Positions 1-64,000 of a stretch of 64,000 nt of DNA are shown here, piece by piece; the stretch's first letter is position 1, and each line of letters begins with the position of its first letter. Source of the stretch: Azospirillaceae bacterium (GTDB lineage Bacteria > Pseudomonadota > Alphaproteobacteria > Azospirillales > Azospirillaceae); the NCBI GenBank assembly GCA_031291675.1, contig JARLIO010000036.1, positions 1 through 64,000 on the forward strand, in the 5' to 3' direction. The notes below the pieces were generated by a model, which saw nothing but the letters and a program-made list of their open reading frames with translations, had not been told where the DNA came from and did no database searches. The translations under genes were made by a program, and so were the position numbers.

Positions 1-46
1 CGTCTTCCGTGCTGAATTTGGCAACAAAATCGAGAAGTCCGGCCAT
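1..46 (-). CDS. 5' end of a possible IS1595-like transposase (partial)
   Basis: An ATG on the minus strand at 46 opens a reading frame that leaves the window after 15 codons, reading MAGLLDFVAKFSTED. A purine-rich stretch (GGGGTGAAGCG) precedes the start. Short N-termini of this style, a hydrophobic start followed by a phrase like F-x-T/D-E-D, are common at the start of IS1595-family transposases, ahead of their zinc ribbon. Only 15 residues are visible, so the family is a guess. The position fits, because the gene to the right looks cut at its 5' end as if by an insertion. Confidence 0.3.
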   Translation of the reverse strand, partial: MAGLLDFVAKFSTED

Positions 47-171
47 CGCTTCACCCCATCAGCAACAGACAGATTCTACTCCAAGGCGAGCCTAGCGCCT
101 AGAACATTTCGCGAACCTGCGCTACCCAGATAGGGAGAATCTGCCATTTTGATTCATCATTCTATAACCAA

Positions 172-1230
172 TTGGATGAGCGTAGTGGATTGGCGTCAAT
201 CTATCTTCGGGTCGCCGGACTGGGCTGGGTCGGTGTCGATATCTTCTTCGTTCTTTCCGGTTATTTGATATCCGCCATTCTGCTGGCGCCGGGACGGGAA
301 AATCGCCTGTCCTATCCGGTTTTTCTGGTCCGGCGAGCCATCCGTCTTTTGCCGGCCTATTATGTCTGTATCGGCGTCGTCGGCGTTCTGGCCTTGATCC
401 TGACTCCGGACAGCAAAGTCGTCAGAGATCAACCCTGGCTGTGGCTGCTGAGTTCCGATATTCTGTCATGCTTTATCGACCGGGGTGGCGCGGCCGATGC
501 GAATTTCCTGCTTCTCCATTTCTGGAGTCTTGCCGTGGAGTGGCATTTTTATATTCTGGCGCCTTTGTTGTTGAGGACCCGCCACAAGATCGCGATTGCG
601 CTGGTCCTGATTGCCGTTGCCGTTCTCACCCGATTGGTGTTTATCGCATTGGGTCTTTCGGATAATGCGACCTATTCGTTCACGTTGTGTCGAATCGATT
701 CATTCGCGTTTGGCTATTTGGTGGCAACCGCCCGGCCGGCCTGGATCCAGGGCCGGGAAGGGCTCGCCGCCTTTGCCGGAATTGTCCTGTTCGCGAGTAT
801 CATGACTGGTATTGGCGTTTCGAGTGAAAATATTGGGCCGGTGGCGTTCAAAAAAATGGTCTGGGTTCAGTCGATCGGGTACAGTCTGATTGCGGCGTCC
901 ATTGCTCTGATATTGCAAGGTATTATTGCGCGTCAGGACCATTTCATGGTCAGGCGTTTTCTGGAAGCCCGGCCCCTGTTGATGATTGGACGGGCCAGCT
1001 ATAGCGTCTATCTCTGGCATCTCGTGTTCATGCCGATCACGGTCAGAATGGCACGGGGCACTTTTGCCGATCCCGTGCATCAATTGCTGATGCAGTTCGG
1101 GCTGGGTGTTCCTTTGGCTTTTGGCCTGGGATTCTTATCCTACTGGCTTTTCGAGCGTTCCCTTGAATTCCTGAGGACGGCCCGCTTTACCGCGCTTTCA
1201 AAATTGGCGATCGGCCGCGCGGCGCCGTAG
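172..1230 (+). CDS. Acyltransferase 3 family membrane protein, 5'-truncated
   Basis: This is an integral membrane O-acyltransferase of the OafA/acyltransferase-3 type, a family that acylates surface sugars. The motif GWVGVDIFFVLSGYLI near residue 17 and the run of hydrophobic helices to the end are characteristic. The family normally begins about 40 residues earlier, with an R-x-x-x-LRGxA helix carrying the catalytic His. Here that helix is absent. The only start in frame is a TTG at 172 with no clear ribosome-binding site, and an in-frame stop lies at about 100. The open frame upstream of the TTG still encodes a CHF that could be the remnant of the His motif. The gene is probably a nonfunctional remnant cut by whatever lies to its left. 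The next gene is an intact paralogue. Confidence 0.75.
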   Translation: MDERSGLASIYLRVAGLGWVGVDIFFVLSGYLISAILLAPGRENRLSYPVFLVRRAIRLLPAYYVCIGVVGVLALILTPDSKVVRDQPWLWLLSSDILSCFIDRGGAADANFLLLHFWSLAVEWHFYILAPLLLRTRHKIAIALVLIAVAVLTRLVFIALGLSDNATYSFTLCRIDSFAFGYLVATARPAWIQGREGLAAFAGIVLFASIMTGIGVSSENIGPVAFKKMVWVQSIGYSLIAASIALILQGIIARQDHFMVRRFLEARPLLMIGRASYSVYLWHLVFMPITVRMARGTFADPVHQLLMQFGLGVPLAFGLGFLSYWLFERSLEFLRTARFTALSKLAIGRAAP

Positions 1231-1312
1231 CCGGTTTGCGGATGCGGCACCTGTTCATCCGGGCATCTTTTCATCGTGATCGTCGCGCACTGCCACCTTT
1301 TAAAGGACCGTC

Positions 1313-2509
1313 ATGAACGAGGCTGTTTCGAAAAACCAGGAAATCGAGGTGCTGCGCGGCATTGCCGTGTTGTTCGTGTTGTTTCAGCATTATTTAGACC
1401 GCCTGCCGGCACCGGACGGATACCGAGCCATCTTTCGTCACGCTGCGTTTTACGGCGGCGTTGATTTGTTTTTTGCCATTTCCGGTTTCGTCATCACCCG
1501 TTCCCTGTTGCGGCACGCCGCCGTGACCCTGGACGGGGGATCGGCGGGACGGATAAGCCCGCTCCATTGGCGCGCTTTCATGGTGCGGCGGCTGTTTCGG
1601 CTGGTTCCGGCGGCGTGGTTCTGGCTGGTGATGTCGGTTGTCCTGGCACCGCTTCTCACCAGCCATTCCCCCAGCGATGTTGCGCTGGTGATCAATGGCG
1701 CCCTGGCCGGCGCCTTTGGCGTTGCCAATTTCTTCTGGCGTTACTGCCTGTTCCATCACCAGATTGGCACCGTCTGCTCCAATCCCGATATTAATGGGGT
1801 GTTGTGGAGCCTGGCGACCGAAATTCAATTTTATCTGATTTTCGCGACGCTTTTGCTGGTGGTGCCGCTGCGCCGGCTGGCCCTCATTCTGCTGGGTTTC
1901 GCGCTGGCCTGGTCGGTGTATTTTACCGCCACCATGTTCTCCCTCAGTTGGGTGCTGCGACCCCAGGCCATGATCCTTGGGATTGGCGCGGCGTGCGTGA
2001 TGGAAGGTCGGATCGTCCCGCCGACCGGGTTTTCCCGTGTCTTCGACAGCGCTGCCGTCCGTTTCGTGGTCCTGATCGCCGGGCTTCTTGGCATCGTGCT
2101 GCCGCCGGCCCAGGTCGCTACAGCACCCCTTGCCGTGATGGCCGTGTCTGGTGGTGTTCTGGTCCTGGTCGCGTCACGGCGGGCAACCTGGTCCCGGACC
2201 CTGTGGGGCCGCGGTCTGGCCTTTGTTGGCGGCTGCTCCTATTCCCTGTATCTTTGCCATGCTTTCGTCTTTCTGGGGTTGCGCGAACTGTTGACCCGGT
2301 TCGGGCCGACCGGGCTGGCGGATTCCCATGAGCTTCTGGTTTTCTGCCTGGTCTTTCCCGTCGCCGTGGCCGGTGCGATCGGGTTGGCCCATGCCTCCCA
2401 TGTCGTTCTGGAACGGCCGTTCAAGCGGAAGGGACAACAGATTGCCCTTGCCCTGCTGGCCCGTCACCAGGACCCTCAGCGTGTTGCACAGATGACCCTG
2501 TCTGGATAA
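1313..2509 (+). CDS. Acyltransferase 3 (OafA/YrhL-type) membrane protein
   Basis: A full-length acyltransferase-3 protein of 398 residues. It has the N-terminal signature IEVLRGIAVLFVLFQHY (the His is the presumed catalytic residue), then YGGVDLFFAISGFVITRSLL, a basic loop VRRLFRLVPAAW, and about ten predicted membrane helices. Such enzymes use acyl-CoA to acylate exopolysaccharide, O-antigen or other envelope glycans; the acceptor here is unknown. It lies 82 bases downstream of the truncated paralogue and was probably once co-transcribed with it. It converges with the VIT gene, and no strong intrinsic terminator is visible in the 89 bases between them. Confidence 0.9.
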   Translation: MNEAVSKNQEIEVLRGIAVLFVLFQHYLDRLPAPDGYRAIFRHAAFYGGVDLFFAISGFVITRSLLRHAAVTLDGGSAGRISPLHWRAFMVRRLFRLVPAAWFWLVMSVVLAPLLTSHSPSDVALVINGALAGAFGVANFFWRYCLFHHQIGTVCSNPDINGVLWSLATEIQFYLIFATLLLVVPLRRLALILLGFALAWSVYFTATMFSLSWVLRPQAMILGIGAACVMEGRIVPPTGFSRVFDSAAVRFVVLIAGLLGIVLPPAQVATAPLAVMAVSGGVLVLVASRRATWSRTLWGRGLAFVGGCSYSLYLCHAFVFLGLRELLTRFGPTGLADSHELLVFCLVFPVAVAGAIGLAHASHVVLERPFKRKGQQIALALLARHQDPQRVAQMTLSG

Positions 2510-2598
2510 GCAAGAGAGAAGCGGGCACCATCCTCCGAGGTCGAAGGCCAGAAAAGCCCTGATCTCGCTAAAAAGAGGGTCCAGGGATTTCCCACGCA

Positions 2599-3318
2599 TC
2601 AGACGAGAGCGCCAAACACCGACCCCACCGCCGCGGTAACCGCCATGGCTATTGTGCCCCAGAACAGGACCCGGCGTGCGGCCGGAACCAGCCTCGCCCC
2701 GCCGACATGGGCCGCCAAAGCCCCCAATACCGCCAGGAGCAACAGTGACGAGATCCCAACGGCCGGTATCAAGGCCGTAACGGGCACGAACGCCGACATC
2801 AGCAGCGGCATCATCGCGCCGCCCGAAAAGCTCGCCGCGGAGGACAACGCCGCCTGCACGGGGCGCGCCCGCAGCGCCTCGGTCAGGCCAAGTTCGTCGC
2901 GGGCATGCGCGCCCAGCGCGTCGTGCTTCATCAAGGACCGGGCCACCTGTGTCGCGAGCCCGGGCTCCAGGCCGCGGCGGACATAGATGGCCGCCAGCTC
3001 TATTTGCTCGCCGGCATTGTCGTCCGCCAGTTCCGCCCGTTCCTTCGCCAGGTCGGCGTTCTCGATATCCTCCTGGGAATGGACGGACACGAATTCGCCC
3101 GCGGCCATCGACACAGCCCCGGCGGTCAGGCCCGATACCCCGGCGATCAGAATGGCGCCGTGCGTGCCATGTGCCGCCGCGACACCCAGCACCAGGCTGG
3201 ATGTCGACAAGATGCCGTCATTGGCACCCAGCACCGCGGCGCGCAACCAGCCGCTGCTGCCCATCCGGTGATGCTCCGGCACGGGGTTCGCCATGCGCGC
3301 GATCGCTCTCCGGGTCAC
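2599..3318 (-). CDS. VIT1/CCC1-family Fe/Mn transporter
   Basis: A 239-residue membrane protein of the VIT1/CCC1 family, which moves Fe2+ or Mn2+ across membranes. The N-terminal block HHRMGSSGWLRAAVLGANDG and the following SLVLGVAAA match the first helix of the family. A cytosolic Glu-rich stretch (QEDIENADLAKERAELADD) matches the metal-binding helices, and three C-terminal helices follow. The start codon overlaps the stop of the Mg2+ ATPase gene by 4 bases (ATGA), so the two are translationally coupled and likely act together in divalent-cation homeostasis. Substrate preference cannot be read from sequence alone. Confidence 0.9.
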   Translation of the reverse strand: MTRRAIARMANPVPEHHRMGSSGWLRAAVLGANDGILSTSSLVLGVAAAHGTHGAILIAGVSGLTAGAVSMAAGEFVSVHSQEDIENADLAKERAELADDNAGEQIELAAIYVRRGLEPGLATQVARSLMKHDALGAHARDELGLTEALRARPVQAALSSAASFSGGAMMPLLMSAFVPVTALIPAVGISSLLLLAVLGALAAHVGGARLVPAARRVLFWGTIAMAVTAAVGSVFGALV

Positions 3319-5879
3319 CGGGGCACCAGCCGGGACCGGCCGATCGTATGGTAGAACACGGTCTTGGACAGCTCAACCAGACCCAGATAGGCCAGCGTGG
3401 TCGCGATCAGAAAGGCGAAGAACAGGGGCGGCGGTGGCGTAAAGCCGAACCAGGGACCGATCGGTGACAATGGCAGTGCCAGCGCCAAAACCACCGCGCC
3501 AATCGTCGCGCCCACCAGGAAGCGGTTTGGCCGGCTGCGCCACGCCGCGCGCCGGGTGCGGATGCAGAACACCACCAGCGCCTGGGTCGTCATCGATTCG
3601 ATGAACCATCCGGTCTGAAACAGCGCCGGCCCGGCGCCGAACAAGTGCAGCAACGCGTAGAACGTGACGAAATCGAAAATCGAGCTGATGGGCCCGAACA
3701 CCAGCATGAAGCGCTGGATCAATCTGACGTCCCAGGCAACCGGACCGGTGATCGCTTCGGCATCCACGCTGTCAAACGGGATCGCCACTTCGGACACGTT
3801 GTAGATCAGGTTGTTCAGCAGGATCTGGATCGGCAGCATCGGCAGGAACGGCAGGATCAGGGCGGCCCCCGCCATGCTGAACATGTTGCCAAAATTGGAG
3901 CTGGCGCCCATCAGAACATATTTCGATACGTTCAGCACCGTGCCGCGTCCCGCCACGATCGCCCGTCGGACAACCACCAGATCATGGTCGAGCAGGATCA
4001 GGTCCGCCGCCGCCCGGGCGACGTCGGCGGCGCCATCGACCGAGATGCCGACATCGGCCGCATGCAGCGCCGGCGCGTCATTGATCCCGTCGCCCAGGAA
4101 GCCGACGACGTGGCCGCGCTGTTTCAACGCCAGCAGCACCCGATGTTTCTGCTGCGGGTTGACCCGGCAGAACAGGTTGACCCACGGCAGGGCACCGATC
4201 AGCGCCTCCGGCGACATCCGCTCCAACTGGGTACCTTCCAGAACCCCGGTGACCGTCACGCCGATCTCCTTGAAGACATGGCGGCTCACCTGTTCGTTGT
4301 CGCCGGTCAGCACCTTCACCGCGACGCCGGCGGCGGCCATGGCGCGGATCGTCTCGCCGGCGCTCGCCTTCGGCGGATCGAGAAACACGGCAAAGCCCGA
4401 GAACACCAGGTCCGTCTCGTCGCAGACCGCGGCCGTCATGTGGCCGGCATCCATCACCCGGCTCGCGACACCCAAGGCTCGGAAGCCTTCGGCGCCAAGC
4501 CCTTCCAGCGTGACCTCGAAAGCGCGGCGGGCTTCGGCGTCCAGGGGCACCAGCGCACCATCCTGCTTGTGATATCCCGACAGGCGCAGCACGTCCTCCG
4601 GCGCGCCCTTCACGATCAAGCGCCGCTCGCCCGCGTGTTCGACCAGCACCGAGACGCGCCGGCGTTCGAAATCGAACGGGACCTCGTCGATCTTGCGCCA
4701 CGTCGCGATATCGAACGGTCGGGCGTTGACGATCGCGTCATCGAGCGGACTCTTCATCCCGCTCTCGAACCGGCTGTTGATGCAGGCGTCGGCATAGGTG
4801 TCGTCGCAGGAGGCGCCGTGTCCGTCGATGGTGCGGACCAGACTGATCTTGCCCTCGGTCAGCGTCCCGGTCTTGTCGGTGCACAGCATGTCCATCGCAC
4901 CCAGGTCGTGGATCGCCGAAAGGCGTTTGACGATCACGCGACGCTTGGACATCTGCAGCGCCGACCGGGCCAGCGTCACCGTCACGATCATCGGCAGCAG
5001 CTCCGGGGTCAGCCCCACCGCCAGCGCCACCGCGAACATCAGCGATTCCAGCAAGGGCCGATTGAACCACAGGTTGATCAGCAGGACGAACAGCACCATA
5101 AAGACGGTGAGGCGCATGATCAGAATGCCGAATTTCCGGATGCCGACGGTGAACGCCGTCGCGGGCGGCTTCTCGGCGAGGGACACCGCCAATTGACCCA
5201 GTGCCGTCCGGGCCCCGGTGAAGCAGACGAGGACCACCGCCGTGCCGCTGATGACAGACGTGCCGGCGAACACCGCGTTGGACGCGCCGGTCGCCGCCTC
5301 GGCTCCCGACGCGGTCGCCCCGGCCAGCTTCTCGACCGGATAGGGCTCGCCGGTCAGCAGCGCCTGGTTCACATACAGATCACGGCTCTCCAGCAAGCGG
5401 CAGTCCGCCGGCACCAGGTCGCCCGCGATCAACTCGACGACATCGCCGGGCACAAGCTGGTCCATGGGAATCGATACGGTCTTGCCGTCGCGGCGCACGC
5501 TGGCCTGCACCGCGACCGAACGGCGTAGCGCCTCGACGGCACTTTGCGCCCGCGCCTCCTGGACGAAGTCGAAGGTGACGCTCAGCAGCACGATCGACGC
5601 GATGATCACGAAGCTCGCCACGTCGCCTGTTGCCGCCGATAGCGCGCTTGCCAGCAGCAGGATGATGATCAGCGGATTGCGGAATCGCGCCAGGAACTGG
5701 AGCACCAGGGGGGTTTGCTTGTCGGCCGCCGCGTCGTTCGCCCCGTATTTCGCCCGGTTCGCCCGCGCGGTGCCGGTGTCCAGCCCCGCGGGCGTGGTTT
5801 CGAGTGCCGTGAGAAGCCGCGCTGTGGGCGCTTGCCAGATCTCTTCCGGACGGAGCGAATTCGGTGCGAGGTTTGCCAT
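3315..5879 (-). CDS. mgtA: Magnesium-translocating P-type ATPase
   Basis: A P3B-type ATPase of 854 residues that imports Mg2+ across the inner membrane. Visible motifs, in order, are the actuator loop LLTGEP, the membrane sequence VGLTPELLPMIV, the phosphorylation site CTDKTGTLTEG, the nucleotide-domain phrase VKGAPEDVL, and the hinge GDGINDAPAL. The C-terminal helices are typical of MgtA/MgtB. Length is slightly below the ~900 residues of enterobacterial MgtA because the N-terminal tail is short. It is the first intact gene of a two-gene unit with the VIT transporter. The start lies 3 bases after the stop of a decayed pstB fragment. No Mg2+-sensing leader could be recognised upstream. Confidence 0.95.
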   Translation of the reverse strand: MANLAPNSLRPEEIWQAPTARLLTALETTPAGLDTGTARANRAKYGANDAAADKQTPLVLQFLARFRNPLIIILLLASALSAATGDVASFVIIASIVLLSVTFDFVQEARAQSAVEALRRSVAVQASVRRDGKTVSIPMDQLVPGDVVELIAGDLVPADCRLLESRDLYVNQALLTGEPYPVEKLAGATASGAEAATGASNAVFAGTSVISGTAVVLVCFTGARTALGQLAVSLAEKPPATAFTVGIRKFGILIMRLTVFMVLFVLLINLWFNRPLLESLMFAVALAVGLTPELLPMIVTVTLARSALQMSKRRVIVKRLSAIHDLGAMDMLCTDKTGTLTEGKISLVRTIDGHGASCDDTYADACINSRFESGMKSPLDDAIVNARPFDIATWRKIDEVPFDFERRRVSVLVEHAGERRLIVKGAPEDVLRLSGYHKQDGALVPLDAEARRAFEVTLEGLGAEGFRALGVASRVMDAGHMTAAVCDETDLVFSGFAVFLDPPKASAGETIRAMAAAGVAVKVLTGDNEQVSRHVFKEIGVTVTGVLEGTQLERMSPEALIGALPWVNLFCRVNPQQKHRVLLALKQRGHVVGFLGDGINDAPALHAADVGISVDGAADVARAAADLILLDHDLVVVRRAIVAGRGTVLNVSKYVLMGASSNFGNMFSMAGAALILPFLPMLPIQILLNNLIYNVSEVAIPFDSVDAEAITGPVAWDVRLIQRFMLVFGPISSIFDFVTFYALLHLFGAGPALFQTGWFIESMTTQALVVFCIRTRRAAWRSRPNRFLVGATIGAVVLALALPLSPIGPWFGFTPPPPLFFAFLIATTLAYLGLVELSKTVFYHTIGRSRLVPR

Positions 5880-5882
5880 CGG

Positions 5883-6344
5883 TCAGACCAGCCAGCCCGT
5901 GATCGTGTGCCGGGCCCGCGGTGGCTGCGGTGATGTGAACAGCAGTTCGGTCGACGCGGCCTCAATCCTTTCGCCCCGGTCGGGGAACGCCACCGGGTCC
6001 GGGCATTGCGCCGCCGGCTGCGGATCGCAGGTCACCAGCATGATCGTGGCTGTCTTTTCCAACGCATCGATCAGATCCTTGACCGCGATCAGGCTCACCG
6101 GTTCGAGCGCCACTATCGGTTCGTCCATCAGCGCGACACGGACCCGCGTCGCCGCGTCGGCGTCGGACAGGGGCGGGTGCCGCCATAGTCCGCGTGCGGC
6201 GTTCTTGTCGCTCGACATTGGGAAACTCCTGGTCTCCTGGAACACCATGCCGGCCGGGCTGCGCCGTCGCGCCCGGGTGACTTGGGGCCCCGTGATATTG
6301 TCTTCGTCCATCCGTGCCGTTCCATGGACAATGCCAGGATGCAC
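5883..6344 (-). pseudogene. Decayed phosphate ABC transporter ATPase (pstB remnant)
   Basis: The 153-residue frame carries pieces of PstB in the right order. GMVFQETRSFPMS matches the Q-loop region, LMDEPIVALEPVS matches Walker B plus D-loop (normally LMDEPTSALDPIS), and TIMLVTCDPQPAAQCPD matches the H-loop, with Cys in place of the switch His. LLFTSPQ...ITGWLV matches the PstB C-terminus. The Walker A region and roughly 70-80 residues containing the LSGGQ signature are missing, so it cannot be a working ATPase. The nominal start is a GTG without a good ribosome-binding site, and an in-frame stop lies about 20 codons upstream. It abuts mgtA on the same strand and may only provide its leader. 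Nothing convincing was seen in 6345-6491. Confidence 0.6.
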
Positions 6345-6491
6345 GCGGGCGTGCGATCGCGGCAGCTTCGGAAAATACGCAGCCTATGGATCGTCGCCGG
6401 ATGCGCTTCAAGCCGGGATCCTCATCCTGGCGTTTCCCTTTCGGGAGCATCGAGAGGCCGCCAAGCGATGATGGACGGCGCGATCGCACAA

Positions 6492-6893
6492 TCAGGGCGA
6501 CAGAGCCTCGATGATCCGGCATTCGGCAACAGTGCCGCGGCGGCACTGATCGATCATGCTGTCGAGTTCCCGACGCAAGGCATGCAAATCCGCGATCTTT
6601 CGATCGACCTCGGCCCGATGTTCCTTCGCGATGGCATCGACGGCTTCGCAAGAACGATCGCGTTGGTCCGCCAGGTCTAGTAATGCGCGAATCTGGTCGA
6701 GAGAGAAGCCGAGATCGCGTGAGCGCCGGATGAAGCTCAGCCGACTGAGGTGTTCGGGTCCGTAGGCGCGGTAATTTCCGGCTGTCCGAGCCGGCGCCGG
6801 GAGGAGCTTGATCCGTTCATAGTAGCGAACGGTCTCGACCTTGGTGTTTGTCCTGCGCGCCAACGCGCCGATCGCCAGAAAACCGTCCACCAT
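6492..6893 (-). CDS. MerR-family heavy-metal-responsive regulator (ZntR/CadR/PbrR type)
   Basis: The protein is 133 residues from the ATG at 6893, chosen because the operator lies immediately upstream; the longer open frame would run into the divergent ATPase gene. The N-terminal winged helix has IGALARRTNTKVETVRYYER, followed by GYRAYG-like and LxFIRRSRDLGFSLDQI segments and a long dimerisation helix. Cys82, Cys117 and Cys125 fall where ZntR, CadR and PbrR place their metal ligands, and the end reads CRIIEAL. It should bind the divergent promoter at 6898-6928 and activate the neighbouring ATPase on Zn, Cd or Pb stress. Which metal is sensed is not determinable by eye. Confidence 0.9.
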   Translation of the reverse strand: MVDGFLAIGALARRTNTKVETVRYYERIKLLPAPARTAGNYRAYGPEHLSRLSFIRRSRDLGFSLDQIRALLDLADQRDRSCEAVDAIAKEHRAEVDRKIADLHALRRELDSMIDQCRRGTVAECRIIEALSP

Positions 6894-6897
6894 GCCC

Positions 6898-6928
6898 TTG
6901 ACCCTGTAGTCGCTATAGGGTCCATATG
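6898..6928 (+). promoter_or_regulatory. MerR-type promoter/operator for the metal ATPase
   Basis: A -35 box TTGACC at 6898-6903 is followed by a near-perfect dyad, ACCCTGTAG-TCG-CTATAGGGT (6901-6921, one mismatch). A weak -10 (CATATG) lies at about 6923-6928, giving a 19-base spacer. An over-long spacer spanned by a dyad is the hallmark of MerR-activated promoters. It lies between the merR-like start at 6893 and the ATPase start at 6961. Confidence 0.85.
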
Positions 6929-6960
6929 GGTCGTCATGTCGAACGTGTCGAGGTGATGAA

Positions 6961-9090
6961 GTGGCCGCCAGCCTATTGAAATTGCGTATCGCGGGAATGG
7001 ATTGCGGCGCCTGCGCGGTGAAGATTGAAAACGCGATGAAGCGTCTGCCGGGCGTCAGGGACATCGATGTCAGCTATGGACTTCAATCTCTCTCGCTCGT
7101 GGTCGACGAGGATCGCACCTCTCTCGACACGATCGCAGCCAAGATCTCGGCGCTGGGCTTCACGTCCGTCGTCTCGAGCGGAACGACCGCGGAGGGTGGA
7201 CATCGTGATCGCGATGCGGCGGAAGGCGTCTGGTGGTGGTCGTCAAAAGGACGGCTGGTCATCGGCACCGGCATCCTCCTGGCGCTCTCTTTCGTCATTT
7301 CGCACGTTGAGCCGGGATGGTCGCACGGGGCATATATCGCCGCGACGCTGGTCGGCCTTATCCCAATCGGCCGACGGGCCTTGGCCGGAGCGGTCTCGGG
7401 CACGCCGTTCGGCATCGAGACATTGATGTCGATCGCGGCCGTCGGAGCCGTCGCGATCGGCCAGTCGGGAGAGGCCGCCATTGTCGTGTTCCTGTTCGCG
7501 ATGGGCGAACTCCTGGAGGGGGTTGCCGCTGGCCGGGCCCGCACCGGCATCAGGGCGCTGGTCGACCTGGTGCCGCGTACGGCGCGTCGGCAACGCGGCT
7601 CCGACATCGAGACGGTACCTGTCGAGGCTCTCGCCATCGGCGACCTCGTGTTGCTCCGCCCAGGCGATCGAATGCCTTCGGACGGTCAGGTCGTTGAGGG
7701 CGGGTCGGAGGTCAACGAAGCGCCAGTAACCGGAGAATCGATGCCCATCGCCAAGGAGCCCGGCTCGACGGTCCATGCCGGGAGCATCAATGCCAATGGC
7801 GAGTTGCGGGTCATGATCACCCGGACAGCCGCCGACAACACGATTGCCCGGATCATCGACATGGTCGAGCAAGCGCAGGGTTCGAAGGCGCCGACGGCGC
7901 GGTTCATCGACCGCTTCAGCCGCTGGTACACGCCGGCAGCCATGGCCGTGTCGGTGCTTGTCGTCCTCGTCCCTCCGCTGCTGTTCAGCGCCGATTGGTT
8001 CACGTGGGTCTATCGCGGGTTGGCCGTCCTGCTGATCGCCTGTCCCTGCGCGCTCGTCATCTCGACGCCTGCGGCCATTGCCTCGGGACTGGCGAGCGGC
8101 GCCCGGCGCGGCCTCCTCATCAAGGGCGGCGCGGCGTTGGAGACGCTCGGCAAGGTGAAGACGGTGGCCTTCGACAAGACCGGTACGCTGACCATGGGAC
8201 GCCCGCAAATCACCGACATCGTCGTGGTCGCGGGCATTGAGAGCGACGTCTTGGCGAAGGCCGCGGCCGTCGAGCGCGGTTCCAGCCATCCGCTTGGAGT
8301 GGCCATTGTCGGCGAGGCTGAACGGAGAAGCCTTGAGATCCCGAGGATCTTCGGCGGCAGCATTGCGACACCGGGCCAGGCGGTCATGGCCCGACTGAAG
8401 TCCGGCTTCGTCTCGGTCGGGTCACCTCGCCACGCGGCCGAGCGGAGCGTGGTACCGGAGGCAACCCGGAAGCAGATTGAAGAGCTCGAAGATCAAGGCA
8501 AGACCGTCGTGGTGGTCAGCGAGGGCAGGCACCTCGTCGGATTGATCGCGCTGCGTGACGAGCCGCGTCCGGACGCGGCCGAAGGCCTTACGAAGCTGCG
8601 CAGGCTGGGCGTTCGCCCCGTTATGCTGACGGGCGATAATGCGCGCACGGCGGCGGCTATCGGCAGCGTCCTCGGCATAGAGGCCAGAGCGCAACTGCTG
8701 CCGGATGCCAAGCTCGACGCGATCGCCGGCTACAGGGCCCACGGCCCGATCGCCATGGTCGGAGATGGTATCAACGATGCGCCCGCTCTCGCAGCGTCCT
8801 CGGTCGGCATCGCCATGGGGGGCGCCACGGATGTCGCGCTGGAGACCGCCGACGCTGCGCTCCTGAAGAACCGCGTGACCGGGGTCGCCGAATTGGTAGC
8901 CCTGTCGCGCGCGACCCTCACCAACATTTGGCAGAACATCATGCTCGCATTGGGCCTCAAGAGCGTGTTCCTCGTCACGACCTTGGCGGGCGCTACTCCA
9001 CTCTGGATGGCGATCCTGGCCGACACTGGGGCGACCGTGCTCGTCACCGCCAACGCTTTGCGGCTGCTGCGGTTCGAGCCGAAGCTATAA
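6961..9090 (+). CDS. zntA: Zn2+/Cd2+/Pb2+-exporting P1B-type ATPase
   Basis: A 709-residue soft-metal export ATPase. The N-terminal heavy-metal-associated domain has GMDCGACAVKIE (metal-binding Cys pair). The transport-site helix reads ACPCALVIS, which is the CPC motif, and the phosphorylation loop is DKTGTLTMG. The SSHPLG motif of P1B ATPases and GDGINDAPAL are present. The actuator loop is PVTGESMP. Together these place it in the ZntA/CadA (P1B-2) group rather than the copper group. The start is GTG. It is transcribed from the MerR-type promoter just upstream and followed by a small SMR-like gene. Confidence 0.93.
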   Translation: MAASLLKLRIAGMDCGACAVKIENAMKRLPGVRDIDVSYGLQSLSLVVDEDRTSLDTIAAKISALGFTSVVSSGTTAEGGHRDRDAAEGVWWWSSKGRLVIGTGILLALSFVISHVEPGWSHGAYIAATLVGLIPIGRRALAGAVSGTPFGIETLMSIAAVGAVAIGQSGEAAIVVFLFAMGELLEGVAAGRARTGIRALVDLVPRTARRQRGSDIETVPVEALAIGDLVLLRPGDRMPSDGQVVEGGSEVNEAPVTGESMPIAKEPGSTVHAGSINANGELRVMITRTAADNTIARIIDMVEQAQGSKAPTARFIDRFSRWYTPAAMAVSVLVVLVPPLLFSADWFTWVYRGLAVLLIACPCALVISTPAAIASGLASGARRGLLIKGGAALETLGKVKTVAFDKTGTLTMGRPQITDIVVVAGIESDVLAKAAAVERGSSHPLGVAIVGEAERRSLEIPRIFGGSIATPGQAVMARLKSGFVSVGSPRHAAERSVVPEATRKQIEELEDQGKTVVVVSEGRHLVGLIALRDEPRPDAAEGLTKLRRLGVRPVMLTGDNARTAAAIGSVLGIEARAQLLPDAKLDAIAGYRAHGPIAMVGDGINDAPALAASSVGIAMGGATDVALETADAALLKNRVTGVAELVALSRATLTNIWQNIMLALGLKSVFLVTTLAGATPLWMAILADTGATVLVTANALRLLRFEPKL

Positions 9091-9180
9091 CCCGCGTCGG
9101 TTGGACGCAGGGTGTTTTTAAGGTATTCGCGGCACAGGGCATGAAGACCTGGATTGTGTTTACTTTTATCGGGGGTTGAC

Positions 9181-9516
9181 ATGGGAACACTTGCCGCTTA
9201 TGGACTTCTCCTGCTGGCGGCCTGCCTCGAGGCTGGTGGTGACGCCCTCGTCAGGCTCGGCCTGCACAGTGATCAGCGAATTTCTCGCGTCGGCCTGTTC
9301 CTCACCGGTGCGGCTGTATTGTTCCTCTACGGATTGTCGGTGAACGCGCCGCCTTGGGACTTCGGGCGATTGCTGGGCGTGTACGTCACATTATTTTTCG
9401 TTGTCGCGCAGTTGCTTAATTTCTTCGTGTTCGGAGCGAAACCTGATCTGCCTATCCTTATCGGAGGCGCGCTCATCGTGTCGGGCGGCTTGGTGATGAC
9501 GGTCTGGCGAAGCTAA
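9181..9516 (+). CDS. Small four-helix membrane protein, SMR/DMT-like
   Basis: A 111-residue, very hydrophobic protein with four predicted membrane helices. The start is the ATG at 9181, preceded by a GGGGG tract. Helix 1 (LLLLAACLEAGGDALVRLG) has a Glu at position 17, comparable to the essential Glu14 of small multidrug-resistance exporters, and the protein is SMR-sized. Overall similarity to EmrE is weak, so it may belong to another small DMT-superfamily branch. It lies 90 bases downstream of the metal ATPase on the same strand and may be co-transcribed with it. Confidence 0.7.
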   Translation: MGTLAAYGLLLLAACLEAGGDALVRLGLHSDQRISRVGLFLTGAAVLFLYGLSVNAPPWDFGRLLGVYVTLFFVVAQLLNFFVFGAKPDLPILIGGALIVSGGLVMTVWRS

Positions 9517-9607
9517 TCCTGGCCTGTCCACGCACATTTCGGCGAGCGCGTTCGCCGAGGTGGCGGCCGAGGCTGTGGCAACCCGCGACACCGCGTCAGT
9601 GATCGGG

Positions 9608-12412
9608 TTACACCGACGGTATCACGATCGGCGCCGCGGGTTTTCCGTCGAGCCAGCGATCCCACATGCTGGTATAGGCCTTTTCGATATTGCGGGTGAG
9701 GCGTTCGATATCGAATAGAGGCGTCGTGCTTCTGTTGTCTTTCAGCCTTTGCCTGACTTCGGCCAGACGCGTCGGCTGCGTCGCCAAGGCCAGGGCCCGG
9801 GCTTCGTAGTCGGCCAGTGAGGTGGTGATCAGCTCCGGCAGCTCGATTGCCCGAAGCAGGCTGGTGGCGACCCGGCCGGCAAAGGTGTTGCCGGTGCAGG
9901 TCAGTACGGGAAGCCCGGCCCAAAGGGCATCGCTCGCGGTCGTATGGGCATTATAGGGCAAGGTATCGACGAACAGGTCGGCCTGACAATGGCGTGCGAG
10001 ATGCTCCGGCAGTGCCATGCGCGGCGCAAAGACCAGCCGATCCGGAGCGATGCCGCGCCGTGCGGCCTCGTGGCGGAGATTGTCACGGGCCCAGGAATTG
10101 GCCTCCAGGAGCCACAGGACCGAACCCGGTACCGCCTTCAGCAGGCGGAGCCATACCGCAAAGACGATCGGGGTGATTTTCCAACTGTTATTGAAACAGC
10201 AGAACACAAAACCTTGCTCCGGCAGGCCGCATTCTATTCGTGTCGGCTGTCGATCGGCAATTTTGCGCTTTGTGTCGTTCGGTTGATAACAATCGGGAAG
10301 CTGAACCCGTCGTTCGCCATAATATGGTTGCTCCCCGATCGGGGCGACGAAACGATCAACGATGATATGATCGATGAAATCCTGTGCCATCGTTCCCGGG
10401 TAGCCTAAATAATTCACCTGTAGCGGTGCCGGACGACGGGCCAGTATTCCTGTTCTGCATCTTTCGGTATATCCGGCCAAATCGACCAGGATATCGATGC
10501 CATCGTCGCAGATCCGCCGGGCGGCCGCGGCATCCGAAAGCATGCTGATTTCAATAAAATGGTCGAACGTCGCGATCATCCGCGCCCGGATCGGACTCTT
10601 GTCGTCCGGGCTATAGGAATAGGCAAAGATCTCGAACCGGGAGCGATCGTGGCGTTCGAACAGTTCGGCCGCCAGAAACGCCACGGCGTGGTTTCTGAAA
10701 TCGGCGGACAGATAGCCGAGACGAATTTTACGGCGAACGGTCCGGGGCTGGTGACGGAATTGTGTTTCCGGGGGAACGCGATAATATTCCCCGAAGTGGC
10801 GGGCGCACGCCAGTTGATCGGCGAGTGTCGAGTCCAATCCCAGAACGAGGAACGGCGCTATCCGGGCGGTCGATGAGGTGATGGCGCCCATCACCTTGTC
10901 TTGAAGCGGGCCAAGATCATCCCAACAGCAGGTGTTCTGGAGTTGCTGGACCAGAGCACTGATGGCTTCTGCATCGTCCGGCTTGAGATCGACGGCCTTT
11001 CGATAGCAGCGGATGGCCTCATCCAGCCGGCCTTGTTGCTGCAGCACAAAGCCGAGACTGCAGTGGGCTTCGACATAGTCTGGGTTCAGGTCGAGTGCGG
11101 TTCGCAAGCAGGCGACGGCCTCATCGAGCCGTCCTTGTTGCTGCAGCACAGAGCCGAGATTGCCGTGGGCCTCAACAAAGTGCGGCTTCAGGTCGAGCAC
11201 CGTGCGCAAGCTGGCGACGGCTTCATCGAGCCGTCCCTGTTGCCGCAGCACAAGACCGAGATTGCAGTGGGCTTCGACATAGCGCGGGCTCAGGTCGAGC
11301 GCGGTTCGGAAGCAGGCGACGGCTTCATCCAGCCGTCCTTGTTGCTGCAGAATAAAGCCGAGATTGGAATGAGCTTCCGCGTAATCGGGTTTGAGACCGA
11401 GCGCGTTACGATAGCAGACGGTGGCAGGGTCCAGCCGCCCCTCTTTCTGACGAATGTTGCCCAGGGCGCCGTGGGCCTCGGCGAAGGCCGGTGCGACAGC
11501 GAGTGCCCTTTGGCAACAAATCGTCGCCTCTTCCAGCCGCCCCTTTTTTGTCAAAATGTCGGTGAGGACGCAGTGGGCCTCGGCGAAGGCGGGAGAGAGG
11601 ATGATCGCATTGCGAAACGCCGAGATCGCCGGGACAAGGTGTGTTTGTCCGGGCGTCTCGATTCGAGAAAGCGTATTGGCCAGATTGAACCACAATTGGG
11701 GTTGCGACGGCTCCAGCCTGAGCGCGATCCGGAATAGCCGTGCCGCGTCGTCGGGATGCCCGAGATCCATGACGGTGTTTGCGAGCCCGGTCAACGCCTC
11801 GCCATCGGCCGGTTCCAGGATCCGAGCGCGGCGCAGCAACAGGGCGGCGCGACCCGGATCGCCGAGGCCACGCAACGAGCCGGCCAGGCGCACCAGCCCT
11901 TGCGCGGATTGCGGCTTGAGTTGGCACAGGCGCCGTTGCGCCTTGGCCGCCCGATCAAAATCATGATGTTGACCGAACAGGATCGCCTGATTGGCGATGG
12001 CGTTGGCATGATCGGGCTGAATGATCATGACATTGTGATAACAAGTCATGGCCGCGCCGGTTCGGCGTTGCGCGCGGAACGCTTCACCGAGATTGGCGTG
12101 ATAATCCGCGACCTCAGGCCGATAGACCAGGGCTTGACGGATCAATTCGATCGCGCGGTCGCTCCGGCCACCTTGATGAGCCACGACGCCCAAAAGGTGA
12201 AGCGCGTCACTGTGGTGTGGTGCCACGGCGAGAATCCGCTGATAGAGCCGTTCGGCTTCGCCCAGATGCCCGACCGCATGGTGTCGAAAGGCCTCAGCGA
12301 ACAAGGCTGGAACGCCAGGCGATGTCTCGTGCGTCAAGGGGATGATTTCTTCATGGGGACGCATTTTTGCGAGGGGTTCTCCAAATCCTGAGCCCGCCCG
12401 GCCAACACTCAT
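9608..12412 (-). CDS. TPR-repeat O-GlcNAc transferase-like protein (SPINDLY type)
   Basis: A 934-residue protein. The first ~500 residues are tetratricopeptide repeats, many nearly identical in the middle (GRLDEAVACxRTALDLxP...). The C-terminal ~400 residues match the bacterial OGT/SPINDLY catalytic region (GT41): GYLSADFRNHAVAFL, VNYLGYPGTM, FCCFNNSWKITP and DTLPYNAHTTASDALWAGLP. Such proteins transfer a sugar from a nucleotide donor to Ser/Thr of proteins, or act in flagellin or envelope glycosylation. An alternative start is Met17. The ATG overlaps the stop of a 61-codon ORF by 4 bases. It ends convergently with the SMR-like gene. The protein target is unknown. Confidence 0.9.
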   Translation of the reverse strand: MSVGRAGSGFGEPLAKMRPHEEIIPLTHETSPGVPALFAEAFRHHAVGHLGEAERLYQRILAVAPHHSDALHLLGVVAHQGGRSDRAIELIRQALVYRPEVADYHANLGEAFRAQRRTGAAMTCYHNVMIIQPDHANAIANQAILFGQHHDFDRAAKAQRRLCQLKPQSAQGLVRLAGSLRGLGDPGRAALLLRRARILEPADGEALTGLANTVMDLGHPDDAARLFRIALRLEPSQPQLWFNLANTLSRIETPGQTHLVPAISAFRNAIILSPAFAEAHCVLTDILTKKGRLEEATICCQRALAVAPAFAEAHGALGNIRQKEGRLDPATVCYRNALGLKPDYAEAHSNLGFILQQQGRLDEAVACFRTALDLSPRYVEAHCNLGLVLRQQGRLDEAVASLRTVLDLKPHFVEAHGNLGSVLQQQGRLDEAVACLRTALDLNPDYVEAHCSLGFVLQQQGRLDEAIRCYRKAVDLKPDDAEAISALVQQLQNTCCWDDLGPLQDKVMGAITSSTARIAPFLVLGLDSTLADQLACARHFGEYYRVPPETQFRHQPRTVRRKIRLGYLSADFRNHAVAFLAAELFERHDRSRFEIFAYSYSPDDKSPIRARMIATFDHFIEISMLSDAAAARRICDDGIDILVDLAGYTERCRTGILARRPAPLQVNYLGYPGTMAQDFIDHIIVDRFVAPIGEQPYYGERRVQLPDCYQPNDTKRKIADRQPTRIECGLPEQGFVFCCFNNSWKITPIVFAVWLRLLKAVPGSVLWLLEANSWARDNLRHEAARRGIAPDRLVFAPRMALPEHLARHCQADLFVDTLPYNAHTTASDALWAGLPVLTCTGNTFAGRVATSLLRAIELPELITTSLADYEARALALATQPTRLAEVRQRLKDNRSTTPLFDIERLTRNIEKAYTSMWDRWLDGKPAAPIVIPSV
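11031..11440. repeat. Tandem 102-bp repeat array within the TPR region
   Basis: A landmark CCTTGTTGCTGCAGCA-like sequence recurs at 11031, 11133, 11235 and 11337, exactly 102 bases apart. That is one 34-residue TPR unit per period. The units are highly similar at DNA level, unlike the flanking, more diverged TPRs, so they probably arose by recent unequal recombination. Repeat number could vary between strains. Confidence 0.85.
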
Positions 12413-12594
12413 GCGTCATAGGCAGCAACAAGATCGTCAATGGTATCATGTATTTTTTGCGTAACCCGTTCACATTTCGCATCATTGATGCGGCCATCAT
12501 TATCAACATGCTGGTAGTTCGCAGGCACGAATTGTTCAGCATCTAAGGGGTGCCCGCGGCGACCGGTAGCCAGACCGCAACGGACCGGCGTCAT
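12409..12594 (-). CDS. Small coupled ORF, 61 residues, unknown function
   Basis: The frame starts at 12594 with an ATG that overlaps the stop of the transaminase gene by 4 bases. It ends with a TGA overlapping the ATG of the TPR glycosyltransferase by 4 bases. It encodes a hydrophilic protein with a likely helical C-terminal half (ERVTQKIHDTIDDLVAAY). A DNDGRINDAK stretch recalls a calcium-binding loop, though that is weak. Base composition dips to AT-richer values across 12415-12545 compared with both neighbours. No family was recognised. The overlaps at both ends are the main evidence that it is translated. Confidence 0.5.
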   Translation of the reverse strand: MTPVRCGLATGRRGHPLDAEQFVPANYQHVDNDGRINDAKCERVTQKIHDTIDDLVAAYDA

Positions 12595-13709
12595 GCCGCG
12601 GCATAGGTCGCGGCGATGGCGGCCGCGGCGGCACCGACATCGACCGCGACGCCAAATTTCGCCAGCGCCGCGCCGTAGCCGACGACAGTGGCGAGCACGC
12701 AGCCGAATTCAGCCCGGATGCCGGTGTGGTCGAGGCGCACCAGCTGCTCGCTGATCTCGCCAAAGCCACGTCCAAGCGTCACACCGAATTCGGCCGCCGC
12801 CGCGATCAGCGCCGCCGCGTCGCACCCTGTCGGGACCGGTGCCGCCGTGATCAACGCCGAGGCGGCGCGATCATCGGCGACCCAGGGTTCGATGCCCAGG
12901 GCCCGCAGACCCGCGCGACAGGCCCGGGCCGCCCGTTCGTGACGGGCAATCCGTCGTTCCAGGCCTTCGGCGTCGACCCGGTCGAGCGCCGCCTCCAGCG
13001 CCCAGAATTCCAGCGGTGCCGGGGTGCCGGGAAGCGCGCCGCGGCCCCGGTCCAGCCAGTTTTCCTTGAGATTGGCAAGGGAAAGGCTCGACGGCGACGT
13101 CCCGGCGGGCCCTGCCCTGGTGACCGCGGCAATGTGGTGCCAGGCCCGGGCGTTGACGGCAACCGCGGACAGGCCTGCCGGTCCCCCCAGCGCTTTTTGC
13201 GGGCCAATGGTGGCGATATCGATGCCCAGCGCATCGATATCGAGGGCATGGGCGCCAACCGAGGCGACCGCATCGACGACCAGGATCGCACCGGTCGTCC
13301 GGGCAATGCCGGCGATATCGGCCAGCGGATTCACCGCGCCCGTGGCCGCTTCACCGTGGACGACCGCGATGATGTCGATCGGCCCCAGGGTCCGGGCTGC
13401 CGTCTTCACCGCATCAGCGGCGATCGGCTGGCCCGGTTCGCCGATGACATCGTGGACCGCGACCCCGCCACGCCCCAGCCAGTCGCCGAAATACCGTCCA
13501 TAAGGGCTGGTGACGATGTTGATCGCGACCAGACCGGGCCGGGCGATGCTGGCCGCCACCGCCTCCAGCGCCAAGACAGCCTCGGCCTGGACAAAGACGA
13601 CGTCGGACCCGGTCTTCAAGAGCGATTTCAACCGGTCGGCGAGCCGCGCATAGCGCTCCGCCGGATAGGCGGGCCCATCGAGAAGGGGATTGAAGTCATG
13701 TGTCAGCAC
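12591..13709 (-). CDS. Class V PLP aminotransferase, pyridoxamine-pyruvate transaminase-like
   Basis: A 372-residue fold-type I PLP enzyme. The Schiff-base lysine is Lys172 in TIGPQKALGGPAGLS, the pyridine-N aspartate is Asp146 in VVDAVAS, and His118 stacks in VVHGEAATGAVNP. The phrases AEAVLALEAVAAS and YGRYFGDW, and the later FGVTLGRGFGE, resemble pyridoxamine-pyruvate transaminase more than alanine-glyoxylate or aminoethylphosphonate aminotransferases, to which it is also related. It lies 14 bases after the permease gene of a PotABCD-like importer. It probably deaminates the imported amine, or its product, with pyruvate or glyoxylate as acceptor. Confidence 0.8.
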   Translation of the reverse strand: MLTHDFNPLLDGPAYPAERYARLADRLKSLLKTGSDVVFVQAEAVLALEAVAASIARPGLVAINIVTSPYGRYFGDWLGRGGVAVHDVIGEPGQPIAADAVKTAARTLGPIDIIAVVHGEAATGAVNPLADIAGIARTTGAILVVDAVASVGAHALDIDALGIDIATIGPQKALGGPAGLSAVAVNARAWHHIAAVTRAGPAGTSPSSLSLANLKENWLDRGRGALPGTPAPLEFWALEAALDRVDAEGLERRIARHERAARACRAGLRALGIEPWVADDRAASALITAAPVPTGCDAAALIAAAAEFGVTLGRGFGEISEQLVRLDHTGIRAEFGCVLATVVGYGAALAKFGVAVDVGAAAAAIAATYAAA

Positions 13710-13723
13710 GATATCAACCTTGA

Positions 13724-14572
13724 TCAGAGAACAGCCATCGCGGCATTGCGGCGCCGCCTCAGCCGATAGAGCAACGCCGCGCCGCCGAGCATCAGCAGGG
13801 TGAACAGAAAGACGATCGATGCCGCGGCATAGACGGTCGGCGCCGGCCCATATTGCAGGCTGCCATAGAGGTAAACCGGAAAGGTATTGATCTGCGGCGT
13901 CGTCAGGAACGCCGAAACCACCAGATTATCGAACGAGAAAGTATAGGCCATCAGACCGGCCGTCGCGATCGCCGGCGCCATTTGCGGCAGGATGATAAAC
14001 CACAATGTCTTGATCCGGGTACTGCCAAGGTCGGCCGCCGCCTCTTCCACCCGACGGTCCAAGGTCAGGACCCGGGCCCGGACGATCAGGGCGACAACGG
14101 CGATCGCCATCGGGGTAATCCCGGCAATCAGCGTTGCCGTGTCGAACGGAATGTGCGTGACCGCATAAAACAACAGGACCGACACGCCGACGACCGATTC
14201 CGGCACGATCAGCAACATATAGGTCAGGCCGGTGAGACCGCGGCGGACCAGCGGATGAGGATGGCGGACAATCGCATAACCCAGCGCCGATCCGATCGCG
14301 ACCGCGATCAGCGCCGACCACAGAGCGACCTCCAGGCTCGCCTCGACCGCCCGCCGCAACGACAAGTCGTACCACGCCGCCGGGTACCATTGCAGCGTCC
14401 ATCCGGTCAGCGTGGCGGTCTGTTTGTTGACAACGCCCAGATTGAAGGAATAGCCGATCCCGGCGACGATCGGCGCGAACAGAAAGAGGACCGCGGCGCC
14501 ATACCACAGCATCAGGGCCGTGTTGGTCACACGCTGGCGCCACGCATCGGAGCGGACCGGGAACACGGTCAT
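13724..14572 (-). CDS. Polyamine-type ABC transporter permease (PotC-like)
   Basis: A 282-residue permease with six predicted helices and the EAA-like loop EEAAADLGSTRIKTLWFIILPQ. The start at 14572 is chosen because it overlaps the stop of the partner permease by 4 bases (ATGA); the longer open frame reads through that gene's 3' end out of frame. It pairs with the PotB-like protein as a heterodimeric channel of the spermidine/putrescine importer family. The actual substrate may be another amine, judging from the transaminase encoded next. Confidence 0.88.
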   Translation of the reverse strand: MTVFPVRSDAWRQRVTNTALMLWYGAAVLFLFAPIVAGIGYSFNLGVVNKQTATLTGWTLQWYPAAWYDLSLRRAVEASLEVALWSALIAVAIGSALGYAIVRHPHPLVRRGLTGLTYMLLIVPESVVGVSVLLFYAVTHIPFDTATLIAGITPMAIAVVALIVRARVLTLDRRVEEAAADLGSTRIKTLWFIILPQMAPAIATAGLMAYTFSFDNLVVSAFLTTPQINTFPVYLYGSLQYGPAPTVYAAASIVFLFTLLMLGGAALLYRLRRRRNAAMAVL

Positions 14573-15477
14573 CGGCCGACCTCCGCAAACCCCTTGGTCA
14601 GCCGGGCCAGAACCGTAACCAGAATCGCAACCAGCACGAGCACCAGCACCGCCATCGCCGAACCCAGCGGATAGTTCTGCGCCTGCAAATATTGCGCGGC
14701 GATCGCCTGCCCCATCAGAACGCCGCGACTGCCGCCCAACAGCTTGGGAATAACCATTTCGCCCAGCATCGGCACGGCGGTCAACAGGGCCGCGGTCGCG
14801 ATCCCGGGCCGGCTCAGGGGCAAGGTGACGAACAGAAATGTCCGCCATCGCGATGCGCCGAGATCGCGGCTGGCCTCCAGCAACGGTCCGGGAATCCGGT
14901 CGAGCACGACATAGAGCGGCACGATCGCGATGGGCAAATAGGCATAGACCATGCCGATGAAGACCGCCGTTTGGGTATCAAGGACGTCGAGCGGTCCCTG
15001 ATGCCAACGCAAGGCATTGAGCACAGCTTCGGCCACGCCACCGCGCGACATCAGCATCTGCAGCGACATCACCCGGATCAGAAAGCTCGAGAAATAGGGG
15101 ATCAGGATCAGGCCAATCGCGAGATTGCGTCGTCGTTGCGTGTGGCGGGCGATGAAATAGGCAACCGGAAATGCCGCGACCAGACAAAGCCCCGATGCCG
15201 AGAGCGCAAACACCAGCGTCCTGGCGAAGGTCGCGCCATAAAAGCCCGACAACGCCATTCGGTAGTTGTCAAACGTGAAGCCAGGCTCGACGCCGCCGAA
15301 GGTCGCGTGGCCAAACGAAAACACCACGGTAAAGCCGAGCGGCGCCAGGAAGAAGATCGCCAGCCAGAACACCGGCACGGCGGCAAGAACATGATCCATC
15401 GGGTGGGGCATGGGCCTGCGGCCGGACCGGCCCGCGGCCGGTTCGACCCCCCGGGAAATGGACGAAAGCACCACCAC
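14569..15477 (-). CDS. Polyamine-type ABC transporter permease (PotB-like)
   Basis: A 302-residue inner-membrane permease. The first helix is VPVFWLAIFFLAPLGFTVVF, and the EAA loop EASRDLGASRWRTFLFVTLP contacts the ATPase. A GTG at 15477, 3 bases from the end of the binding-protein gene, is the upstream start; Met23 (15411) is an alternative. It sits between the binding protein and PotC-like genes in the order D-B-C. Confidence 0.88.
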   Translation of the reverse strand: MVVLSSISRGVEPAAGRSGRRPMPHPMDHVLAAVPVFWLAIFFLAPLGFTVVFSFGHATFGGVEPGFTFDNYRMALSGFYGATFARTLVFALSASGLCLVAAFPVAYFIARHTQRRRNLAIGLILIPYFSSFLIRVMSLQMLMSRGGVAEAVLNALRWHQGPLDVLDTQTAVFIGMVYAYLPIAIVPLYVVLDRIPGPLLEASRDLGASRWRTFLFVTLPLSRPGIATAALLTAVPMLGEMVIPKLLGGSRGVLMGQAIAAQYLQAQNYPLGSAMAVLVLVLVAILVTVLARLTKGFAEVGR

Positions 15478-15480
15478 GTT

Positions 15481-16593
15481 TCAGCCGGCCGCCGCCTGAA
15501 TTTCGGCCTGGACCTGCGAGTATGTCCCAACCGTTTGCGGATTGACGACGAACGAGGTCAAGGCTTTGAAATCGAGATCCTTGCCACCAAAGATCAAGTC
15601 GGCATTCTTGACATCGGCACCAATCCTGTCGCGCAGCCCGGCCAGGGCCGCGGGGAATCCAATATACTGGGTTTCCGCCAACTGGACGTCGGGCTGCAAT
15701 TGATAGGCGAGGAAGTCATAGGCTTGATCGAGATTGGGCGCATTCTTGACGATCGCATAGTTGTCCACCCAAAGCTCGCTGGTCGGACCGGGGACCACCC
15801 ATTTCAAGGCCGGGTTGAGGCCGATCGCCGCGCGCGCCTTGGCCTGATTGGTCTGCGCCAGCACGATCGAACCGTTGGCAAGCGCATTGGCATCGAGACC
15901 GGAGAAGGATTTCACATGCTTGGCAAAGGTCTTGAGCCGCGCGCCGGCGGCACGGATCTCCGCCACGCTCGCGGTGTTCCAATCCTTGCCCTCCAGCCAT
16001 AGCGCGGGGCCGATGGTCTCCCAGCCGGAATCCGAGAGCCGGATTTTTCCGGAAACATCCGGTTTTTCACCGGCTTTGAAGAAATCCTCCCAGGTTTTGA
16101 TCTCGCCGCCAACGGCCTGCGGATCGTAGACGACGCCGAGCAGACCCCAATCCTTGGGAATTGAATATTTATTGCCCGGATCATAGCCACGATTGAGAAG
16201 ATTCGGATCGAGCGATCCCAGGTTGAGCCGCGCATGGTCGATTTCCTGAAGCAAGCCCCTGGCCGCGAGTTGTTTGATCCAGCTCGACCCCGGGATCACG
16301 ATATCGAATCCGGCACCGGCCGGGCTGTTGAGTTTGGCAAACAAGGTATCGTCGGAATCATAGGTCGCGATGTTCGGTGTGACGCCGGTTTTCCGGGCAT
16401 AGGCGGCCAGGCTTTCGGTCGAGAAATAGTCCGGCCAGCTATAGATGTTCAGTTGGCCGGTTGCGGCCGCACGCGCCCGCGAGGCGCCGGAAACAACCGT
16501 GGCCGCCGCGGCCGCAGCGGGAAACGCACCGAGCAGGCGCAGAACGGAGCGGCGGCTGAGCGACGAGGACGGAAGGATTGGATGGCGCGTCAT
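15481..16593 (-). CDS. Polyamine-type ABC transporter periplasmic binding protein (PotD-like)
   Basis: A 370-residue extracytoplasmic binding protein. The start at 16593 is preferred because GAGAGAAGG stands just upstream and the N-terminus then carries a twin-arginine signal (SRRSVLRLLG) ending in an ARAAA cleavage region. The mature part begins LNIYSWPDYFS, the hallmark of the PotD/PotF family. It contains SDDTLFAKLNSP and DIVIPGSSW, as PotD does, with substrate-site Trp and Asp residues. It is followed at once by the two permeases. The gap to the ATPase gene upstream is filled by a palindromic repeat element. Confidence 0.9.
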   Translation of the reverse strand: MTRHPILPSSSLSRRSVLRLLGAFPAAAAAATVVSGASRARAAATGQLNIYSWPDYFSTESLAAYARKTGVTPNIATYDSDDTLFAKLNSPAGAGFDIVIPGSSWIKQLAARGLLQEIDHARLNLGSLDPNLLNRGYDPGNKYSIPKDWGLLGVVYDPQAVGGEIKTWEDFFKAGEKPDVSGKIRLSDSGWETIGPALWLEGKDWNTASVAEIRAAGARLKTFAKHVKSFSGLDANALANGSIVLAQTNQAKARAAIGLNPALKWVVPGPTSELWVDNYAIVKNAPNLDQAYDFLAYQLQPDVQLAETQYIGFPAALAGLRDRIGADVKNADLIFGGKDLDFKALTSFVVNPQTVGTYSQVQAEIQAAAG

Positions 16594-16636
16594 CAGGGAA
16601 GGCCTTCTCTCAAGAGATGGAAACGAAAATCGTCGA

Positions 16637-16790
16637 GTGGCTCGCGTCGCGGACAATGAGAGGATCTCTCGCCACCGTCATGCGCGCGAACGCGGGCATC
16701 CAGGGTCAGACGCGCCGTCGTTCGGAGCTTGCGGCCCTGGGCCCCCGCGTTCGCGAGGGAGACGGTCGCAAATTCGATGACGCGAGCCAC
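16637..16790. repeat. Palindromic interspersed element, copy 1 (MITE/REP-like)
   Basis: About 154 bases bounded by the 12-base inverted ends GTGGCTCGCGTC / GACGCGAGCCAC. Internal blocks include GGACAATGAGAGGATCTC, ATGCGCGCGAACGCGGGCAT and the outward block GTCATCGAATTTGCGACC. Related copies occur at 22456 and 49308. One end coincides with the TAG stop codon of the ATPase gene. It contains no gene. Confidence 0.8.
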
Positions 16791-17920
16791 TAGCTCAGAG
16801 TCTCGTCGTGGTAGGCACGGCTGGCGACAGCGTCAAAACTCACAACGACCGGATCGCCGGGGACGAGGGGATCCGTAACCGGAAATTCGCGATTGCGCGG
16901 CGCGATGGACTCAAAGGCGACGCCACCGGCGGTCACGGCGCGCAATCGCAGCGAAGGGCCAATGGCCACCGCATCAACCAGCCGGGCCGCAAGACGATTG
17001 GCCCCGGCGGGTTGCGCCGGATCGTCCTTGCCAAAATAGGTCGCCTCCGGCCTGACGACGACCAGCGCACTGTCCCCCGGTACCAACCCGTCAGCGAGAT
17101 AGCCCGCCTCGATCGGGCCCAGATCGCTGCGAAGTGTCGCAATACCGCCAACCCGGTCGACGCGGGCGCGAATCTTGTTGGCACTGCCGACAAACAAAGC
17201 GACCCACGCATTGGCCGGCTGGTCATAGATCACCGCCGGCGCGCCAATTTGCTCGAAACGGCCATCCCGCATCACCGCCAGCCGGTCGGCCATGCCGAAT
17301 GCCTCGTCCTGATCATGGGTGACATAGATGAAAGTCGCGGCAAGTTCGGTCTGAACACGGCGCAGCTCGCGTTGCATCTCATCGCGCAGCTTGCGGTCGA
17401 GGGCACCCAGCGGTTCATCAAGCAGGAGAACCGCCGGGTCGTTGGCGAGCGCCCGGGCCAAAGCGACACGCTGCTGCATGCCACCCGACAATTCATGCGG
17501 TCGCCGCTCGGCCGCGTCCCCGAGCCGGACCCGTTCCAGCAGCGCCTGCGCCTTGGCACGGCGCACCGCCCGTGAACAGCCGCGCATCCGCGGCCCATAG
17601 GCGACATTCTCGATGACGCTCAGATGCGGGAAAAGGGCATAGCCCTGAAAAACCGTGTTGACATTGCGCTTTTCCGCCGGCAATAGCGTCACATCTGTGC
17701 CCGCGATCGACACCGTCCCGGTGTCCGGTGTCTCAAAACCGCCGATAACCCGCATGATTGTTGTTTTGCCACTGCCGCTGGGGCCAACGATTGCCAGAAA
17801 TTCGCCCGGCGTCACATCAAGCGCCAGATCGCAAACAGCCCGGCGGCCGTCATAGCTCTTGCTGACATGTCGCAACGACACCGCGCTCGGGGGGACCACC
17901 GAAGGTTTCGGTCCTGCCAT
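16790..17920 (-). CDS. potA: Polyamine-type ABC transporter ATP-binding protein (PotA-like)
   Basis: A 376-residue ATPase with Walker A (GPSGSGKTT), Q-loop (NTVFQGYALFPHL), signature (LSGGMQQRVALARAL), Walker B (VLLLDEPLGALD) and switch His (VTHDQDEAF). A C-terminal TOBE-type regulatory domain runs from about residue 260. The ATG at 17920 is chosen for its GGAAAGG about 10 bases upstream; starts at 17929 and 17977 are possible. It heads the A-D-B-C transporter operon. Its stop codon is embedded at the edge of the palindromic element. Confidence 0.9.
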   Translation of the reverse strand: MAGPKPSVVPPSAVSLRHVSKSYDGRRAVCDLALDVTPGEFLAIVGPSGSGKTTIMRVIGGFETPDTGTVSIAGTDVTLLPAEKRNVNTVFQGYALFPHLSVIENVAYGPRMRGCSRAVRRAKAQALLERVRLGDAAERRPHELSGGMQQRVALARALANDPAVLLLDEPLGALDRKLRDEMQRELRRVQTELAATFIYVTHDQDEAFGMADRLAVMRDGRFEQIGAPAVIYDQPANAWVALFVGSANKIRARVDRVGGIATLRSDLGPIEAGYLADGLVPGDSALVVVRPEATYFGKDDPAQPAGANRLAARLVDAVAIGPSLRLRAVTAGGVAFESIAPRNREFPVTDPLVPGDPVVVSFDAVASRAYHDETLS

Positions 17921-18148
17921 CGTTACCATGCCTTTCCGCGCAAGAATGTTCCCCTCGTCAAGGGCGCCTCGCGCCACGATCAGAACCCGGACCCACCAAA
18001 ATAGCCCAACCCAAGCGTGTGAAACGAAGGATAAAACGTATGAGGCGTCCCTGTCACGGATAAAAATATATCATGTCTATGTGAGCGATATTCTTTATCA
18101 CCAAGAGAAGAGCGGCGGCGTGCGCTCTGACGATGTCCCAACAAGAAA

Positions 18149-18172
18149 CAGGGACGCGGGCCCGCGTCCCTG
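18149..18172. repeat. 24-base perfect palindrome
   Basis: The left half CAGGGACGCGGG is followed directly by its exact complement CCCGCGTCCCTG, with no loop. It lies in a divergent intergenic region where a terminator would not be expected. It may be an operator, a binding site for a dimeric protein, or the remnant of a repetitive element. Confidence 0.75.
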
Positions 18173-18318
18173 CGAAGTTTCATTCACCGCGGGTCGGCCC
18201 CAGGCCGGTCGGCGGCTAACGAACGGGATAAGGAACGGGCTCGAACGCACCAGAAAAGAACCGACCTCCGTGCCGACAACGCTCAGCCAAAATACACCAA
18301 ATCCCCGCCCGTTTCATT

Positions 18319-18357
18319 CCTCGTGGGTTGGAAACCCCGGAAGCCGCTCCCACGAGG
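18319..18357. repeat. Inverted repeat upstream of the FkbM gene
   Basis: CCTCGTGGG (18319-18327) pairs with CCCACGAGG (18349-18357) across a 21-base loop, about 40 bases before the FkbM methyltransferase start. It could form a hairpin in the 5' untranslated region or be an operator. Confidence 0.5.
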
Positions 18358-18398
18358 GCCAATGAGGACGAAGGAGGACTTGATATTGGCATCGACGG

Positions 18399-19868
18399 AT
18401 GCCTACTTTGACGATGAAAAGCGTGAAGAAGACTAAAATGACAACTGGGGATGATGAAGCATCACCGCAAAAGTCACTGATCGATGTGGCGCAGATTGAT
18501 ATCCCCGGCGGTGTCACGATCCTATTTCCGGACGACCTGTCCTTGATGACCCCCTATGTTCTCTTGGAGCAAGGGGACTGGTTCGAGGATGAAATCTCTT
18601 TCGTGCGCTGTATGGTTGAGCGTGGCACGGATGCGATCGATATCGGTGCGAACTACGGCATCTACACCTTGACTCTGGCAAAATTGAGCGGGCCGGACGG
18701 GCGGGTTTGGGCCTTCGAGCCGACAAGCCGGACTGCCGATTATCTGGACCGCAGCCTCGTCGTTAACGGATTGGCCAATGTCGAACTGATCCGCGCCGCG
18801 CTCTCGGATCACGACGGAGAGGCACGGCTGACGACGTTCGTGAATTCGGAACTCAACACCCTGCGCGGTTCAGGGACGACCACCGGGGAAACCGTACGGC
18901 TCGAAACTTTGGATGGGTGCAGGACGCGGTGGCGCGGCCGAGACATCGCCTTTGTCAAGATCGATGCCGAGGGCGAGGACGCGAATGTGATCCGGGGAGG
19001 GGAACGTTTTTTTTGCGAGCAGTCACCGTTGGTCATGTTTGAAATCAAGCAGGACGACGTCGTCAATTTCGATCTCGTCGAACGCTTTCGCGAACGTGGC
19101 TACGAGATTTTCCGTCTTGTCCCCGGGCTCGGGGTGTTGGAACCATTCCTTCGGTCCGGCGTGGTCGACCCGTTTCAACTCAACCTGTTCGCCGCCAAAC
19201 CGGATCGCGCGAAAGTCTTGGCGGCGCGCGGTCTCCTGGTCCGGACGGCTGAACCGCTACCGCCGCAACCGGGGCTTCGCTCTGGGCTCTGGGATGAACA
19301 AGTGGTGACCCAGACCTGGGCAGCCAATCTTTGGCCCCTGTGGCAGCACGGCCGTCTCGGCGACGGTTCGGCGGGGTGGGGGATCCATCGCGACGCCCTG
19401 AATGCCTTCGCACAAAGCAGACGGTCGGATCTTCCGCCTGGACAGCGGCTGGCGATGCTTCGGTTCGCTTTTGACCGTATTGGCGCCGCGGTGGAAAACG
19501 CCGCGACCGTGCCGCGGTTGTTCAGCCTTGTCCGCATCGCGACCGTCCTTGGCGAGCGCGGGCGTGCGGTTGAGGTGCTGAGCCATCTTGAGGTTTTGCT
19601 GGAGGCCGGCGACGCGATTGTGCTGGATGAGCCGTTTCTGCCGCTCGATTCCCGTTTCGAGACATTGGTCCCGGGAGATCGGCTGACAGATTGGATGGTC
19701 ACGAGCGTGCTGGAGGCGCTCGTGCAGTTCGGCAGCTTTTCGTCCTACTTTAATTTCGATCGCAGCCGGAACCTGCTCGCCAAAATCGTCCGCCAGCCTT
19801 TTCACAATGCAGAGGCGGAACGACGCTTGAAACTAATCGCGTTCGTAAACCGCGAACATAGGGCCTAG
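18399..19868 (+). CDS. FkbM-family methyltransferase with C-terminal extension
   Basis: A 489-residue protein. Residues ~35-260 form an FkbM-type SAM-dependent methyltransferase: the SAM motif is AIDIGANYGIYTLTLAK, followed by VWAFEPTSRTADYL and VKIDAEGEDANVIRGG. These enzymes usually O-methylate sugars or small molecules. The ~230-residue C-terminal region has helical character and no recognised domain. The ATG at 18399 has no close ribosome-binding site; a GGAGG lies 20 bases upstream, and ATGs at 18414 and 18438 are possible. It stands alone on the plus strand. Confidence 0.85.
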   Translation: MPTLTMKSVKKTKMTTGDDEASPQKSLIDVAQIDIPGGVTILFPDDLSLMTPYVLLEQGDWFEDEISFVRCMVERGTDAIDIGANYGIYTLTLAKLSGPDGRVWAFEPTSRTADYLDRSLVVNGLANVELIRAALSDHDGEARLTTFVNSELNTLRGSGTTTGETVRLETLDGCRTRWRGRDIAFVKIDAEGEDANVIRGGERFFCEQSPLVMFEIKQDDVVNFDLVERFRERGYEIFRLVPGLGVLEPFLRSGVVDPFQLNLFAAKPDRAKVLAARGLLVRTAEPLPPQPGLRSGLWDEQVVTQTWAANLWPLWQHGRLGDGSAGWGIHRDALNAFAQSRRSDLPPGQRLAMLRFAFDRIGAAVENAATVPRLFSLVRIATVLGERGRAVEVLSHLEVLLEAGDAIVLDEPFLPLDSRFETLVPGDRLTDWMVTSVLEALVQFGSFSSYFNFDRSRNLLAKIVRQPFHNAEAERRLKLIAFVNREHRA

Positions 19869-20096
19869 GCCCCAGGTTCGCAGGATCTCCAGCCCACGCT
19901 GCGGACAGTCTCGCCGGCCAGCCGATCTCGACCTATCCGCTGGTTCCGCCGCCGCCGGGCTCCCGGAAGACACCATGATTCTTGCCCTCGTTTGACGGAT
20001 TCTGTGCAGAAAGTATCACGAGCCGGTTGGTACGAGACCAATTCTCGTGCAAAAGGAGCCTTGCCTCATCAACATGGTAAGCGTGTTATCATTCAC

Positions 20097-20312
20097 ATGA
20101 TAAGCGCCTATGAGGCTTCTATTCTCGATGGCCTCAAAACGGCGATCGAATTGAATGGCAAGGTGGTTTCCGTTGCCAAGGCGGTCGACGGACTTGCCAC
20201 CGGCGTCCGGGACCTCGATCGACGCCCCGTGCGTGTTGAAACCATCATCGAGATCACCAGACCCGATGGCGGAACTCTTCGCGTCGCGCGACAGCCGCCT
20301 GAAGGATCGTAG
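20097..20312 (+). CDS. Small hypothetical protein upstream of a toxin-antitoxin pair
   Basis: A 71-residue frame of unknown family (ISAYEASILDGLKTAIELNG...). The start is uncertain. ATG 20097 overlaps the stop of an 8-codon frame beginning at 20074. A TTG at 20061 sits right after AAAAGGAG. A short inverted repeat, TTATCAT-tcac-ATGATAA, covers the start region. The next gene, an antitoxin, has its own promoter, so this may be an independent unit or an extra component of the module. Confidence 0.4.
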   Translation: MISAYEASILDGLKTAIELNGKVVSVAKAVDGLATGVRDLDRRPVRVETIIEITRPDGGTLRVARQPPEGS

Positions 20313-20371
20313 CCAGACAAATGAAGGGTTCTCCAGGAGCGGCCGTTCTCCTTACCGTGTTCGGCACTGGC

Positions 20372-20404
20372 TTGACAATTTCCCAAATGTTCCGTAACAT
20401 GTTA
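20372..20404 (+). promoter_or_regulatory. Promoter with overlapping palindrome for the Phd/PemK-like module
   Basis: TTGACA at 20372-20377 and TAACAT at 20395-20400 are separated by 17 bases. The -10 lies inside the perfect palindrome TAACATGTTA (20395-20404), a likely operator for autoregulation by the antitoxin. The antitoxin start is at 20427, behind AGGGGAGAG. Confidence 0.75.
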
Positions 20405-20426
20405 TCTATTATTAGGGGAGAGTGTA

Positions 20427-20678
20427 ATGCCAAAGGTCAGTTCCGCCGACGTGCAGAAGAACTTCGGCGAATACCGGGTCGTTGCTGAAAGCGAACCCGT
20501 TCACGTCATGCACTACAATAAGCCTTCGGTCGTGATCGTATCGGCAGACGAATACAATCGTCTGAAGGCGCGCGATAAGACCTCGATGGCCACGGAGGAT
20601 CTGCCGGAATGGCTCATCGAACAGATTGCCACGTCGGAGATGGATCGTAAGTATGATCTTCTCGACGGCGACGCCTGA
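20427..20678 (+). CDS. Phd/YefM-family antitoxin
   Basis: An 83-residue type II antitoxin. The N-terminal Phd/YefM fold is recognisable in SSADVQKNFGEYRVVAESEP, VHVMHYNKPSVVIVSADEYNRL. The C-terminal tail is acidic and would wrap the toxin. It is preceded by a strong promoter with a palindromic operator and followed after 3 bases by the putative toxin gene. Confidence 0.88.
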   Translation: MPKVSSADVQKNFGEYRVVAESEPVHVMHYNKPSVVIVSADEYNRLKARDKTSMATEDLPEWLIEQIATSEMDRKYDLLDGDA

Positions 20679-20681
20679 CGA

Positions 20682-21122
20682 ATGCCGCTTCCAACACTGG
20701 ATCTCGGTCTTGTCGTTCTTTACGAGTATCTGTGGCACCGTCGAAAGGACGCCCCGACAGCCGACAAAGTCCATCCGGCCTGCGTCATCGCCACCTTTCG
20801 CAATGAAGGTGTGGCGGACGATTTTGTCGTGTACCTGCCGATCTCTCATACGGCGCCCGGTGAAGGCGAAGTCGGCGTCGAGTTGTCACAGCACGCCAAA
20901 CGAGCGGCTGGACTGGATTCAGCGCCGCAGTGGATCTTGATCTCCGAGTGCAACATTGACACCTGGCCGCAGGATCTGCGCAGCTTGCCCGGCCAACCAG
21001 GGCGGTTTCATTATGGCCATCTGCCGCCGAGCGAATTCCGCAACCTTCGTGACCGATTTGTCGCACGCTATCGCGAGAAGAAGGTCAAACGGGTTCTGCG
21101 GTACGACACGCCAAATCCATAA
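20682..21122 (+). CDS. Putative PemK/MazF-like toxin partner of Phd antitoxin
   Basis: A 146-residue protein that starts 3 bases after the antitoxin gene. It has the layout of the MazF/PemK SH3-like barrel: a start LGLVVLYEYLW, a KVHPACVIATF strand in place of RPxVVI, and VVYLPISHTAP in place of the PIT motif. A later strand ILISECNIDTWP follows. The similarity is distant, and the protein is longer than classical MazF (~110), so the assignment rests partly on its position beside the antitoxin. If correct, it is an endoribonuclease that inhibits growth. Confidence 0.65.
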   Translation: MPLPTLDLGLVVLYEYLWHRRKDAPTADKVHPACVIATFRNEGVADDFVVYLPISHTAPGEGEVGVELSQHAKRAAGLDSAPQWILISECNIDTWPQDLRSLPGQPGRFHYGHLPPSEFRNLRDRFVARYREKKVKRVLRYDTPNP

Positions 21123-21257
21123 TCCGCCTTTCTATAGACGCGTCCGGTCGATATCGGCACCTTCGCCATGATGGTCTGGAACCGACGCGAAGCCGGCTTG
21201 GTCTGAGCGGAGCCGGCCATGCCGATGATCTGCGGGCCTGACACCGGAGGAACGTTG

Positions 21258-22439
21258 ATGTTTTCCCTCAATGACGCGCAGCGCTTCATGCATGACAGTG
21301 CGATCGATGCCTGGTTGCTCTGTGACAATCGCGGCAATAATCCCTTGTTGTGGCATGTTCTCGGTGTCGTGCGCACGCCGACACGGCGGGCGTTTCTGAT
21401 CGTGCCGCGCACCGGTGAACCGGTGCTGCTGATCCATACCGTTGATCAGTTCTTTTTCCACGACATTGCCCTTGCCCGCAGAATTTATCGCGGTTGGGTT
21501 GAGATGCAGGCCATGCTGCGTGACCTGCTGGGTGACGGCTGCCGCCTTGCGCTGGAATATTCCGAAGACGGCGCCGTTCCATCGGTTTCCTGGGTTGATG
21601 CCGGAACCGTGGAAATGCTGCGCCGCTGGGGACACAGCGTCACGTCGTCCGGGGATCTCTTTCAGGATGCGGCGGCGGCCTGGGATGATTTCGCCATCGA
21701 CTCCCATAAACGGGCTTGCAGCGTCGTGGCCGGCATCAAGGATGCCGCGTTCGCGTGGGCCGGTTCGGCGATCGCCGACCGCAGGACCGTCACGGAATAT
21801 GATCTGCAACAATTCATCGTCGAGTCATTCGAGCGGCTGGGGATGGAAACCGAGGGTCAGCCGGTCGTCCAGGTCAACGGCCATTCCGGCACCATCCATT
21901 ACGAGCCGACGGCGTCGTCGTCGGCAGTGATTGGCCCGGGCGATTGGTTGCTGATCGATTTCTGGGCGCGCTTTCCGGGTGAGCGCAATGTCTATTCAGA
22001 CATTGCCTGGGGTGCCTATGCCGGACGTACGATTCCCGCCAGGATACAGCATGTCTTCGACATCGTGCGCCAGGCGCGGGACCGGGCGTTGGACGTGCTC
22101 CGGGCCGCCTGGCGCCGCGGCGAAACCCTGACAGGCTGGCAGGTGGATGACGTCGCCCGGGACGTCATCAGCGCTGCCGGCTATGGCGACGCCTTTCAGC
22201 ATCGGACCGGGCACAGTATGGGGCCGGGGTGGCGGTTGCACGCACTGGGTGTCAATATCGATAATCTCGAAACCCATGATACGCGCCGGATTTTGCCGCG
22301 TACCGGCTTTTCGATTGAACCGGGGATCTATCTGCCCGAATTCGGGGTGCGTCTGGAAATCAACGTCTTTGTCGACCCGGTCGCGGGCCCCTCCGTGACC
22401 ACGCCGATCCAGAACGCAATCGTGCGTCTTGTCGAATGA
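21258..22439 (+). CDS. M24-family metallopeptidase homologue (Xaa-Pro aminopeptidase-like)
   Basis: A 393-residue protein of the pita-bread fold. The ATG at 21258 is chosen because GGAGGA stands just upstream. The five M24 metal ligands can be matched to Asp in LLIDFWAR, Asp in YSDIAWG, His in RTGHSMG, Glu in SIEPGIY and Glu in RLEINVFV. The N-terminal ~150 residues form a creatinase/prolidase-type domain. It may cleave X-Pro peptides, although several M24 homologues act on small amides. The end of the gene is followed by a palindromic element copy at 22456. Confidence 0.85.
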   Translation: MFSLNDAQRFMHDSAIDAWLLCDNRGNNPLLWHVLGVVRTPTRRAFLIVPRTGEPVLLIHTVDQFFFHDIALARRIYRGWVEMQAMLRDLLGDGCRLALEYSEDGAVPSVSWVDAGTVEMLRRWGHSVTSSGDLFQDAAAAWDDFAIDSHKRACSVVAGIKDAAFAWAGSAIADRRTVTEYDLQQFIVESFERLGMETEGQPVVQVNGHSGTIHYEPTASSSAVIGPGDWLLIDFWARFPGERNVYSDIAWGAYAGRTIPARIQHVFDIVRQARDRALDVLRAAWRRGETLTGWQVDDVARDVISAAGYGDAFQHRTGHSMGPGWRLHALGVNIDNLETHDTRRILPRTGFSIEPGIYLPEFGVRLEINVFVDPVAGPSVTTPIQNAIVRLVE

Positions 22440-22455
22440 TCGTTTCGAGGCGCTC

Positions 22456-22512
22456 GTGGGGGGGCGTCATCGAATTTGCGACCGTCGCCCTCGCGAACGC
22501 GGCGGCCCGTGC
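22456..22512. repeat. Palindromic interspersed element, copy 2 (partial)
   Basis: The sequence begins GTGGGGGGGCGTCATCG and continues AATTTGCGACCGTCGCC and TCGCGAACGCGG, matching one half of the elements at 16637 and 49308. The second half is missing or diverged. It begins 17 bases after the stop of the M24 gene. Confidence 0.65.
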
Positions 22513-22682
22513 CACGCGCTCTGAACCGCCGCTCGGAACCATTGAGGTTGCTCCGCTGGAGGCAAGCGGTCGCGGGGTCGGAAGGACCGGGGACTCTTCG
22601 ACAGCAGCGAGCGCCGGCCGGCCCCCCTGATCCTTCGCCGCGACGGATCAGGCGGTGCGGTGGCGTAAGCCCGGCCGTTCCC

Positions 22683-23249
22683 CTACCACATGCGCCGCAG
22701 CACGCCGTCGCGCAGGCCATAATGGTGGTACAGCGCGGCCAGCGCGTGCAGGCCGGCGATGGCCATGATGATCCAGGCGACCGCACTATGCAGATCACCG
22801 TAGAAATGGGCCGTGGGCTTGTCCGGGGTCAGGAGTTCCGGTACCGAGAACAGGCCGAAAAACATGAAGGGTTCGCCCTGGGCCCAGCGGAACAGGAAGC
22901 CCAGCGCGACCTGTGCGACCAGAAGCAGATAGAGCGCGCCATGGGCCGCCTTTGACGCCAGATGCAACAAAGGGTTGGGGTCAGCGGGCAGGCGCCGGCC
23001 GCCGGCGTATCGCCAGACCAGGCGCACGATCACCACCACTGCCAACGCGATGCCCAGCGAAATGTGCAGCGATTGCATTCCCTTGCGCAGCGGTGTCCCG
23101 CGCTCCAGGAAGTCCCAGATCTGGGAGAGAGCAAACAGCAGGACCACGAGAACCGCGGTCAGCCAGTGGAAGACCACCGTCAACCGATCATAGACGCCCT
23201 CATCCGGGGGCGTGGTGGCAAGGGCGAGACGATCTTGGGTCATGAACAT
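22683..23249 (-). CDS. Cytochrome b561-family membrane protein
   Basis: A 188-residue, four-helix di-heme b-type cytochrome. Histidines suitable as heme ligands occur in TVVFHWLTAVL (helix 1), MQSLHISLGIAL (helix 2) and GDLHSAVAWIIMAIAGLHALAALYHH (helices 3-4). Bacterial members pass electrons between quinol and periplasmic or membrane partners, and some detoxify superoxide (CybB). ATGs at 23249 and 23243 are both possible. No redox partner is encoded next to it. Confidence 0.88.
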   Translation of the reverse strand: MFMTQDRLALATTPPDEGVYDRLTVVFHWLTAVLVVLLFALSQIWDFLERGTPLRKGMQSLHISLGIALAVVVIVRLVWRYAGGRRLPADPNPLLHLASKAAHGALYLLLVAQVALGFLFRWAQGEPFMFFGLFSVPELLTPDKPTAHFYGDLHSAVAWIIMAIAGLHALAALYHHYGLRDGVLRRMW

Positions 23250-23646
23250 TTCTCGTCGACAGGGGGCGAGGCACCGCCTCGCGGATCATGGGTGCGACAG
23301 AACCGGCCCGTGGGGGCGATGTGGCTCGACACGAGCAATGTCTATAGTCCTTTTGTCGCATCTTTGCATCCCCTACGACCGGCTGGGCCGCCTTGGTCCG
23401 CGCCCCGGCGCGACGGAACCGGATGATGCTGCTCTGGTTCATTTCGCCGCAGTACGGCGGGGTTCCGCCATTTTTCTGCCGCAAATGTCGTGGCGCGACG
23501 TCCTGGATCGTGCGAAATTGCACACAGGCCGTCACGCGGGAGCTGCCCTCGTCGCGGCGGTGGGGCTATGATTTCAACCAGCCGTGCGGCAGGCGCCTCC
23601 GCGCCCCCCGCCACCGGATCGTTTTAAAGAAAAGGATTGATCTTTG
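23250..23646. other. Divergent intergenic region upstream of cytochrome b561 and binding protein
   Basis: No gene is supported in these 397 bases. A 7-bp hairpin GCGAGGC-acc-GCCTCGC lies at 23266-23282. AAAAGGATTGATCTTTG just before 23647 supplies the ribosome-binding site of the next gene. Open frames here are short and lack good starts. Confidence 0.5.
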
Positions 23647-24756
23647 ATGAAGAACATCGCGATCGTCGGTACTTTGGCATTACTGGGTGGTATGGCCGTG
23701 TCCACCGCCCGGGCTGATATTCTTGTGGGAATTGGCACGGCAACGACCGGTGCCGTGGCTGCCCTGGGTGAACAATCGGTGATCGGCGCCCATCAGGCGA
23801 TCGATGACATCAACGCCAAAGGCGGCGTGCTCGGGCAGAAGCTTCAGCTCAAGGTCGGCGATGACGCCTGCGACCCCAAGCAGGCCGTTGCCGTCGCCAA
23901 CCAGTTCGTCGCTGACAAGGTGGTCGCGGTTGACGGGCATCTGTGCTCGGGCGCCGCGATCCCCGCCGCCGACATTTATCATGAAGAAGAAATCGTGATG
24001 GTCACCCCGACGGCGACCAATCCGAAGCTGACCGAACATGGCTACGACAGTATTTTCCGGGTCTGTGGCCGTGATGATCAGCAGGGCGTGGTGTCGGGGA
24101 GCTATCTCGCGAGCCATTTCAAAGGCAAGAATATCGCGATCGTCGATGACAAGCAGGCCTATGGCGCCGGTCTTGCCGACGTTGTCGCCGCGACCCTGGA
24201 AAAGGCCGGCATCAAGATCGTCTATCGTGGCGCGGTGACCCCGGGTGAAAAGGACTTCCGCACCCTGATCGGCCGCCTCAAGGAAGACAAGGTCGACGCC
24301 GTCTATTATGGTGGCTACCATCCGGAACTCGGCCTGATCATCCGTCAGGCGCGCGAACAGGGCCTGACGTCGCAATTCGTCGCCGGTGACGGCCTCAACA
24401 ACGCCGAGTTCTGGTCGATCACCGGGACCGCCGGACAGGGAACGCTCTATACCGACAGCAGCTCGGCCGCGCAAAACCCCGCCGCCCAGGTCGTGACCGA
24501 CGAATTCACCAAGGGCGGGCATGCCGACGCCGGCAACTTCGCTTATTACAGCTATGCCGCGGTCCAGGTCATCGCCCAGGGATTGGCCAAGGCGGGCGCC
24601 GCTGATTCCGTCAAGCTGGCGGCAGCCCTGCATGCCGGCAGCTTCGACACCATTGTCGGCAACATTCAGTTCGATAAGAAGGGTGATGTCGTGAAGCCGT
24701 CCTATGTGCTTTACGAGTGGCGCGACGGCAAGAACGTACCGGTCTCCGGTCAGTAA
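23647..24756 (+). CDS. Branched-chain amino acid-type ABC substrate-binding protein (LivJ/LivK)
   Basis: A 369-residue periplasmic binding protein with a cleavable signal peptide (MKNIAIVGTLALLGG...TARA). The mature N-terminus ILVGIGTATTGAVAALGEQ, then GAHQAIDDINAKGGVLGQKL and DDACDPKQAVAVANQ with the ATNPKLT segment, is typical of LivJ/LivK. Such proteins bind Leu/Ile/Val or related amides. The ATG at 23647 is used rather than the TTG one codon earlier. It is an orphan: no LivHMGF genes adjoin, so it must work with permeases encoded elsewhere. A GC-rich hairpin follows the stop. Confidence 0.9.
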   Translation: MKNIAIVGTLALLGGMAVSTARADILVGIGTATTGAVAALGEQSVIGAHQAIDDINAKGGVLGQKLQLKVGDDACDPKQAVAVANQFVADKVVAVDGHLCSGAAIPAADIYHEEEIVMVTPTATNPKLTEHGYDSIFRVCGRDDQQGVVSGSYLASHFKGKNIAIVDDKQAYGAGLADVVAATLEKAGIKIVYRGAVTPGEKDFRTLIGRLKEDKVDAVYYGGYHPELGLIIRQAREQGLTSQFVAGDGLNNAEFWSITGTAGQGTLYTDSSSAAQNPAAQVVTDEFTKGGHADAGNFAYYSYAAVQVIAQGLAKAGAADSVKLAAALHAGSFDTIVGNIQFDKKGDVVKPSYVLYEWRDGKNVPVSGQ

Positions 24757-24775
24757 TTCGCAGCGGATCCATCCC

Positions 24776-24808
24776 GGCACCCCGGCGGTAGATTGCCGCA
24801 GGGGTGCC
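24776..24808 (+). terminator. Probable terminator hairpin after the binding-protein gene
   Basis: GGCACCCC (24776-24783) pairs with GGGGTGCC (24801-24808), with additional CGGC/GCCG pairing inside. It lies 20 bases after the stop codon and has no T-tract, so it may stabilise the mRNA end instead of terminating. Confidence 0.55.
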
Positions 24809-25328
24809 GCCGCGGCGGTGCCCGGCTCGTGAGAATTGGCGCCCGCCACCGGGTGACGGCGGATAAAGCGCGCGATACAAGCAAAACAGTCAACAATTCA
24901 CGGGCGGGTCAATCCTCCCGCAAAGTGCTGGAAAGACCAGCAAGACCCGGGGCTTGCACCCGGCGACCACCGTCGCGTCGCGCCGTGGTCGCGTGCCGCA
25001 TCACCAAAATCCCGACACGAACCGACGCTCGCGACGCCCGATTGTCTTGCGGCGCGCCCGTTGCCGCGACCGTGGATGCGGCATTTGTATCCTTTTCTCC
25101 CATCCCCCGCGCGTCTATCCCTCTGGGAGATCGGAACCCATGACGATCACAGGCGGGATGCTGGTGTCGTGGTTATCGTTCTGCTCACCCGGGGGACGCA
25201 AAGCGGGTTCGCCACTGCGTCGGCCGGGCGTTCGCAACAGGGTGAGCCGATGATCCGATAGCACATTCGGACCGGCAAGGATCTGCCGGCAAGGTCGATC
25301 TGTCGTGAGCCATGAGGGGGAAGTAAGT
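24809..25328. other. Long leader region before the hydrogenase operon
   Basis: No protein gene is supported in these 520 bases. The 3' third carries a potential folded RNA (25183-25247, annotated separately). No clear sigma-54 or sigma-70 promoter was recognised. Confidence 0.5.
25183..25247 (+). ncRNA. Candidate structured leader RNA upstream of the hydrogenase operon
   Basis: GCTCACCC (25183-25190) is exactly complementary to GGGTGAGC (25240-25247). GACGCA (25195-25200) is complementary to TGCGTC (25216-25221), and a small GCG-GGTT-CGC hairpin lies inside. This gives a nested, branched fold about 80 bases before the operon start. The segment GGGACGCAAAGC matches the conserved core of c-di-GMP-I riboswitches, but the other conserved parts of that class are not evident. 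Treat it as a candidate only. Confidence 0.35.
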
Positions 25329-27323
25329 TTGGCACATATCTCTTACGGCGTCTGGGACGGTGTCGTCCTCGACAATCGGGGCAAGGACGCGCCAGATCGC
25401 GTCGCCTTGTCAGAGTTTGACAGTATCGACGAATTCAACCCGGGAAATCCGATTCGCGCCTTCTTCGCCGATCGCGGGTTCCTGGTCTTCGATCCGGAAG
25501 TCAGCCTGATCGATGCGCTGTGGCGTTATCTCGACAAGGCCGCCGAGCAATCGTGCGGCAAATGCACACCGTGCCGCATGGGCACGGTGCTGATCCGCGA
25601 CGCCCTGAATCAGTTGCGCATCGGCGATGCCGTCCAGCTCGATTTCGACACGATCGACACCCTGGCCCAGCAGATGGCCGAGACCTCGCTGTGCGGTCTG
25701 GGCCGGACGTGCGCCGGGGCGCTGCTCGGCGCGTTGCACCATTTCCGCGGTGCGCTGGAAGCCGAGGCCGACGCCGGCCCGGCGCCGCGTCAGTACGGCA
25801 TGTCCTATATGACGGCGCCCTGCATCGAGGCCTGTCCGTCACGGATCAACGTGCCGCGCTATATCGATTACATCCGCGACGGCAAGCCGGAGCATTCGCT
25901 GGGTGTCATCCTGCAGAAATACCCGATGGCCGCGACCTGTGGCCGGGTCTGCGTCCGGTTCTGCGAGATCGCCTGTCACCGCAGCCTGGTCGATCAGCCG
26001 GTCGGCATCAAGACGCTGAAGCGCTATGTCGCTGACCACCAGAAGGGGCCCAATGCCCTCAACTTCACCCGCGACCTGATCGCCCATCCCCTGCCCGATG
26101 ACATGCGGGTTGCCGTGGTCGGGGCCGGCCCGTCCGGCATCTCCTGCGCCTATCATCTGCTGCTTCACGGCTATCATGTCGACATTCTCGACGCGATGGG
26201 CGAGGCCGGCGGCATGGCCGCGATCGGCATCCCCAGCTATCGCCTGCCCAAGGACGTGGTGAAGTCCGAATCCGAGATCCTGATCTCCCTGGGCGGTCAT
26301 TTCCTGTTCAATCAGGCGCTGGGACGGGACTATTCCATCGATGACCTGTTCGCCCGCGGCTACAAGGCGGTGTATCTGGCGCTGGGCTGCCAGCAGGGCA
26401 CCCAGATGGGGGTCAAGGGCGAGGACCCGACATTGTCCGGCTATGAGACCGGGATCGCCTTCCTGCTGATCGTTCATGACCATATCGCCGGCATCAAGAC
26501 CACGGCGCTGAGCGGTGACGTGGTCGTGGTCGGCGGCGGCAATGTCGCGATGGACTGCGTGCGCTCGGCGCTGCGGATGGGCGCCAACTCGGTGCATCTG
26601 ATCTATCGCCGCACCCGCGCCGACATGCCCGCCGACAAGGAGGAGATCGAGGCCGCCGAGGCCGAGGGTGTGATCTTCCACTTCCTGACCAACCCGTCCC
26701 AGGTGATCGCGCAGGACGGCCGCGTCGTCGGGGTCGAACTGGTCGACATGGCCCAGACCGACGCCGACGCCAAAGGCCGGCGCAACGTCAAGCCGATCCC
26801 CGGCACCGAGCGGGTCATGACCTGTACCACCCTGATCTCGGCGATCGGCCAGCAGGTGCAGAGCGGCGCCATCACACCCGTCGACGGCGTGGCGATGAAT
26901 CGCTGGAAATGTGTCGATGTCGATGCCACCAGCCTGGCGACCTCGCGGCCCGGCGTCTTTGCCGGCGGCGACTGCGCGACCGGCCCGTCGACCCTGATCC
27001 ATGCCATGGCCGGCGGCCTGCGCGCGGCGCGCGCCATCGATGACTGGTTGCAGCTTGGCGAGGTTCGTTTCGCGCCACGGGCCCGGATGCGCCAGATCGT
27101 CGCCGAGCACAAAATGCTGGCCTCCTGCGTCAATGTCCCGGTCAAGCGGATCTATCGGGTCCACCACCCCGAACTCGACCCCGAAGTACGCAAATCGATG
27201 TTCGAAGAGGTCGAGCACAACATCACCAAAGAAGAGGCCTATCACGAGGCCAATCGCTGTATGCGCTGCTATCGGATCTATTCTGTCATTACCGACCAGC
27301 CCATTCCCGAAGGAGCGGTATGA
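25329..27323 (+). CDS. NuoF-tail / GltD-like fusion: iron-sulfur flavoprotein partner of [FeFe]-hydrogenase
   Basis: A 664-residue protein from the TTG at 25329, chosen because GAGGGGGAAG lies 8 bases upstream; a GTG at 25305 is the alternative. Residues ~1-145 match only the C-terminal part of NuoF/HndC: CGKCTPCRMGT (Cys76, 79, 82) plus SLCGLGRTC (Cys122) bind one 4Fe-4S cluster. The FMN/NADH domain of NuoF is absent. Residues ~160-250 carry Cys-rich CIEACP and CGRVC...CEIAC motifs, as in GltD and NfnB. The rest is the FAD/NAD(P)H double Rossmann unit (VVGAGPSGISCAY, VVVGGGNVAMDC, FAGGDCATGPSTL). It overlaps the hydrogenase gene by 4 bases and probably links it to NAD(P)H. Confidence 0.88.
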   Translation: MAHISYGVWDGVVLDNRGKDAPDRVALSEFDSIDEFNPGNPIRAFFADRGFLVFDPEVSLIDALWRYLDKAAEQSCGKCTPCRMGTVLIRDALNQLRIGDAVQLDFDTIDTLAQQMAETSLCGLGRTCAGALLGALHHFRGALEAEADAGPAPRQYGMSYMTAPCIEACPSRINVPRYIDYIRDGKPEHSLGVILQKYPMAATCGRVCVRFCEIACHRSLVDQPVGIKTLKRYVADHQKGPNALNFTRDLIAHPLPDDMRVAVVGAGPSGISCAYHLLLHGYHVDILDAMGEAGGMAAIGIPSYRLPKDVVKSESEILISLGGHFLFNQALGRDYSIDDLFARGYKAVYLALGCQQGTQMGVKGEDPTLSGYETGIAFLLIVHDHIAGIKTTALSGDVVVVGGGNVAMDCVRSALRMGANSVHLIYRRTRADMPADKEEIEAAEAEGVIFHFLTNPSQVIAQDGRVVGVELVDMAQTDADAKGRRNVKPIPGTERVMTCTTLISAIGQQVQSGAITPVDGVAMNRWKCVDVDATSLATSRPGVFAGGDCATGPSTLIHAMAGGLRAARAIDDWLQLGEVRFAPRARMRQIVAEHKMLASCVNVPVKRIYRVHHPELDPEVRKSMFEEVEHNITKEEAYHEANRCMRCYRIYSVITDQPIPEGAV

Positions 27324-29167
27324 TCATGGACACTCTTATCGCTGAGACCGCGGGCACGCCGGTGAATGTCACGATCGATGGCCAGCCGGTGATCGCTTAT
27401 GCCGAAGAGACCATCCTGACCTGCGCACGCCGTCACAAGGTCAATATTCCGACCCTGTGCGAAATGCACGATATCGACCATGCGCCCGGCACCTGCCGGG
27501 TCTGCCTGGCCGAGATCCGGACCCCCGGTCGGGACGGGTTGCAAATGGCGACAACCTGCAACACCCCGGTGTGCGAGGGGATGGAGATCCTGACCCACAC
27601 CAAGCGGGTCCGCGACATGCAGCGGCTTCAGGTCGAACTGCTGCTGGCCGACCACGATCAGGATTGTGCCACCTGCGTGCGCCACGGCAATTGTGAGCTG
27701 CAGGACATTGCCCATTTTGTCGGGCTGCGCACCAACCGCTTCTTCCGGCCCGAGCGGATCGCGTCACGGGGCATTGATGACTCGTCTCCGGCGCTGATCC
27801 GGGACATGACCAAATGCATCCGCTGCCGCCGCTGTGTTGCGATTTGCCGCGAGGGCCAGGCGGTGGACGCCCTGGTGGTCACCGGCAGCGGCCAGAGCGC
27901 CGCGGTCGGGCTTCATTACGGCACGTCGCAGAAGGATTCCACCTGCATCACCTGCGGCCAGTGCGTGCTGGTATGCCCGACCGGGGCGCTTGGCGAGCGT
28001 GACGAGACCGACCTGGTGCTCGACATGCTTTATGATCCCGAGATCATCACCGTGTTCCAGTTCGCCCCCGCGGTGCGTGTCGGTTTTGGCGAGGAATTCG
28101 GCTTGCCGCCGGGTACCAATGTCGAAGGCCAGATCATCAGCGCGCTGCGCACCCTGGGCGCTGATATCGTGCTGGACACCAATTTTGCCGCCGACGTCGT
28201 GATCATGGAGGAGGCGACCGAATTGCTGCGCCGCCTGGGCCAGGGCAAGAAGCCGACCTTCACCTCCTGCTGCCCGGCCTGGATCAACTTCGCCGAGCGG
28301 CATTATCCCGACATCCTGCCCTTGCTGTCCTCGACCAAGTCGCCGCAGCAATGTCTGGGAAAAATCGCCAAGACCTATCTGCCGGAGCGGATGGGCCTTG
28401 ATCCGGCCCGGATCCGGGTGGTCTCGATCATGCCCTGTATCGCCAAGAAGGACGAGCGGGTCCGTGAACAGCTTGGTGAGAACGGCGTCCGCGAAATCGA
28501 CGTGGTTCTGACGACGCGGGAATTTGCCCGCCTGCTGCGCCGTCAGGGCATCGATTTCGCGGCGTTGCCGTCCTCGACCTTCGACAATCCCTACATGACC
28601 GCCTATTCCGGTGCCGGCGCGATCTTTGGCACCACGGGCGGTGTCATGGAGGCGGCGGTTCGCACCATGTACAAGGTGGTCACCGGTGAGGAGCTGGCGA
28701 AAATCGAACTGGACCAGCTGCGCGGTTTCGAGGGCGTGCGCTCGGCGACGGTCGATGTCGGCAACGGTATCGGCGTGGTCAAGATCGCCATGTGCCACGG
28801 TCTGAAACCGACGCGCGAGCTGGTTGAAGCGGTGCGCGCCGGGACCGCCGATTTCGATTTTATCGAGATCATGGCCTGTCCCGGTGGCTGTGTCGATGGC
28901 GGCGGCAATCTGCGTTCCAAGAAGGCCTATATGCCCAATGCGATGAAGCGGCGTGAGAGCCTGTTTGCCATCGACCATGTCGCCAGGGTGCGGCAATCGC
29001 ACAACAATCCGCAGGTCCAGGCGCTGTATCGCGACTTCCTGGAGCAGCCCTATTCGGAAAAGGCGCACCATCTGCTGCATACCTATTACACCGACCGTCA
29101 CCTGGACATGGTGCGGACGGTCAAGGATATCTGGCAGGAAATCACAATGAGCACGATGATCTACTGA
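27320..29167 (+). CDS. hydA: [FeFe]-hydrogenase catalytic subunit (HydA/HndD type)
   Basis: A 615-residue iron hydrogenase. The N-terminus is a plant-type 2Fe-2S domain (Cys47, Cys59, Cys62, Cys80), followed by a His/Cys-ligated cluster (His112, Cys116, Cys119, Cys125). A two-cluster ferredoxin domain comes next (Cys166-176 and Cys209-219). The H-cluster motifs are complete: TSCCPAW (Cys317 as proton relay, Cys318 as ligand), MPCIAKKDE (Cys373) and MACPGGCVDGGG (Cys520, Cys524). It therefore looks catalytically competent, of the modular M3 architecture. The ATG overlaps the stop of the flavoprotein gene. The HydEFG maturases are not in this window and must be elsewhere if the enzyme is active. 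A perfect terminator follows. Confidence 0.95.
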   Translation: MIMDTLIAETAGTPVNVTIDGQPVIAYAEETILTCARRHKVNIPTLCEMHDIDHAPGTCRVCLAEIRTPGRDGLQMATTCNTPVCEGMEILTHTKRVRDMQRLQVELLLADHDQDCATCVRHGNCELQDIAHFVGLRTNRFFRPERIASRGIDDSSPALIRDMTKCIRCRRCVAICREGQAVDALVVTGSGQSAAVGLHYGTSQKDSTCITCGQCVLVCPTGALGERDETDLVLDMLYDPEIITVFQFAPAVRVGFGEEFGLPPGTNVEGQIISALRTLGADIVLDTNFAADVVIMEEATELLRRLGQGKKPTFTSCCPAWINFAERHYPDILPLLSSTKSPQQCLGKIAKTYLPERMGLDPARIRVVSIMPCIAKKDERVREQLGENGVREIDVVLTTREFARLLRRQGIDFAALPSSTFDNPYMTAYSGAGAIFGTTGGVMEAAVRTMYKVVTGEELAKIELDQLRGFEGVRSATVDVGNGIGVVKIAMCHGLKPTRELVEAVRAGTADFDFIEIMACPGGCVDGGGNLRSKKAYMPNAMKRRESLFAIDHVARVRQSHNNPQVQALYRDFLEQPYSEKAHHLLHTYYTDRHLDMVRTVKDIWQEITMSTMIY

Positions 29168-29236
29168 GACCAATCCCCGACACGCCTGACCCGGCGCCGG
29201 TTGGGGATCGCAGCAGCCGAAACCCGTGGGATGTCT

Positions 29237-29276
29237 GAGCCAATGGTCATTCCTTATGACCATTGGCTCTTTTTTT
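29237..29276 (+). terminator. Intrinsic terminator of the hydrogenase operon
   Basis: GAGCCAATGGTCAT (29237-29250), a 5-base loop, then the exact complement ATGACCATTGGCTC (29256-29269) followed by seven T residues. It lies 70 bases after the hydrogenase stop. The remaining bases up to 29518 contain nothing recognisable. Confidence 0.95.
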
Positions 29277-29518
29277 CATTGTGCTTGTTGGGCATCGATC
29301 AATCAGAAGCAGAGCGGCGGCAGGCAAGCGGGGCCTATCCCACGACCGGCTGTCACGAGAGCGGTCCGATTTGTGCGCCAACGCCGGTGTCGGGCCCTCG
29401 GGCGGAACCGCGACGACGCTATCCCTTCCGGGGCTCTTGACGGGCGGGCAGGGACGCCTGCCCCACTGACAAATATCGGTCGGCGATGAGGCAGGCTCCC
29501 GCTACCCGCCCGGCGCCG

Positions 29519-30328
29519 TCACAACACGCGGACCGGCGCCGAAAACAGATAACCCGCGCCATGCACCGTCTGAATCGGGGCGGTGCCCGTCCGCTCCTCC
29601 GTCAGCTTGGCGCGCAGGCGCCGGATCACCGCCTCCAGGCTTCGCTCCCCGTGGTCGGTTTTGGGATAGCCCAGGACCCGGCGCAGCGTCTCACGCGGCA
29701 CCGTCGCCCCGGCTTCGCGTGCCAACGCCACGAGAAGCTGCATTTCCTTGGCGGCAAGCCGGACCTCGCCGCCGCCCGGAAGGCAGACCCGCCAGCGCGC
29801 GGAATCGACCAGCCAGGATGACACCGCCTCCGCCACCGCGCCCGTGTTTGTTGGGGTCAGCGGCAACAAGGGGGGGAGAGGAGCCACCTTCACCGGAGCG
29901 GGGGCGGGCGGCATCGCCATGGGCGCATAAGCCGGGGTCGCGCCCGTGCTGCGCAGGCGATGGATCAGGCCCCGCGCCGCGGCCGCCAGTTCCCGGCAAT
30001 CCAGCGGCTTGGAAAAGAACAGATCGGCGCCGCATTCGAAAAACCGCAGGCGGTTTTCCAGGCTGGCTGCGGCGGTCACGGCGATGATGCCCAACCGCGT
30101 GTGCTGACGCAAAAACTGCGAGACGGTGAAACCGTCCAGGTCGGGCAGTCCCAGATCGACCACCACGGCATCAACCTGCGCCGTCGCCAAACGCTGATAG
30201 AGTTCCAACGCCGAGGCGGCCGCGATCACATTGAAGTCCAGCAGCGTGAGACATTCGACCAGCAAGGCGCTCAGATCGACATCGTCCTCGACAATCAACA
30301 ACGAAAGCGGAACCGGTGCTGCATCCAT
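29519..30328 (-). CDS. OmpR-type response regulator
   Basis: A 269-residue two-component regulator. The receiver domain (residues ~8-125) has the acidic pair EDD, the phosphoacceptor Asp in VVVDLGLPDLDG, the Thr of IIAVTAA and the Lys of FFSKPL. A Pro/Ala-rich linker of about 40 residues leads to a C-terminal winged-helix domain (VRLAAKEMQLLVALAREAG...VIRRLRAKL...TVHGAGYLF). The histidine kinase gene at 31336 is on the opposite strand, about 1 kb away, and is the probable partner. A toxin-antitoxin module now separates the two. Confidence 0.92.
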   Translation of the reverse strand: MDAAPVPLSLLIVEDDVDLSALLVECLTLLDFNVIAAASALELYQRLATAQVDAVVVDLGLPDLDGFTVSQFLRQHTRLGIIAVTAAASLENRLRFFECGADLFFSKPLDCRELAAAARGLIHRLRSTGATPAYAPMAMPPAPAPVKVAPLPPLLPLTPTNTGAVAEAVSSWLVDSARWRVCLPGGGEVRLAAKEMQLLVALAREAGATVPRETLRRVLGYPKTDHGERSLEAVIRRLRAKLTEERTGTAPIQTVHGAGYLFSAPVRVL

Positions 30329-30408
30329 GGCAATGGCGTTTCAAGCTAAGGTGGACAGCCGGCAAACGACGAACCCTCGGTAGTCCATAGCGTAACTTGT
30401 ACCATTTG

Positions 30409-30560
30409 TATAGAATCGATCTCAACTGACCCACCTAAAATGGCTGCGGGCCGTTCGGGACGGTTCCTCCGACTGGGCAGGCGACAGAGACCCCATGTTG
30501 GCTCGGTTTCTCATTATTATGACGATCGTGACGGCGGCATGCCTGGTGTTGCGACGGGAC
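30409..30560. repeat. Duplicated kinase 5' region, copy A (truncated)
   Basis: The block starts GTATAGAAT, runs through GGCCGTTC...ACGGTTC, and ends in a sequence encoding LARFLIIMTIVTAACL. It matches copy B at 31222, which contains the real start and signal segment of the histidine kinase. Copy A lacks about 85 bases in the middle and stops after the signal-peptide-like codons. It lies on the far side of the ParDE-like genes. Confidence 0.8.
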
Positions 30561-30623
30561 GGGCGATGTCAAACCCCACGGTGCCGTGATAGACTGACCA
30601 AACACCTTATGAAGGATCACGCC

Positions 30624-30809
30624 ATGGCCGAACCCGCAACCCTGACCGACTTCGACGAAGACGCCGCCGAAGCGGCCGCGCTGGCTGCCGCCGTGGAGAA
30701 GGCTCGCGCCAATCCTCGCAGCGTCCCCCACGCCGAAATGCGCCTGTGGCTGCTCGAACTGGCCGCCGGCAATTTCGAGGCGCCTCCGCCTGTCGCCCGT
30801 GAATTGTGA
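30624..30809 (+). CDS. Antitoxin of a ParDE-like module
   Basis: A 61-residue acidic protein. The ATG at 30624 is preceded by GAAGGATCAC. The C-terminal phrase SVPHAEMRLWLLELAAGNFEAPPP resembles the tail of antitoxins paired with ParE/RelE toxins. The open frame extends upstream into the duplicated kinase leader (copy A), which is not expected to be part of the protein. Its stop overlaps the GTG of the toxin gene by 4 bases. Confidence 0.75.
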   Translation: MAEPATLTDFDEDAAEAAALAAAVEKARANPRSVPHAEMRLWLLELAAGNFEAPPPVAREL

Positions 30810-31066
30810 GCCTTGTTGTTTGGCGGGAAGACGCCCGTGACGACATCGTCCGCCTCGCCCGGTTCATTGCCGGGGAAAATCCCAGCGCGGCCCGCCGCGT
30901 CGCACAGGAACTTCTGACCGCCGGGGACAGCTTGGCCCTGTTTCCCCGACGCGGTCGACTTGGCTTGATTCCTGGCACGCGTGAGTTGGTGACGCGGCCG
31001 CCTTTTGTGCTGGTCTACCAAGTAAACAAGGCGGGATTGAGTCACTATTACGCAAGAGAAACGTAA
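30806..31066 (+). CDS. ParE/RelE-family toxin, C-terminally short
   Basis: An 86-residue toxin of the ParE/RelE superfamily: VVWREDARDDIVRLARFIAGENPSAA, FPRRGRLG, IPGTRELVTRPPFVLVYQV. In the family the last strand (usually IxRVxH) follows VYQV. Here the frame ends with KAGLSHYYARET instead, while a +1 frame offers GIESLLRKRNVT. The end may therefore be frameshifted, leaving a weakened or dead toxin. It overlaps the antitoxin gene (GTGA). Confidence 0.75.
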   Translation: MSLVVWREDARDDIVRLARFIAGENPSAARRVAQELLTAGDSLALFPRRGRLGLIPGTRELVTRPPFVLVYQVNKAGLSHYYARET

Positions 31067-31221
31067 CCCACCAACGTCCTGGCAGGAACCGAGCAGGAAC
31101 CGAACAAAAATTCTTGACAATGCCAGATGTTATCCATGACACGTTGTCTTAAATCCAGGTCAATCAAGATGTAGGCTGCACGTAGAGAATTCATTAATTG
31201 CATATTTATTATACGCGTCTC

Positions 31222-31455
31222 GTATAGAATAGAGCCAAACAGATCCACCTGAAATAGTTGTAGGCCGTTCAGAACGGTTCGCCCAACCGGGTATTGACAC
31301 CGGACAGGAGAACGCATGGAACCGACGCTGACGTGATGATCCACCCTGGTTTAGGTATCCGGCCCGGGGATGGGCGACAGAGCCCGCTCTTGGCTCGGGT
31401 CCTCATTATTCTGACGATCGTGACGGCGGCTTGCCTGGGGTTGCGACCGCAGCCG
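31222..31455. repeat. Duplicated kinase 5' region, copy B (complete)
   Basis: The intact copy of the block also present at 30409-30560. Identical stretches include GTATAGAAT, CATTATTCTGACGATCGTGA (one mismatch to copy A) and TGACGGCGGC. It contains the leader ORF and start of the histidine kinase. An isolated -35-like TTGACA lies upstream at 31114. Confidence 0.8.
31316..31336 (+). CDS. Six-residue leader ORF overlapping the kinase start
   Basis: ATG at 31316, preceded by ACAGGAGAACGC, encodes MEPTLT and stops with TGA at 31334-31336. That stop overlaps the ATG of the kinase (TGATG). The leader has the better ribosome-binding site, so kinase translation may depend on termination and re-initiation. 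No biological test of this is visible. Confidence 0.4.
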   Translation: MEPTLT

Positions 31456-33450
31456 GTCATCGCCGGTGTCGCGTCATCAACACCCGTCGAACTGACGGAC
31501 GGCGCGCCGCCGGCGTCACTGTTGGGGCACATGGACCTGGTGCGCGATCCCGGCGACAGGCTGACGCTCGCCGACGTCGCCTTCGGTGGCGTGGCGTTTG
31601 CGCCGGTGGCCGGACCGGTCGGCCTTGGCTTTACCAAGGACGCGATCTGGATGCGGGTTCGCCTTCACCGTCCGCCGGACGATACCGGACGCTGGACGCT
31701 GGAGCTGGAGCCGCCCTATATCGACCAGATCGATGTTTACATCGCCAGCGTCGATAGGCCGGCCGGGCCCGGCGATTTCAAGCGATTGGCGCTGGGGGCG
31801 CAACGACCCTTCGCCAGCCGACCGGTCGCCGCGCCGACATTCCTGATCCCGCTGGATCTGCCGCCAGGGACCGTCCGCGACGTCTATGTCCATGCGCGGA
31901 GCGCCACCGCGATGATCCTGAAAGGCAGTGTCTACAATGACGCGTCGCTCGCCGCCATGGTCGCGCGTTCCATGCTCGGGTTCGGGCTTCTGATTGGCGT
32001 CTACACATTCGGCGCCATTTTCAACCTGATCTGCTTTCTTTGGCTGCGCGATTGGGCGTACCTGCTCTATGCCGGCTATATCACCGCGCTGATCGTTGAC
32101 GCCATCTGCGCCAGCGGAATCGGCGCGATGGCACTGCCCGGCGTCGGGCACATCATTTTGCAACCGATTTTGGGGATGCAGATCCTGCTGGCGGGTGCCC
32201 TGTGGATCGGGTTCACCGTCCGCGTCCTGGACCTGCGTCGCAAGATGCCTTGGGTCGGCAACGGAATGATGGTCCTGAGCGCAATCTTTATCGGCGGCGC
32301 GATTATGGTTCTGTTCGGCGACTACCGCACCCCGGTGCGGCTGGCGCAGACTGTGGCTCCCGTCCTGTGCCTGATCGTCACGGCGGCGATCGCGCGTCTG
32401 GTCATCCAGGGCGATCGCAAGGCCCGGCAGTTTGCCTTCGCTTTCGCGCCCGCATTGGTTGGCGTCGTCGTCATCACGCTGCGCGCGGTCGGGGTGTTGC
32501 CCAGTACCGGGTTCACCGACTATGGCTATGCCGTTGCCACTCTTTTCCATGTTGTCCTCATCAACATCACGATGATGACCCGCATCCGCGATGCCGAACA
32601 CGCCAAGGCGATCGCCCAGGCCGCCGCACTGTCCGCGGCACACGAGGCGGAATCGCGGGCGCTGTGCATCGTCGACGAACAGACCCGGGAACTGAGGGCG
32701 GCGAAGACGGTGGTCGAGGATGCGCTGGATACCGAACGTCAGGCGATCCGCGACCAGTTGCAGTTCATCGATATGATCGCCCACGAATACAGAACGCCGG
32801 TGGCGGTGATCCGCACCGGTCTGGACGTGCTCGACCTGATGCCGGCCGCCGCGGGCCACCGGCCGGCCGAGGTGGTGACACGCATGCGACGCGCCATCAA
32901 CCGGCTGGTCGAGCTGATCGAGGTCGGTTTGCGCCGGGACCTGATCAACCAGCCCGGCCTGTCCCTGAGCCTCGTCGATCTTGATCTGGCGGCCTTTGCC
33001 GCGGACACCGTCCAGGAACGATCGTCCGCCGGACCAATCACCCTTGACCGGCCGGCGGCGGCGATCCCCGTCCACGCTGACGCGACCCTGCTGCGGACGG
33101 CGATCCTCAATCTTCTCGACAATGCCCGTAAATATGGACCGGCGCATGGCCTGATCCGGGTTGAGGCCGGGGTCGTGGCGGGGCGCGCCTTCGTTCGTGT
33201 CACCGACCAGGGACCGGGCATCCCGCTGGCGGCCCGCGACCGTGTTTTTGAGAAATTCTACCGCGGTCCCGGCGCACGGACGGTTCCCGGCGTTGGCCTG
33301 GGTCTCTATCTTGTCCGCAAGATCATGATGCTGCACCAGGGTGGACTGGAGCTTGAATCCGCCGCGCCCGGCGATTGCACCTTCCGCCTTTGGCTACCGA
33401 CGCGGGGTGGTGGCGGGGCAGCAGCGGATCGCCGAACCCTGCCCGGGTAA
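31336..33450 (+). CDS. Sensor histidine kinase with 7TMR-DISM input module
   Basis: A 704-residue sensor from the ATG at 31336; a TTG at 31294 would add 14 residues. The order is a signal/first helix (LIILTIVTAACLGL), an extracellular DISM-type beta domain (FTKDAIWMRVRLHRP, LELEPPYIDQIDVY), seven membrane helices (~residues 200-400), and a coiled-coil segment. A HisKA domain follows with the phosphoacceptor His483 in MIAHEYRTPVAVIRTGLDVL, then an ATPase domain (LLDNARKYGP, DQGPGIP, GVGLGLYLVRKI). The family senses extracellular carbohydrates or other ligands. The likely partner is the regulator at 29519. The final ~15 residues (GGGGAAADRRTLPG) run over the start of the lipase frame. Confidence 0.92.
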   Translation: MIHPGLGIRPGDGRQSPLLARVLIILTIVTAACLGLRPQPVIAGVASSTPVELTDGAPPASLLGHMDLVRDPGDRLTLADVAFGGVAFAPVAGPVGLGFTKDAIWMRVRLHRPPDDTGRWTLELEPPYIDQIDVYIASVDRPAGPGDFKRLALGAQRPFASRPVAAPTFLIPLDLPPGTVRDVYVHARSATAMILKGSVYNDASLAAMVARSMLGFGLLIGVYTFGAIFNLICFLWLRDWAYLLYAGYITALIVDAICASGIGAMALPGVGHIILQPILGMQILLAGALWIGFTVRVLDLRRKMPWVGNGMMVLSAIFIGGAIMVLFGDYRTPVRLAQTVAPVLCLIVTAAIARLVIQGDRKARQFAFAFAPALVGVVVITLRAVGVLPSTGFTDYGYAVATLFHVVLINITMMTRIRDAEHAKAIAQAAALSAAHEAESRALCIVDEQTRELRAAKTVVEDALDTERQAIRDQLQFIDMIAHEYRTPVAVIRTGLDVLDLMPAAAGHRPAEVVTRMRRAINRLVELIEVGLRRDLINQPGLSLSLVDLDLAAFAADTVQERSSAGPITLDRPAAAIPVHADATLLRTAILNLLDNARKYGPAHGLIRVEAGVVAGRAFVRVTDQGPGIPLAARDRVFEKFYRGPGARTVPGVGLGLYLVRKIMMLHQGGLELESAAPGDCTFRLWLPTRGGGGAAADRRTLPG

Positions 33451-34450
33451 CCGCTATGTCGCTCAGAGCAGCGTCACCTTGCCCGGCAACCAGGCGGCAT
33501 CCAACACCTATGTCGTGGCCATCGCCGGCACCGGGGCGATGTCGAGCTTCGATTGGAACGATGAAGACGGCGACAAAAACACCAGCCCGGCCGGCCACGC
33601 GATCACGACGGTCGTCTCCTGGTCCTTGTTCGTGGCCGGTCCCAACACCAACGCCAGCACCCCGACGAAGGGCGAGCCCTACATTTCGCTGGGCACGGCG
33701 ACGGGCGTCTATGAGCTGTTGCAGATGAAGGACCCGACGACCAAGAATACCCTGGTCCAGTTCCTGAAGAGCGCCTCGCCCGACGTCCTGATCGTTACCG
33801 GACACAGCCTGGGCGGCGCGCTGTCGGCGACGCTCGGCTTCTACCTGATCGAGAGCAACGCCCTGCCGTCGGGCACAACGACCTACGTCTATCCGACGGC
33901 GGGTGCTTCGCCGGGGAACGACATCTTTTCCGAGCAGTTCTCGACAGCCTTGCCACAGGCCACGCCGGGCACCGCGTTCTACCAGGTTTGGAATACCGAC
34001 GTCTGGAACACCCACGACGTCGTGCCGCAGGCCTGGAGCACGGGGCCCGCCGATTCAGCGAGCCGGACCCTGAACAATATTGGCGGCATTTACGAGAACG
34101 ACCCGGCGCTGAAAGACATTGGGCAGCTTGTCGCAAGCGCCACGTCATGGTCGAACAACGCCAGCGTGACCTACACGCCGCTGCCGGGCGTGTCTTTTAC
34201 CGCCGCCTTCGCGACCTCGCTCACGATGGATGGCGTTTCCATTTCTTTGGACATACCGCCAAAGCATGATTACGGCTTTCTCTTGCAAGCATACTATCAA
34301 CATGTCGATGCCTATCCGGCGGCGATCTTCCAGATCAACGATCTCCCGGCCATTACGACGCCGCCGGTCAAGGGTGTCACCAGGGAAGGCGCGGGCGAGC
34401 TTCTCAAATACTACGCCAACCTGTTCGGTCTGGCCGTTCTCGTCGGCTAA
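33407..34450 (+). CDS. Class 3 lipase, apparently N-terminally truncated
   Basis: A lipase class 3 (alpha/beta hydrolase) domain with VVAIAGTGAMSSFDWNDED, the nucleophile elbow VTGHSLGGALSATLG and the downstream VWNTHDVVPQAW segment, which supplies the Asp/His region. Members usually have about 60-80 further residues before the first strand. Here the frame merges into the 3' end of the kinase gene, and the only starts are GTGs near 33407 or later ATGs. A deletion joining the two genes would explain the overlap. No signal peptide is visible. About 347 residues remain, and activity is uncertain. Confidence 0.7.
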   Translation: MVAGQQRIAEPCPGNRYVAQSSVTLPGNQAASNTYVVAIAGTGAMSSFDWNDEDGDKNTSPAGHAITTVVSWSLFVAGPNTNASTPTKGEPYISLGTATGVYELLQMKDPTTKNTLVQFLKSASPDVLIVTGHSLGGALSATLGFYLIESNALPSGTTTYVYPTAGASPGNDIFSEQFSTALPQATPGTAFYQVWNTDVWNTHDVVPQAWSTGPADSASRTLNNIGGIYENDPALKDIGQLVASATSWSNNASVTYTPLPGVSFTAAFATSLTMDGVSISLDIPPKHDYGFLLQAYYQHVDAYPAAIFQINDLPAITTPPVKGVTREGAGELLKYYANLFGLAVLVG

Positions 34451-34561
34451 ACTGTGAGTGCCTGATACCAGCCGGCAGAGAATGGTGTGTTTGCGGGCAG
34501 CCGGGGCGCGCTACGATGCGCAACGGCAAGGCCACGTCATGACGGCGTCGCGCGTGCCTTT

Positions 34562-34597
34562 GGCCTCCGGCAAACCCGCTGCGGTTTGCCGGAGGCC
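34562..34597. terminator. 15-bp perfect hairpin between lipase and glycosyltransferase
   Basis: GGCCTCCGGCAAACC (34562-34576) and its exact complement (34583-34597) flank a 6-base loop. It lies 25 bases before the glycosyltransferase start and 112 bases after the lipase stop. With no T-tract it may be a factor-assisted terminator or an RNA hairpin in the leader of the next gene. Confidence 0.55.
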
Positions 34598-34621
34598 TGT
34601 CTGTGGCCGAGGATGAAACGA

Positions 34622-35878
34622 ATGCCGGCATCGGCGAGACCGCCCGATCTGATTCTGCCCGATCTCATCTTACTTGAATTCCTGTTGCGATCGACGGTCG
34701 GGCACACGGTGAACTATCACGCCGCGATCCAACGGGCGGCCCGGCAACGCGGATTGTCGGTGCGGCTGTTCTGTCAGCGGAGCGCCCCGGTCGACACGGT
34801 GGCTGTCCTGGGCGCGGATCCCCTGTTTCAGGTTGATTATCGCGCGCTCGAACGGATCGAGAATACCCGTGTGCGGCTTCACACCTCGAACATGGCGCTG
34901 CTCGACGATTTGCAGAGCCTGGAGCCGCTGTTGTCGCCAAGGACAACAATTTTTGTCCAGCAGATCACCAATTACGAGGCCTTGGGCTTGGCGCAATGGT
35001 ACGCGTTACGTCCCGATGATCGCCGCCCGCGCCTCGTCATATGCCTGCGCGCCTATGTTGAAAGATTGCTCGAAACACCGTTCGGCGTCGCCGTTGCCGC
35101 CTTGATGCAGTTTGGCAGCGCGGTTCGCCTGTGCACCGACACCGCACAGTTGGCCGATCATTTCGCCCGGGAGCTGACCCGCCGACCCGACGTGATTCCG
35201 ATTCCCCATGTATCGCATCCCCTGATGCTGTCCGAGGTGCCGGCCCTTCTGGCCGCGGCGCTGGACCGGATCAGAAACCGCGCGGACGTCATGGTCCTCG
35301 GTCTCTATCTCGGGGTTGTTGGCGCCCATAAGGGATTTCTCCAGCTCCACGATATCATCACGGCGGTTCGTGCGGCCGGATTGCCGGTGCGGTTCATCGT
35401 CCAGGCCCGGCTGGAACCCCATTCCATCGGCGACCCGGTCGCGCTCGAGGCGCAGATCAGAAGATTGCAGGCCGATCCGGGGACGGACCTGCTGCTGATC
35501 GAGGAAGAGCTCGGCGAGGCCGCCTATGGCGCCGTGCTCGACGCCTGCGACATCCTGTTGATGCCCTATATTTCCGCGGCGTACCGCCACAACAGTTCCG
35601 GCATTTTCGCCGAGGCGATTGCCGCCGGAAAAATCGTCATTGTGCCGCGGGATAGCTGGATGGGCAGTGAATTGACGCGGTTCGGTGCGGCCGGGGTGGC
35701 GCTGCCCGACATCACGCCGGTCGATATCGCCCAGGCCGTTGGCGCGATTGTTGCCGATCGCGTCGGGCTGCAACAGCGTGCCCGCGAGGCGGTTCAGGCC
35801 TGGACGGCCTTTCACAATGCCGGGACGCTGGTCGAATATCTGATGGCCGCTGGTGGAGCGCCGTCGTCACCGCTCTGA
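34622..35878 (+). CDS. Glycosyltransferase, GT4-like fold
   Basis: A 418-residue protein whose C-terminal half has the GT-B retaining-transferase pattern: GVVGAHKGFLQLHDII, VRFIVQARL, then DACDILLMPYISAAYRHNSSGIFAEAIAAGKIVIVP, where the Glu of FAEAIA matches the donor-site E of GT4. The N-terminal half (LLEFLLRSTVGHTVNYH) would bind the acceptor. The ATG at 34622 is chosen for the GAGG nine bases upstream. The acceptor is unknown. It stands alone between the lipase and the ethanolamine operon. Confidence 0.8.
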   Translation: MPASARPPDLILPDLILLEFLLRSTVGHTVNYHAAIQRAARQRGLSVRLFCQRSAPVDTVAVLGADPLFQVDYRALERIENTRVRLHTSNMALLDDLQSLEPLLSPRTTIFVQQITNYEALGLAQWYALRPDDRRPRLVICLRAYVERLLETPFGVAVAALMQFGSAVRLCTDTAQLADHFARELTRRPDVIPIPHVSHPLMLSEVPALLAAALDRIRNRADVMVLGLYLGVVGAHKGFLQLHDIITAVRAAGLPVRFIVQARLEPHSIGDPVALEAQIRRLQADPGTDLLLIEEELGEAAYGAVLDACDILLMPYISAAYRHNSSGIFAEAIAAGKIVIVPRDSWMGSELTRFGAAGVALPDITPVDIAQAVGAIVADRVGLQQRAREAVQAWTAFHNAGTLVEYLMAAGGAPSSPL

Positions 35879-36060
35879 TCGAACCGGGACGAGGGGGGTG
35901 CGACGTGGGCAAGGTCGATGGCCCCCTCCTGATCTGCCTAAAAGGCGATCATCAACGGCGCCAGCCCATTTTTTGCGCTGAAATGTCAAGCCAGGTGGTG
36001 CCGGCGCGGGCTACCATGATCCCGAGCTTGACACCAAGAGAACAAGGGGCAGCGACGGAA

Positions 36061-37455
36061 ATGGCCTACAGCGCCACCTTGATGGGGCAACGCCACGTCT
36101 TTGCGGATCTGCGTGCGCTTCTCGCCTGCGCGTCGCCGCGCCGGTCCGGCGATGAACTCGCGGGCCTCGCCGCCACCAGCGATGAGCAGCGCGTCGCAGC
36201 GCGGCTGGCACTCGCGGACCTGCCGTTGACGGTGTTTCTCAACGAAGCACTGGTTCCTTATGAGACCGACGAAGTCACCCGCCTGATCCTCGACAGCCAC
36301 GACCGGCGCGCGTTTGCGCCCGTCGCGCACCTGACCGTTGGCGGCTTGCGCGACTGGCTGCTGTCCTACGCGGCGGACGAAGCCGCCCTGATCGCCCTGG
36401 CCCCCGGCCTGACGCCGGAGATCGTGGCTGCGGTCTCGAAACTGATGCGCAATCAGGATCTCATCACCGTCGCGGCGAAATGCCGGGTGATCACCCGGTT
36501 CCGGACCACCATGGGCCTCGCCGGCCGGCTGGGCAGCCGGCTGCAACCCAACCATCCCACCGATGACCCCACCGGCATTGCCGGCTCGATCCTCGACGGT
36601 CTGCTGTGCGGGGTCGGCGATGCCGTCATCGGCATCAACCCGGCGAGTGACAACCTGGCCTCCTACATCACGCTGGTTGAACTGATTGACGCGCTGCGCT
36701 GCCGGTTCAACATTCCGACGCAATCCTGCGTCCTGGCCCATGTCACCACGGCCCTGGATGCCATGGCCCGGGATGCTCCGGTCGATCTGGTGTTCCAGTC
36801 GATTGCCGGGACCGAAGCTGCCAATGCCTCCTTCGGCATTGGGCTGTCGCTCCTGGATGAGGCGCACCAGGCCGCTCTGGCGCTGAAGCGCGGCACGGTG
36901 GGCGACAACTGCCTGTATTTTGAGACCGGGCAGGGCAGTGCGCTGTCGGCCGACGCCCATCACGGCGTCGACCAGCAGACGGTTGAAGTCCGCGCCTACG
37001 CGGTGGCGCGCCGGTTCCAGCCGTTCCTGGTCAACACCGTCGTCGGCTTCATCGGTCCGGAGTATCTCTACGACGCCAAGCAGATCATCCGGGCCGGGCT
37101 GGAGGATCACCTCTGCGCCAAACTGCTCGGCGTGCCGATGGGTGTGGATGTTTGTTACACCAACCACGCCGAGGCCGACCAGGATGACATGGACAGCCTG
37201 ATGGTTCTGCTGGCCGCCGCCGGGGTTAATTTCATCATGGGCGTGCCCGGCGCTGACGACGTGATGCTCAACTATCAAAGCACGTCGTATCACGACATCC
37301 TGACGCTGCGTCACCTGTTCCAGCGCCAGCCGGCTCCCGAATTCGAACAATGGCTGCGCTGGATGGGCATGCTCGACGAACAAGGTCGCCTGCCGCCGCA
37401 GTCTGGCGACAGCACGGCGGCATTGCGTCTGCTGGCGCCGGCGGGTGCCCCGTGA
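36061..37455 (+). CDS. eutB: Ethanolamine ammonia-lyase, large subunit
   Basis: A 464-residue catalytic subunit of the adenosylcobalamin-dependent lyase that converts ethanolamine to acetaldehyde and ammonia. The N-terminus YSATLMGQRHVFADLRALLACASPRRSGDELAGLAA and the core phrases VGDAVIGINPASD, VFQSIAGTEAANASFGI and YFETGQGSALSADAHHGVDQ are diagnostic. ATG 36061 gives the usual family length; the frame is open much further upstream without homology. It overlaps eutC by 4 bases. No cobalamin riboswitch was recognised in the 182 bases upstream. Confidence 0.95.
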   Translation: MAYSATLMGQRHVFADLRALLACASPRRSGDELAGLAATSDEQRVAARLALADLPLTVFLNEALVPYETDEVTRLILDSHDRRAFAPVAHLTVGGLRDWLLSYAADEAALIALAPGLTPEIVAAVSKLMRNQDLITVAAKCRVITRFRTTMGLAGRLGSRLQPNHPTDDPTGIAGSILDGLLCGVGDAVIGINPASDNLASYITLVELIDALRCRFNIPTQSCVLAHVTTALDAMARDAPVDLVFQSIAGTEAANASFGIGLSLLDEAHQAALALKRGTVGDNCLYFETGQGSALSADAHHGVDQQTVEVRAYAVARRFQPFLVNTVVGFIGPEYLYDAKQIIRAGLEDHLCAKLLGVPMGVDVCYTNHAEADQDDMDSLMVLLAAAGVNFIMGVPGADDVMLNYQSTSYHDILTLRHLFQRQPAPEFEQWLRWMGMLDEQGRLPPQSGDSTAALRLLAPAGAP

Positions 37456-38252
37456 GCGGGGATCGGCCAACCGACCCGAGGCGCGATCCCTGGAGCCGGT
37501 TTCGCGCCGCCACCCCGGCCCGCATTGCGCTCGGGCGGGTCGGCGACGGCCTGCCCACGGCGCCGATGCTGGAATTCCAGGCGGCCCATGCGCGCGCCCG
37601 TGACACCGTCCACGGCACGGTCGACTATGATCGCCTGGCCGAACGGCTTGCGCCCCATGCGGTGCTGCGGGTCCATAGCCAGGCCGCCGACCGCGCGACC
37701 TATCTGCGCCGCCCCGACCTGGGGCGCCGCCTGGACCCACAAAGCGCCGGTGCTCTCGTTCCCGGGGACTGGGACCTCGTCTTCGTGATTGCGGACGGCC
37801 TGTCGGCCCTCGCGGTCAACCACCATGCCGCGGACCTGGTCCTGGCCGCGCTGGCGCGTTTGCCGGGCTGGCGCGTCGGCCCCGTGGTGCTGGCCGAACA
37901 GGCACGGGTGGCACTGGGTGATGAAATCGGCGGCCTGCTGGGCGCGCGGCTCGTCGCGGTGCTGGTCGGGGAGCGTCCCGGCCTGTCGGTCGCGGACTCG
38001 CTGGGCGTCTATCTGACCTGGGGCCCGCGCATCGGATGCAAGGACGCCGAGCGCAACTGCATTTCCAACATTCACGCCGCCGGCCTGGGCATCGAGCCGG
38101 CGGCCGGGAAACTCGTCTGGCTGGCGACGGAAGCTTCGGTCCGCCGCCTGACCGGTGTTGCCTTGAAGGAGGACGCCCCCACTGCCATCGGGCCTCAGGA
38201 GCCACCGGCTGTGATTTCACCTTCGTCCCGCGGACCGCAAGGAGGATCTTGA
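37452..38252 (+). CDS. eutC: Ethanolamine ammonia-lyase, small subunit
   Basis: A 266-residue small subunit that completes the B12-binding heterodimer with EutB. The start is GTG at 37452, inside the eutB stop (GTGA). Family landmarks are RxxTPARIALGRVG...PTAPMLEFQAAHARARDTV, the VFVIADGLSALAVNHHA strand and TWGPRIGCKDAERNCISNIH near the end, which line the cobalamin cleft. The last ~20 residues are a low-complexity tail. The permease gene follows at once. Confidence 0.95.
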   Translation: MSGDRPTDPRRDPWSRFRAATPARIALGRVGDGLPTAPMLEFQAAHARARDTVHGTVDYDRLAERLAPHAVLRVHSQAADRATYLRRPDLGRRLDPQSAGALVPGDWDLVFVIADGLSALAVNHHAADLVLAALARLPGWRVGPVVLAEQARVALGDEIGGLLGARLVAVLVGERPGLSVADSLGVYLTWGPRIGCKDAERNCISNIHAAGLGIEPAAGKLVWLATEASVRRLTGVALKEDAPTAIGPQEPPAVISPSSRGPQGGS

Positions 38253-38255
38253 TTG

Positions 38256-39815
38256 ATGGCGCACGATCATCATGACGACGACAAACGCATCCTGCACAGC
38301 ATGGGTTATGCCCAGGAATTGCTGCGTGGCATGAAAACATTTCAGAACTTCGCGATTTCTTTTTCCATCATCTGCATTTTGTCCGGAGGCATCAATTCGT
38401 TCAGCCAGGGCCTGGGCAGCGTCGGTGGTGCCGCGATCGGCATCGGCTGGCCGGTGGCTCTGGTGTTCTCGTTCCTTGTTGCCCTGTCCATGGCGCAGAT
38501 CGCGTCGGCGTTTCCCACGGCCGGCGGCCTGTATCACTGGGGCTCGATCCTCGGCGGCCGGGCGGTTGGCTGGGTCACGGCGTGGTTCAACCTGGTCGGG
38601 CTGATCACCGTGCTGGCGGCCATCAATGTCGGCACCTATCTGTTTTTCGTCGGCGCGCTGGCCCCCTATCTGGGGATCGATGCCACCGCCCTGACCCCGA
38701 CCGAACCGACGCTGTTCAGCATCGCGGTCCAGACCGTGTGCGTGGCCCTGATCACCGTGTCGCAAGGACTGGTCAATCATCTGGGCATCCGGCTGACGTC
38801 CCGTCTCACCGATTTCTCGGGATATGTGATCCTGCTCGGCTCGCTGGCCTTGACGGTCTCTTTGCTGGCGTTTGCCCCGCACATCGATTTCGCGCGCCTG
38901 GTGACCTTTACCAACTACAGCGGTGACGCCGGCGGCGGCGTGTGGCCCCAGACGGGCAACATGGGCTATCTGTTCCTGCTGGGCCTGCTGCTGCCGGCCT
39001 ATACCATCACCGGCTTCGACGCCTCGGCCCACACCGCCGAGGAAACCATCGATGCCGCCCGGACCGTCCCCAAGGGCATGACCCATTCGGTGCTGTGGTC
39101 CGGGGTGTTTGGCTGGGTCATGCTGGGGGCCATCGTCCTGGCCGCACCGGACCTGGGCGAGGCCGCGGGCAATGGGGCCGGCCAGTTCTTTTTCATCATG
39201 GATCACGTGCTGCCCGGGCCGCTGAAGATCCTGCTCTATGTGGTGATCTTCCTCGGACAATATCTGTGCGGCCTGGCCACGGTGACCTCGGCAAGCCGCA
39301 TGGTGTTCGCCTTTGCCCGCGACGGCGGTCTGCCCTTTTCGTCCTCACTGCGCAAGATCCACCCGATCTATCGCACGCCGGTTTTCGCGCTATGGATGGT
39401 CGTGATTCTGGCCATTCTGTTTACTGTGTATACGCCGGTCTACACGACCATTGCCGCCGTGTGCACGATGTTCCTCTACATCTCCTATCTGCTGCCGGTG
39501 GCGGCGGGACTGATTGCCTATCGCCGGCGTTGGACTCAGATGGGGCCGTTCGACCTGGGCGCCCTGTTCCCGCTGGTGGCCGTGGCGTCGCTGGCCGGGG
39601 GCTGCGTGCTGATCTATATCGGCATCCAGCCGCCGAATGATCAGGCCCTGACCGTGACCCTTGGCGCGCTGGCGATCACGGCCGTGGTGTGGTTCGGGTT
39701 GGAGCGGCGGCGTTTCCAGGGACCGCCGATGGGCACGCTGAGTGCCGAGAAGCTCGCTGAAATCACCGCGCGGGAACAGGCGGTCGGCGAACCCGTGGTG
39801 CAGAGCGCGTCCTGA
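38256..39815 (+). CDS. APC-family permease, probable ethanolamine/amine importer
   Basis: A 519-residue transporter with 12 predicted helices of the amino acid-polyamine-organocation superfamily. The first helix carries NFAISFSIICILSGGINSF, and TITGFDASAHTAEETIDAAR is typical of the amine/GABA-choline group. ATG 38256 has AAGGAGGATC upstream. It lies 3 bases after eutC in the same operon, so it likely imports ethanolamine. Classical EutH and microcompartment genes are absent here. Confidence 0.85.
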   Translation: MAHDHHDDDKRILHSMGYAQELLRGMKTFQNFAISFSIICILSGGINSFSQGLGSVGGAAIGIGWPVALVFSFLVALSMAQIASAFPTAGGLYHWGSILGGRAVGWVTAWFNLVGLITVLAAINVGTYLFFVGALAPYLGIDATALTPTEPTLFSIAVQTVCVALITVSQGLVNHLGIRLTSRLTDFSGYVILLGSLALTVSLLAFAPHIDFARLVTFTNYSGDAGGGVWPQTGNMGYLFLLGLLLPAYTITGFDASAHTAEETIDAARTVPKGMTHSVLWSGVFGWVMLGAIVLAAPDLGEAAGNGAGQFFFIMDHVLPGPLKILLYVVIFLGQYLCGLATVTSASRMVFAFARDGGLPFSSSLRKIHPIYRTPVFALWMVVILAILFTVYTPVYTTIAAVCTMFLYISYLLPVAAGLIAYRRRWTQMGPFDLGALFPLVAVASLAGGCVLIYIGIQPPNDQALTVTLGALAITAVVWFGLERRRFQGPPMGTLSAEKLAEITAREQAVGEPVVQSAS

Positions 39816-39850
39816 GCGGCGACGCCGCATATCGCGATCAGGGCACGGTG

Positions 39851-39883
39851 ATCAGGGCACCGCGGTCGACGCGGTGCCCTGAT
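39851..39883 (+). terminator. Hairpin terminator of the eut operon
   Basis: ATCAGGGCACCGC (39851-39863) pairs perfectly with GCGGTGCCCTGAT (39871-39883) across a 7-base loop, 35 bases after the permease stop. There is no strong T-tract. Confidence 0.65.
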
Positions 39884-39977
39884 GCGTGTTGCAGGGGGCT
39901 TGTCGTTGGTACGGTTGTTGCGTGGCTGTCGATGAACGCGCTGCAATCATGCCATTCTGCATATTTGGGAGGCCCTC

Positions 39978-41051
39978 ATGGCCCACCAGAGCACAAGGAG
40001 TGAGCAGACCCGGCCGGCAACCGGGAACCACCGCATCCTTGCCGCCGCCGCCAGCGGCGTTGCCACCTTCATCGCCGACAATGGCGCCGACCCGGAACGG
40101 GTGTTCGCTGCCAGCGGCATCGATCCGGCGTGCCTCACGGATCCGTTGGCGCCATTGGGGCTCTCTTCTTTCGTCTGCATGATGGAGCAGGCCGCCCGCC
40201 AAAGCGGCAACGACAATTTCGGCCTGTGGTACGGCCACCGATTCCGCCCGGAGATGCAGGGGCAGATGGGGAAAGTGGTGCTGGCGTCGGCCACCGTCGG
40301 CGCGGCACTGGCCAACATGGCCGAAATGTTTCCCTATCATCAGCACGCCACCGAATGCCGGCTGATCCGCGCCGCCGATGGCTTGATGCGGATGGAATAC
40401 CGCATTCTCGATCCCAGCGTGGTCGCCCGTCGCCAGGATGCCGAGCTGACATTGGGCATGGTCCTGAATGTTTGCCGCCACGCCCTTGGCGCACAATGGA
40501 CACCGGAGCGGGTGGAGTTCGAGCATTTACGGCCGGAAGGCTGGCTGGAGCACGAACGGGCGTTCGGGGCGGAGGTCATTTTCGGTTGGCGCACCAATGC
40601 CGTGGTGTTCCGCTCCGCGGGATTGGACCGCCGGATGCCGGGGGCCAATGCGCCCGCGATGGCGGCGGCGCGGCGGCGCATGGTCAGCCTCGGCAGCACC
40701 CGACAGGCGCTCGGCCTGGACGATGTCGTGATGAACGAAGTTCGCGCCCGGCTGCACGAAGGTTACCCCCATATCGAGGTGATTGCGGCGAGCGTCGGCG
40801 TGCCGCGCTGGACCTTGCAACGCCGCCTGGTCGAGGCCGGCCTGACCTTTTCCGAGGCCGTCGAGCGGGTGCGGCGCGACATGGCGACGTTCTATCTGGG
40901 TCAGGCTCATCTGTCGCTGTCGGAAATCGCCCTGTCGCTCGGTTATTCGGAGTTGAGCGCGTTCACCCGGGCCTTTTCGCGATGGCATGGCGTGTCACCC
41001 GCGAAATGGCGCCAGCAAGCGGGCCACGGGGTTCGGGCGACGCTGTGCTGA
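39978..41051 (+). CDS. AraC-family transcriptional regulator (OruR/ArgR-like), probable eut regulator
   Basis: A 357-residue regulator. The N-terminal ~220 residues match the arabinose-binding-like domain of the OruR group (ADPERVFAASGIDP, QSGNDNFGLWYGHRF). The C-terminal double helix-turn-helix has VIAASVGVPRWTLQRRLVEAGLTF and LSLSEIALSLGYSELSAFTRAFSRWHGVSPAKWR. It follows the ethanolamine genes on the same strand but behind a terminator, and is the best local candidate to control them. The effector is inferred from position only. Confidence 0.88.
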   Translation: MAHQSTRSEQTRPATGNHRILAAAASGVATFIADNGADPERVFAASGIDPACLTDPLAPLGLSSFVCMMEQAARQSGNDNFGLWYGHRFRPEMQGQMGKVVLASATVGAALANMAEMFPYHQHATECRLIRAADGLMRMEYRILDPSVVARRQDAELTLGMVLNVCRHALGAQWTPERVEFEHLRPEGWLEHERAFGAEVIFGWRTNAVVFRSAGLDRRMPGANAPAMAAARRRMVSLGSTRQALGLDDVVMNEVRARLHEGYPHIEVIAASVGVPRWTLQRRLVEAGLTFSEAVERVRRDMATFYLGQAHLSLSEIALSLGYSELSAFTRAFSRWHGVSPAKWRQQAGHGVRATLC

Positions 41052-41257
41052 ACCCGGCGCTCATGAGAAACGCGGCCGAGCCCGCCGAAGGCTGTTATTG
41101 TCGTCGCGCGAGACAATGAGCGGCCGGAGTCGCCGGTTCCAACGAATTCTATCGAAACCGCCGTGGTTCTGGCAAAAGGAGCCAGTTTGATGCTTGTCGC
41201 CCGCGGCGGCTGTTGACGATCCCAGGCATCTTGGCCGGGCGGTCGTGGCACTCCCAT

Positions 41258-41313
41258 CTAACCAACCTTGACCAACACACGGGGGGATGGTATTGTTGGT
41301 CAACTTTGGTTAG
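41258..41313 (+). promoter_or_regulatory. Promoter flanked by inverted repeat for the VapBC-like module
   Basis: TTGACC (41268-41273), a 17-base spacer and TATTGT (41291-41296) form a promoter. A 20-base inverted repeat with two mismatches, CTAACCAACCTTGACCAACA (41258) versus its complement at 41294-41313, brackets it. One arm covers the -35 and the other the start of transcription, as expected for an autorepressed toxin-antitoxin operator. Confidence 0.8.
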
Positions 41314-41321
41314 GAATGGAC

Positions 41322-41567
41322 ATGTCGCACCCCATCAATCTGTATGAGGCCAAAACAAATCTGTCGCAGTTGGTCGACCGTGCGGCCGCCGGCGAGGAGA
41401 TTATCATCGCCAAGGCCGGACGTCCGCTGGCACGCTTGGTTCCCTTGGCGGTGCGCACCGAACCGCGCTTTCCCGGTCTGCTGAAGGGAAGGATCGCGAT
41501 CGGTGCGGATTTCGACGCACCGTTACCAGATGAGGTTGCGAAAGCGTTTCAGGGGAAATCGCCGTGA
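41322..41567 (+). CDS. Phd/VapB-type antitoxin
   Basis: An 81-residue antitoxin: INLYEAKTNLSQLVDRAAAGEEIIIAKAGRPLARLVPL is the standard Phd/YefM N-terminal DNA-binding fold, and the C-terminal tail contacts the toxin. ATG 41322 is chosen for the AGGA six bases upstream. It overlaps the PIN-domain toxin gene by 4 bases and is preceded by an operator-bracketed promoter. Confidence 0.9.
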   Translation: MSHPINLYEAKTNLSQLVDRAAAGEEIIIAKAGRPLARLVPLAVRTEPRFPGLLKGRIAIGADFDAPLPDEVAKAFQGKSP

Positions 41568-41953
41568 GATTGCTTCTCGACAGCCATATCCTGTTGTGGT
41601 GGCTGACTGATGATCCGGCCCTGCCGGCTGCGGCGAAAGCGGCCATTGGTGACCCGACCTCGGACGTATTCGTCAGTGCCGCGACGGCCTGGGAGTTGGC
41701 CGTCAAATGTGCGCTCGGTCGTCTCGAATTCCCCATTGGGCAGATGGCGGCAATTCTGGACGAAGCGGGGTTCACGCCCCTTGGGATCGAGGTGGAGCAT
41801 GCCGTGATCGCAGGGGCCTTGCCGCGGCACCACAACGACCCCTTCGACCGAATGCTGATCGCCCAGGCGCAGCATGAAGGCATGACGATCCTCACCGTGG
41901 ATCCGATGATAAGACGCTATGCCGTTGCGGTGCTCGGCGGCTCGAATAACTGA
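41564..41953 (+). CDS. VapC-like PIN-domain ribonuclease toxin
   Basis: A 129-residue PIN-domain protein. The acidic metal-binding residues are Asp in LLLDSHILLWW, Glu in AATAWELAVKCALG, and the Asp pair in HHNDPFDRMLIAQA and TVDPMI. The start is GTG within the antitoxin stop. It should cleave RNA when not bound by the antitoxin. The LLLDTHxLLWW subgroup is typically paired with Phd-like antitoxins, as here. Confidence 0.9.
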   Translation: MRLLLDSHILLWWLTDDPALPAAAKAAIGDPTSDVFVSAATAWELAVKCALGRLEFPIGQMAAILDEAGFTPLGIEVEHAVIAGALPRHHNDPFDRMLIAQAQHEGMTILTVDPMIRRYAVAVLGGSNN

Positions 41954-41981
41954 CCCGCGGGGAACATCGCGAGGGCCTTGT

Positions 41982-42020
41982 ATATCCGGCGAATATCCCG
42001 CACGATATCCGCGAGATATC
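41982..42020 (+). promoter_or_regulatory. Helically phased ATATC repeats upstream of the MazE-like gene
   Basis: ATATC occurs at 41982, 41993, 42005 and 42016, spaced 11, 12 and 11 bases, about one DNA turn each. The last two sit in GATATC-cgcga-GATATC. They end 12 bases before the antitoxin start and are a plausible operator for antitoxin autoregulation. Confidence 0.65.
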
Positions 42021-42032
42021 AGGGAGAGGGCG

Positions 42033-42278
42033 ATGCAAGTGCAACTGGCCCGTTGGGGCAATAGTCTCGGGGTCCGCATTCCGAAGGAGATCGCCGGCCG
42101 CCTTGGGCTCATAGAGGGCGTGCGGGTGGAGATGACGACGGATGATGGCCGGATCGTCATTTCACCCGTGACACCGCGGTATCAACTCGCCGATCTCCTT
42201 CAGGGCATCACGCCCGAGGCCATGCGGGATGCGTTCGATTGGGGTGACGACCTCGGCCGCGAGCGGATCGACGAATGA
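42033..42278 (+). CDS. mazE: AbrB/MazE-family antitoxin
   Basis: An 81-residue swapped-hairpin DNA-binding antitoxin: MQVQLARWGNSLGVRIPKEIAGRLGL...VRVEMTTDDGRIVISPV is the classical MazE/SpoVT-AbrB domain. The C-terminal acidic tail (FDWGDDLGRERIDE) would wrap MazF. ATG 42033 follows GGGAGAGGGCG. It overlaps the toxin gene by 4 bases. Confidence 0.92.
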   Translation: MQVQLARWGNSLGVRIPKEIAGRLGLIEGVRVEMTTDDGRIVISPVTPRYQLADLLQGITPEAMRDAFDWGDDLGRERIDE

Positions 42279-42610
42279 TACCGTGCGATGCTGGCGATAT
42301 CGTCTGGACTGATTTCGACCCGACGCGCGGTCGGGAGCAAGCGGGGCGGCGGCCCGCCTTGGTCGTCTCGCCACAAGCGTTCCAAGCGCTGAGCGGGTTT
42401 GCTTTCGTGTGCCCGATCACAAGCAACGTCCGACCGTTCGGCACAAGCGTCGTCCTGCCGGCCGGCCTCGCTGTCGCGGGCGAGGTGTTGACGAGTCATA
42501 TGCGGAGCATCGACACCCTGGCCCGGCCAATCAAGATCGCGGGTCGGGTCCCCGACACCGTCCTTGCCGATGTCCGCGCAAAATTGGCCGCCTTGATTGG
42601 GCTGACGTAG
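42275..42610 (+). CDS. mazF: MazF/PemK-family endoribonuclease toxin
   Basis: A 111-residue toxin with GDIVWTDFDPTRGREQAGRRPALVVSPQ and FVCPITSN, the catalytic and structural strands of MazF, followed by VLTSHMRSIDTLAR. It is full length and looks intact. It cleaves mRNA at short sequence motifs when freed from MazE. The ATGA overlap couples it to the antitoxin. Confidence 0.93.
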   Translation: MIPCDAGDIVWTDFDPTRGREQAGRRPALVVSPQAFQALSGFAFVCPITSNVRPFGTSVVLPAGLAVAGEVLTSHMRSIDTLARPIKIAGRVPDTVLADVRAKLAALIGLT

Positions 42611-42710
42611 GAGGAACCCTTGCGGTGCCGCATCCCGGACGACGGATGAAGCCCTTCAATCGGGGCACCGTCACCATTCAATTTGTACTCAGGGCCATCA
42701 TCCGTCTCAA

Positions 42711-43988
42711 TCAAGGTGAACCTGACAGGGGCGGACTCGCGCCCAGGGCTGCCGATGATGTCAAGGCGCGACCGCGACGGCGCTCCTGCGTCATGGCGTA
42801 GGCGCCAACGATGGCCGCCGCGAAGCCCGAAGCGGCACCGATGCCCAGCGCCCAGCGCGGCCCGAAATGATTCGCCACCCATCCGACGATGGGCGCGCCG
42901 ACGGGTGTGGCCCCGAGTGCGATTGCGACGCGCAGCGCCATGACCCGTCCCCGCATCGCGGGTTCCGTCGAAAGCTGCATGAGGCTGTTCGTCGTATTGG
43001 CGAAGGTCAGGGTTGCCACGCCAATGACGACCAGCGCGATGGCAAAAACCCAGTAATTTGGGGCGAGTGCCGCCAATATGCCGCCCAACCCGAAGACGCC
43101 GGCGCCGGCCAGCAGCAAGCCGAACCGCGGCTTGTCGCGGCCGGCAGCCAGCAACGCGCCCGCCACCGTCCCGATCGCCATGATCGACGACAGCAGGCCG
43201 TAGCCGCGCGCGTCGGCATGGAAGACGTCGACGGCCATGGTCGAGATGAAGATCGGGAAGTTCAGGCCAAAGGTTCCGATCAGAAACAGCATGACCAGGA
43301 TCGCCTTGAGGTCCGGCCGCCGTGCCACATAGCGCAGCCCTTCGATGAAACTGCCCTTGGCGTGGGGCGCCCTGGCATTCGCGTGAAGATCCGCGATGCG
43401 CAGGAAGGCGAGTGAGATCAGCACCGCAACGAACGACAGGCCATTGATCACAAAGGCCCAGCCGGTCCCGGTCGCGGCAATGACCACACCGGAAATGGCC
43501 GGCCCGATCATTCGCGCGGCGTTGAACGAGGTCGAGTTGAGCGCCACCGCATTGTGCAGGTCGTCGTCGCCCACCAGTTCGGCGACGAAGGTCTGGCGCA
43601 CCGGCGCGTCGAAGGCGGCCGCGCTGCCAAACAGGAAGGCGAAGGCATAGACGTGCCAGAGCTGCACGATGCCCAAAACCGTCAGGACGCCCAATAGCAG
43701 GGAAAGACCGCCCATAGTCGCCTGCGTTGCGATCAGCAGTCTGCGTTGATTGAAATGGTCGGCGGCAAAACCTGTCCAGGGCAGGAGCAGGAGCTGCGGG
43801 CCAAACTGCAACGCCGTGACGATGCCGACGGCGGACGCGTCATGATGGGTGAGCTGGGTGAAGACCAGCCAGTCCTGGGCCGTCCGCTGCACCCAGGTGC
43901 CGATATTGGAGACGAAGGCGCCGCAGACCCAGACCCGATAATTGAACCCTCTCAGGGATCGAAAAACGCCCTCAAGCGGAGGCCTCAT
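42711..43988 (-). CDS. MFS exporter (MFS_3/EntS-like)
   Basis: A 425-residue transporter with 12 predicted helices. The N-terminus FRSLRGFNYRVWVCGAFVSNIGTWVQRTAQDWLVF is typical of the MFS_3 group that exports small molecules such as siderophores or drugs. It is the last gene of a MarR-linked unit, overlapping the preceding small membrane protein by 4 bases. The substrate is unknown; association with MarR suggests a toxic aromatic compound. Confidence 0.88.
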   Translation of the reverse strand: MRPPLEGVFRSLRGFNYRVWVCGAFVSNIGTWVQRTAQDWLVFTQLTHHDASAVGIVTALQFGPQLLLLPWTGFAADHFNQRRLLIATQATMGGLSLLLGVLTVLGIVQLWHVYAFAFLFGSAAAFDAPVRQTFVAELVGDDDLHNAVALNSTSFNAARMIGPAISGVVIAATGTGWAFVINGLSFVAVLISLAFLRIADLHANARAPHAKGSFIEGLRYVARRPDLKAILVMLFLIGTFGLNFPIFISTMAVDVFHADARGYGLLSSIMAIGTVAGALLAAGRDKPRFGLLLAGAGVFGLGGILAALAPNYWVFAIALVVIGVATLTFANTTNSLMQLSTEPAMRGRVMALRVAIALGATPVGAPIVGWVANHFGPRWALGIGAASGFAAAIVGAYAMTQERRRGRALTSSAALGASPPLSGSP

Positions 43989-44314
43989 CGGTCCTCCGGC
44001 GCATTGCCGCCATGAAAGCGGCCGAAAAGCCGTGCGGAAAGAAGCGCTATCGACAGGAGGCCCAACAACAGCGCGACCGCGTCGCCGGTGTCCCTCAGAT
44101 CAAAATCGCCGATGCGGCAGACAAGGACATAGCCGACGACAAGGTTGAGAACGCCCCAGAGCGCGTTGACGGTCGAGGAGGAAAGCCCTTGCCCGGGCGG
44201 CTTGGCGAACGGGCTCTGAAAGGGCCTTCCCATCACGCCGCTGACGAAATGGGGGACCGCATTGGCCAGAAAGGCGCCACCAAGAAAGTAGGATACAAGC
44301 GAAAGCCACGGCAT
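43985..44314 (-). CDS. Small membrane protein of unknown function
   Basis: A 109-residue protein with three or four hydrophobic helices (LSLVSYFLGGAFLANAVPHFVSGVMG...). It has a short motif PFQSPFAKPPGQGLSS between helices 1 and 2. ATG 44314 is preceded by GAGGAGCC. It starts 1 base after the isochorismatase-like gene and overlaps the MFS gene, so it is part of the same unit. Homologous small proteins are common in proteobacteria but lack a known function. Confidence 0.75.
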   Translation of the reverse strand: MPWLSLVSYFLGGAFLANAVPHFVSGVMGRPFQSPFAKPPGQGLSSSTVNALWGVLNLVVGYVLVCRIGDFDLRDTGDAVALLLGLLSIALLSARLFGRFHGGNAPEDR

Positions 44315-44315
44315 C

Positions 44316-44882
44316 TCAGAGGCTCCTCGCCGGCAGATGATCGATGATCTCCTGGCTTGTGCCGGTCTCGCCAAGCCGTGGAAAGACATTCCTGATGCTG
44401 TAGTCGTGCGCCTCGGAGCGCGTGTCGGTCATGGCATCGAGGGCCAGGGTGACGTTGAACCCCTGCTCATAGGCCTGACGCGCCGTCGACTCGACGCCGG
44501 TTCCCGTCGCCACGCCGGCGATCACGACCTGGGTAACGCCCCGTGCTTTCAGCTGGGCCTCGAGGTCGGTGCTTGCGAACGCGCCCCAGGTCCGTTTTGT
44601 CACGACGATGTCGTCCGCTTGCCGGTTGAGCTCGGGGATGAGGTCGGTCCAGCCTTCGGGGCGCGCGCCCGTTTGGGGCGGCGGCTGTTCCGTTCGCCCT
44701 GGCGCTCTGCCGGCGACGTTGACGAGCACCACGGGCTGGCCGCGCGCGCGGAAGGCATCGGCCAACGCTTGCGCATGCCCGATGACGTCGGCGATCGGAT
44801 GGATGGTCGGCGAGCCGATGATGCCCTTCTGCAGATCGATGACGATCAGGGCGGTGTGGGGGTCGAGCGTGCTCAGTGCCAT
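44316..44882 (-). CDS. Isochorismatase-like hydrolase lacking the usual catalytic Cys
   Basis: A 188-residue Rossmann-like hydrolase. The catalytic Asp (ALIVIDLQKGI) and Lys (VVTKRTWGAFAST) of the isochorismatase/nicotinamidase family are present. The nucleophile position, normally Cys in GVATNxCVExTA, reads GVATGTGVESTA, so no Cys is available. The protein may use another mechanism or bind ligand without hydrolysis. ATG 44882 follows GAGAGAGGACC. It lies between marR and the transport genes on the same strand. Confidence 0.85.
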   Translation of the reverse strand: MALSTLDPHTALIVIDLQKGIIGSPTIHPIADVIGHAQALADAFRARGQPVVLVNVAGRAPGRTEQPPPQTGARPEGWTDLIPELNRQADDIVVTKRTWGAFASTDLEAQLKARGVTQVVIAGVATGTGVESTARQAYEQGFNVTLALDAMTDTRSEAHDYSIRNVFPRLGETGTSQEIIDHLPARSL

Positions 44883-44940
44883 AGGGTCCTCTCTCAAAAT
44901 TCCTGACAGTTCCGGTTTGCCGTCGGTCCCGCCGCTCTCG

Positions 44941-45393
44941 TCACTCGGCGACAAGCCGCTTGAGCAGCTCGACGGCTTGCGCAACCCTGTCCTGTTCCTC
45001 CGGCGAAAGACGTGCCTGAAGCGCCCGGGTCAGCCAATCCTGTCGGGCCGCGCGCCCGTCCTCGACCCATTTGCGACAGGCATCGGTCAGCGAGAGCAAA
45101 GTCTGGCGTCCGTCCGCCGGGTCCGGCACGCCACTGACCAGGCCCGCCGCCTGAAGCGGGGCAATCACGGTGCCCATCGATTGCGGGCGCATTCCCTCAA
45201 GTCGGGCAAGGTTCGAGGTTGTTGTCGGCCCCTCTCGTTCCAGCCGGAGCAAAACAGAGGTCTGAGACGGTGTCAGGTCTCCGACACCCGCCTGGTCGCG
45301 GAGCTTGCGCTTCAGTTTGCCGCAAAGGGCCCGGATTTCGGTCGCAAGGGCGGATGCCCGGGCCACCGGGATATTGTCTGAAACGTCAACCAT
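44941..45393 (-). CDS. MarR-family transcriptional regulator
   Basis: A 150-residue winged-helix repressor: DLTPSQTSVLLRLEREGPTTTSNLARLEGMRPQSMGTVIAPLQAAGLVSGVPDPADGRQTLLSLT contains the recognition helix and the Asp-x-Arg wing. It is the first gene of the marR/hydrolase/membrane protein/MFS unit and probably represses it until a small aromatic ligand binds. The 289 bases up to the idonate dehydrogenase gene hold both divergent promoters. Confidence 0.92.
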   Translation of the reverse strand: MVDVSDNIPVARASALATEIRALCGKLKRKLRDQAGVGDLTPSQTSVLLRLEREGPTTTSNLARLEGMRPQSMGTVIAPLQAAGLVSGVPDPADGRQTLLSLTDACRKWVEDGRAARQDWLTRALQARLSPEEQDRVAQAVELLKRLVAE

Positions 45394-45607
45394 GGCCGGA
45401 CAATGACATCATGAAGGTAATCTGTAAAGTCTTCCTTCATTGTGTGCCGTCGGCGCGTTTGGCATTGTGCGCCGTCGGCCTGTTTGGAACCCGGGATGCG
45501 CATGGCCCGCCGCCGCGGCGTTCCTGAGGCCAGAACGATGGCTTCGGGCGTCAGCCACACCGTCAGGCTGCCCCGCCGCACGACAACAGCCCTTGTTTTC
45601 AGGGTCA

Positions 45608-45625
45608 CTAGGATACTAGGATACT
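45608..45625. promoter_or_regulatory. Tandem CTAGGATACT boxes (putative GntR operator)
   Basis: CTAGGATACT occurs at 45608-45617 and again at 45616-45625, overlapping by 2 bases. The same 10-mer occurs once in the gntR-uxuB intergenic region (47742). It lies about 60 bases before the dehydrogenase start and may be the site of the local GntR regulator. Confidence 0.6.
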
Positions 45626-45682
45626 GTTGTCCCGAGGGCGATCCGATGCCCGCCTTCGGCGCGACAAGGGGAGGCGGGACGA

Positions 45683-46720
45683 ATGCGATCATGTGTCATT
45701 CATGCAGCCAAGGATCTTCGAATCGAAACGCAGCCCGATCCCGTGATCGGCGCCGGCGGTGTCGTCGTCCGGGTCCGGGCCGGCGGCATCTGCGGTTCTG
45801 ATCTCCATTATTTTCAGGACGGCCGGATCGGCGATTTCGTGATCCGCGAACCGTTCGTGCCCGGGCACGAATTTTGTGGCGAGGTCGTCGAAACCGGGGC
45901 CGCGGTGACTAGGGTCAAAGCGGGCGACCGGGTCGCGATCCATCCCGGTCGGGCCTGCGGCCGCTGCGCCTATTGCCGCGAGGGCCAGCCCAACCTGTGT
46001 CAGGCGATCTATTTCATGGGCAGCGCCAGCCGGTTTCCCCATATGCAGGGCGGTTTTCGCGAAATGGTCGCCGTCGAGGAAGAGCAGTGTTATCCGATCA
46101 CCGCTGACATTCCTTTCGGCGAGATCGCCTTCGCCGAACCCTTGTCGGTCGCCCTGCATGCCGGGCAGCGCGCCGGCAATCTGGTGGGCAAACGCGTCCT
46201 GGTGTCCGGTGCCGGCCCGATTGGCCAACTGGTGTTGCTGGCGGCACGGCGCGCCGGCTGCGGCCACGTCACGGTCACCGACATCCTGGACCATCCGCTG
46301 GCGATCGCCCAGGCCGGCGGCGCGGATGCCGTCGTCAATGTCGCGGCCGGCGACGCCGGTGTCGCCGCGGCCGGCGCCGCGATCGGTGGTTTCGATGTCG
46401 CTTTTGAGGTCTCGGGCTTTCCCGCAGCCCTCAATACTGTGATCGAGGCGGTGCGTCCCGGCGCCACCATCGTGCTGGTCGGCTCGCCGCCGGCCGGCTT
46501 GTCACCGGTGCTGGCCAACCGGATCATGACCCGGGAGTTGACGCTGCGCGGCGCGTTCCGCTTCGGTCACGAATTCGCCGACGCGGTCTCCTGCCTGCAA
46601 TCGCGGCGCATCGATGTCCGGCCGTTGCTGAGCAGGACGGTGCCGATGACCGAGGCGGTTGCCGCCTTCGCCGCCGCCCGCGATCGGGCCCATAATATCA
46701 AGGTCATCGTCGCGTTCTGA
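45683..46720 (+). CDS. idnD: Zn-dependent polyol/L-idonate 5-dehydrogenase-like
   Basis: A 345-residue medium-chain alcohol dehydrogenase. Catalytic zinc ligands fall in GGICGSDLHYF (Cys), PGHEFCGEV (His-Glu) and the later FAEPLSVALHA. Structural zinc cysteines are in GRACGRCAYCREGQPNLC. The NAD(P)-binding motif is VSGAGPIGQLV. The set resembles L-idonate/sorbitol dehydrogenases (IdnD), in keeping with the uxuA/uxuB genes nearby. It would interconvert a sugar acid or polyol with its keto form. It converges with the GntR gene. Confidence 0.85.
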   Translation: MRSCVIHAAKDLRIETQPDPVIGAGGVVVRVRAGGICGSDLHYFQDGRIGDFVIREPFVPGHEFCGEVVETGAAVTRVKAGDRVAIHPGRACGRCAYCREGQPNLCQAIYFMGSASRFPHMQGGFREMVAVEEEQCYPITADIPFGEIAFAEPLSVALHAGQRAGNLVGKRVLVSGAGPIGQLVLLAARRAGCGHVTVTDILDHPLAIAQAGGADAVVNVAAGDAGVAAAGAAIGGFDVAFEVSGFPAALNTVIEAVRPGATIVLVGSPPAGLSPVLANRIMTRELTLRGAFRFGHEFADAVSCLQSRRIDVRPLLSRTVPMTEAVAAFAAARDRAHNIKVIVAF

Positions 46721-46764
46721 CGCGGAGCCGGGTCGCCGCCGCAGGGGATGCCTCGCGCCGCCGC

Positions 46765-47553
46765 TCAACCGGGCGGTTGGCGCGCGGTACGCGGCCGCCG
46801 CGCCACCATCGCCGGGCCGGCCGGTGGCGCGACGTCGGGCAGGACGTCGAGGACCCGGAACACCTCGCGCAGATGGCGGCGCATCGCGGCCACGGCCTGG
46901 GTTTCGTCGCAATTGGCCAGGCCCGCGACGATCTCCCGGTGTTGATTGATCAGCAACGGAATCCGTTCGGCATCCTGCAGGCTGAGATAGCGCACGCGGT
47001 CGAAATGGAGCTTGGCGCGGCGCACCACCTGGCGGACACCCCGATGGCCGCCGATCCGGGCAATGGCGTCGTGGAACGCCTCATCCGCCTCATAGAACGC
47101 CTCGGGCGCACCGTCGCGTTGCGCCTGTTCCTGTCGTGTAATGGTCTCAGTGATCTCGCGCAGCGCGGTCGCATCGATCTTGCGTACGGCTTCAGCGACC
47201 AGGGCGCACTCCAAATGTTCGCGGACGAATTGCGCCTCCCGCGCCGCCGCGATCGAGATCGGCGCAACGAAGGTGCCGCGCTGCGGGAGAATCTGCACCA
47301 GCCCCTCGTCGGCCAGCTTGATCAGCGCTTCGCGCACCGGTGTCCGGCTGACGCTCAGCCGGGCGCACAGGTCAAGTTCGGCCATCGGCGTTCCCGGGGG
47401 CAGGGCGCCACGGACAATTTCGTCACGCAGATGATCGAAGACCTGACCGGAAAGCCGGCGATCACCCCGGACGGGACGAGCCGCGGCTGCCATCGGCGAC
47501 GGCTCACGGCCAGGCGTTGCGGCGTCCCCTGACCTGCGCTTATCCATTGCCAT
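46765..47553 (-). CDS. GntR-family regulator (FCD/FadR-like)
   Basis: A 262-residue repressor from the ATG at 47553, which follows GGGAGTACGGCGG; 47547 is also possible. The winged helix reads VFDHLRDEIVRGALPPGTPMAE, LSVSRTPVREALIKLADEGLV, and the FCD effector domain has FYEADEAFHDAIARIGG and HREIVAGL with His/Asp metal-site residues. FCD members commonly sense hexuronates or other sugar acids. It is divergent from uxuB and likely controls the locus through CTAGGATACT boxes. Confidence 0.9.
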   Translation of the reverse strand: MAMDKRRSGDAATPGREPSPMAAAARPVRGDRRLSGQVFDHLRDEIVRGALPPGTPMAELDLCARLSVSRTPVREALIKLADEGLVQILPQRGTFVAPISIAAAREAQFVREHLECALVAEAVRKIDATALREITETITRQEQAQRDGAPEAFYEADEAFHDAIARIGGHRGVRQVVRRAKLHFDRVRYLSLQDAERIPLLINQHREIVAGLANCDETQAVAAMRRHLREVFRVLDVLPDVAPPAGPAMVARRPRTARQPPG

Positions 47554-47710
47554 CCGCCGTACTCCCAAACAACCGCGACACCCGGCCTTCGGACCTGACA
47601 CAATCCCGGACGACGAGACGACGGGGTCGCTCCGGTGGCTTCACCAGCATGCGGATCGACCGCTGGTGACGCAATGGCAAAAGTGCATCATCCCGGTGAA
47701 TTCGGGATCG

Positions 47711-47751
47711 TAGCATGTTAGTTCTTGTAAGAAAGGTCATGCTAGGATACT
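47711..47751. promoter_or_regulatory. gntR-uxuB intergenic operator region
   Basis: TAGCATG (47711-47717) is the exact complement of CATGCTA (47738-47744) and spans TTGTAAGAA. The CTAGGATACT box at 47742-47751 overlaps its right arm. The same box lies in front of the dehydrogenase gene at 45608. Confidence 0.55.
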
Positions 47752-47778
47752 ACCGACAGACAAGATTGGAGCGTGGGC

Positions 47779-49308
47779 ATGGACCAGATGGCATCTCCTG
47801 CTTTTGTCCCGACGAACCGCTTATCGCCGGCGGTGCTGGCGCGTCTGCCCGATGGCATCATGCGCCCGGCCTATGATCGGCATGCGGTGTCGCCCGGGAT
47901 CGTCCATTTGGGTTTGGGGGCGTTCGCACGGTCCCATCTGGCCGTGTTCACCGATGACATCCTCGCGGCGGGCGACCTCGGCTGGGGCATTGTCGGCGGG
48001 TCGCTGCATTCGCCGGAGGCATACTGCGCCCTGGTGCCGCAAGGCGGTCTGTACACCCTGGTGGTGCGCGGCCCCGATGATGACCGGTTGCGTGTCATCG
48101 GGGCGCTCGCCGAGGTCCTGGCCTCGCACCGCGATCCCGCGGCGACGCTGGCGCGACTGGCTGACCCGCGCACGCGCATCGTCACCTTGACGGTGACGGA
48201 AAAAGGCTATTGTCAAGATGCGGCGAGCGGCACCCTGGACGAGGATCATCCCGCCATCGTCGCCGATCTGGCCCCGGATGTGCTGCCGCGCAGCGTCCCC
48301 GGCCTGTTGACCGCGGCGATCCGTCGTCGCCGGGATGCCGGCCTGCCCCCCTTCACCGTCCTGGTGTGTGATAATCTCCCCCAGAACGGCGCCACGGTGC
48401 GCAACATCGTGACCCGCTTTGCCCTGTTGCAGGATCCCGCCCTGGGACGCTTTATCGAGGATACGATCTGCTTTCCCAATACCATGGTCGACCGGATCAC
48501 CCCGGCAACCCAGGATCTCGACCGCGCCACGATCGCGGTCCGGATGGGGGTTGAAGACGCGTGGCCGGTGATTTGCGAACCCTTCCGCCAGTGGGTCATC
48601 GAAGATCATTTCGGTGCCGGCCGGCCACGCTGGGAGGATGTCGGCGCCACGCTGGTTCGCGATGTCGCGCCGTTCGAGACCATGAAGCTGCGTTGCCTGA
48701 ATGGCAGCCACTCGGCGATGGCCTATATCGGGGTCGTCGCCGGCCTGGAGACCATTGCCGCCGCCTTTGGCGACCCGGCGGTCGCCCGCTTCATCAGCGG
48801 GCTGTGGCACGAGGATCTGGTACCGACCGTGCCACCGGTTCCCGGCATCGATGTCAAGGCCTATACCGCCGAATTGGCAGCCCGCTATCGCAATCCCCGC
48901 ATCCGTCACCGTACGCAGCAAATCGCTTCGGATGGCTCGCAAAAGCTGCCGCCGCGCTTGCTGGAACCGGCCCTGGCGCGGTTGCGCGCCGGCGGTAGCG
49001 CGCGGCACATCGCCTTTGTGGTTGCGGCCTGGATGCGCTTCACCTTGGGTGAAACCGACAAGGGCGAACGCTATGCCGTCAACGATCCTCTGGCGGCACG
49101 ACTGACGGCGATTGCCGGATGCTGCGGGCGCAATGCCGCGCGACTGGCTGCGGAATTGTTCGGTATCACCGAAATCTTTACCCCGGCGCTGCTTGCCGAG
49201 GCGGGATTCCGCGCCCAGGTCGTGGCGGATCTGGAACAGATCCTGGCGATCGGCGTCGCCCCGGCGCTGCTGGCTTGTTCCGATCATTCCAGCCGAGCCG
49301 CTCTCTAG
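47779..49308 (+). CDS. uxuB: Mannitol-dehydrogenase-family oxidoreductase, D-fructuronate reductase
   Basis: A 509-residue polyol-specific long-chain dehydrogenase. The N-terminal NAD-binding motif is IVHLGLGAFARSHLA; TVTEKGYCQD, VLVCDNLPQNGATVRNIV and FPNTMVDRITPAT follow. The catalytic Lys lies in FETMKLRCLNGSHSAMAY. ATG 47779 is used because GGAG lies 10 bases upstream. With uxuA directly downstream it most likely reduces D-fructuronate to D-mannonate, although mannitol dehydrogenase activity cannot be excluded from sequence. Its TAG stop is at the edge of a palindromic element. Confidence 0.88.
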   Translation: MDQMASPAFVPTNRLSPAVLARLPDGIMRPAYDRHAVSPGIVHLGLGAFARSHLAVFTDDILAAGDLGWGIVGGSLHSPEAYCALVPQGGLYTLVVRGPDDDRLRVIGALAEVLASHRDPAATLARLADPRTRIVTLTVTEKGYCQDAASGTLDEDHPAIVADLAPDVLPRSVPGLLTAAIRRRRDAGLPPFTVLVCDNLPQNGATVRNIVTRFALLQDPALGRFIEDTICFPNTMVDRITPATQDLDRATIAVRMGVEDAWPVICEPFRQWVIEDHFGAGRPRWEDVGATLVRDVAPFETMKLRCLNGSHSAMAYIGVVAGLETIAAAFGDPAVARFISGLWHEDLVPTVPPVPGIDVKAYTAELAARYRNPRIRHRTQQIASDGSQKLPPRLLEPALARLRAGGSARHIAFVVAAWMRFTLGETDKGERYAVNDPLAARLTAIAGCCGRNAARLAAELFGITEIFTPALLAEAGFRAQVVADLEQILAIGVAPALLACSDHSSRAAL

Positions 49309-49408
49309 TGGGGGGGTGTCATCGAATTTGCTGCCGTCGCCCTGGATGCCCGCGTTCGCGAGCATGACGGTGGCGAGAGATCCTCTCATTGTCCGCGACG
49401 CGAGCCAC
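49308..49408. repeat. Palindromic interspersed element, copy 3
   Basis: It begins GTGGGGGGGTGTCATCG at the uxuB stop codon (CTAGTGG) and ends GTCCGCGACGCGAGCCAC. It contains GATGCCCGCGTTCGCGAGCA and GGCGAGAGATCCTCTCATTG, matching copy 1 in the opposite orientation. It fills most of the uxuB-uxuA gap. Confidence 0.8.
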
Positions 49409-49528
49409 GAGAGCTGTTGTTCTGAGCCATCGTCTACGCCCGGCCGGACCCCATCGGGTTGGCAAATACGCAAAGAGGGCATCGTCGTTGGACGGAGCCC
49501 TCGCTACTGATGATAGAAAGACGAGACC

Positions 49529-50719
49529 ATGCAGGAAACATGGAGATGGTTTGGTCCCGATGACCTGGTCACGCTCGACAATGCCCGCCAGGCGGGCGCG
49601 AGCGGCATCGTCACCGCCCTGCACCACATGAACCAGGGTGGTGTATGGAGCGAAGCGGAAATCAACAAACGCAAGGCCGAGGTGGAAGCCGCCGGCCTGA
49701 CCTGGGTCGTTGCCGAAAGCATCGGTGTCGGTGAGGAGATCAAGACCAGAACCGGTGATTTCCAGAAAAAGATCGACAACTACAAGCAGTCGATCCGCAA
49801 TGTGGCCCGCGCCGGGGTCAAGACCTTGTGCTATAACTTCATGGCGATCACGGATTGGACCCGGACGGAGCTGGCCTGGAAACTGCCGAGCGGCGGCTAC
49901 GCCCTGCGTTTTGACGCCGTTGATTTTGCGGCCTATGATCTGTTCGTGTTTCGTCGCGCCGGTGCCGAGGCTGACTATTCGCCCGAACGCATCGCCGCGG
50001 CGGACGCACGTTTCCGCGCCATGAGCGCCGATCAGATCGACCGGCTGGAAAAAGTGCTGATCGACTGGCTGCCGGCGCGCGATTTCGCCTATGACCGCGC
50101 CAGTTTCCGCAAAATGCTCGACAGCTACCGGGACATATCGTCTGCCGATCTACGGGCGAATCTGATAGCCTTCCTCGCGGAGATCACGCCGGTTGCGGAA
50201 GAGGAGGGCGCGCGGTTGTGCATCCACGCCGACGATCCCGCCTTCCCCTTGTTCGGTTTGCCCCGGGTTATGTCGAGCGCCGAAGACGTTCGCGCCCTGT
50301 TTACCGCGATCCCCAGCCCGGCTTGCGGCTTGACGCTGTGCACCGGATCGTTCGGATCCAACCGACACAACAATCTGGTGGCGATGGCGAAGGAATTCGC
50401 GCCGCGCATTCATTTCGTTCATCTTCGCAACACCACCCACGAGCCCGACGGTTCATTCTACGAGGCCGAGCATCTTGGGGGCGATACCGACCTGATCGCC
50501 GTGGCCGCGGCGATCATGGATGAGGAGGCGCGGCGGGCCGCCGAAGGCCGGAGCGACGCCCAAATTCCGATGCGCCCGGATCATGGTCATCTTCTGGCCG
50601 ACGATATCGGCAAGCCGGTCAATCCCGGCTATTCGTGCATCGGTCGCCTCAAGGGATTGGCGGAACTTCGGGGTGTCATGCGAACAATCGAGGCGTTTCG
50701 GACCGACCGGGTTCGTTGA
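49529..50719 (+). CDS. uxuA: D-mannonate dehydratase
   Basis: A 396-residue TIM-barrel enzyme that dehydrates D-mannonate to 2-keto-3-deoxygluconate. Recognisable UxuA blocks are [58 protein letters not shown] and [20 protein letters not shown] and [18 protein letters not shown] come near the end and carry the metal-binding His/Asp residues. It follows uxuB with only the repeat element between them. The KDG kinase and aldolase needed next are not in the window. Confidence 0.96.
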
Positions 50720-50733
50720 CCCGGTTACTTCGA

Positions 50734-50762
50734 TGCCGGGGATGAGGCCAAACACCCCGGCA
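50734..50762 (+). terminator. Hairpin between uxuA and the sugar-binding protein gene
   Basis: TGCCGGGG (50734-50741) pairs with CCCCGGCA (50755-50762) across a 13-base loop, 15 bases after the uxuA stop. It has no T-tract and may attenuate read-through into the transporter genes. Confidence 0.45.
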
Positions 50763-50885
50763 CCCGCCGAACCGCGCGACCGGGGGCGGTAACCCGGCGC
50801 ATCGGGCCAGGCTTCATCAGTTGGCGCCGTCCCGCCGGACAGGGGGCGGCCGCCGTCAATGTTTAAGACGAAGGGGAGAGAAACA

Positions 50886-51998
50886 ATGCATTGCACAGAG
50901 AATATGACCCGTCAAAGCCGTGGGCGTTCCGGCACGGCCAGCCTGACAAGGGCCGCCTTGGTTCTGGCCCTGGCGGGAGCGCCGTTGTTGGCGCACGCCG
51001 CGGACGGGGTTGCCACGGGCGACACCTCGGCCAAAAAAATCGCGTTCAGCAACTCCTACGCCGGAAATTCTTTCCGTCAGGTGATGGTCAAAAGCTGGCA
51101 GGAGGTCACTGCCGCCGCCGCGAAGGATCATTTGATCGCGGATGCGACCGTGGTCAGCGCCAACAATTCCGTGACCGAACAGGCGTCGCAAATCCAGAAC
51201 ATGATCCTGCAGGGCTATGACGCCATCGTCATCCTGGCCGGATCCGATACGGCGTTGAACGGCGTCGTCAAGGACGCCTGCGCCGCAGGCATCACCGTGG
51301 TTTCCTTCGCCGGCATTGTCACCGAGGATTGCGCCTACAAGGTCAACTACGATTGGGCCGCGATGGGCAAAATCGAGGTTGATTTCCTTGCCAAGAAGTT
51401 GAATGGCAAGGGCAATCTGTTGGAAATCCGCGGCATTGCCGGTGATTCCACCGATGCCGACATCAGCAATGGCATCCACGCCGCGGACAAGGCCTGGCCC
51501 GATCTCAAGATCGTCAACACGGTCTATGGCCAGTGGACCGCGACCGTGGCCCAGAAGGAAGTGGCGGGCGTGCTGCCGTCCCTGCCCAAGATCGACGGCA
51601 TCGTGACCCAGGGCGGCGATGGCTATGGCGCCGCGATGGCCTTCAAGGCCTCCGGTCGGCCGCTGCCGCTGATCATCATGGGCGCCCGCCAGGATGAGCT
51701 GGCGCTGTGGAAAAGCGAACACCAGGCCAATGGCTACGAGACCATTTCGGTTTCGGCGACGCCCAGCGTGTCGCAGGTCGCCTTCTGGGTCGCGCAGCAG
51801 ATCCTCGCCGGCAAGGAGGTGCCGAAATATGTCGAGGTTCCGCTGTTGCAGATCGACCAGTCCGGTCTCGACGCCTGGTTGGCGAAGGTTCCCGAAGGCG
51901 GCGCCGCCAACCCGTTCTACACCCGGGAACTGGTGACGCAGATGATCGACGCCAACATCCATCACACCGCGTTGCCCCCGATCCCGGCACCGAAGTAA
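50886..51998 (+). CDS. Sugar ABC transporter substrate-binding protein (RbsB-type)
   Basis: A 370-residue periplasmic protein. ATG 50886 follows GGGGAGAGAAACA. The N-terminus has a basic, then hydrophobic signal peptide ending AHAAD. The mature part (KKIAFSNSYAGNSFRQVMVKSW, NNSVTEQASQIQNMILQGYDAIVI, VTQGGDGYGAAMAF) is a periplasmic-binding-protein type 1 sugar fold of the ribose/xylose class. It is encoded with the ATPase and two permeases downstream and beside uxuAB, so a hexuronate or related sugar acid is the likely ligand. Confidence 0.9.
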   Translation: MHCTENMTRQSRGRSGTASLTRAALVLALAGAPLLAHAADGVATGDTSAKKIAFSNSYAGNSFRQVMVKSWQEVTAAAAKDHLIADATVVSANNSVTEQASQIQNMILQGYDAIVILAGSDTALNGVVKDACAAGITVVSFAGIVTEDCAYKVNYDWAAMGKIEVDFLAKKLNGKGNLLEIRGIAGDSTDADISNGIHAADKAWPDLKIVNTVYGQWTATVAQKEVAGVLPSLPKIDGIVTQGGDGYGAAMAFKASGRPLPLIIMGARQDELALWKSEHQANGYETISVSATPSVSQVAFWVAQQILAGKEVPKYVEVPLLQIDQSGLDAWLAKVPEGGAANPFYTRELVTQMIDANIHHTALPPIPAPK

Positions 51999-52041
51999 GA
52001 CCGGTCCGGGGTTCGCAAGAACCGAAGCCGAAGTGGCATCC

Positions 52042-52076
52042 GATCGCAACGGTCATTCCGCCTGACCGTTGCGATC
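52042..52076 (+). terminator. 14-bp perfect intercistronic hairpin after the binding-protein gene
   Basis: GATCGCAACGGTCA (52042-52055) and its exact complement (52063-52076) flank a 7-base loop, between the binding-protein stop and the ATPase start. Such hairpins often protect the binding-protein mRNA and reduce downstream transcription. Confidence 0.65.
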
Positions 52077-52123
52077 AACGGATGGCTGCAGCATGAAACC
52101 CAAGGTTTTCGCGGAGGGTGGCG

Positions 52124-53590
52124 ATGGTGCCGGGCGATCTGATCGCGATGGACTCTATTCGAAAGGCGTTCGGCGCCGTTCATGCGCTCGCCGGGGTTGA
52201 CTTTCATGTCGATCGCGGCGAAGTGGTCGGCCTGATCGGCCACAATGGTGCAGGCAAGTCGACTTTGATGAATGTGTTGTTCGGCACCACGCAACGCGAT
52301 AGCGGCCGATTCCACATCGCCGGTCGCGAGATCGCGGGCGCGTTCACGCCGCACCAGGCGCATGAGGCCGGGATCCGCTGCGTGTTCCAGGAACTGTCAC
52401 TGTGTGAAAACCTCGATGTGGTCGAAAACACCCGGATCCTGCATCGGTCGCTGCAGGGCATCGGCTGGCGTCGCCGGGCCCGACGGTTGATCGCCGACCA
52501 GCTCGACGCCATCTTTCCGGGCCATGGCATCGCATTGAAGGCGCGGATCGCCGATCTGCCGATCGGCGCCCGCCAGATGGTGGAGATCGCCCGGGCCTTC
52601 ACAGTGACCGACGCGCCCTTGCGCTGCGTCATTCTCGACGAGCCGACCTCGTCGCTGGGGCATGAGGCGACGCGCCAATTCCTCGCTTTCGTCCGGCAGG
52701 CCGCCGGGCAGGGGGTCGCCGCCATTGTCATTTCGCATCGGCTCGATGAAATTCTGAATGTCTGTGATCGTGTTGTCGTGATGGTCGACGGCCGGGTCGT
52801 GGCCCAACAGCGCAGCGAAGGCCTGACCCGGCCTGACCTGGTGGCGATGATGGGCAGCATCGAGGTCCCGCGCGCCGTCGCGAAGGCCCGGGACGGCAGC
52901 CACGACCAGACCCGCGACCGCGTGATCGACGCCCCGGGCCGGGACGCCCATGATTTGCCGATCCATCTGGCCCCGGGCGAGATCATCGGGTTTGCCGGGC
53001 TCGATGGCCATGGTCAGCGCGAGCGGATGCGCGCCTTGTTCCATGCCGGCCTCAAGGCCAGCCGGGACCGCCACCGGCCGGCGGTCGCCTATGTCGCAGG
53101 CGACCGTCAGACCGAGGGCGTCTTTCGGATCTGGTCGATCGCCGACAATCTGACGATTGGAACCCTGCCGTCACTGTGCCGCGGACCGCTGATTTCAGCC
53201 GCGGCGAGCCGAAGCCTCGTCGAGGGTTGGATGGCGCGGATGAAAGTCAAAACCGACAGCGCGGATCGGCCGATCCTCAGCCTCAGCGGTGGCAATCAGC
53301 AAAAAGTGCTGTTCGCCCGCGCCCTGGCCTCCGACGCCCGCACCGTGTTTCTCGATGACCCGATGCGGGGCGTCGATGTCGGCACGAAAGTTGAGGTCTA
53401 TCGGCTGATTCGTGCGGAAGCGGCCCAAGGGCGTTCCTTCGTCTGGTACGCCACCGAGCTCGACGAGCTGACCAATTGCGACCGGATCTATGTGTTCCGC
53501 GAGGGCCGCGCCGTCGAACATCTGGAAGGTACGGACATTCGTCAGGACCGCATTCTTGCGGCCTCGTTCGGAGGAATGGTGAATGCCTGA
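52124..53590 (+). CDS. Sugar ABC transporter ATPase, tandem nucleotide-binding domains (RbsA-type)
   Basis: A 488-residue protein with two ABC domains. The first has Walker A GHNGAGKST, Q-loop region RCVFQELSLCENLDVVEN and Walker B CVILDEPTSSLG. The second starts GEIIGFAGLDGHGQRERM, where the Walker A is degenerate as usual for RbsA/XylG, and has the strong signature LSGGNQQKVLFARAL. ATG 52124 has GGAGGG upstream. It energises the two permeases, overlapping the first by 8 bases. Confidence 0.92.
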   Translation: MVPGDLIAMDSIRKAFGAVHALAGVDFHVDRGEVVGLIGHNGAGKSTLMNVLFGTTQRDSGRFHIAGREIAGAFTPHQAHEAGIRCVFQELSLCENLDVVENTRILHRSLQGIGWRRRARRLIADQLDAIFPGHGIALKARIADLPIGARQMVEIARAFTVTDAPLRCVILDEPTSSLGHEATRQFLAFVRQAAGQGVAAIVISHRLDEILNVCDRVVVMVDGRVVAQQRSEGLTRPDLVAMMGSIEVPRAVAKARDGSHDQTRDRVIDAPGRDAHDLPIHLAPGEIIGFAGLDGHGQRERMRALFHAGLKASRDRHRPAVAYVAGDRQTEGVFRIWSIADNLTIGTLPSLCRGPLISAAASRSLVEGWMARMKVKTDSADRPILSLSGGNQQKVLFARALASDARTVFLDDPMRGVDVGTKVEVYRLIRAEAAQGRSFVWYATELDELTNCDRIYVFREGRAVEHLEGTDIRQDRILAASFGGMVNA

Positions 53591-54548
53591 GGCTGCGATC
53601 CTGAATTCCGGCAGCCACAGCCTGTGGCCGCGCCGTGAAACCCTTGAGACCGCCCTGCCATTCCTGGCGCTGCTGGTCATGCTCGGCATTATCTTCGCGG
53701 TGCGGCCGACGGTCTTCAGCTATTTCGGCCTGACGCTGCTGTTCAAGCTGGCGATTCCCTTGATGTTTGCGGCTTTGTCGCAGATGTTGATCATCAATCT
53801 GGGCGAAATTGATCTGTCGAATGGCGCCTTTGTCGGCCTTGTGACCTGTATTGTCGCGGTTTATCTGGAAAAGGCGCCGGGACACGCGGTGCTGTTGCTG
53901 GTCGGTACGGTGCTGGTGTATGTCGCGGTCGGCTGGCTGATTTCGGTGCGCAAGCTGCCGTCGATCGTCGTGACCCTGGGAATGTCTTTTGTCTGGCTGG
54001 GCTGCGCGATCATCATTCTGCCGGCGCCCGGCGGTCATTCGCCCGCCTGGCTGATCGATGCCATGCGCTGGAAGCCGCCGCTGATGCCGCTGCCGTTGTG
54101 GACGGCCCTGGGGATCGCGGTCATTGGCCATTGGGCCTTGAAATCATCGTCCTACGGCATCGTGCTGCGTGGCGCCGGGGCCAATCCCAAATCCGTGGCC
54201 CGCGCCGGCTGGTCGCTGGTGAAAGCGCGGCTGCTGCTCTATGCCGGCGCCGCCCTGCTGGCGGTGATCGCCGGCTTGTTCCTGTCTGGGATCACCACCT
54301 CCGGTGATCCCAATGTCGCACCCGGCTACACCATGCTGGGTGTCGGCGCGGTGATCCTCGGCGGCGGGACCTTCAATGGCGGCGTCGTGTCGCCGATTGG
54401 AACCGTCGTCGGCGCGCTGACGCTGTCCTTGGCATCCTCTGTGCTCAGTTTTCTGCAGGTCGCCCCGGTCTGGCAAATCGGCGCCCAGGGACTGATCCTT
54501 TTTCTGGTGCTGGCGGGTCGGGTCCTGATCGGCGGGAGGCGGCTATGA
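53583..54548 (+). CDS. Sugar ABC transporter permease (RbsC-type), subunit 1
   Basis: A 321-residue permease with 8-10 hydrophobic helices. It shows the RbsC-like phrases MLIINLGEIDLSNGAFVGL (equivalent to the GGIDLSVG motif), GAGANPKSVARAGWSLVKAR and TMLGVGAVILGGGTFNGGVVSPIGTVVG. It overlaps the ATPase and second permease genes and forms a heterodimer with the latter. Confidence 0.9.
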   Translation: MPEAAILNSGSHSLWPRRETLETALPFLALLVMLGIIFAVRPTVFSYFGLTLLFKLAIPLMFAALSQMLIINLGEIDLSNGAFVGLVTCIVAVYLEKAPGHAVLLLVGTVLVYVAVGWLISVRKLPSIVVTLGMSFVWLGCAIIILPAPGGHSPAWLIDAMRWKPPLMPLPLWTALGIAVIGHWALKSSSYGIVLRGAGANPKSVARAGWSLVKARLLLYAGAALLAVIAGLFLSGITTSGDPNVAPGYTMLGVGAVILGGGTFNGGVVSPIGTVVGALTLSLASSVLSFLQVAPVWQIGAQGLILFLVLAGRVLIGGRRL

Positions 54549-55543
54549 TTGTTCCGGACACCGTGCCGCGCGGCACCGGCCAGCCTTTGAAGGGTTCCCT
54601 GAAAATCCTGAGCCGGCTCCGCGGTGCCCGTGGCGCGTTGGGTTTCGCCGTCGCCGCCCTGTTGTGGATCGCCACCTTCGCCTATGCCGGCGGCCAGGGT
54701 GCCGGTGCGACCCTGAGCACCGCATTGGCCTTTGCGGCCTTTGGCGTGATCGTCGGCACGGGGCAAATGCTGGTGATCGCATCGGGTTCAGGCAATTTCG
54801 ATCTGTCGATTCCGTCGGTGATGACCTTGGCGGCCTATATTTCGATGGGTCTGATGCACGGCCAGGACTATCGGCTTGCCGGTGGCTTCGCGGTCGCGTT
54901 GGCGGTCGGGGCCGTTGCCGGCGCCCTCAATTTCCTGGCCATTGCCGCGTTGCGCCTGCCGCCCATGATCGCGACGCTGGCCTGGAGTTTCGTGTTCCAG
55001 TCCCTGGCGATGAATCTCGGCGGCGAAGCGACGATCAAGCCGCCGGCCTTGTTGTCGGAATTCACCGTGTTCCGCCTGGGCGGCGTCCAGGTGATGCCGT
55101 TGTTCGTGATGGCTATGACCGCGGTCATGGCGGTTGTGGTCAAGCGGACGGTCTTTGGCCGCCACCTGTTGGCGATTGGCCAGAGCGAGCGTGGCGCCCG
55201 TCTGGCCGGCATCCATGTGACCCGGGTCCGGTTGTACAGCTACATGCTGTGCGGCATCGCCGCCGCGGTGGCCGGGTTCCTGCTATCGGGCTTCACCGGC
55301 GGCGCCGCGCTCAACATGGGCGACACCTACATGATGGAATCGGTCGCCGTCGTGGTCCTGGGCGGTGCCAGCGTGGCCGGCGGCGAGGCCAACCCGATCG
55401 GCATTTGGGGTGCGGCACTGTTTTTCAATCTGCTGGCGATTCTGCTCAACACATTTGGGCTTGATGCCGGGGTGCGCCTGCTGTTGACGGGCATCATGGT
55501 CGTTCTGATCGTCGCCGTGGCGCCGCGCACCGCCGGTGATTGA
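54545..55543 (+). CDS. Sugar ABC transporter permease (RbsC-type), subunit 2
   Basis: A 332-residue paralogue of the preceding permease with GSGNFDLSIPSVMTLAAYI, IGQSERGARLAGIHVTRVRLYSYMLCG and ESVAVVVLGGASVAGGEANPIG. The ATGA overlap at 54545 couples it to subunit 1. Two distinct permeases, instead of the single RbsC, imply a heterodimeric channel. Confidence 0.9.
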   Translation: MIVPDTVPRGTGQPLKGSLKILSRLRGARGALGFAVAALLWIATFAYAGGQGAGATLSTALAFAAFGVIVGTGQMLVIASGSGNFDLSIPSVMTLAAYISMGLMHGQDYRLAGGFAVALAVGAVAGALNFLAIAALRLPPMIATLAWSFVFQSLAMNLGGEATIKPPALLSEFTVFRLGGVQVMPLFVMAMTAVMAVVVKRTVFGRHLLAIGQSERGARLAGIHVTRVRLYSYMLCGIAAAVAGFLLSGFTGGAALNMGDTYMMESVAVVVLGGASVAGGEANPIGIWGAALFFNLLAILLNTFGLDAGVRLLLTGIMVVLIVAVAPRTAGD

Positions 55544-55590
55544 TCAGGGTCGATTGATCAGGGGCCATTGATTCAGAGAAGAGGTCATTC

Positions 55591-56340
55591 ATGTCATCCA
55601 CCATGCTTTCGGAACCAGGGACGCCGGCGGCGGTGACCGCGCTTCTCAACCAGTTTGCGGCCTTTCGCGCGATTGACCTCACCCATCGGATGGAACCCGG
55701 GATGCCGACCTGGCCGACGCATCCCGCCTTCCGCCATCCGCTGCTGGAAAGCTATGCCCAGGGCGACGTCAGTTGTCACTACGGCATCACCTGTGGCGAG
55801 CACACCGGGACCCATCTGGACGCGCCGCGCCATTTTATCGACGCCGCGGCCGGCGGCTGGTCGATCGACGAGGCGCTGATCGACCAGTTCCTGGGCCGAA
55901 TCCTGGTCATTGACGGTACCGCGATCGCGCCCGATGGCGTCCTGGGCGCCGCCGATGTCGAGGCCTGGGAAGCGGCGCATGGCGCCATCGCGGCTGGTGA
56001 CGCCGTGTTCATTCATTTCGGTTGGGATCGGTTCTGGTCGACGCCGGCGACCCATGACGCCGTCCTGGCCGATTGGCCCGGTCTGTCGGTGGAGGCCTGT
56101 GCCCTGCTGGTGGCGCGCAAGATCCGTCTGGCCGGCAGCGACTGCCTGTCGCTGGATCGCTTCAGCAGCGTTGATTACCCGGCGCACCGCGCGTTGCTTG
56201 GCAACGGCATTATGATCGGCGAGAATTTCGCCAGCCTGGGCGAATTGCCGCCGATTTGTTTCGGCGCTATCATGCCGTTGCCGATCGCGCAGGGATCCGG
56301 CTCGCCGGTGCGCGCTATTGCGTTTGTGCCGCGCGACTGA
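55591..56340 (+). CDS. Cyclase-family metal-dependent hydrolase (kynurenine formamidase-like)
   Basis: A 249-residue member of the cyclase/KynB-like family. The metal motif HxGTHxDxPxHF appears as GEHTGTHLDAPRHF at about residues 70-83. IDLTHRMEPGMPTWPTHP at the N-terminus and PLPIAQGSGSPVRAIAFVP at the C-terminus are standard. Family members hydrolyse amides, lactones or cyclic compounds. Its place at the end of the sugar-acid transporter operon suggests lactone or amide opening of the imported compound, which is inference. Confidence 0.85.
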   Translation: MSSTMLSEPGTPAAVTALLNQFAAFRAIDLTHRMEPGMPTWPTHPAFRHPLLESYAQGDVSCHYGITCGEHTGTHLDAPRHFIDAAAGGWSIDEALIDQFLGRILVIDGTAIAPDGVLGAADVEAWEAAHGAIAAGDAVFIHFGWDRFWSTPATHDAVLADWPGLSVEACALLVARKIRLAGSDCLSLDRFSSVDYPAHRALLGNGIMIGENFASLGELPPICFGAIMPLPIAQGSGSPVRAIAFVPRD

Positions 56341-56484
56341 GCCTGTGCCACGGACCCGGCGGGTGTGCCGCGTCGGTGGTGTGTACAAATTCCCCTAAAC
56401 CCCATCCCATCCGACTGTTTCGGGGGGCTAACCCCCAGCCTGGAACGCGTCGTGATGGGACCGTATTTTCAGGACAGGAACGCG

Positions 56485-58875
56485 ATGCGTGTCACGAGAG
56501 TCATCGAAGATCGTTCGATCACAACCAAGATCGGCATGGCCGTGACCGCATTGGCGATGCTGGCGGCGCTGATGTCGCTGGTGGGTTTTCAGGGCATGAA
56601 CCGCGTGGGACAGGCTGTCGAAACGACCGGGCGATCCGCCGATATTCTGGCCGCGGTCGATGGTGCGGCGCAAGCCGAGGAACATTTCATCGCCACCCAT
56701 GATCCGGCCGGCCTCGACGGCGCCAGCGCCCGGATCGATCAGGCCCGGAGCGACCTGGATCAGTTGACAAATCTCGCGGCGGCGGACCGCGCGGCGCTGG
56801 CCGACAGCCTGCAACGCTTCGTCACGGTGATTGAAGCCCTGAAAGGAACCGCCGTCGCCGCCGATGCCGCGGTCGCCAACATGGCGACGGTCTATCCGCT
56901 GATCCAGCAGGCGGCGATCGCGATCGAGCAGATCATCGCAACCCGCCAGAAGGATCTGAGCGCGCAGACCGAGGCGAATGCCATCCGTCTCAAGGCACTC
57001 CAGGACGCCGGACGGACCCTGGCGGTGATCCGCGACAGCACGCGCCGGATTGGCATCAGTGTCGGCCGCAGCGCCCTTGATCGCGCGAACGACATCACCG
57101 ATATTGCCCGCAACGCCGCCGCGGCGCTGACCCCCATCCTTGCGGAGCTGGCGCCGGCCCTCGACACGCCGGAATGGCAGGCGGCCTTGGCGCCGTTGAC
57201 CGGGCAGGTTGCCACGATCCGCGGCAGCATCGACGCGATGGCGGCGACCGCGACCGATACCGGCGGGGTGGAACCGGCGGTTGCGGTGCTGACCCAGCTT
57301 GATGCCCTGATTGAAACCGTGGGCGGATTGGAACGGCTGATCACGACGGCGACCGAAGGCGCCAGCAAGGCCCAGGGTGATACCCAGGCCGCGCTCAATC
57401 TGTTGCGCAACACCGCCGATCTTTCCAAAAGGTTTGGGGAGCGCGTCGCCAGCCTGAATGCCCAAACCCTGACCTTCCGCCTGTCACCCAGTGCCGAGGC
57501 GGCGAAGCCTGTTGGTGCGCTCCTGGATGAAATCAGCCGGTTCTCCCGGATTTTGCCTGTGACCGGAACGACCAAGGTTGCGGATCTGGCGACGCAATAT
57601 CGTGCGGCCTTTGCGACGATCCTGTCCGCGACGGATGACTTCATCAAGGCCCGCGATCAGGCCCGGGAGGTGGCGGCCACCGCCGGTGCCACCGTCGCGA
57701 CGTTCGTCGGCGAGGAGCGCGCCCGCGCGGCCGCCAACCGTCACCGCAGCACAGTGACCCTGGCCACCGCCTGCGCCCTGGCCCTGGTGCTGGCCCTGTT
57801 GATCGCCGCTTCGGCCTCGCGCCTGATCGCGCGCCCGATCCTCAACCTGACAATCGCGATGCGCCGTCTCGCGGCCGGCGATGTCGAGGGATCGGTCACC
57901 GGGGTTGAGCGCCGTGATGAGATCGGCACGATGTCCCAGGCCGTCAAAGTGTTCCAGGACAATGCGATCCGGGTCCGCGCGCTGGAAACCGAAGCCGAAC
58001 AGGAACGGAGCCGCAGCGCGCGGGAGCGCAAGGCGGCTTTGGCGACGCTGGCCGATGGCTTCGACCGCTCGGTCGGCACGATCATCGCCACGGTCTCGGC
58101 CGCGGCGGCCGCGTTGCAGGATTCGGTGCTGAGCATGGCCGATACCGCGACGCTGACGATCCGCGAAAGCAGCGCGATGACCGAGGCAGCCAGCAAAACC
58201 GCCGCCAATGTCGAAACCGTGGCGGCGGCGTCCGAGGAATTGTCGGCGTCGATCGGCGAGATCGGACGCCAGGTCAACCAGGCCGCCGCGATCGCGCGCC
58301 AGGCCGTCGATACGACCGGGCAAACGCTGCAAGCGGTCGATACGTTGGCCACCGACGCCCAGCAGATCAATGAAATCATCAAGCTGATTTCCGATATCGC
58401 GGCTCAGACCAACCTGTTGGCCCTGAACGCGGCGATCGAGGCGGCGCGCGCCGGGGAAAGCGGCAAGGGCTTCGCCGTGGTCGCATCCGAGGTCAAGATT
58501 CTGGCGACCCGGACCGCGAAGGCGACCGACGAGATTGCGGCGCAGATCCGCGGCATCCAGACGGCGACCGATGGCACCGTCGCGGATATCCGCCGCATCG
58601 CCACGACGATCACCCAGATCGCCGAAACCCAGAGCGCGATCGCCGCCGCGGTCGAACAGCAGCATGCGGCGACCGCCGAGATCTCGCGCAATGCGGTGGA
58701 GGCGTCACGCAGCACCGCGGGGATCAATGAGACGATCCGCGTGGTTAGCAACGCGGCGCGAACCACGGGAACCGCGGCCGAGCAGGTCCGCGACGTGGCG
58801 CGCGATGTCGCCCGGCAGTCGGAGTCCCTGCGCGGCGAGGTTGGCAACTTCCTGGCCGATGTCCGGGCCGGGTAG
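56485..58875 (+). CDS. Methyl-accepting chemotaxis protein
   Basis: A 796-residue chemoreceptor. It has one N-terminal membrane helix ([19 protein letters not shown]), a long helical periplasmic region of about 385 residues, a second helix ([19 protein letters not shown]), a HAMP domain ([23 protein letters not shown]) and the signalling hairpin tip ([33 protein letters not shown]). ATG 56485 is preferred for AGGAACGCG; ATG 56455 is possible. The large helical sensor resembles HBM-type receptors. It follows the sugar-acid uptake genes and may steer the cell towards the same substrate. Confidence 0.92.
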
Positions 58876-58936
58876 CGGGCAACGCTTTGGCTTTGGTGCG
58901 GGCGGGTGGGCGCCCCGCCAAACCGGGGGCCAATCG

Positions 58937-59698
58937 TCAAGCTTCCGGCGACAGCTCCGCGTGGCCGCCATCGGCCCGCAATTCCATGCCGGTCGAGAAA
59001 CTGCTGTCGTCTGAGGCCAGGAACAGCGCAGCGGCCGCAAGTTCTTCCGGCCGTCCCAGCCGCTTCATCGGGGTCACGTCCGCCGCGTATTTCCGGAACC
59101 TGGCCGCGGCCTCGGGCGTGGGCGAGTTGGTGTCCATGATGGGTGTGTCGACCGGCCCGGGGCTCAGCGTGTTGACCCGGATGCCGCGCGACATCAATTC
59201 GGTCGCGAAGGTCCGCGCCAGCGAGCGAACCGCAGCCTTGGACGCATTGTAGACGCTCATGCCCCGGTCGCCCCGGACATTAAGCGATGACGAAACCAGA
59301 ATGATGGCAGCGTTGTCGTTCAGGATCGGTAACGCCTTCTGCACGGTGAAGAACACGCCGCGAACGTTGAGATCGAAGATCTTGTCGAACAGCGCGGCCT
59401 CGACCACGTCCAGGGGGGCTGCGTCGGCACGACCGGCATTGGCGACGATGATATCCAGCTTGCGGCCGTCTGCTGCGATCCGCGCGTAAACCGCCTCGAT
59501 ATCCGCGATCTTCGCAAGGTCGCCCCTGATCGACGCGGCACTGGCGCCGATCTCGGCGACCGTTTCCGCAAGTTCCGCTTCCCGGCGTCCGACGATGTAG
59601 ACGAAAGCCCCCTCCGCCGCAAAACGACAGGCTATGGCGCGGCCGATTCCGCTGCTTCCGCCCGTGACGATCGCGACCTTATTTTGCAACTTTCCCAT
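58937..59698 (-). CDS. Short-chain dehydrogenase/reductase
   Basis: A 253-residue classical SDR: cofactor motif TGGSSGIGRAIA, NAG at VANAGRADA, catalytic Ser in LVSSSLNVRG, Tyr-x-x-x-Lys in VYNASKAAV, and PGPVDTP. The Arg residues after the first strand (VGRREAEL) suggest NADPH. ATG 59698 is chosen for GAGAGG upstream. The adjacent LysR gene is on the same strand upstream, so the regulator may control it. The substrate is unknown. Confidence 0.92.
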   Translation of the reverse strand: MGKLQNKVAIVTGGSSGIGRAIACRFAAEGAFVYIVGRREAELAETVAEIGASAASIRGDLAKIADIEAVYARIAADGRKLDIIVANAGRADAAPLDVVEAALFDKIFDLNVRGVFFTVQKALPILNDNAAIILVSSSLNVRGDRGMSVYNASKAAVRSLARTFATELMSRGIRVNTLSPGPVDTPIMDTNSPTPEAAARFRKYAADVTPMKRLGRPEELAAAALFLASDDSSFSTGMELRADGGHAELSPEA

Positions 59699-59828
59699 GA
59701 ACGACCTCTCGCTACCAAGGCACGGACGGCACCGCCCGAACACGGGTCATTTGGGCGCGCCCGCATCGCGATAGGAGCCGGCCTCAGGCGATAGCATCTA
59801 TTCCTCGGTGGAATAGGGTCAGCAAGCG

Positions 59829-60734
59829 TCATCGGATACAAAGGGTCGGTTCGGCCGCGCAAACGGCCTCGAGATAGTCGATGAAAACCGCGGCACGTCT
59901 TGGCAGCGCGCGGTCGCCCGACCAGACCGCGCTGATCGGAACTTGAATGCACTCATAATCCGTCAGGATCTGGCGAACGGCACCGGAGATCAGTTCGTCC
60001 CTGAACAGCCAGCTCGCGGCGTGGGCGATACCCAGACCGCTCTTCACCGCGGCCCGGGTCAGTTCGACATCATCCGATTGGATCGGCCCTTTAGGATCGA
60101 TCGTGACGCGATCGCCTGCCCGACGAAAGCGCCAGGGGCGCGGCTTGCCGTGACGTATCGACGCGATACACGGATGCCCCTCAAGCTCGGCCGGCGTCGT
60201 CGGCTCACCGTGCCGGCGCAAATATTCTGCCGAAGCAACGACGATCGCCGCGGTCGTGCCGACCTGACGTGAACGGAGTTCGGAGTCCTCTAGGTCGCCC
60301 ACGCGGATCGCGACATCGATATGCTCCTCGACCAGATCGACGATCCGCTGGGATACGACGAATTCCAGCGATAAGCTGGGATAGCGCTCGACGAAGGGCC
60401 CCAATTGGGGCAGCAGGTAAGAGGTGGCGAAGCCCGGCGGACAGGTCAGCCGGACCAGTCCGCCGGGCGAGCGCTCCCGTTCGCTCACCGCGTCCTCCAG
60501 CAACTCGAACTCGTCGACGAGCCGCCGGGCGTTATCGTAGTAATGCTGGCCGGCTGCCGTCAGCGCGAGACCGCGCGACGTGCGCCGCACCAGTTGTGTC
60601 CCGAGCCGCCGCTCCAAAGCGGCGATCTGTTTGCTCGTGGTGGATTGCACGATCCCCATCTGTCGAGCCGCTTTCGAAAAGCTTCCCGCTTCGGCAACCC
60701 GAAGGAAGAGCTTCATTGCGTCAATTTTGTCCAT
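59829..60734 (-). CDS. LysR-family transcriptional regulator
   Basis: A 301-residue LTTR. The N-terminal helix-turn-helix is MKLFLRVAEAGSFSKAARQMGIVQSTTSKQIAALERRLGTQLV, and the C-terminal co-inducer domain has the pattern RSPGGLVRLTCPPGFA...LVEEHIDVAIRVGDLEDSELRSRQVG. This is the subgroup often annotated as DsdC/AaeR-like regulators of efflux or SDR genes. ATG 60734 is taken. It lies 130 bases upstream of the SDR gene on the same strand. Confidence 0.92.
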   Translation of the reverse strand: MDKIDAMKLFLRVAEAGSFSKAARQMGIVQSTTSKQIAALERRLGTQLVRRTSRGLALTAAGQHYYDNARRLVDEFELLEDAVSERERSPGGLVRLTCPPGFATSYLLPQLGPFVERYPSLSLEFVVSQRIVDLVEEHIDVAIRVGDLEDSELRSRQVGTTAAIVVASAEYLRRHGEPTTPAELEGHPCIASIRHGKPRPWRFRRAGDRVTIDPKGPIQSDDVELTRAAVKSGLGIAHAASWLFRDELISGAVRQILTDYECIQVPISAVWSGDRALPRRAAVFIDYLEAVCAAEPTLCIR

Positions 60735-61098
60735 GAGCCCCCACCGTGGCACGATTAAACCATCGCGCTCACGGGCAATACAGCGACAAAAGCCAATGGC
60801 CCCGAAAGGCTGCTATCGGGGCTGGCTCGCCAGAAGCCGTCGGAGGGGTAATACCAACAGCCCGCCATGATCTTGACTCATGGCGGGCTGGTCCCCGGTC
60901 GCGAATTCTTAAAGGGGCGGGACTCCGTGCCCGCCTCGCCGCGGAGCGGCGAACGGTGTCGACCAACGGCAACAGGATCGGATTGTCACAAGTATAATTG
61001 AGCTAATTCCGAGAAGAGGCAGTGGCGCGATGTGTCAAGATCAAAGCGCATTGATATAATACCGGCCCGCGGTGAAACCAACGCCATCCCGGAACGGT
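60735..61098. other. Intergenic region between LysR and dioxygenase genes
   Basis: These 364 bases contain no supported gene. They hold the LysR promoter (minus strand) and a hairpin at 60858-60890 that could end transcription of the biosynthetic genes to the right. Confidence 0.5.
60858..60890 (-). terminator. 13-bp perfect hairpin downstream of the biosynthetic genes
   Basis: CAGCCCGCCATGA (60858-60870) pairs exactly with TCATGGCGGGCTG (60878-60890) across a 7-base loop. It lies about 210 bases beyond the dioxygenase stop in its direction of transcription. Confidence 0.55.
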
Positions 61099-61986
61099 TC
61101 AGGTCGTCGCCATCGCCCGGAAGGGAATCAGTTCGCTGAAGTCGATGATGAGCACTGTCCGGCAACCGGACCGCTCCGTCCGGCGCAGAACCGGGCTGAC
61201 ATGGTGGGCGACCCGTTCGTCGATCACGCCAAGTCCGTCGAGCGGCGCGAGCAGCGTGGTTGTGGCCAGCATGTCGTCGGGCGACACCTCCTCCGGCTGT
61301 TTACCGACCCACGGCGACGTGGTCACGTAGCTGACGCCACCCTCGATGCCCTCGCGGTGCAGCATCAGCATCCAGGTCACCGCCTCGCCATCCTGGTGCA
61401 GGCAGTTCGGCGTGGCCGCGGCCATGCCTCCGGGCTCCGGGAGAAGCTGCAAGAGGTGTATTCCGACGCAGAGCCAGACACAGTCCCGCAGTGCTTCCCC
61501 GGGGGTCGCCGCGTACAGCCGACGGACCAGCCAGTGCATGAAATCGTTGTCGCGCAACGCTGCGGGCAGGGCGTCCAAATAACGCAGCACGCCGCCGTTC
61601 TGGCAATTGTAGGTCGACGACTGGAAGTACGGCTCGACCTTGCGCCCGTCCTGCAGATACGGCTCGGGCACGATCAGTTGATCCGTGTGCGGGTTGTAAA
61701 GCAGTTGGCAGAACACGCGATGACGGCAGCCGGTCGGGTCGTAAGGGTCAGGGGGAAGGGCGCCGGGCCGACCATAGTCGACAAGCTGGCGGGCGGCCTG
61801 TCCAAGCCCGTCGGGGATGCCGAGGTCGGCAGCCTGGAAAGCGACGAAGCCGTGCGCCGTGATCCCGGCGTGGATCGCATCGTCGCTGTTCGCCATCCTG
61901 CCAGACAGGCATTTGTCTGTCGGCGGCGCGAACGGCATTGCTCGCGCCAACGAACCGGAAACGGTCTTGATGGGGTTGGATACCAT
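61099..61986 (-). CDS. Fe(II)/2-oxoglutarate-dependent dioxygenase (BsmA/IDO-like)
   Basis: A 295-residue protein of the 2OG-Fe dioxygenase family that includes amino-acid hydroxylases such as L-isoleucine dioxygenase. The metal motif appears as NCLHQDGEAVTWMLMLHREGIEGGVS (His and Asp), with a distal His in ERVAHHVSPV and an Arg near the end. An early segment HGFVAFQAADLGIP is also family-like. ATG 61986 follows GAAGGAATAGAG. It is encoded next to a polyketide synthase on the same strand, so it may hydroxylate a precursor amino acid or tailor the product. Confidence 0.8.
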   Translation of the reverse strand: MVSNPIKTVSGSLARAMPFAPPTDKCLSGRMANSDDAIHAGITAHGFVAFQAADLGIPDGLGQAARQLVDYGRPGALPPDPYDPTGCRHRVFCQLLYNPHTDQLIVPEPYLQDGRKVEPYFQSSTYNCQNGGVLRYLDALPAALRDNDFMHWLVRRLYAATPGEALRDCVWLCVGIHLLQLLPEPGGMAAATPNCLHQDGEAVTWMLMLHREGIEGGVSYVTTSPWVGKQPEEVSPDDMLATTTLLAPLDGLGVIDERVAHHVSPVLRRTERSGCRTVLIIDFSELIPFRAMATT

Positions 61987-62115
61987 CGCTCTATTCCTTC
62001 GTCTGTTCCTCTATTTGTTTGAAGACGATGCAAAATCCCGGAGCAGAAAGATGGCGGGACATGGCGGGCACGGATAGCCTGGGCCAGGCCGCAATTTGTC
62101 CGGATCGTCTCGCAT

Positions 62116-64000
62116 TCATGGCGCCGCCGCCGCGTCTCTGTCGGCCTGGCGCAGGCGCTCGCGCAGCAGGGCCGCCATCACCGATACGTTGGGCTCAACC
62201 AGACAAGAGAAATGGTCGCCGGGAACATCATGGATCTCCACGGGCCGTGTGGAGAACTTCTCCCAGCCCCACCACGCGTTCTCCCGGATTTCGGGCAGGA
62301 TGATGGTCGGGGGCAGTTCCGCCACGCCTTTGTAGAGGACGAAGGGCACGGGTAGCGCCAGCTTCGGCGGGTCGTAGCCGAAATCGGCGGTCGCCCTGAA
62401 CACCTTGACCAGGCCGCGGATCGCGCTGGTGTCCGTGCCGCGGCGGATCAGGCCGGCACCTTCCAGGCGGTCACGCAGATAGGCCAGCTTGTCGTCGAAC
62501 GCCAAGGTGCCGATACGCCGGTATTCCGCATAATCGATCTCGACCGGCTTGTTGAAGAAATAGGCGTAGGTGTTGAGCACCGAGCCGATGGCTCCGGCAT
62601 CATCCATGCCGCCGACATCGCGATAGGGTGGCGCCGAGGAGTCCAGAAAGGCCATCAGGTTGACGCGCTGCCCCTGGCGCTGGAGCTGGACCGCCATCTC
62701 GTAGATCACTTTGCCGCCCAGCGAATGGCCGCCGAGCAGATAGGGGCCCTTCGCCTGCACCGAGCGGATGCAGCGAACATAGTGCTCCGCCATCGCCTGA
62801 ACCGTGGCGTGCGGCTCGACCGTGCCATCCAGGCCCAGGGACTGCAGGGCGTAGAACGGCCGGTCGTCACCGAGCGACGTGGCCAATGGCAGGAGCTGGG
62901 CGACGTTGCCGCCCATGCCCGGCACGCAGAAGAACGGCGTGCCGGCGCCGACGGCGCTGACCGGCACCAGACAGAAGCGGATATCGCGGTCCCCCGCCTC
63001 GCCCGCCGCACCGATCGCCGGGGCATCGCCGATGGACCGACAGATGCGGGCGATCGTCGGCTCGGCCAGGAAATCAGCCAGGGTGGGCGCATTTTTATGG
63101 ATGTCGCGCACGCGCGAGATGACCTGCGTGCCCAACAGGGAATGGCCGCCGAGGTCGAAGAAATTGTCCTCAACCCCCACCGCGTCGAGACCCAGCAGAT
63201 CTTGCCAAATCCGCGCGATGGACCGCTCGACCGCGGTGCGGGGGGCGATGAACGGTGTGGCCAGCGCCGGTCGCGCACCGGGATCCGCACCGGGATCGAA
63301 CGTCGCCCTGGCTTGGGCGGCGGGCGCCATCGGGCGTGGTCGGGCGATCACCGCCTGGGGCGGAGCGCCGCGCATGACACGGTCAAGGGCGGCCAGCGCA
63401 TCCCGGGTCGACAGGCCTTCCAGCGACGTCAGGGCCTTCTCGCCGAAGCGCTGCCGGACATGTGCCACCGCCATGCCGACTTCCGTCCAGCTATCCCAGT
63501 TCACCGCGGTGGCCGGCAACCCGTCGGCCCGCAGCCCATGGACCACGGCGTCGAGATAGGCATTGGCCGCCGCATAGTCGGCCTGGCCGAGCCCGCCGTG
63601 CAGCGAGGCCAGCGAGGAGCACAGCACGAACACCTCCGGCCGATCGTCCCGGACCAAGCGGGCCAATATGTCGGTGCCCAACACCTTGGGCGCAAACACG
63701 CGGCGGGCCGCTTCGGGGGTGAAGGTTCCGAGCATGCCGCTGGCCTCCAGGCCCGCGGCATGCACCACGCCGGCGACGCGGCCGAACCGGCCGCGCAGCG
63801 CGGCCACCGCGCGCGCCATCGCCTCGGGATCGGCGGCGTCGGCCTGAACCACCATCACGTCGGCCCCCGCTGCCCGCAAGGCGTCCAACGGGTCCGCCAG
63901 TTCCGGCCGGGTCGCCCGATCGGGAACCGGCGACCGGCTGGTCAGCACCAGGCCGACCCGCGCCTTGCCCGCAAGGTGGCGCGCGATCGCCAGGCCGATG
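62116..64000 (-). CDS. Type I polyketide (or hybrid NRPS-PKS) synthase, C-terminal KR-ACP-TE part (partial)
   Basis: The frame continues past the right edge, so only the last ~628 residues are visible. A ketoreductase region comes first, with VVHAAGLEASGML, catalytic Ser in LCSSLASLHGGLGQ and Tyr in ADYAAANAYLDAVV. An acyl-carrier domain has the phosphopantetheine Ser in DLGGHSLLGTQV. A type I thioesterase has the nucleophile in LLGGHSLGGKVIYE and His in VPGDHFSCL. The order KR-ACP-TE marks the terminal module, where the chain is released. The product cannot be predicted without the upstream modules. Confidence 0.92.
   Translation of the reverse strand, partial: IGLAIARHLAGKARVGLVLTSRSPVPDRATRPELADPLDALRAAGADVMVVQADAADPEAMARAVAALRGRFGRVAGVVHAAGLEASGMLGTFTPEAARRVFAPKVLGTDILARLVRDDRPEVFVLCSSLASLHGGLGQADYAAANAYLDAVVHGLRADGLPATAVNWDSWTEVGMAVAHVRQRFGEKALTSLEGLSTRDALAALDRVMRGAPPQAVIARPRPMAPAAQARATFDPGADPGARPALATPFIAPRTAVERSIARIWQDLLGLDAVGVEDNFFDLGGHSLLGTQVISRVRDIHKNAPTLADFLAEPTIARICRSIGDAPAIGAAGEAGDRDIRFCLVPVSAVGAGTPFFCVPGMGGNVAQLLPLATSLGDDRPFYALQSLGLDGTVEPHATVQAMAEHYVRCIRSVQAKGPYLLGGHSLGGKVIYEMAVQLQRQGQRVNLMAFLDSSAPPYRDVGGMDDAGAIGSVLNTYAYFFNKPVEIDYAEYRRIGTLAFDDKLAYLRDRLEGAGLIRRGTDTSAIRGLVKVFRATADFGYDPPKLALPVPFVLYKGVAELPPTIILPEIRENAWWGWEKFSTRPVEIHDVPGDHFSCLVEPNVSVMAALLRERLRQADRDAAAAP

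Follow-up and report, generated by a model that had tools for sequence, protein, structure and literature searches.

Two overlapping genes from an Azospirillaceae bacterium are predicted, with good likelihood, to encode a heterodimeric, non-bifurcating H2:NADP+ oxidoreductase. They lie in a stretch of 64,000 nucleotides (contig JARLIO010000036.1), here called the window. The catalytic subunit is a group A [FeFe]-hydrogenase (HydA) and its partner joins the C-terminal tail of NuoF to a GltD-like flavoprotein. Judged by its sequence, this fusion is of the type of the beta subunit of NADP-dependent formate dehydrogenases, and in this lineage HydA takes the place that FdhA has elsewhere. The directly observed gene content, ligand residues and their conservation, phylogeny and maturase genes are presented first (coordinates in Table 1). 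The published background was drawn from excerpts of PMC5037454, PMC7483475, PMC6776011, PMC12578642, PMC9431212, PMC9304861, PMC11406978, PMC7547702, PMC5736913, PMC10482914 and PMC6288185.

Table 1 Features of the hydrogenase unit (positions in the window)
Feature	Position	Strand	Basis
Shine-Dalgarno-like GAGGGGGAAG	25314..25323	+	ahead of TTG start 25329; sequence read directly
NuoF-tail/GltD fusion subunit (hydrogenase beta subunit, FdhB-like)	25329..27323	+	frame open from 25305
NuoF C-terminal 4Fe-4S domain (B1/N3-type cluster), residues 52-153	25458..25763	+	Pfam, NuoF/HydB alignments
Fer4_20 domain, part of two-[4Fe-4S] set	25812..26045	+	Pfam; aligned with StnC
Lys239 codon, equivalent of StnC K170 (proximal-cluster ligand)	26019..26021	+	Glu in NfnL at this column
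FAD-binding Rossmann segment, residues 267-306	26103..26222	+	Pyr_redox_2 / NAD_binding_8
Putative NADP(H) site: GGGNVA (GxGxxA) residues 410-415, YRR 434-436	26532..26612	+	conserved columns
C-terminal RCMRC (C652, C655)	27255..27269	+	kept in 53/53 fusions; NfnL/StnC/NfnA alignment
hydA, group A [FeFe]-hydrogenase catalytic subunit	27320..29167	+	Pfam, TIGR02512, motifs
HydA NuoG-like N-domain	27458..27976	+	invariant columns, 10-row alignment
H-cluster motifs TSCCP (C317, C318), MPC (C373), CPGGC (C520, C524)	28268..28891	+	alignment
Fe_hyd_SSU small-subunit-type domain, HydA C terminus	28943..29098	+	Pfam
Terminator-like hairpin, 14 pairs then T run	29237..29269	+	consensus scan

The hydrogenase and its genomic context

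HydA has 615 amino acids and matches Fe_hyd_lg_C (2e-88, 297 bits) and Fe_hyd_SSU (74 bits) in Pfam, as well as the group A model TIGR02512 (513 bits for a cut-off of 406); chance is excluded as the source of these matches and of those of the fusion. By comparison with known HydA and NuoG proteins, the ligands of its N-terminal domain were assigned to a [2Fe-2S] cluster (C47, C59, C62, C80), a His-Cys3 [4Fe-4S] cluster (H112, C116, C119, C125) and two further [4Fe-4S] clusters (C166, C169, C172, C176; C209, C212, C215, C219). The initial annotation described every H-cluster motif as intact. This stands for the five cysteines, all present and presumably with their usual H-cluster roles, but the last cysteine motif is followed by GGGNL where GGGQP is usual, which is not canonical (GGGTL in the relatives L090-L093).

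The genes overlap by 4 bases, and their overlapping frames and domain content bear out a two-gene unit in which the fusion is the only operon partner of hydA. The next gene downstream is a minus-strand ORF that looks like a regulator by eye. A consensus scan, the only method used for these sites, detected no sigma70-like site upstream of the unit and found five terminator-like hairpins in the whole window for 2.3 expected. Patterns for FNR- and sigma54-like sites had no match within 24757-25328. Over the whole window, the FNR pattern matched 24 times for 13.7 expected, above every one of 100 shuffles.

The initial annotation had named two findings that would speak against its proposal, namely the absence of hydE, hydF and hydG from the genome and the presence of separate NuoE/NuoF-like genes assembling with HydA. 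Missing maturases were rejected, since the three genes are found elsewhere in the genome with one match over the cut-off each, hydG, aspA and hydF standing together. A separate NuoF serving this HydA was likewise rejected after a genome-wide search for PF01512 (NuoF), whose sole match belongs to what looks like the operon of complex I.

The fusion subunit

The open frame of the fusion begins with a GTG at 25305, from which it would encode 672 amino acids and from which, rather than from 25329, its residues are numbered. The TTG at 25329, chosen in the initial annotation, is the better start because it follows the Shine-Dalgarno-like sequence and aligns with the chosen starts of five of the six complete relatives (L097 is one residue off). 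Three Pfam domains confirm that a NuoF 4Fe-4S tail is joined to a GltD/NfnB-type FAD and NAD(P)H module: NADH_4Fe-4S (residues 70-153, 2.4e-21), Fer4_20 (residues 170-247, 2.9e-22) and Pyr_redox_2 (residues 267-571, 1.6e-27). Alignments with NuoF and HydB cover residues 52-155, where the ligands of the tail cluster are C84, C87, C90 and C130; among the HydA-linked rows with sequence there, Collinsella included, the first three are Cys in 10/10 and C130 in 11/11. The two-[4Fe-4S] set of the GltD-like module consists of C173, C177, C216, C220 and C224, with K239. G410, G412, A415, Y434, R435 and R436 are kept in all 53 fusions; GxGxxA is given as an NADP(H)-type motif in the excerpt of PMC7483475, and at the sequence level these GxGxxA/YRR motifs agree with the use of NADP. 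Pfam detected no Complex1_51K (FMN/NADH) domain in the fusion and, as had been claimed, neither NuoE nor an FMN domain is found in the two-gene unit. This domain content supports a two-subunit enzyme with the GltD-type flavin site as its only pyridine-nucleotide port.

The N-terminal CxxC of the GltD module seems to be missing, which could suggest that its second cluster was lost. This possibility was rejected in favor of a likely C-terminal counterpart: the alignments suggest that the RCMRC of the fusion is probably a circularly permuted equivalent of the N-terminal RCLQC of NfnL. The direct match to T. maritima NfnL is weak (residues 623-655 against 10-42, 12 bits, i-Evalue 0.39), and the C-terminal CxxC lines up with a CxxC that occupies the corresponding position in StnC and NfnA. 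The AlphaFold monomer, built on a shallow alignment of 9 rows, is poor (mean pLDDT 68.7, residues 171-254 below 50); a fold search with this low-confidence model placed NfnABC, Nfn and StnC chains on top.

Distribution and phylogeny

[FeFe] enzymes are indeed uncommon in alphaproteobacteria: they occur in 23 of the 385 sampled genomes, this one included, and 21 of the other 22 genomes measure 0.9-2.3 Mb. Among the matches listed for 145 relatives, the fusion/HydA pair is present in this genome alone, and the phylum sample has it in 2/398 genomes, again with this one. The idea that the fusion is unique to this genome was rejected, since many were found in the phylum of L096 (Desulfobulbaceae). 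The survey of the fusion consisted of these three sets; viral contigs gave no match to it.

A scan for HydA matched 592 stretches, of which 588 were confirmed and the best 80 of the 588 were used. In all eight of the nearest HydA relatives within these best 80, a GltD-type gene stands directly upstream of hydA in the same order (in L091 and L095 the contig ends within the fusion). Their loci gave no NuoE/NuoF hit, and no shared third gene was seen by eye in the eight loci with gene calls, L097 and L091 being left out. Of the 72 other HydA loci, 68 show a HydB-type NuoF, the exceptions being L100, L131, L137 and L168. Among the matches listed to 1e-50, there is no HydF and no HydG over the cut-off for the L090, L091 and L092 genomes, and no HydG for the L097 genome. 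Some relatives may therefore be inactive or represented by incomplete data; the L091 genome has a partial match of 176 bits to the HydG model, under its cut-off of 312.

A tree of the fusions and a table of gene order, both proposed in the initial annotation, gave a single HydA-linked clade and showed FdhA to be the commoner partner in the neighbourhoods chosen. The table comprises 40 neighbourhoods (39 genomes) from the phylum of L096, hand-picked and non-random among the matches listed. The short fusion accompanies FdhA in 27/40 of these chosen neighbourhoods, adjacent in 25 (not in L214 and L218), and HydA in 2/40, both from one genome; four have no visible partner (L210, L212, L217, L235). 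The long HydB-GltD form accompanies FdhA in four and HydA in two, and one neighbourhood has a tail-less form (L243). For 14 of these 27, the FdhA-like partner shares no more than 25-39% identity with the single Cetobacterium query, which makes the activity of those partners less sure. The trees are quick IQ-TREE runs with SH-aLRT supports only, and the fragment L153 was left out of the fusion tree. The HydA-linked fusions (11/53) fall into a single clade (SH-aLRT 100) whose neighbours are FdhA-linked; together with the FdhA-linked L207-L209 they make up a group of 14 rows (SH-aLRT 100), beyond which the supports are 87 and lower. The HydAs linked to these fusions are also one clade (9/91). Collinsella has a similar pair that was rejected as a member of the same lineage (AU p = 0.001, on a long branch); its separate origin in the fusion tree means that the pairing does not mark one lineage.

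Relationship to known enzymes

A Moorella genome encodes a protein of 710 amino acids (L252) with the same NuoF-tail and GltD architecture, upstream of a NuoG-N domain and the first stretch of FdhA, where the contig ends; its domains and neighbour fit FdhB. Moorella thermoacetica FdhAB (EC 1.17.1.10), NADP-dependent according to the excerpts consulted, would share with the present pair, on this assignment, the NuoF-tail/GltD subunit and the NuoG-like N-domain of the alpha subunit, as well as, in all likelihood, the NADP(H) partner, but its catalytic module is FdhA instead of an H-cluster HydA. Like FdhB, the fusion joins a NuoF tail directly to a GltD-type FAD/NADP module in a single chain of about 650-710 amino acids, and it groups with FdhA-linked fusions (SH-aLRT 100, quick tree). 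The enzyme had first been put forward as possibly new; its pyridine-nucleotide port is not, since the beta subunit of NADP-formate dehydrogenase has it and HydDB already names GltD-linked A2 hydrogenases. The proposed NADPH dependence fared better, NADPH being the likely partner.

The HydDB text, as excerpted, presents group A2 as a putative glutamate synthase-linked [FeFe] group of undetermined role; usage of the name varies, and one paper, in the part consulted, places CpI in A2. The present pair has the group A HydA and the GltD-domain neighbour, but HydDB expects a GltD/GltA-type protein without NuoF immediately downstream of HydA, whereas the fusion lies upstream; it also carries a NuoF-type 4Fe-4S tail (Pfam), which might count as NuoF under that rule. 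With its GltD protein upstream, the HydA-linked clade shares the A2 idea but fails the written rule. HydABC of group A3 (BfuABC family) also has a HydA with a NuoG-like N-domain and the B1-type cluster ligands, but its FMN/NADH domain, NuoE/HydC subunit and B2-B5 clusters have no counterpart in this unit. The GltD-NuoG fusions of StnABC/NfnABC share the two-[4Fe-4S] GltD module, the Lys-type proximal cluster and the C-terminal CxxC; they differ in carrying GltD on a NuoG-like subunit and in lacking a hydrogenase, and bifurcation falls to StnAB. A Moorella HydB-GltD fusion (1011 amino acids, L159) adjoins HydA and has a NuoF tail continuous with GltD, but keeps the whole FMN/NADH domain, and its HydA falls outside the clade of the present one. 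No described enzyme of this make-up was found in the literature searched, whose coverage leaves out most subscription journals. The parts are known, and their pairing appears to be an uncharacterised variant.

Proposed reaction and alternatives

We infer complex formation, cluster occupancy, electron order, specificity and direction as follows. Hydride would be exchanged between NADPH (or NADP+) and the FAD in the GltD-like domain; single electrons would pass through the two [4Fe-4S] clusters of this domain to the B1/N3-type cluster of the NuoF tail, and from there along the NuoG-like FeS chain of HydA to the H-cluster. Since the excerpted literature puts NADPH near -370 to -380 mV in anaerobic cells, H2 could evolve without ferredoxin up to several kPa, above which H2 would reduce NADP+. 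The computed equilibrium pressures are 3-7 kPa for NADPH at -370/-380 mV and about 3 Pa for NADH at -280 mV; at its standard -320 mV, NADPH balances only 66 Pa H2, which counts against this reading. As a guess, H2 evolution might be a sink for NADPH in the host.

Alternatively, as in Nfn, the electrons of NADPH could be split at the FAD of the GltD site, one share going to HydA and the other to a ferredoxin docked on either subunit. In its fold and its FAD-site arginine (R313, NfnB R201, kept in 53/53 fusions), the fusion matches the bifurcating NfnB, so that bifurcation is compatible with the flavin site taken by itself, and HydA keeps all the accessory cluster ligands, able to meet ferredoxin in other enzymes. 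Nevertheless, such a confurcating or bifurcating enzyme, one of the initial suggestions, is unlikely and is disfavoured because the unit lacks both a second flavin site and the ferredoxin clusters of HydB and has a StnC-type Lys at the proximal cluster. It has no NfnA partner with [2Fe-2S] and a second FAD, no FMN domain and none of the B2-B5 clusters of HydB; non-bifurcating HydB homologs without B2-B5 are described, in the excerpts, as passing electrons via B1, the cluster kept in the fusion. Lys239 is conserved in 53/53 fusions, whereas NfnL of T. maritima and P. furiosus has Glu, as does a separate fused Nfn-like protein of the host itself. The cysteines and Lys of StnC, whose FAD is reported in the part consulted to be non-bifurcating from structure and mutants, have counterparts in the fusion. 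Yet this column holds 9 Lys, 14 Glu and 7 Gln in 30 other GltD-like proteins, so Lys is not diagnostic of the fusion family.

An NAD(H)-dependent enzyme feeding glutamate synthase would follow the excerpted HydDB text on group A2, in which H2 oxidation may couple to the reduction of NAD as reductant for glutamate synthase. It is improbable here: inspection by eye revealed no glutamate synthase gene next to the unit, StnC and NfnA give the fusion higher scores than glutamate synthase small subunits do, YRR and GxGxxA are invariant, and the Moorella beta subunit of the same architecture is described as belonging to an NADP-dependent enzyme. There is equally little to expect from an intact-looking pair transferred to alphaproteobacteria and left unmatured or unexpressed, even though its occurrence is patchy and the genomes of three near relatives yielded no HydF or HydG over the cut-off, as both frames are intact and retain the ligands, their identity to the four nearest relatives is 68-75%, and the host has its own maturases.

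Significance

Beyond the preferred reading of the pair as an H2:NADP+ oxidoreductase, it seems, on balance, somewhat probable that the clade is a distinct, uncharacterised class of direct, ferredoxin-independent [FeFe]-hydrogenases, in which FdhA was swapped once for HydA and which alpha- and betaproteobacteria then acquired from sulfate reducers. The excerpt of a 2019 paper describes the function of GltD-linked (group A2) [FeFe]-hydrogenases as unresolved, and that of a 2025 paper still counts group A2 among the hydrogenases in need of characterisation. For the HydA-linked clade, the comparison with FdhB lets a specific and testable function replace the guessed link to glutamate synthase. If it is true, H2 would be evolved with NADPH against a far higher H2 pressure than NADH allows, with no need for bifurcation, and, through a module swap, one NADPH port would serve either formate or H2. 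A two-subunit H2-NADPH hydrogenase working without ferredoxin could then be of use in NADPH regeneration and would bear on the H2 balance of anaerobes.

A two-gene hydrogenase unit

The initial annotation had described an [FeFe]-hydrogenase paired with a flavoprotein in which the C-terminal 4Fe-4S domain of NuoF (the tail) is fused to a GltD-type module and the FMN domain is lacking, and domain searches of both frames bear this out. The open frame of the fusion runs from a GTG at 25305, from which its residues are numbered, to 27323, but the TTG at 25329 appears to be the better start, given its strong, Shine-Dalgarno-like ribosome-binding sequence and its agreement with the starts of relatives. 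A Pfam search of the fusion recovers three domains (see table) and no FMN/NADH domain. The hydrogenase gene, hydA, begins 4 bases within the 3' end of the fusion gene, and its model score assigns the product to the group A [FeFe]-hydrogenases (513 bits; cut-off 406). The H-cluster motifs, previously reported as all intact, are indeed in place, with one departure: GGGNL is found where GGGQP is expected. Over the whole window, an FNR-like pattern (2 mismatches allowed) has 24 matches where 13.7 would be expected, a number that none of 100 shuffles reached.

Coordinates of the features in the window and in loci of other contigs
Sequence	Feature	Position	Remark
Window	Fusion gene	25329-27323 (+)	TTG start
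Window	NuoF C-terminal 4Fe-4S domain	residues 70-153	Pfam
Window	Fer4_20	residues 170-247	Pfam
Window	GltD-type FAD/NAD(P)H module	residues 267-571	Pfam
Window	Extra cysteine C212 of the fusion	25938-25940	
Window	hydA	27320-29167 (+)	
Window	Terminator-like hairpin	29237-29269	3' of hydA
Window	Small gene pairs resembling toxin-antitoxin modules	30495-31066; 41268-42610	by eye
Window	Large ORF leaving the window end	62116-63999	ketoreductase-like, polyketide synthase-like stretch (by eye)
L275 (same genome, contig C84)	Acetate kinase, hydE and transaldolase genes	3560-7363	C84:51559-55362
L275 (same genome, contig C84)	993-aa fused Nfn-like protein	15356-18337	C84:63355-66336
L086 (Collinsella aerofaciens)	Tail-GltD/HydA pair	4752-9491	4Fe-4S dicluster protein upstream
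L075 (genome G145)	Tail-GltD fusion	6876-8846	
L159 (Moorella thermoacetica)	HydB-GltD beside HydA	2933-5968	also in L240 and L242

Cluster ligands of the fusion

The PDB chains that match the fusion best are T. sibiricus NfnA (from NfnABC), the large NfnABC chain of C. saccharolyticus, and StnC. According to the accessible text on StnC, its GltD-type domain holds two [4Fe-4S] clusters, of which the one nearer the FAD carries Lys170, and the FAD of StnC is non-bifurcating. The fusion cysteines aligned with StnC are C173, C177, C216, C220 and C224, plus the C-terminal C652 and C655, which align with the CxxC of StnC and NfnA inside the main alignments. Residues 623-655 also align with residues 10-42 of NfnL, weakly when taken alone (12 bits). 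The C-terminal CxxC thus looks like that of the NfnL N-terminus relocated to the opposite end, and we infer from the alignments that it acts as a cluster ligand. Lys239, the counterpart of StnC Lys170, is present in all 53 fusions. Wherever sequence exists, the other ligands are conserved too, except that C90 is replaced by G in 6 of 28 FdhA-linked rows. The extra cysteine C212 is found in all 11 HydA-linked rows with sequence, in 7/7 long HydB-GltD proteins and in 8/28 FdhA-linked ones. At the Lys239 column, the Nfn-like protein of the same genome has E, and 30 other GltD-like proteins have E (14), K (9) or Q (7); judging from these residues, the lysine sets the GltD-type site (the port) apart from Nfn, yet it is not exclusive to this port.

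Relatives of the hydrogenase

HydA was compared with the best 80 of 588 confirmed HydA stretches. The eight best relatives (identity 74-45%) come from Xanthobacteraceae, a 'Verrucomicrobium' bin, Rhodovulum PH10, Ancalomicrobiaceae, Mailhella, Desulfovibrio, Desulfobulbaceae and Turicimonas, and form a single clade with the window HydA in a tree of 91 rows (SH-aLRT = 100). All eight have a GltD-type gene immediately upstream of hydA in the same order; the tail is complete in six, partly visible in one (L091) and lost past the contig end in another (L095). Neither NuoE nor NuoF has a match within these eight loci, whereas a HydB-type NuoF is visible in 68 of the 72 remaining HydA loci. By eye, the genes flanking the pair have nothing in common across eight loci with gene calls, so a third subunit is not indicated.

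The search for HydF and HydG found neither above the cut-off in three of the relatives' genomes (L090, L091 and L092), and no HydG in the Turicimonas bin, where HydF is present. Incomplete data, another maturation or dead genes are possible explanations. The window genome has the full hydE/hydF/hydG set.

Origin of the GltD-type port

The fusion is rare in its own phylum, where a match at 1e-90 or better occurs in 2 of 398 sampled genomes, the window genome included; among the matches listed for 145 sampled relatives, again with that genome, no other covers the tail. In the phylum of the Desulfobulbaceae relative, a match at 1e-70 or better is found in 321 of 395 genomes, and many of the matches listed span from query residue 3-12 to past 655. 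In 40 hand-picked neighbourhoods from that phylum, the short fusion occurs with FdhA in 27, HydA in 2 and neither in 4, and the longer HydB-GltD form accompanies FdhA in 4 and HydA in 2, the tail being absent in 1. A genome of Moorella thermoacetica encodes a protein of 710 aa with this domain layout, directly upstream of a NuoG-like domain, after which the beginning of an FdhA runs up to the contig end; the 710-aa protein is taken to be FdhB.

In a tree of 53 fusions, the 11 HydA-linked rows besides that of Collinsella form one clade (SH-aLRT = 100), which groups with three FdhA-linked fusions (14 rows, SH-aLRT = 100); the branches placing this group among further FdhA-linked fusions have an SH-aLRT of 87. 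The simplest account of this topology would be that HydA replaced FdhA a single time on the beta subunit of an NADP-formate dehydrogenase, a direction that presumes a root outside the HydA clade. The N-domain of HydA scores 129-185 bits against other HydAs (72 other loci) and mostly lower against FdhA N-domains (90-126 bits in the chosen neighbourhoods, 142 bits in Moorella), so the exchange probably involved the catalytic subunit in its entirety.

The Collinsella aerofaciens pair is of separate origin: its HydA falls outside the window clade, and placing its fusion within the HydA-linked clade is rejected (AU p = 0.001). On these trees, it reads as a convergent pairing. The fusion of L075 has no HydA or FdhA match in the 16 kb covered at that locus. 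In Moorella and two other loci, HydB, including its FMN/NADH domain, is fused to GltD beside HydA (open frames of 1011-1028 aa); compared with the window fusion, this form of the port is larger and has two flavin sites.

Host genome and maturation

The window genome (5.87 Mb, 99 contigs, 97.7% complete) has a complex I NuoG whose closest counterparts among plasmid records are rhizobial (57-58%), in keeping with an alphaproteobacterial host. PF02906 occurs in one gene. Missing maturases or separate NuoE/NuoF-like genes serving the hydrogenase had been named as possible objections to a two-subunit enzyme. Neither materialized in genome-wide searches for the maturases and NuoF: hydG and hydF share a contig, with an aspartate ammonia-lyase gene between them, hydE lies on another, flanked by genes for acetate kinase and transaldolase, and the single PF01512 (NuoF) gene sits in an operon reading as complex I. 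These outcomes favor an enzyme of two subunits for which the genome encodes the maturation machinery. The neighbors of hydE may hint at fermentation and at the pentose phosphate route as a source of NADPH. About 9 kb from hydE lies the Nfn-like protein, whose best match is PRK12775 (trifunctional, with a ferritin-like C-terminal domain; 1886 bits, slightly below the cut-off of 1895).

Proposed electron path and novelty

In the accessible literature, a B1-type cluster joins the flavoprotein to a NuoG-like subunit in non-bifurcating homologs, and clusters B2-B5 are present in all true bifurcators of the HydB family. The fusion has a B1-type cluster from the tail and lacks B2-B5; together with the lysine of the non-bifurcating StnC type, this makes it most likely that electrons would pass from FAD, with NADP(H) as its proposed partner in the GltD module, through two [4Fe-4S] clusters, B1 and the HydA clusters to the H-cluster, an order of steps that we infer. 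With redox potentials taken from accessible literature, the computed H2 balance is 3-7 kPa for NADPH at -370 to -380 mV, only 66 Pa for NADPH at -320 mV and about 3 Pa for NADH at -280 mV.

HydDB describes its group A2 as 'glutamate synthase-linked (putative), undetermined role', and its accessible rule requires a downstream protein with GltD and without NuoF; the window clade shares the idea but departs from the letter of that rule. Judging from the text available, a 2019 paper considers A2 functionally unresolved and a 2025 paper names it among the groups needing characterization. Another paper applies 'A2' to CpI, so the group name is not steady. No characterized enzyme combining HydA with a tail-GltD fusion was found in the accessible text of a literature search made without most subscription journals. 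The port and HydA are each already known; what is new is their pairing, together with the tracing of its origin and the sharp prediction that it yields. On the computed balance, such an NADPH port could dispense with ferredoxin at cellular potentials.
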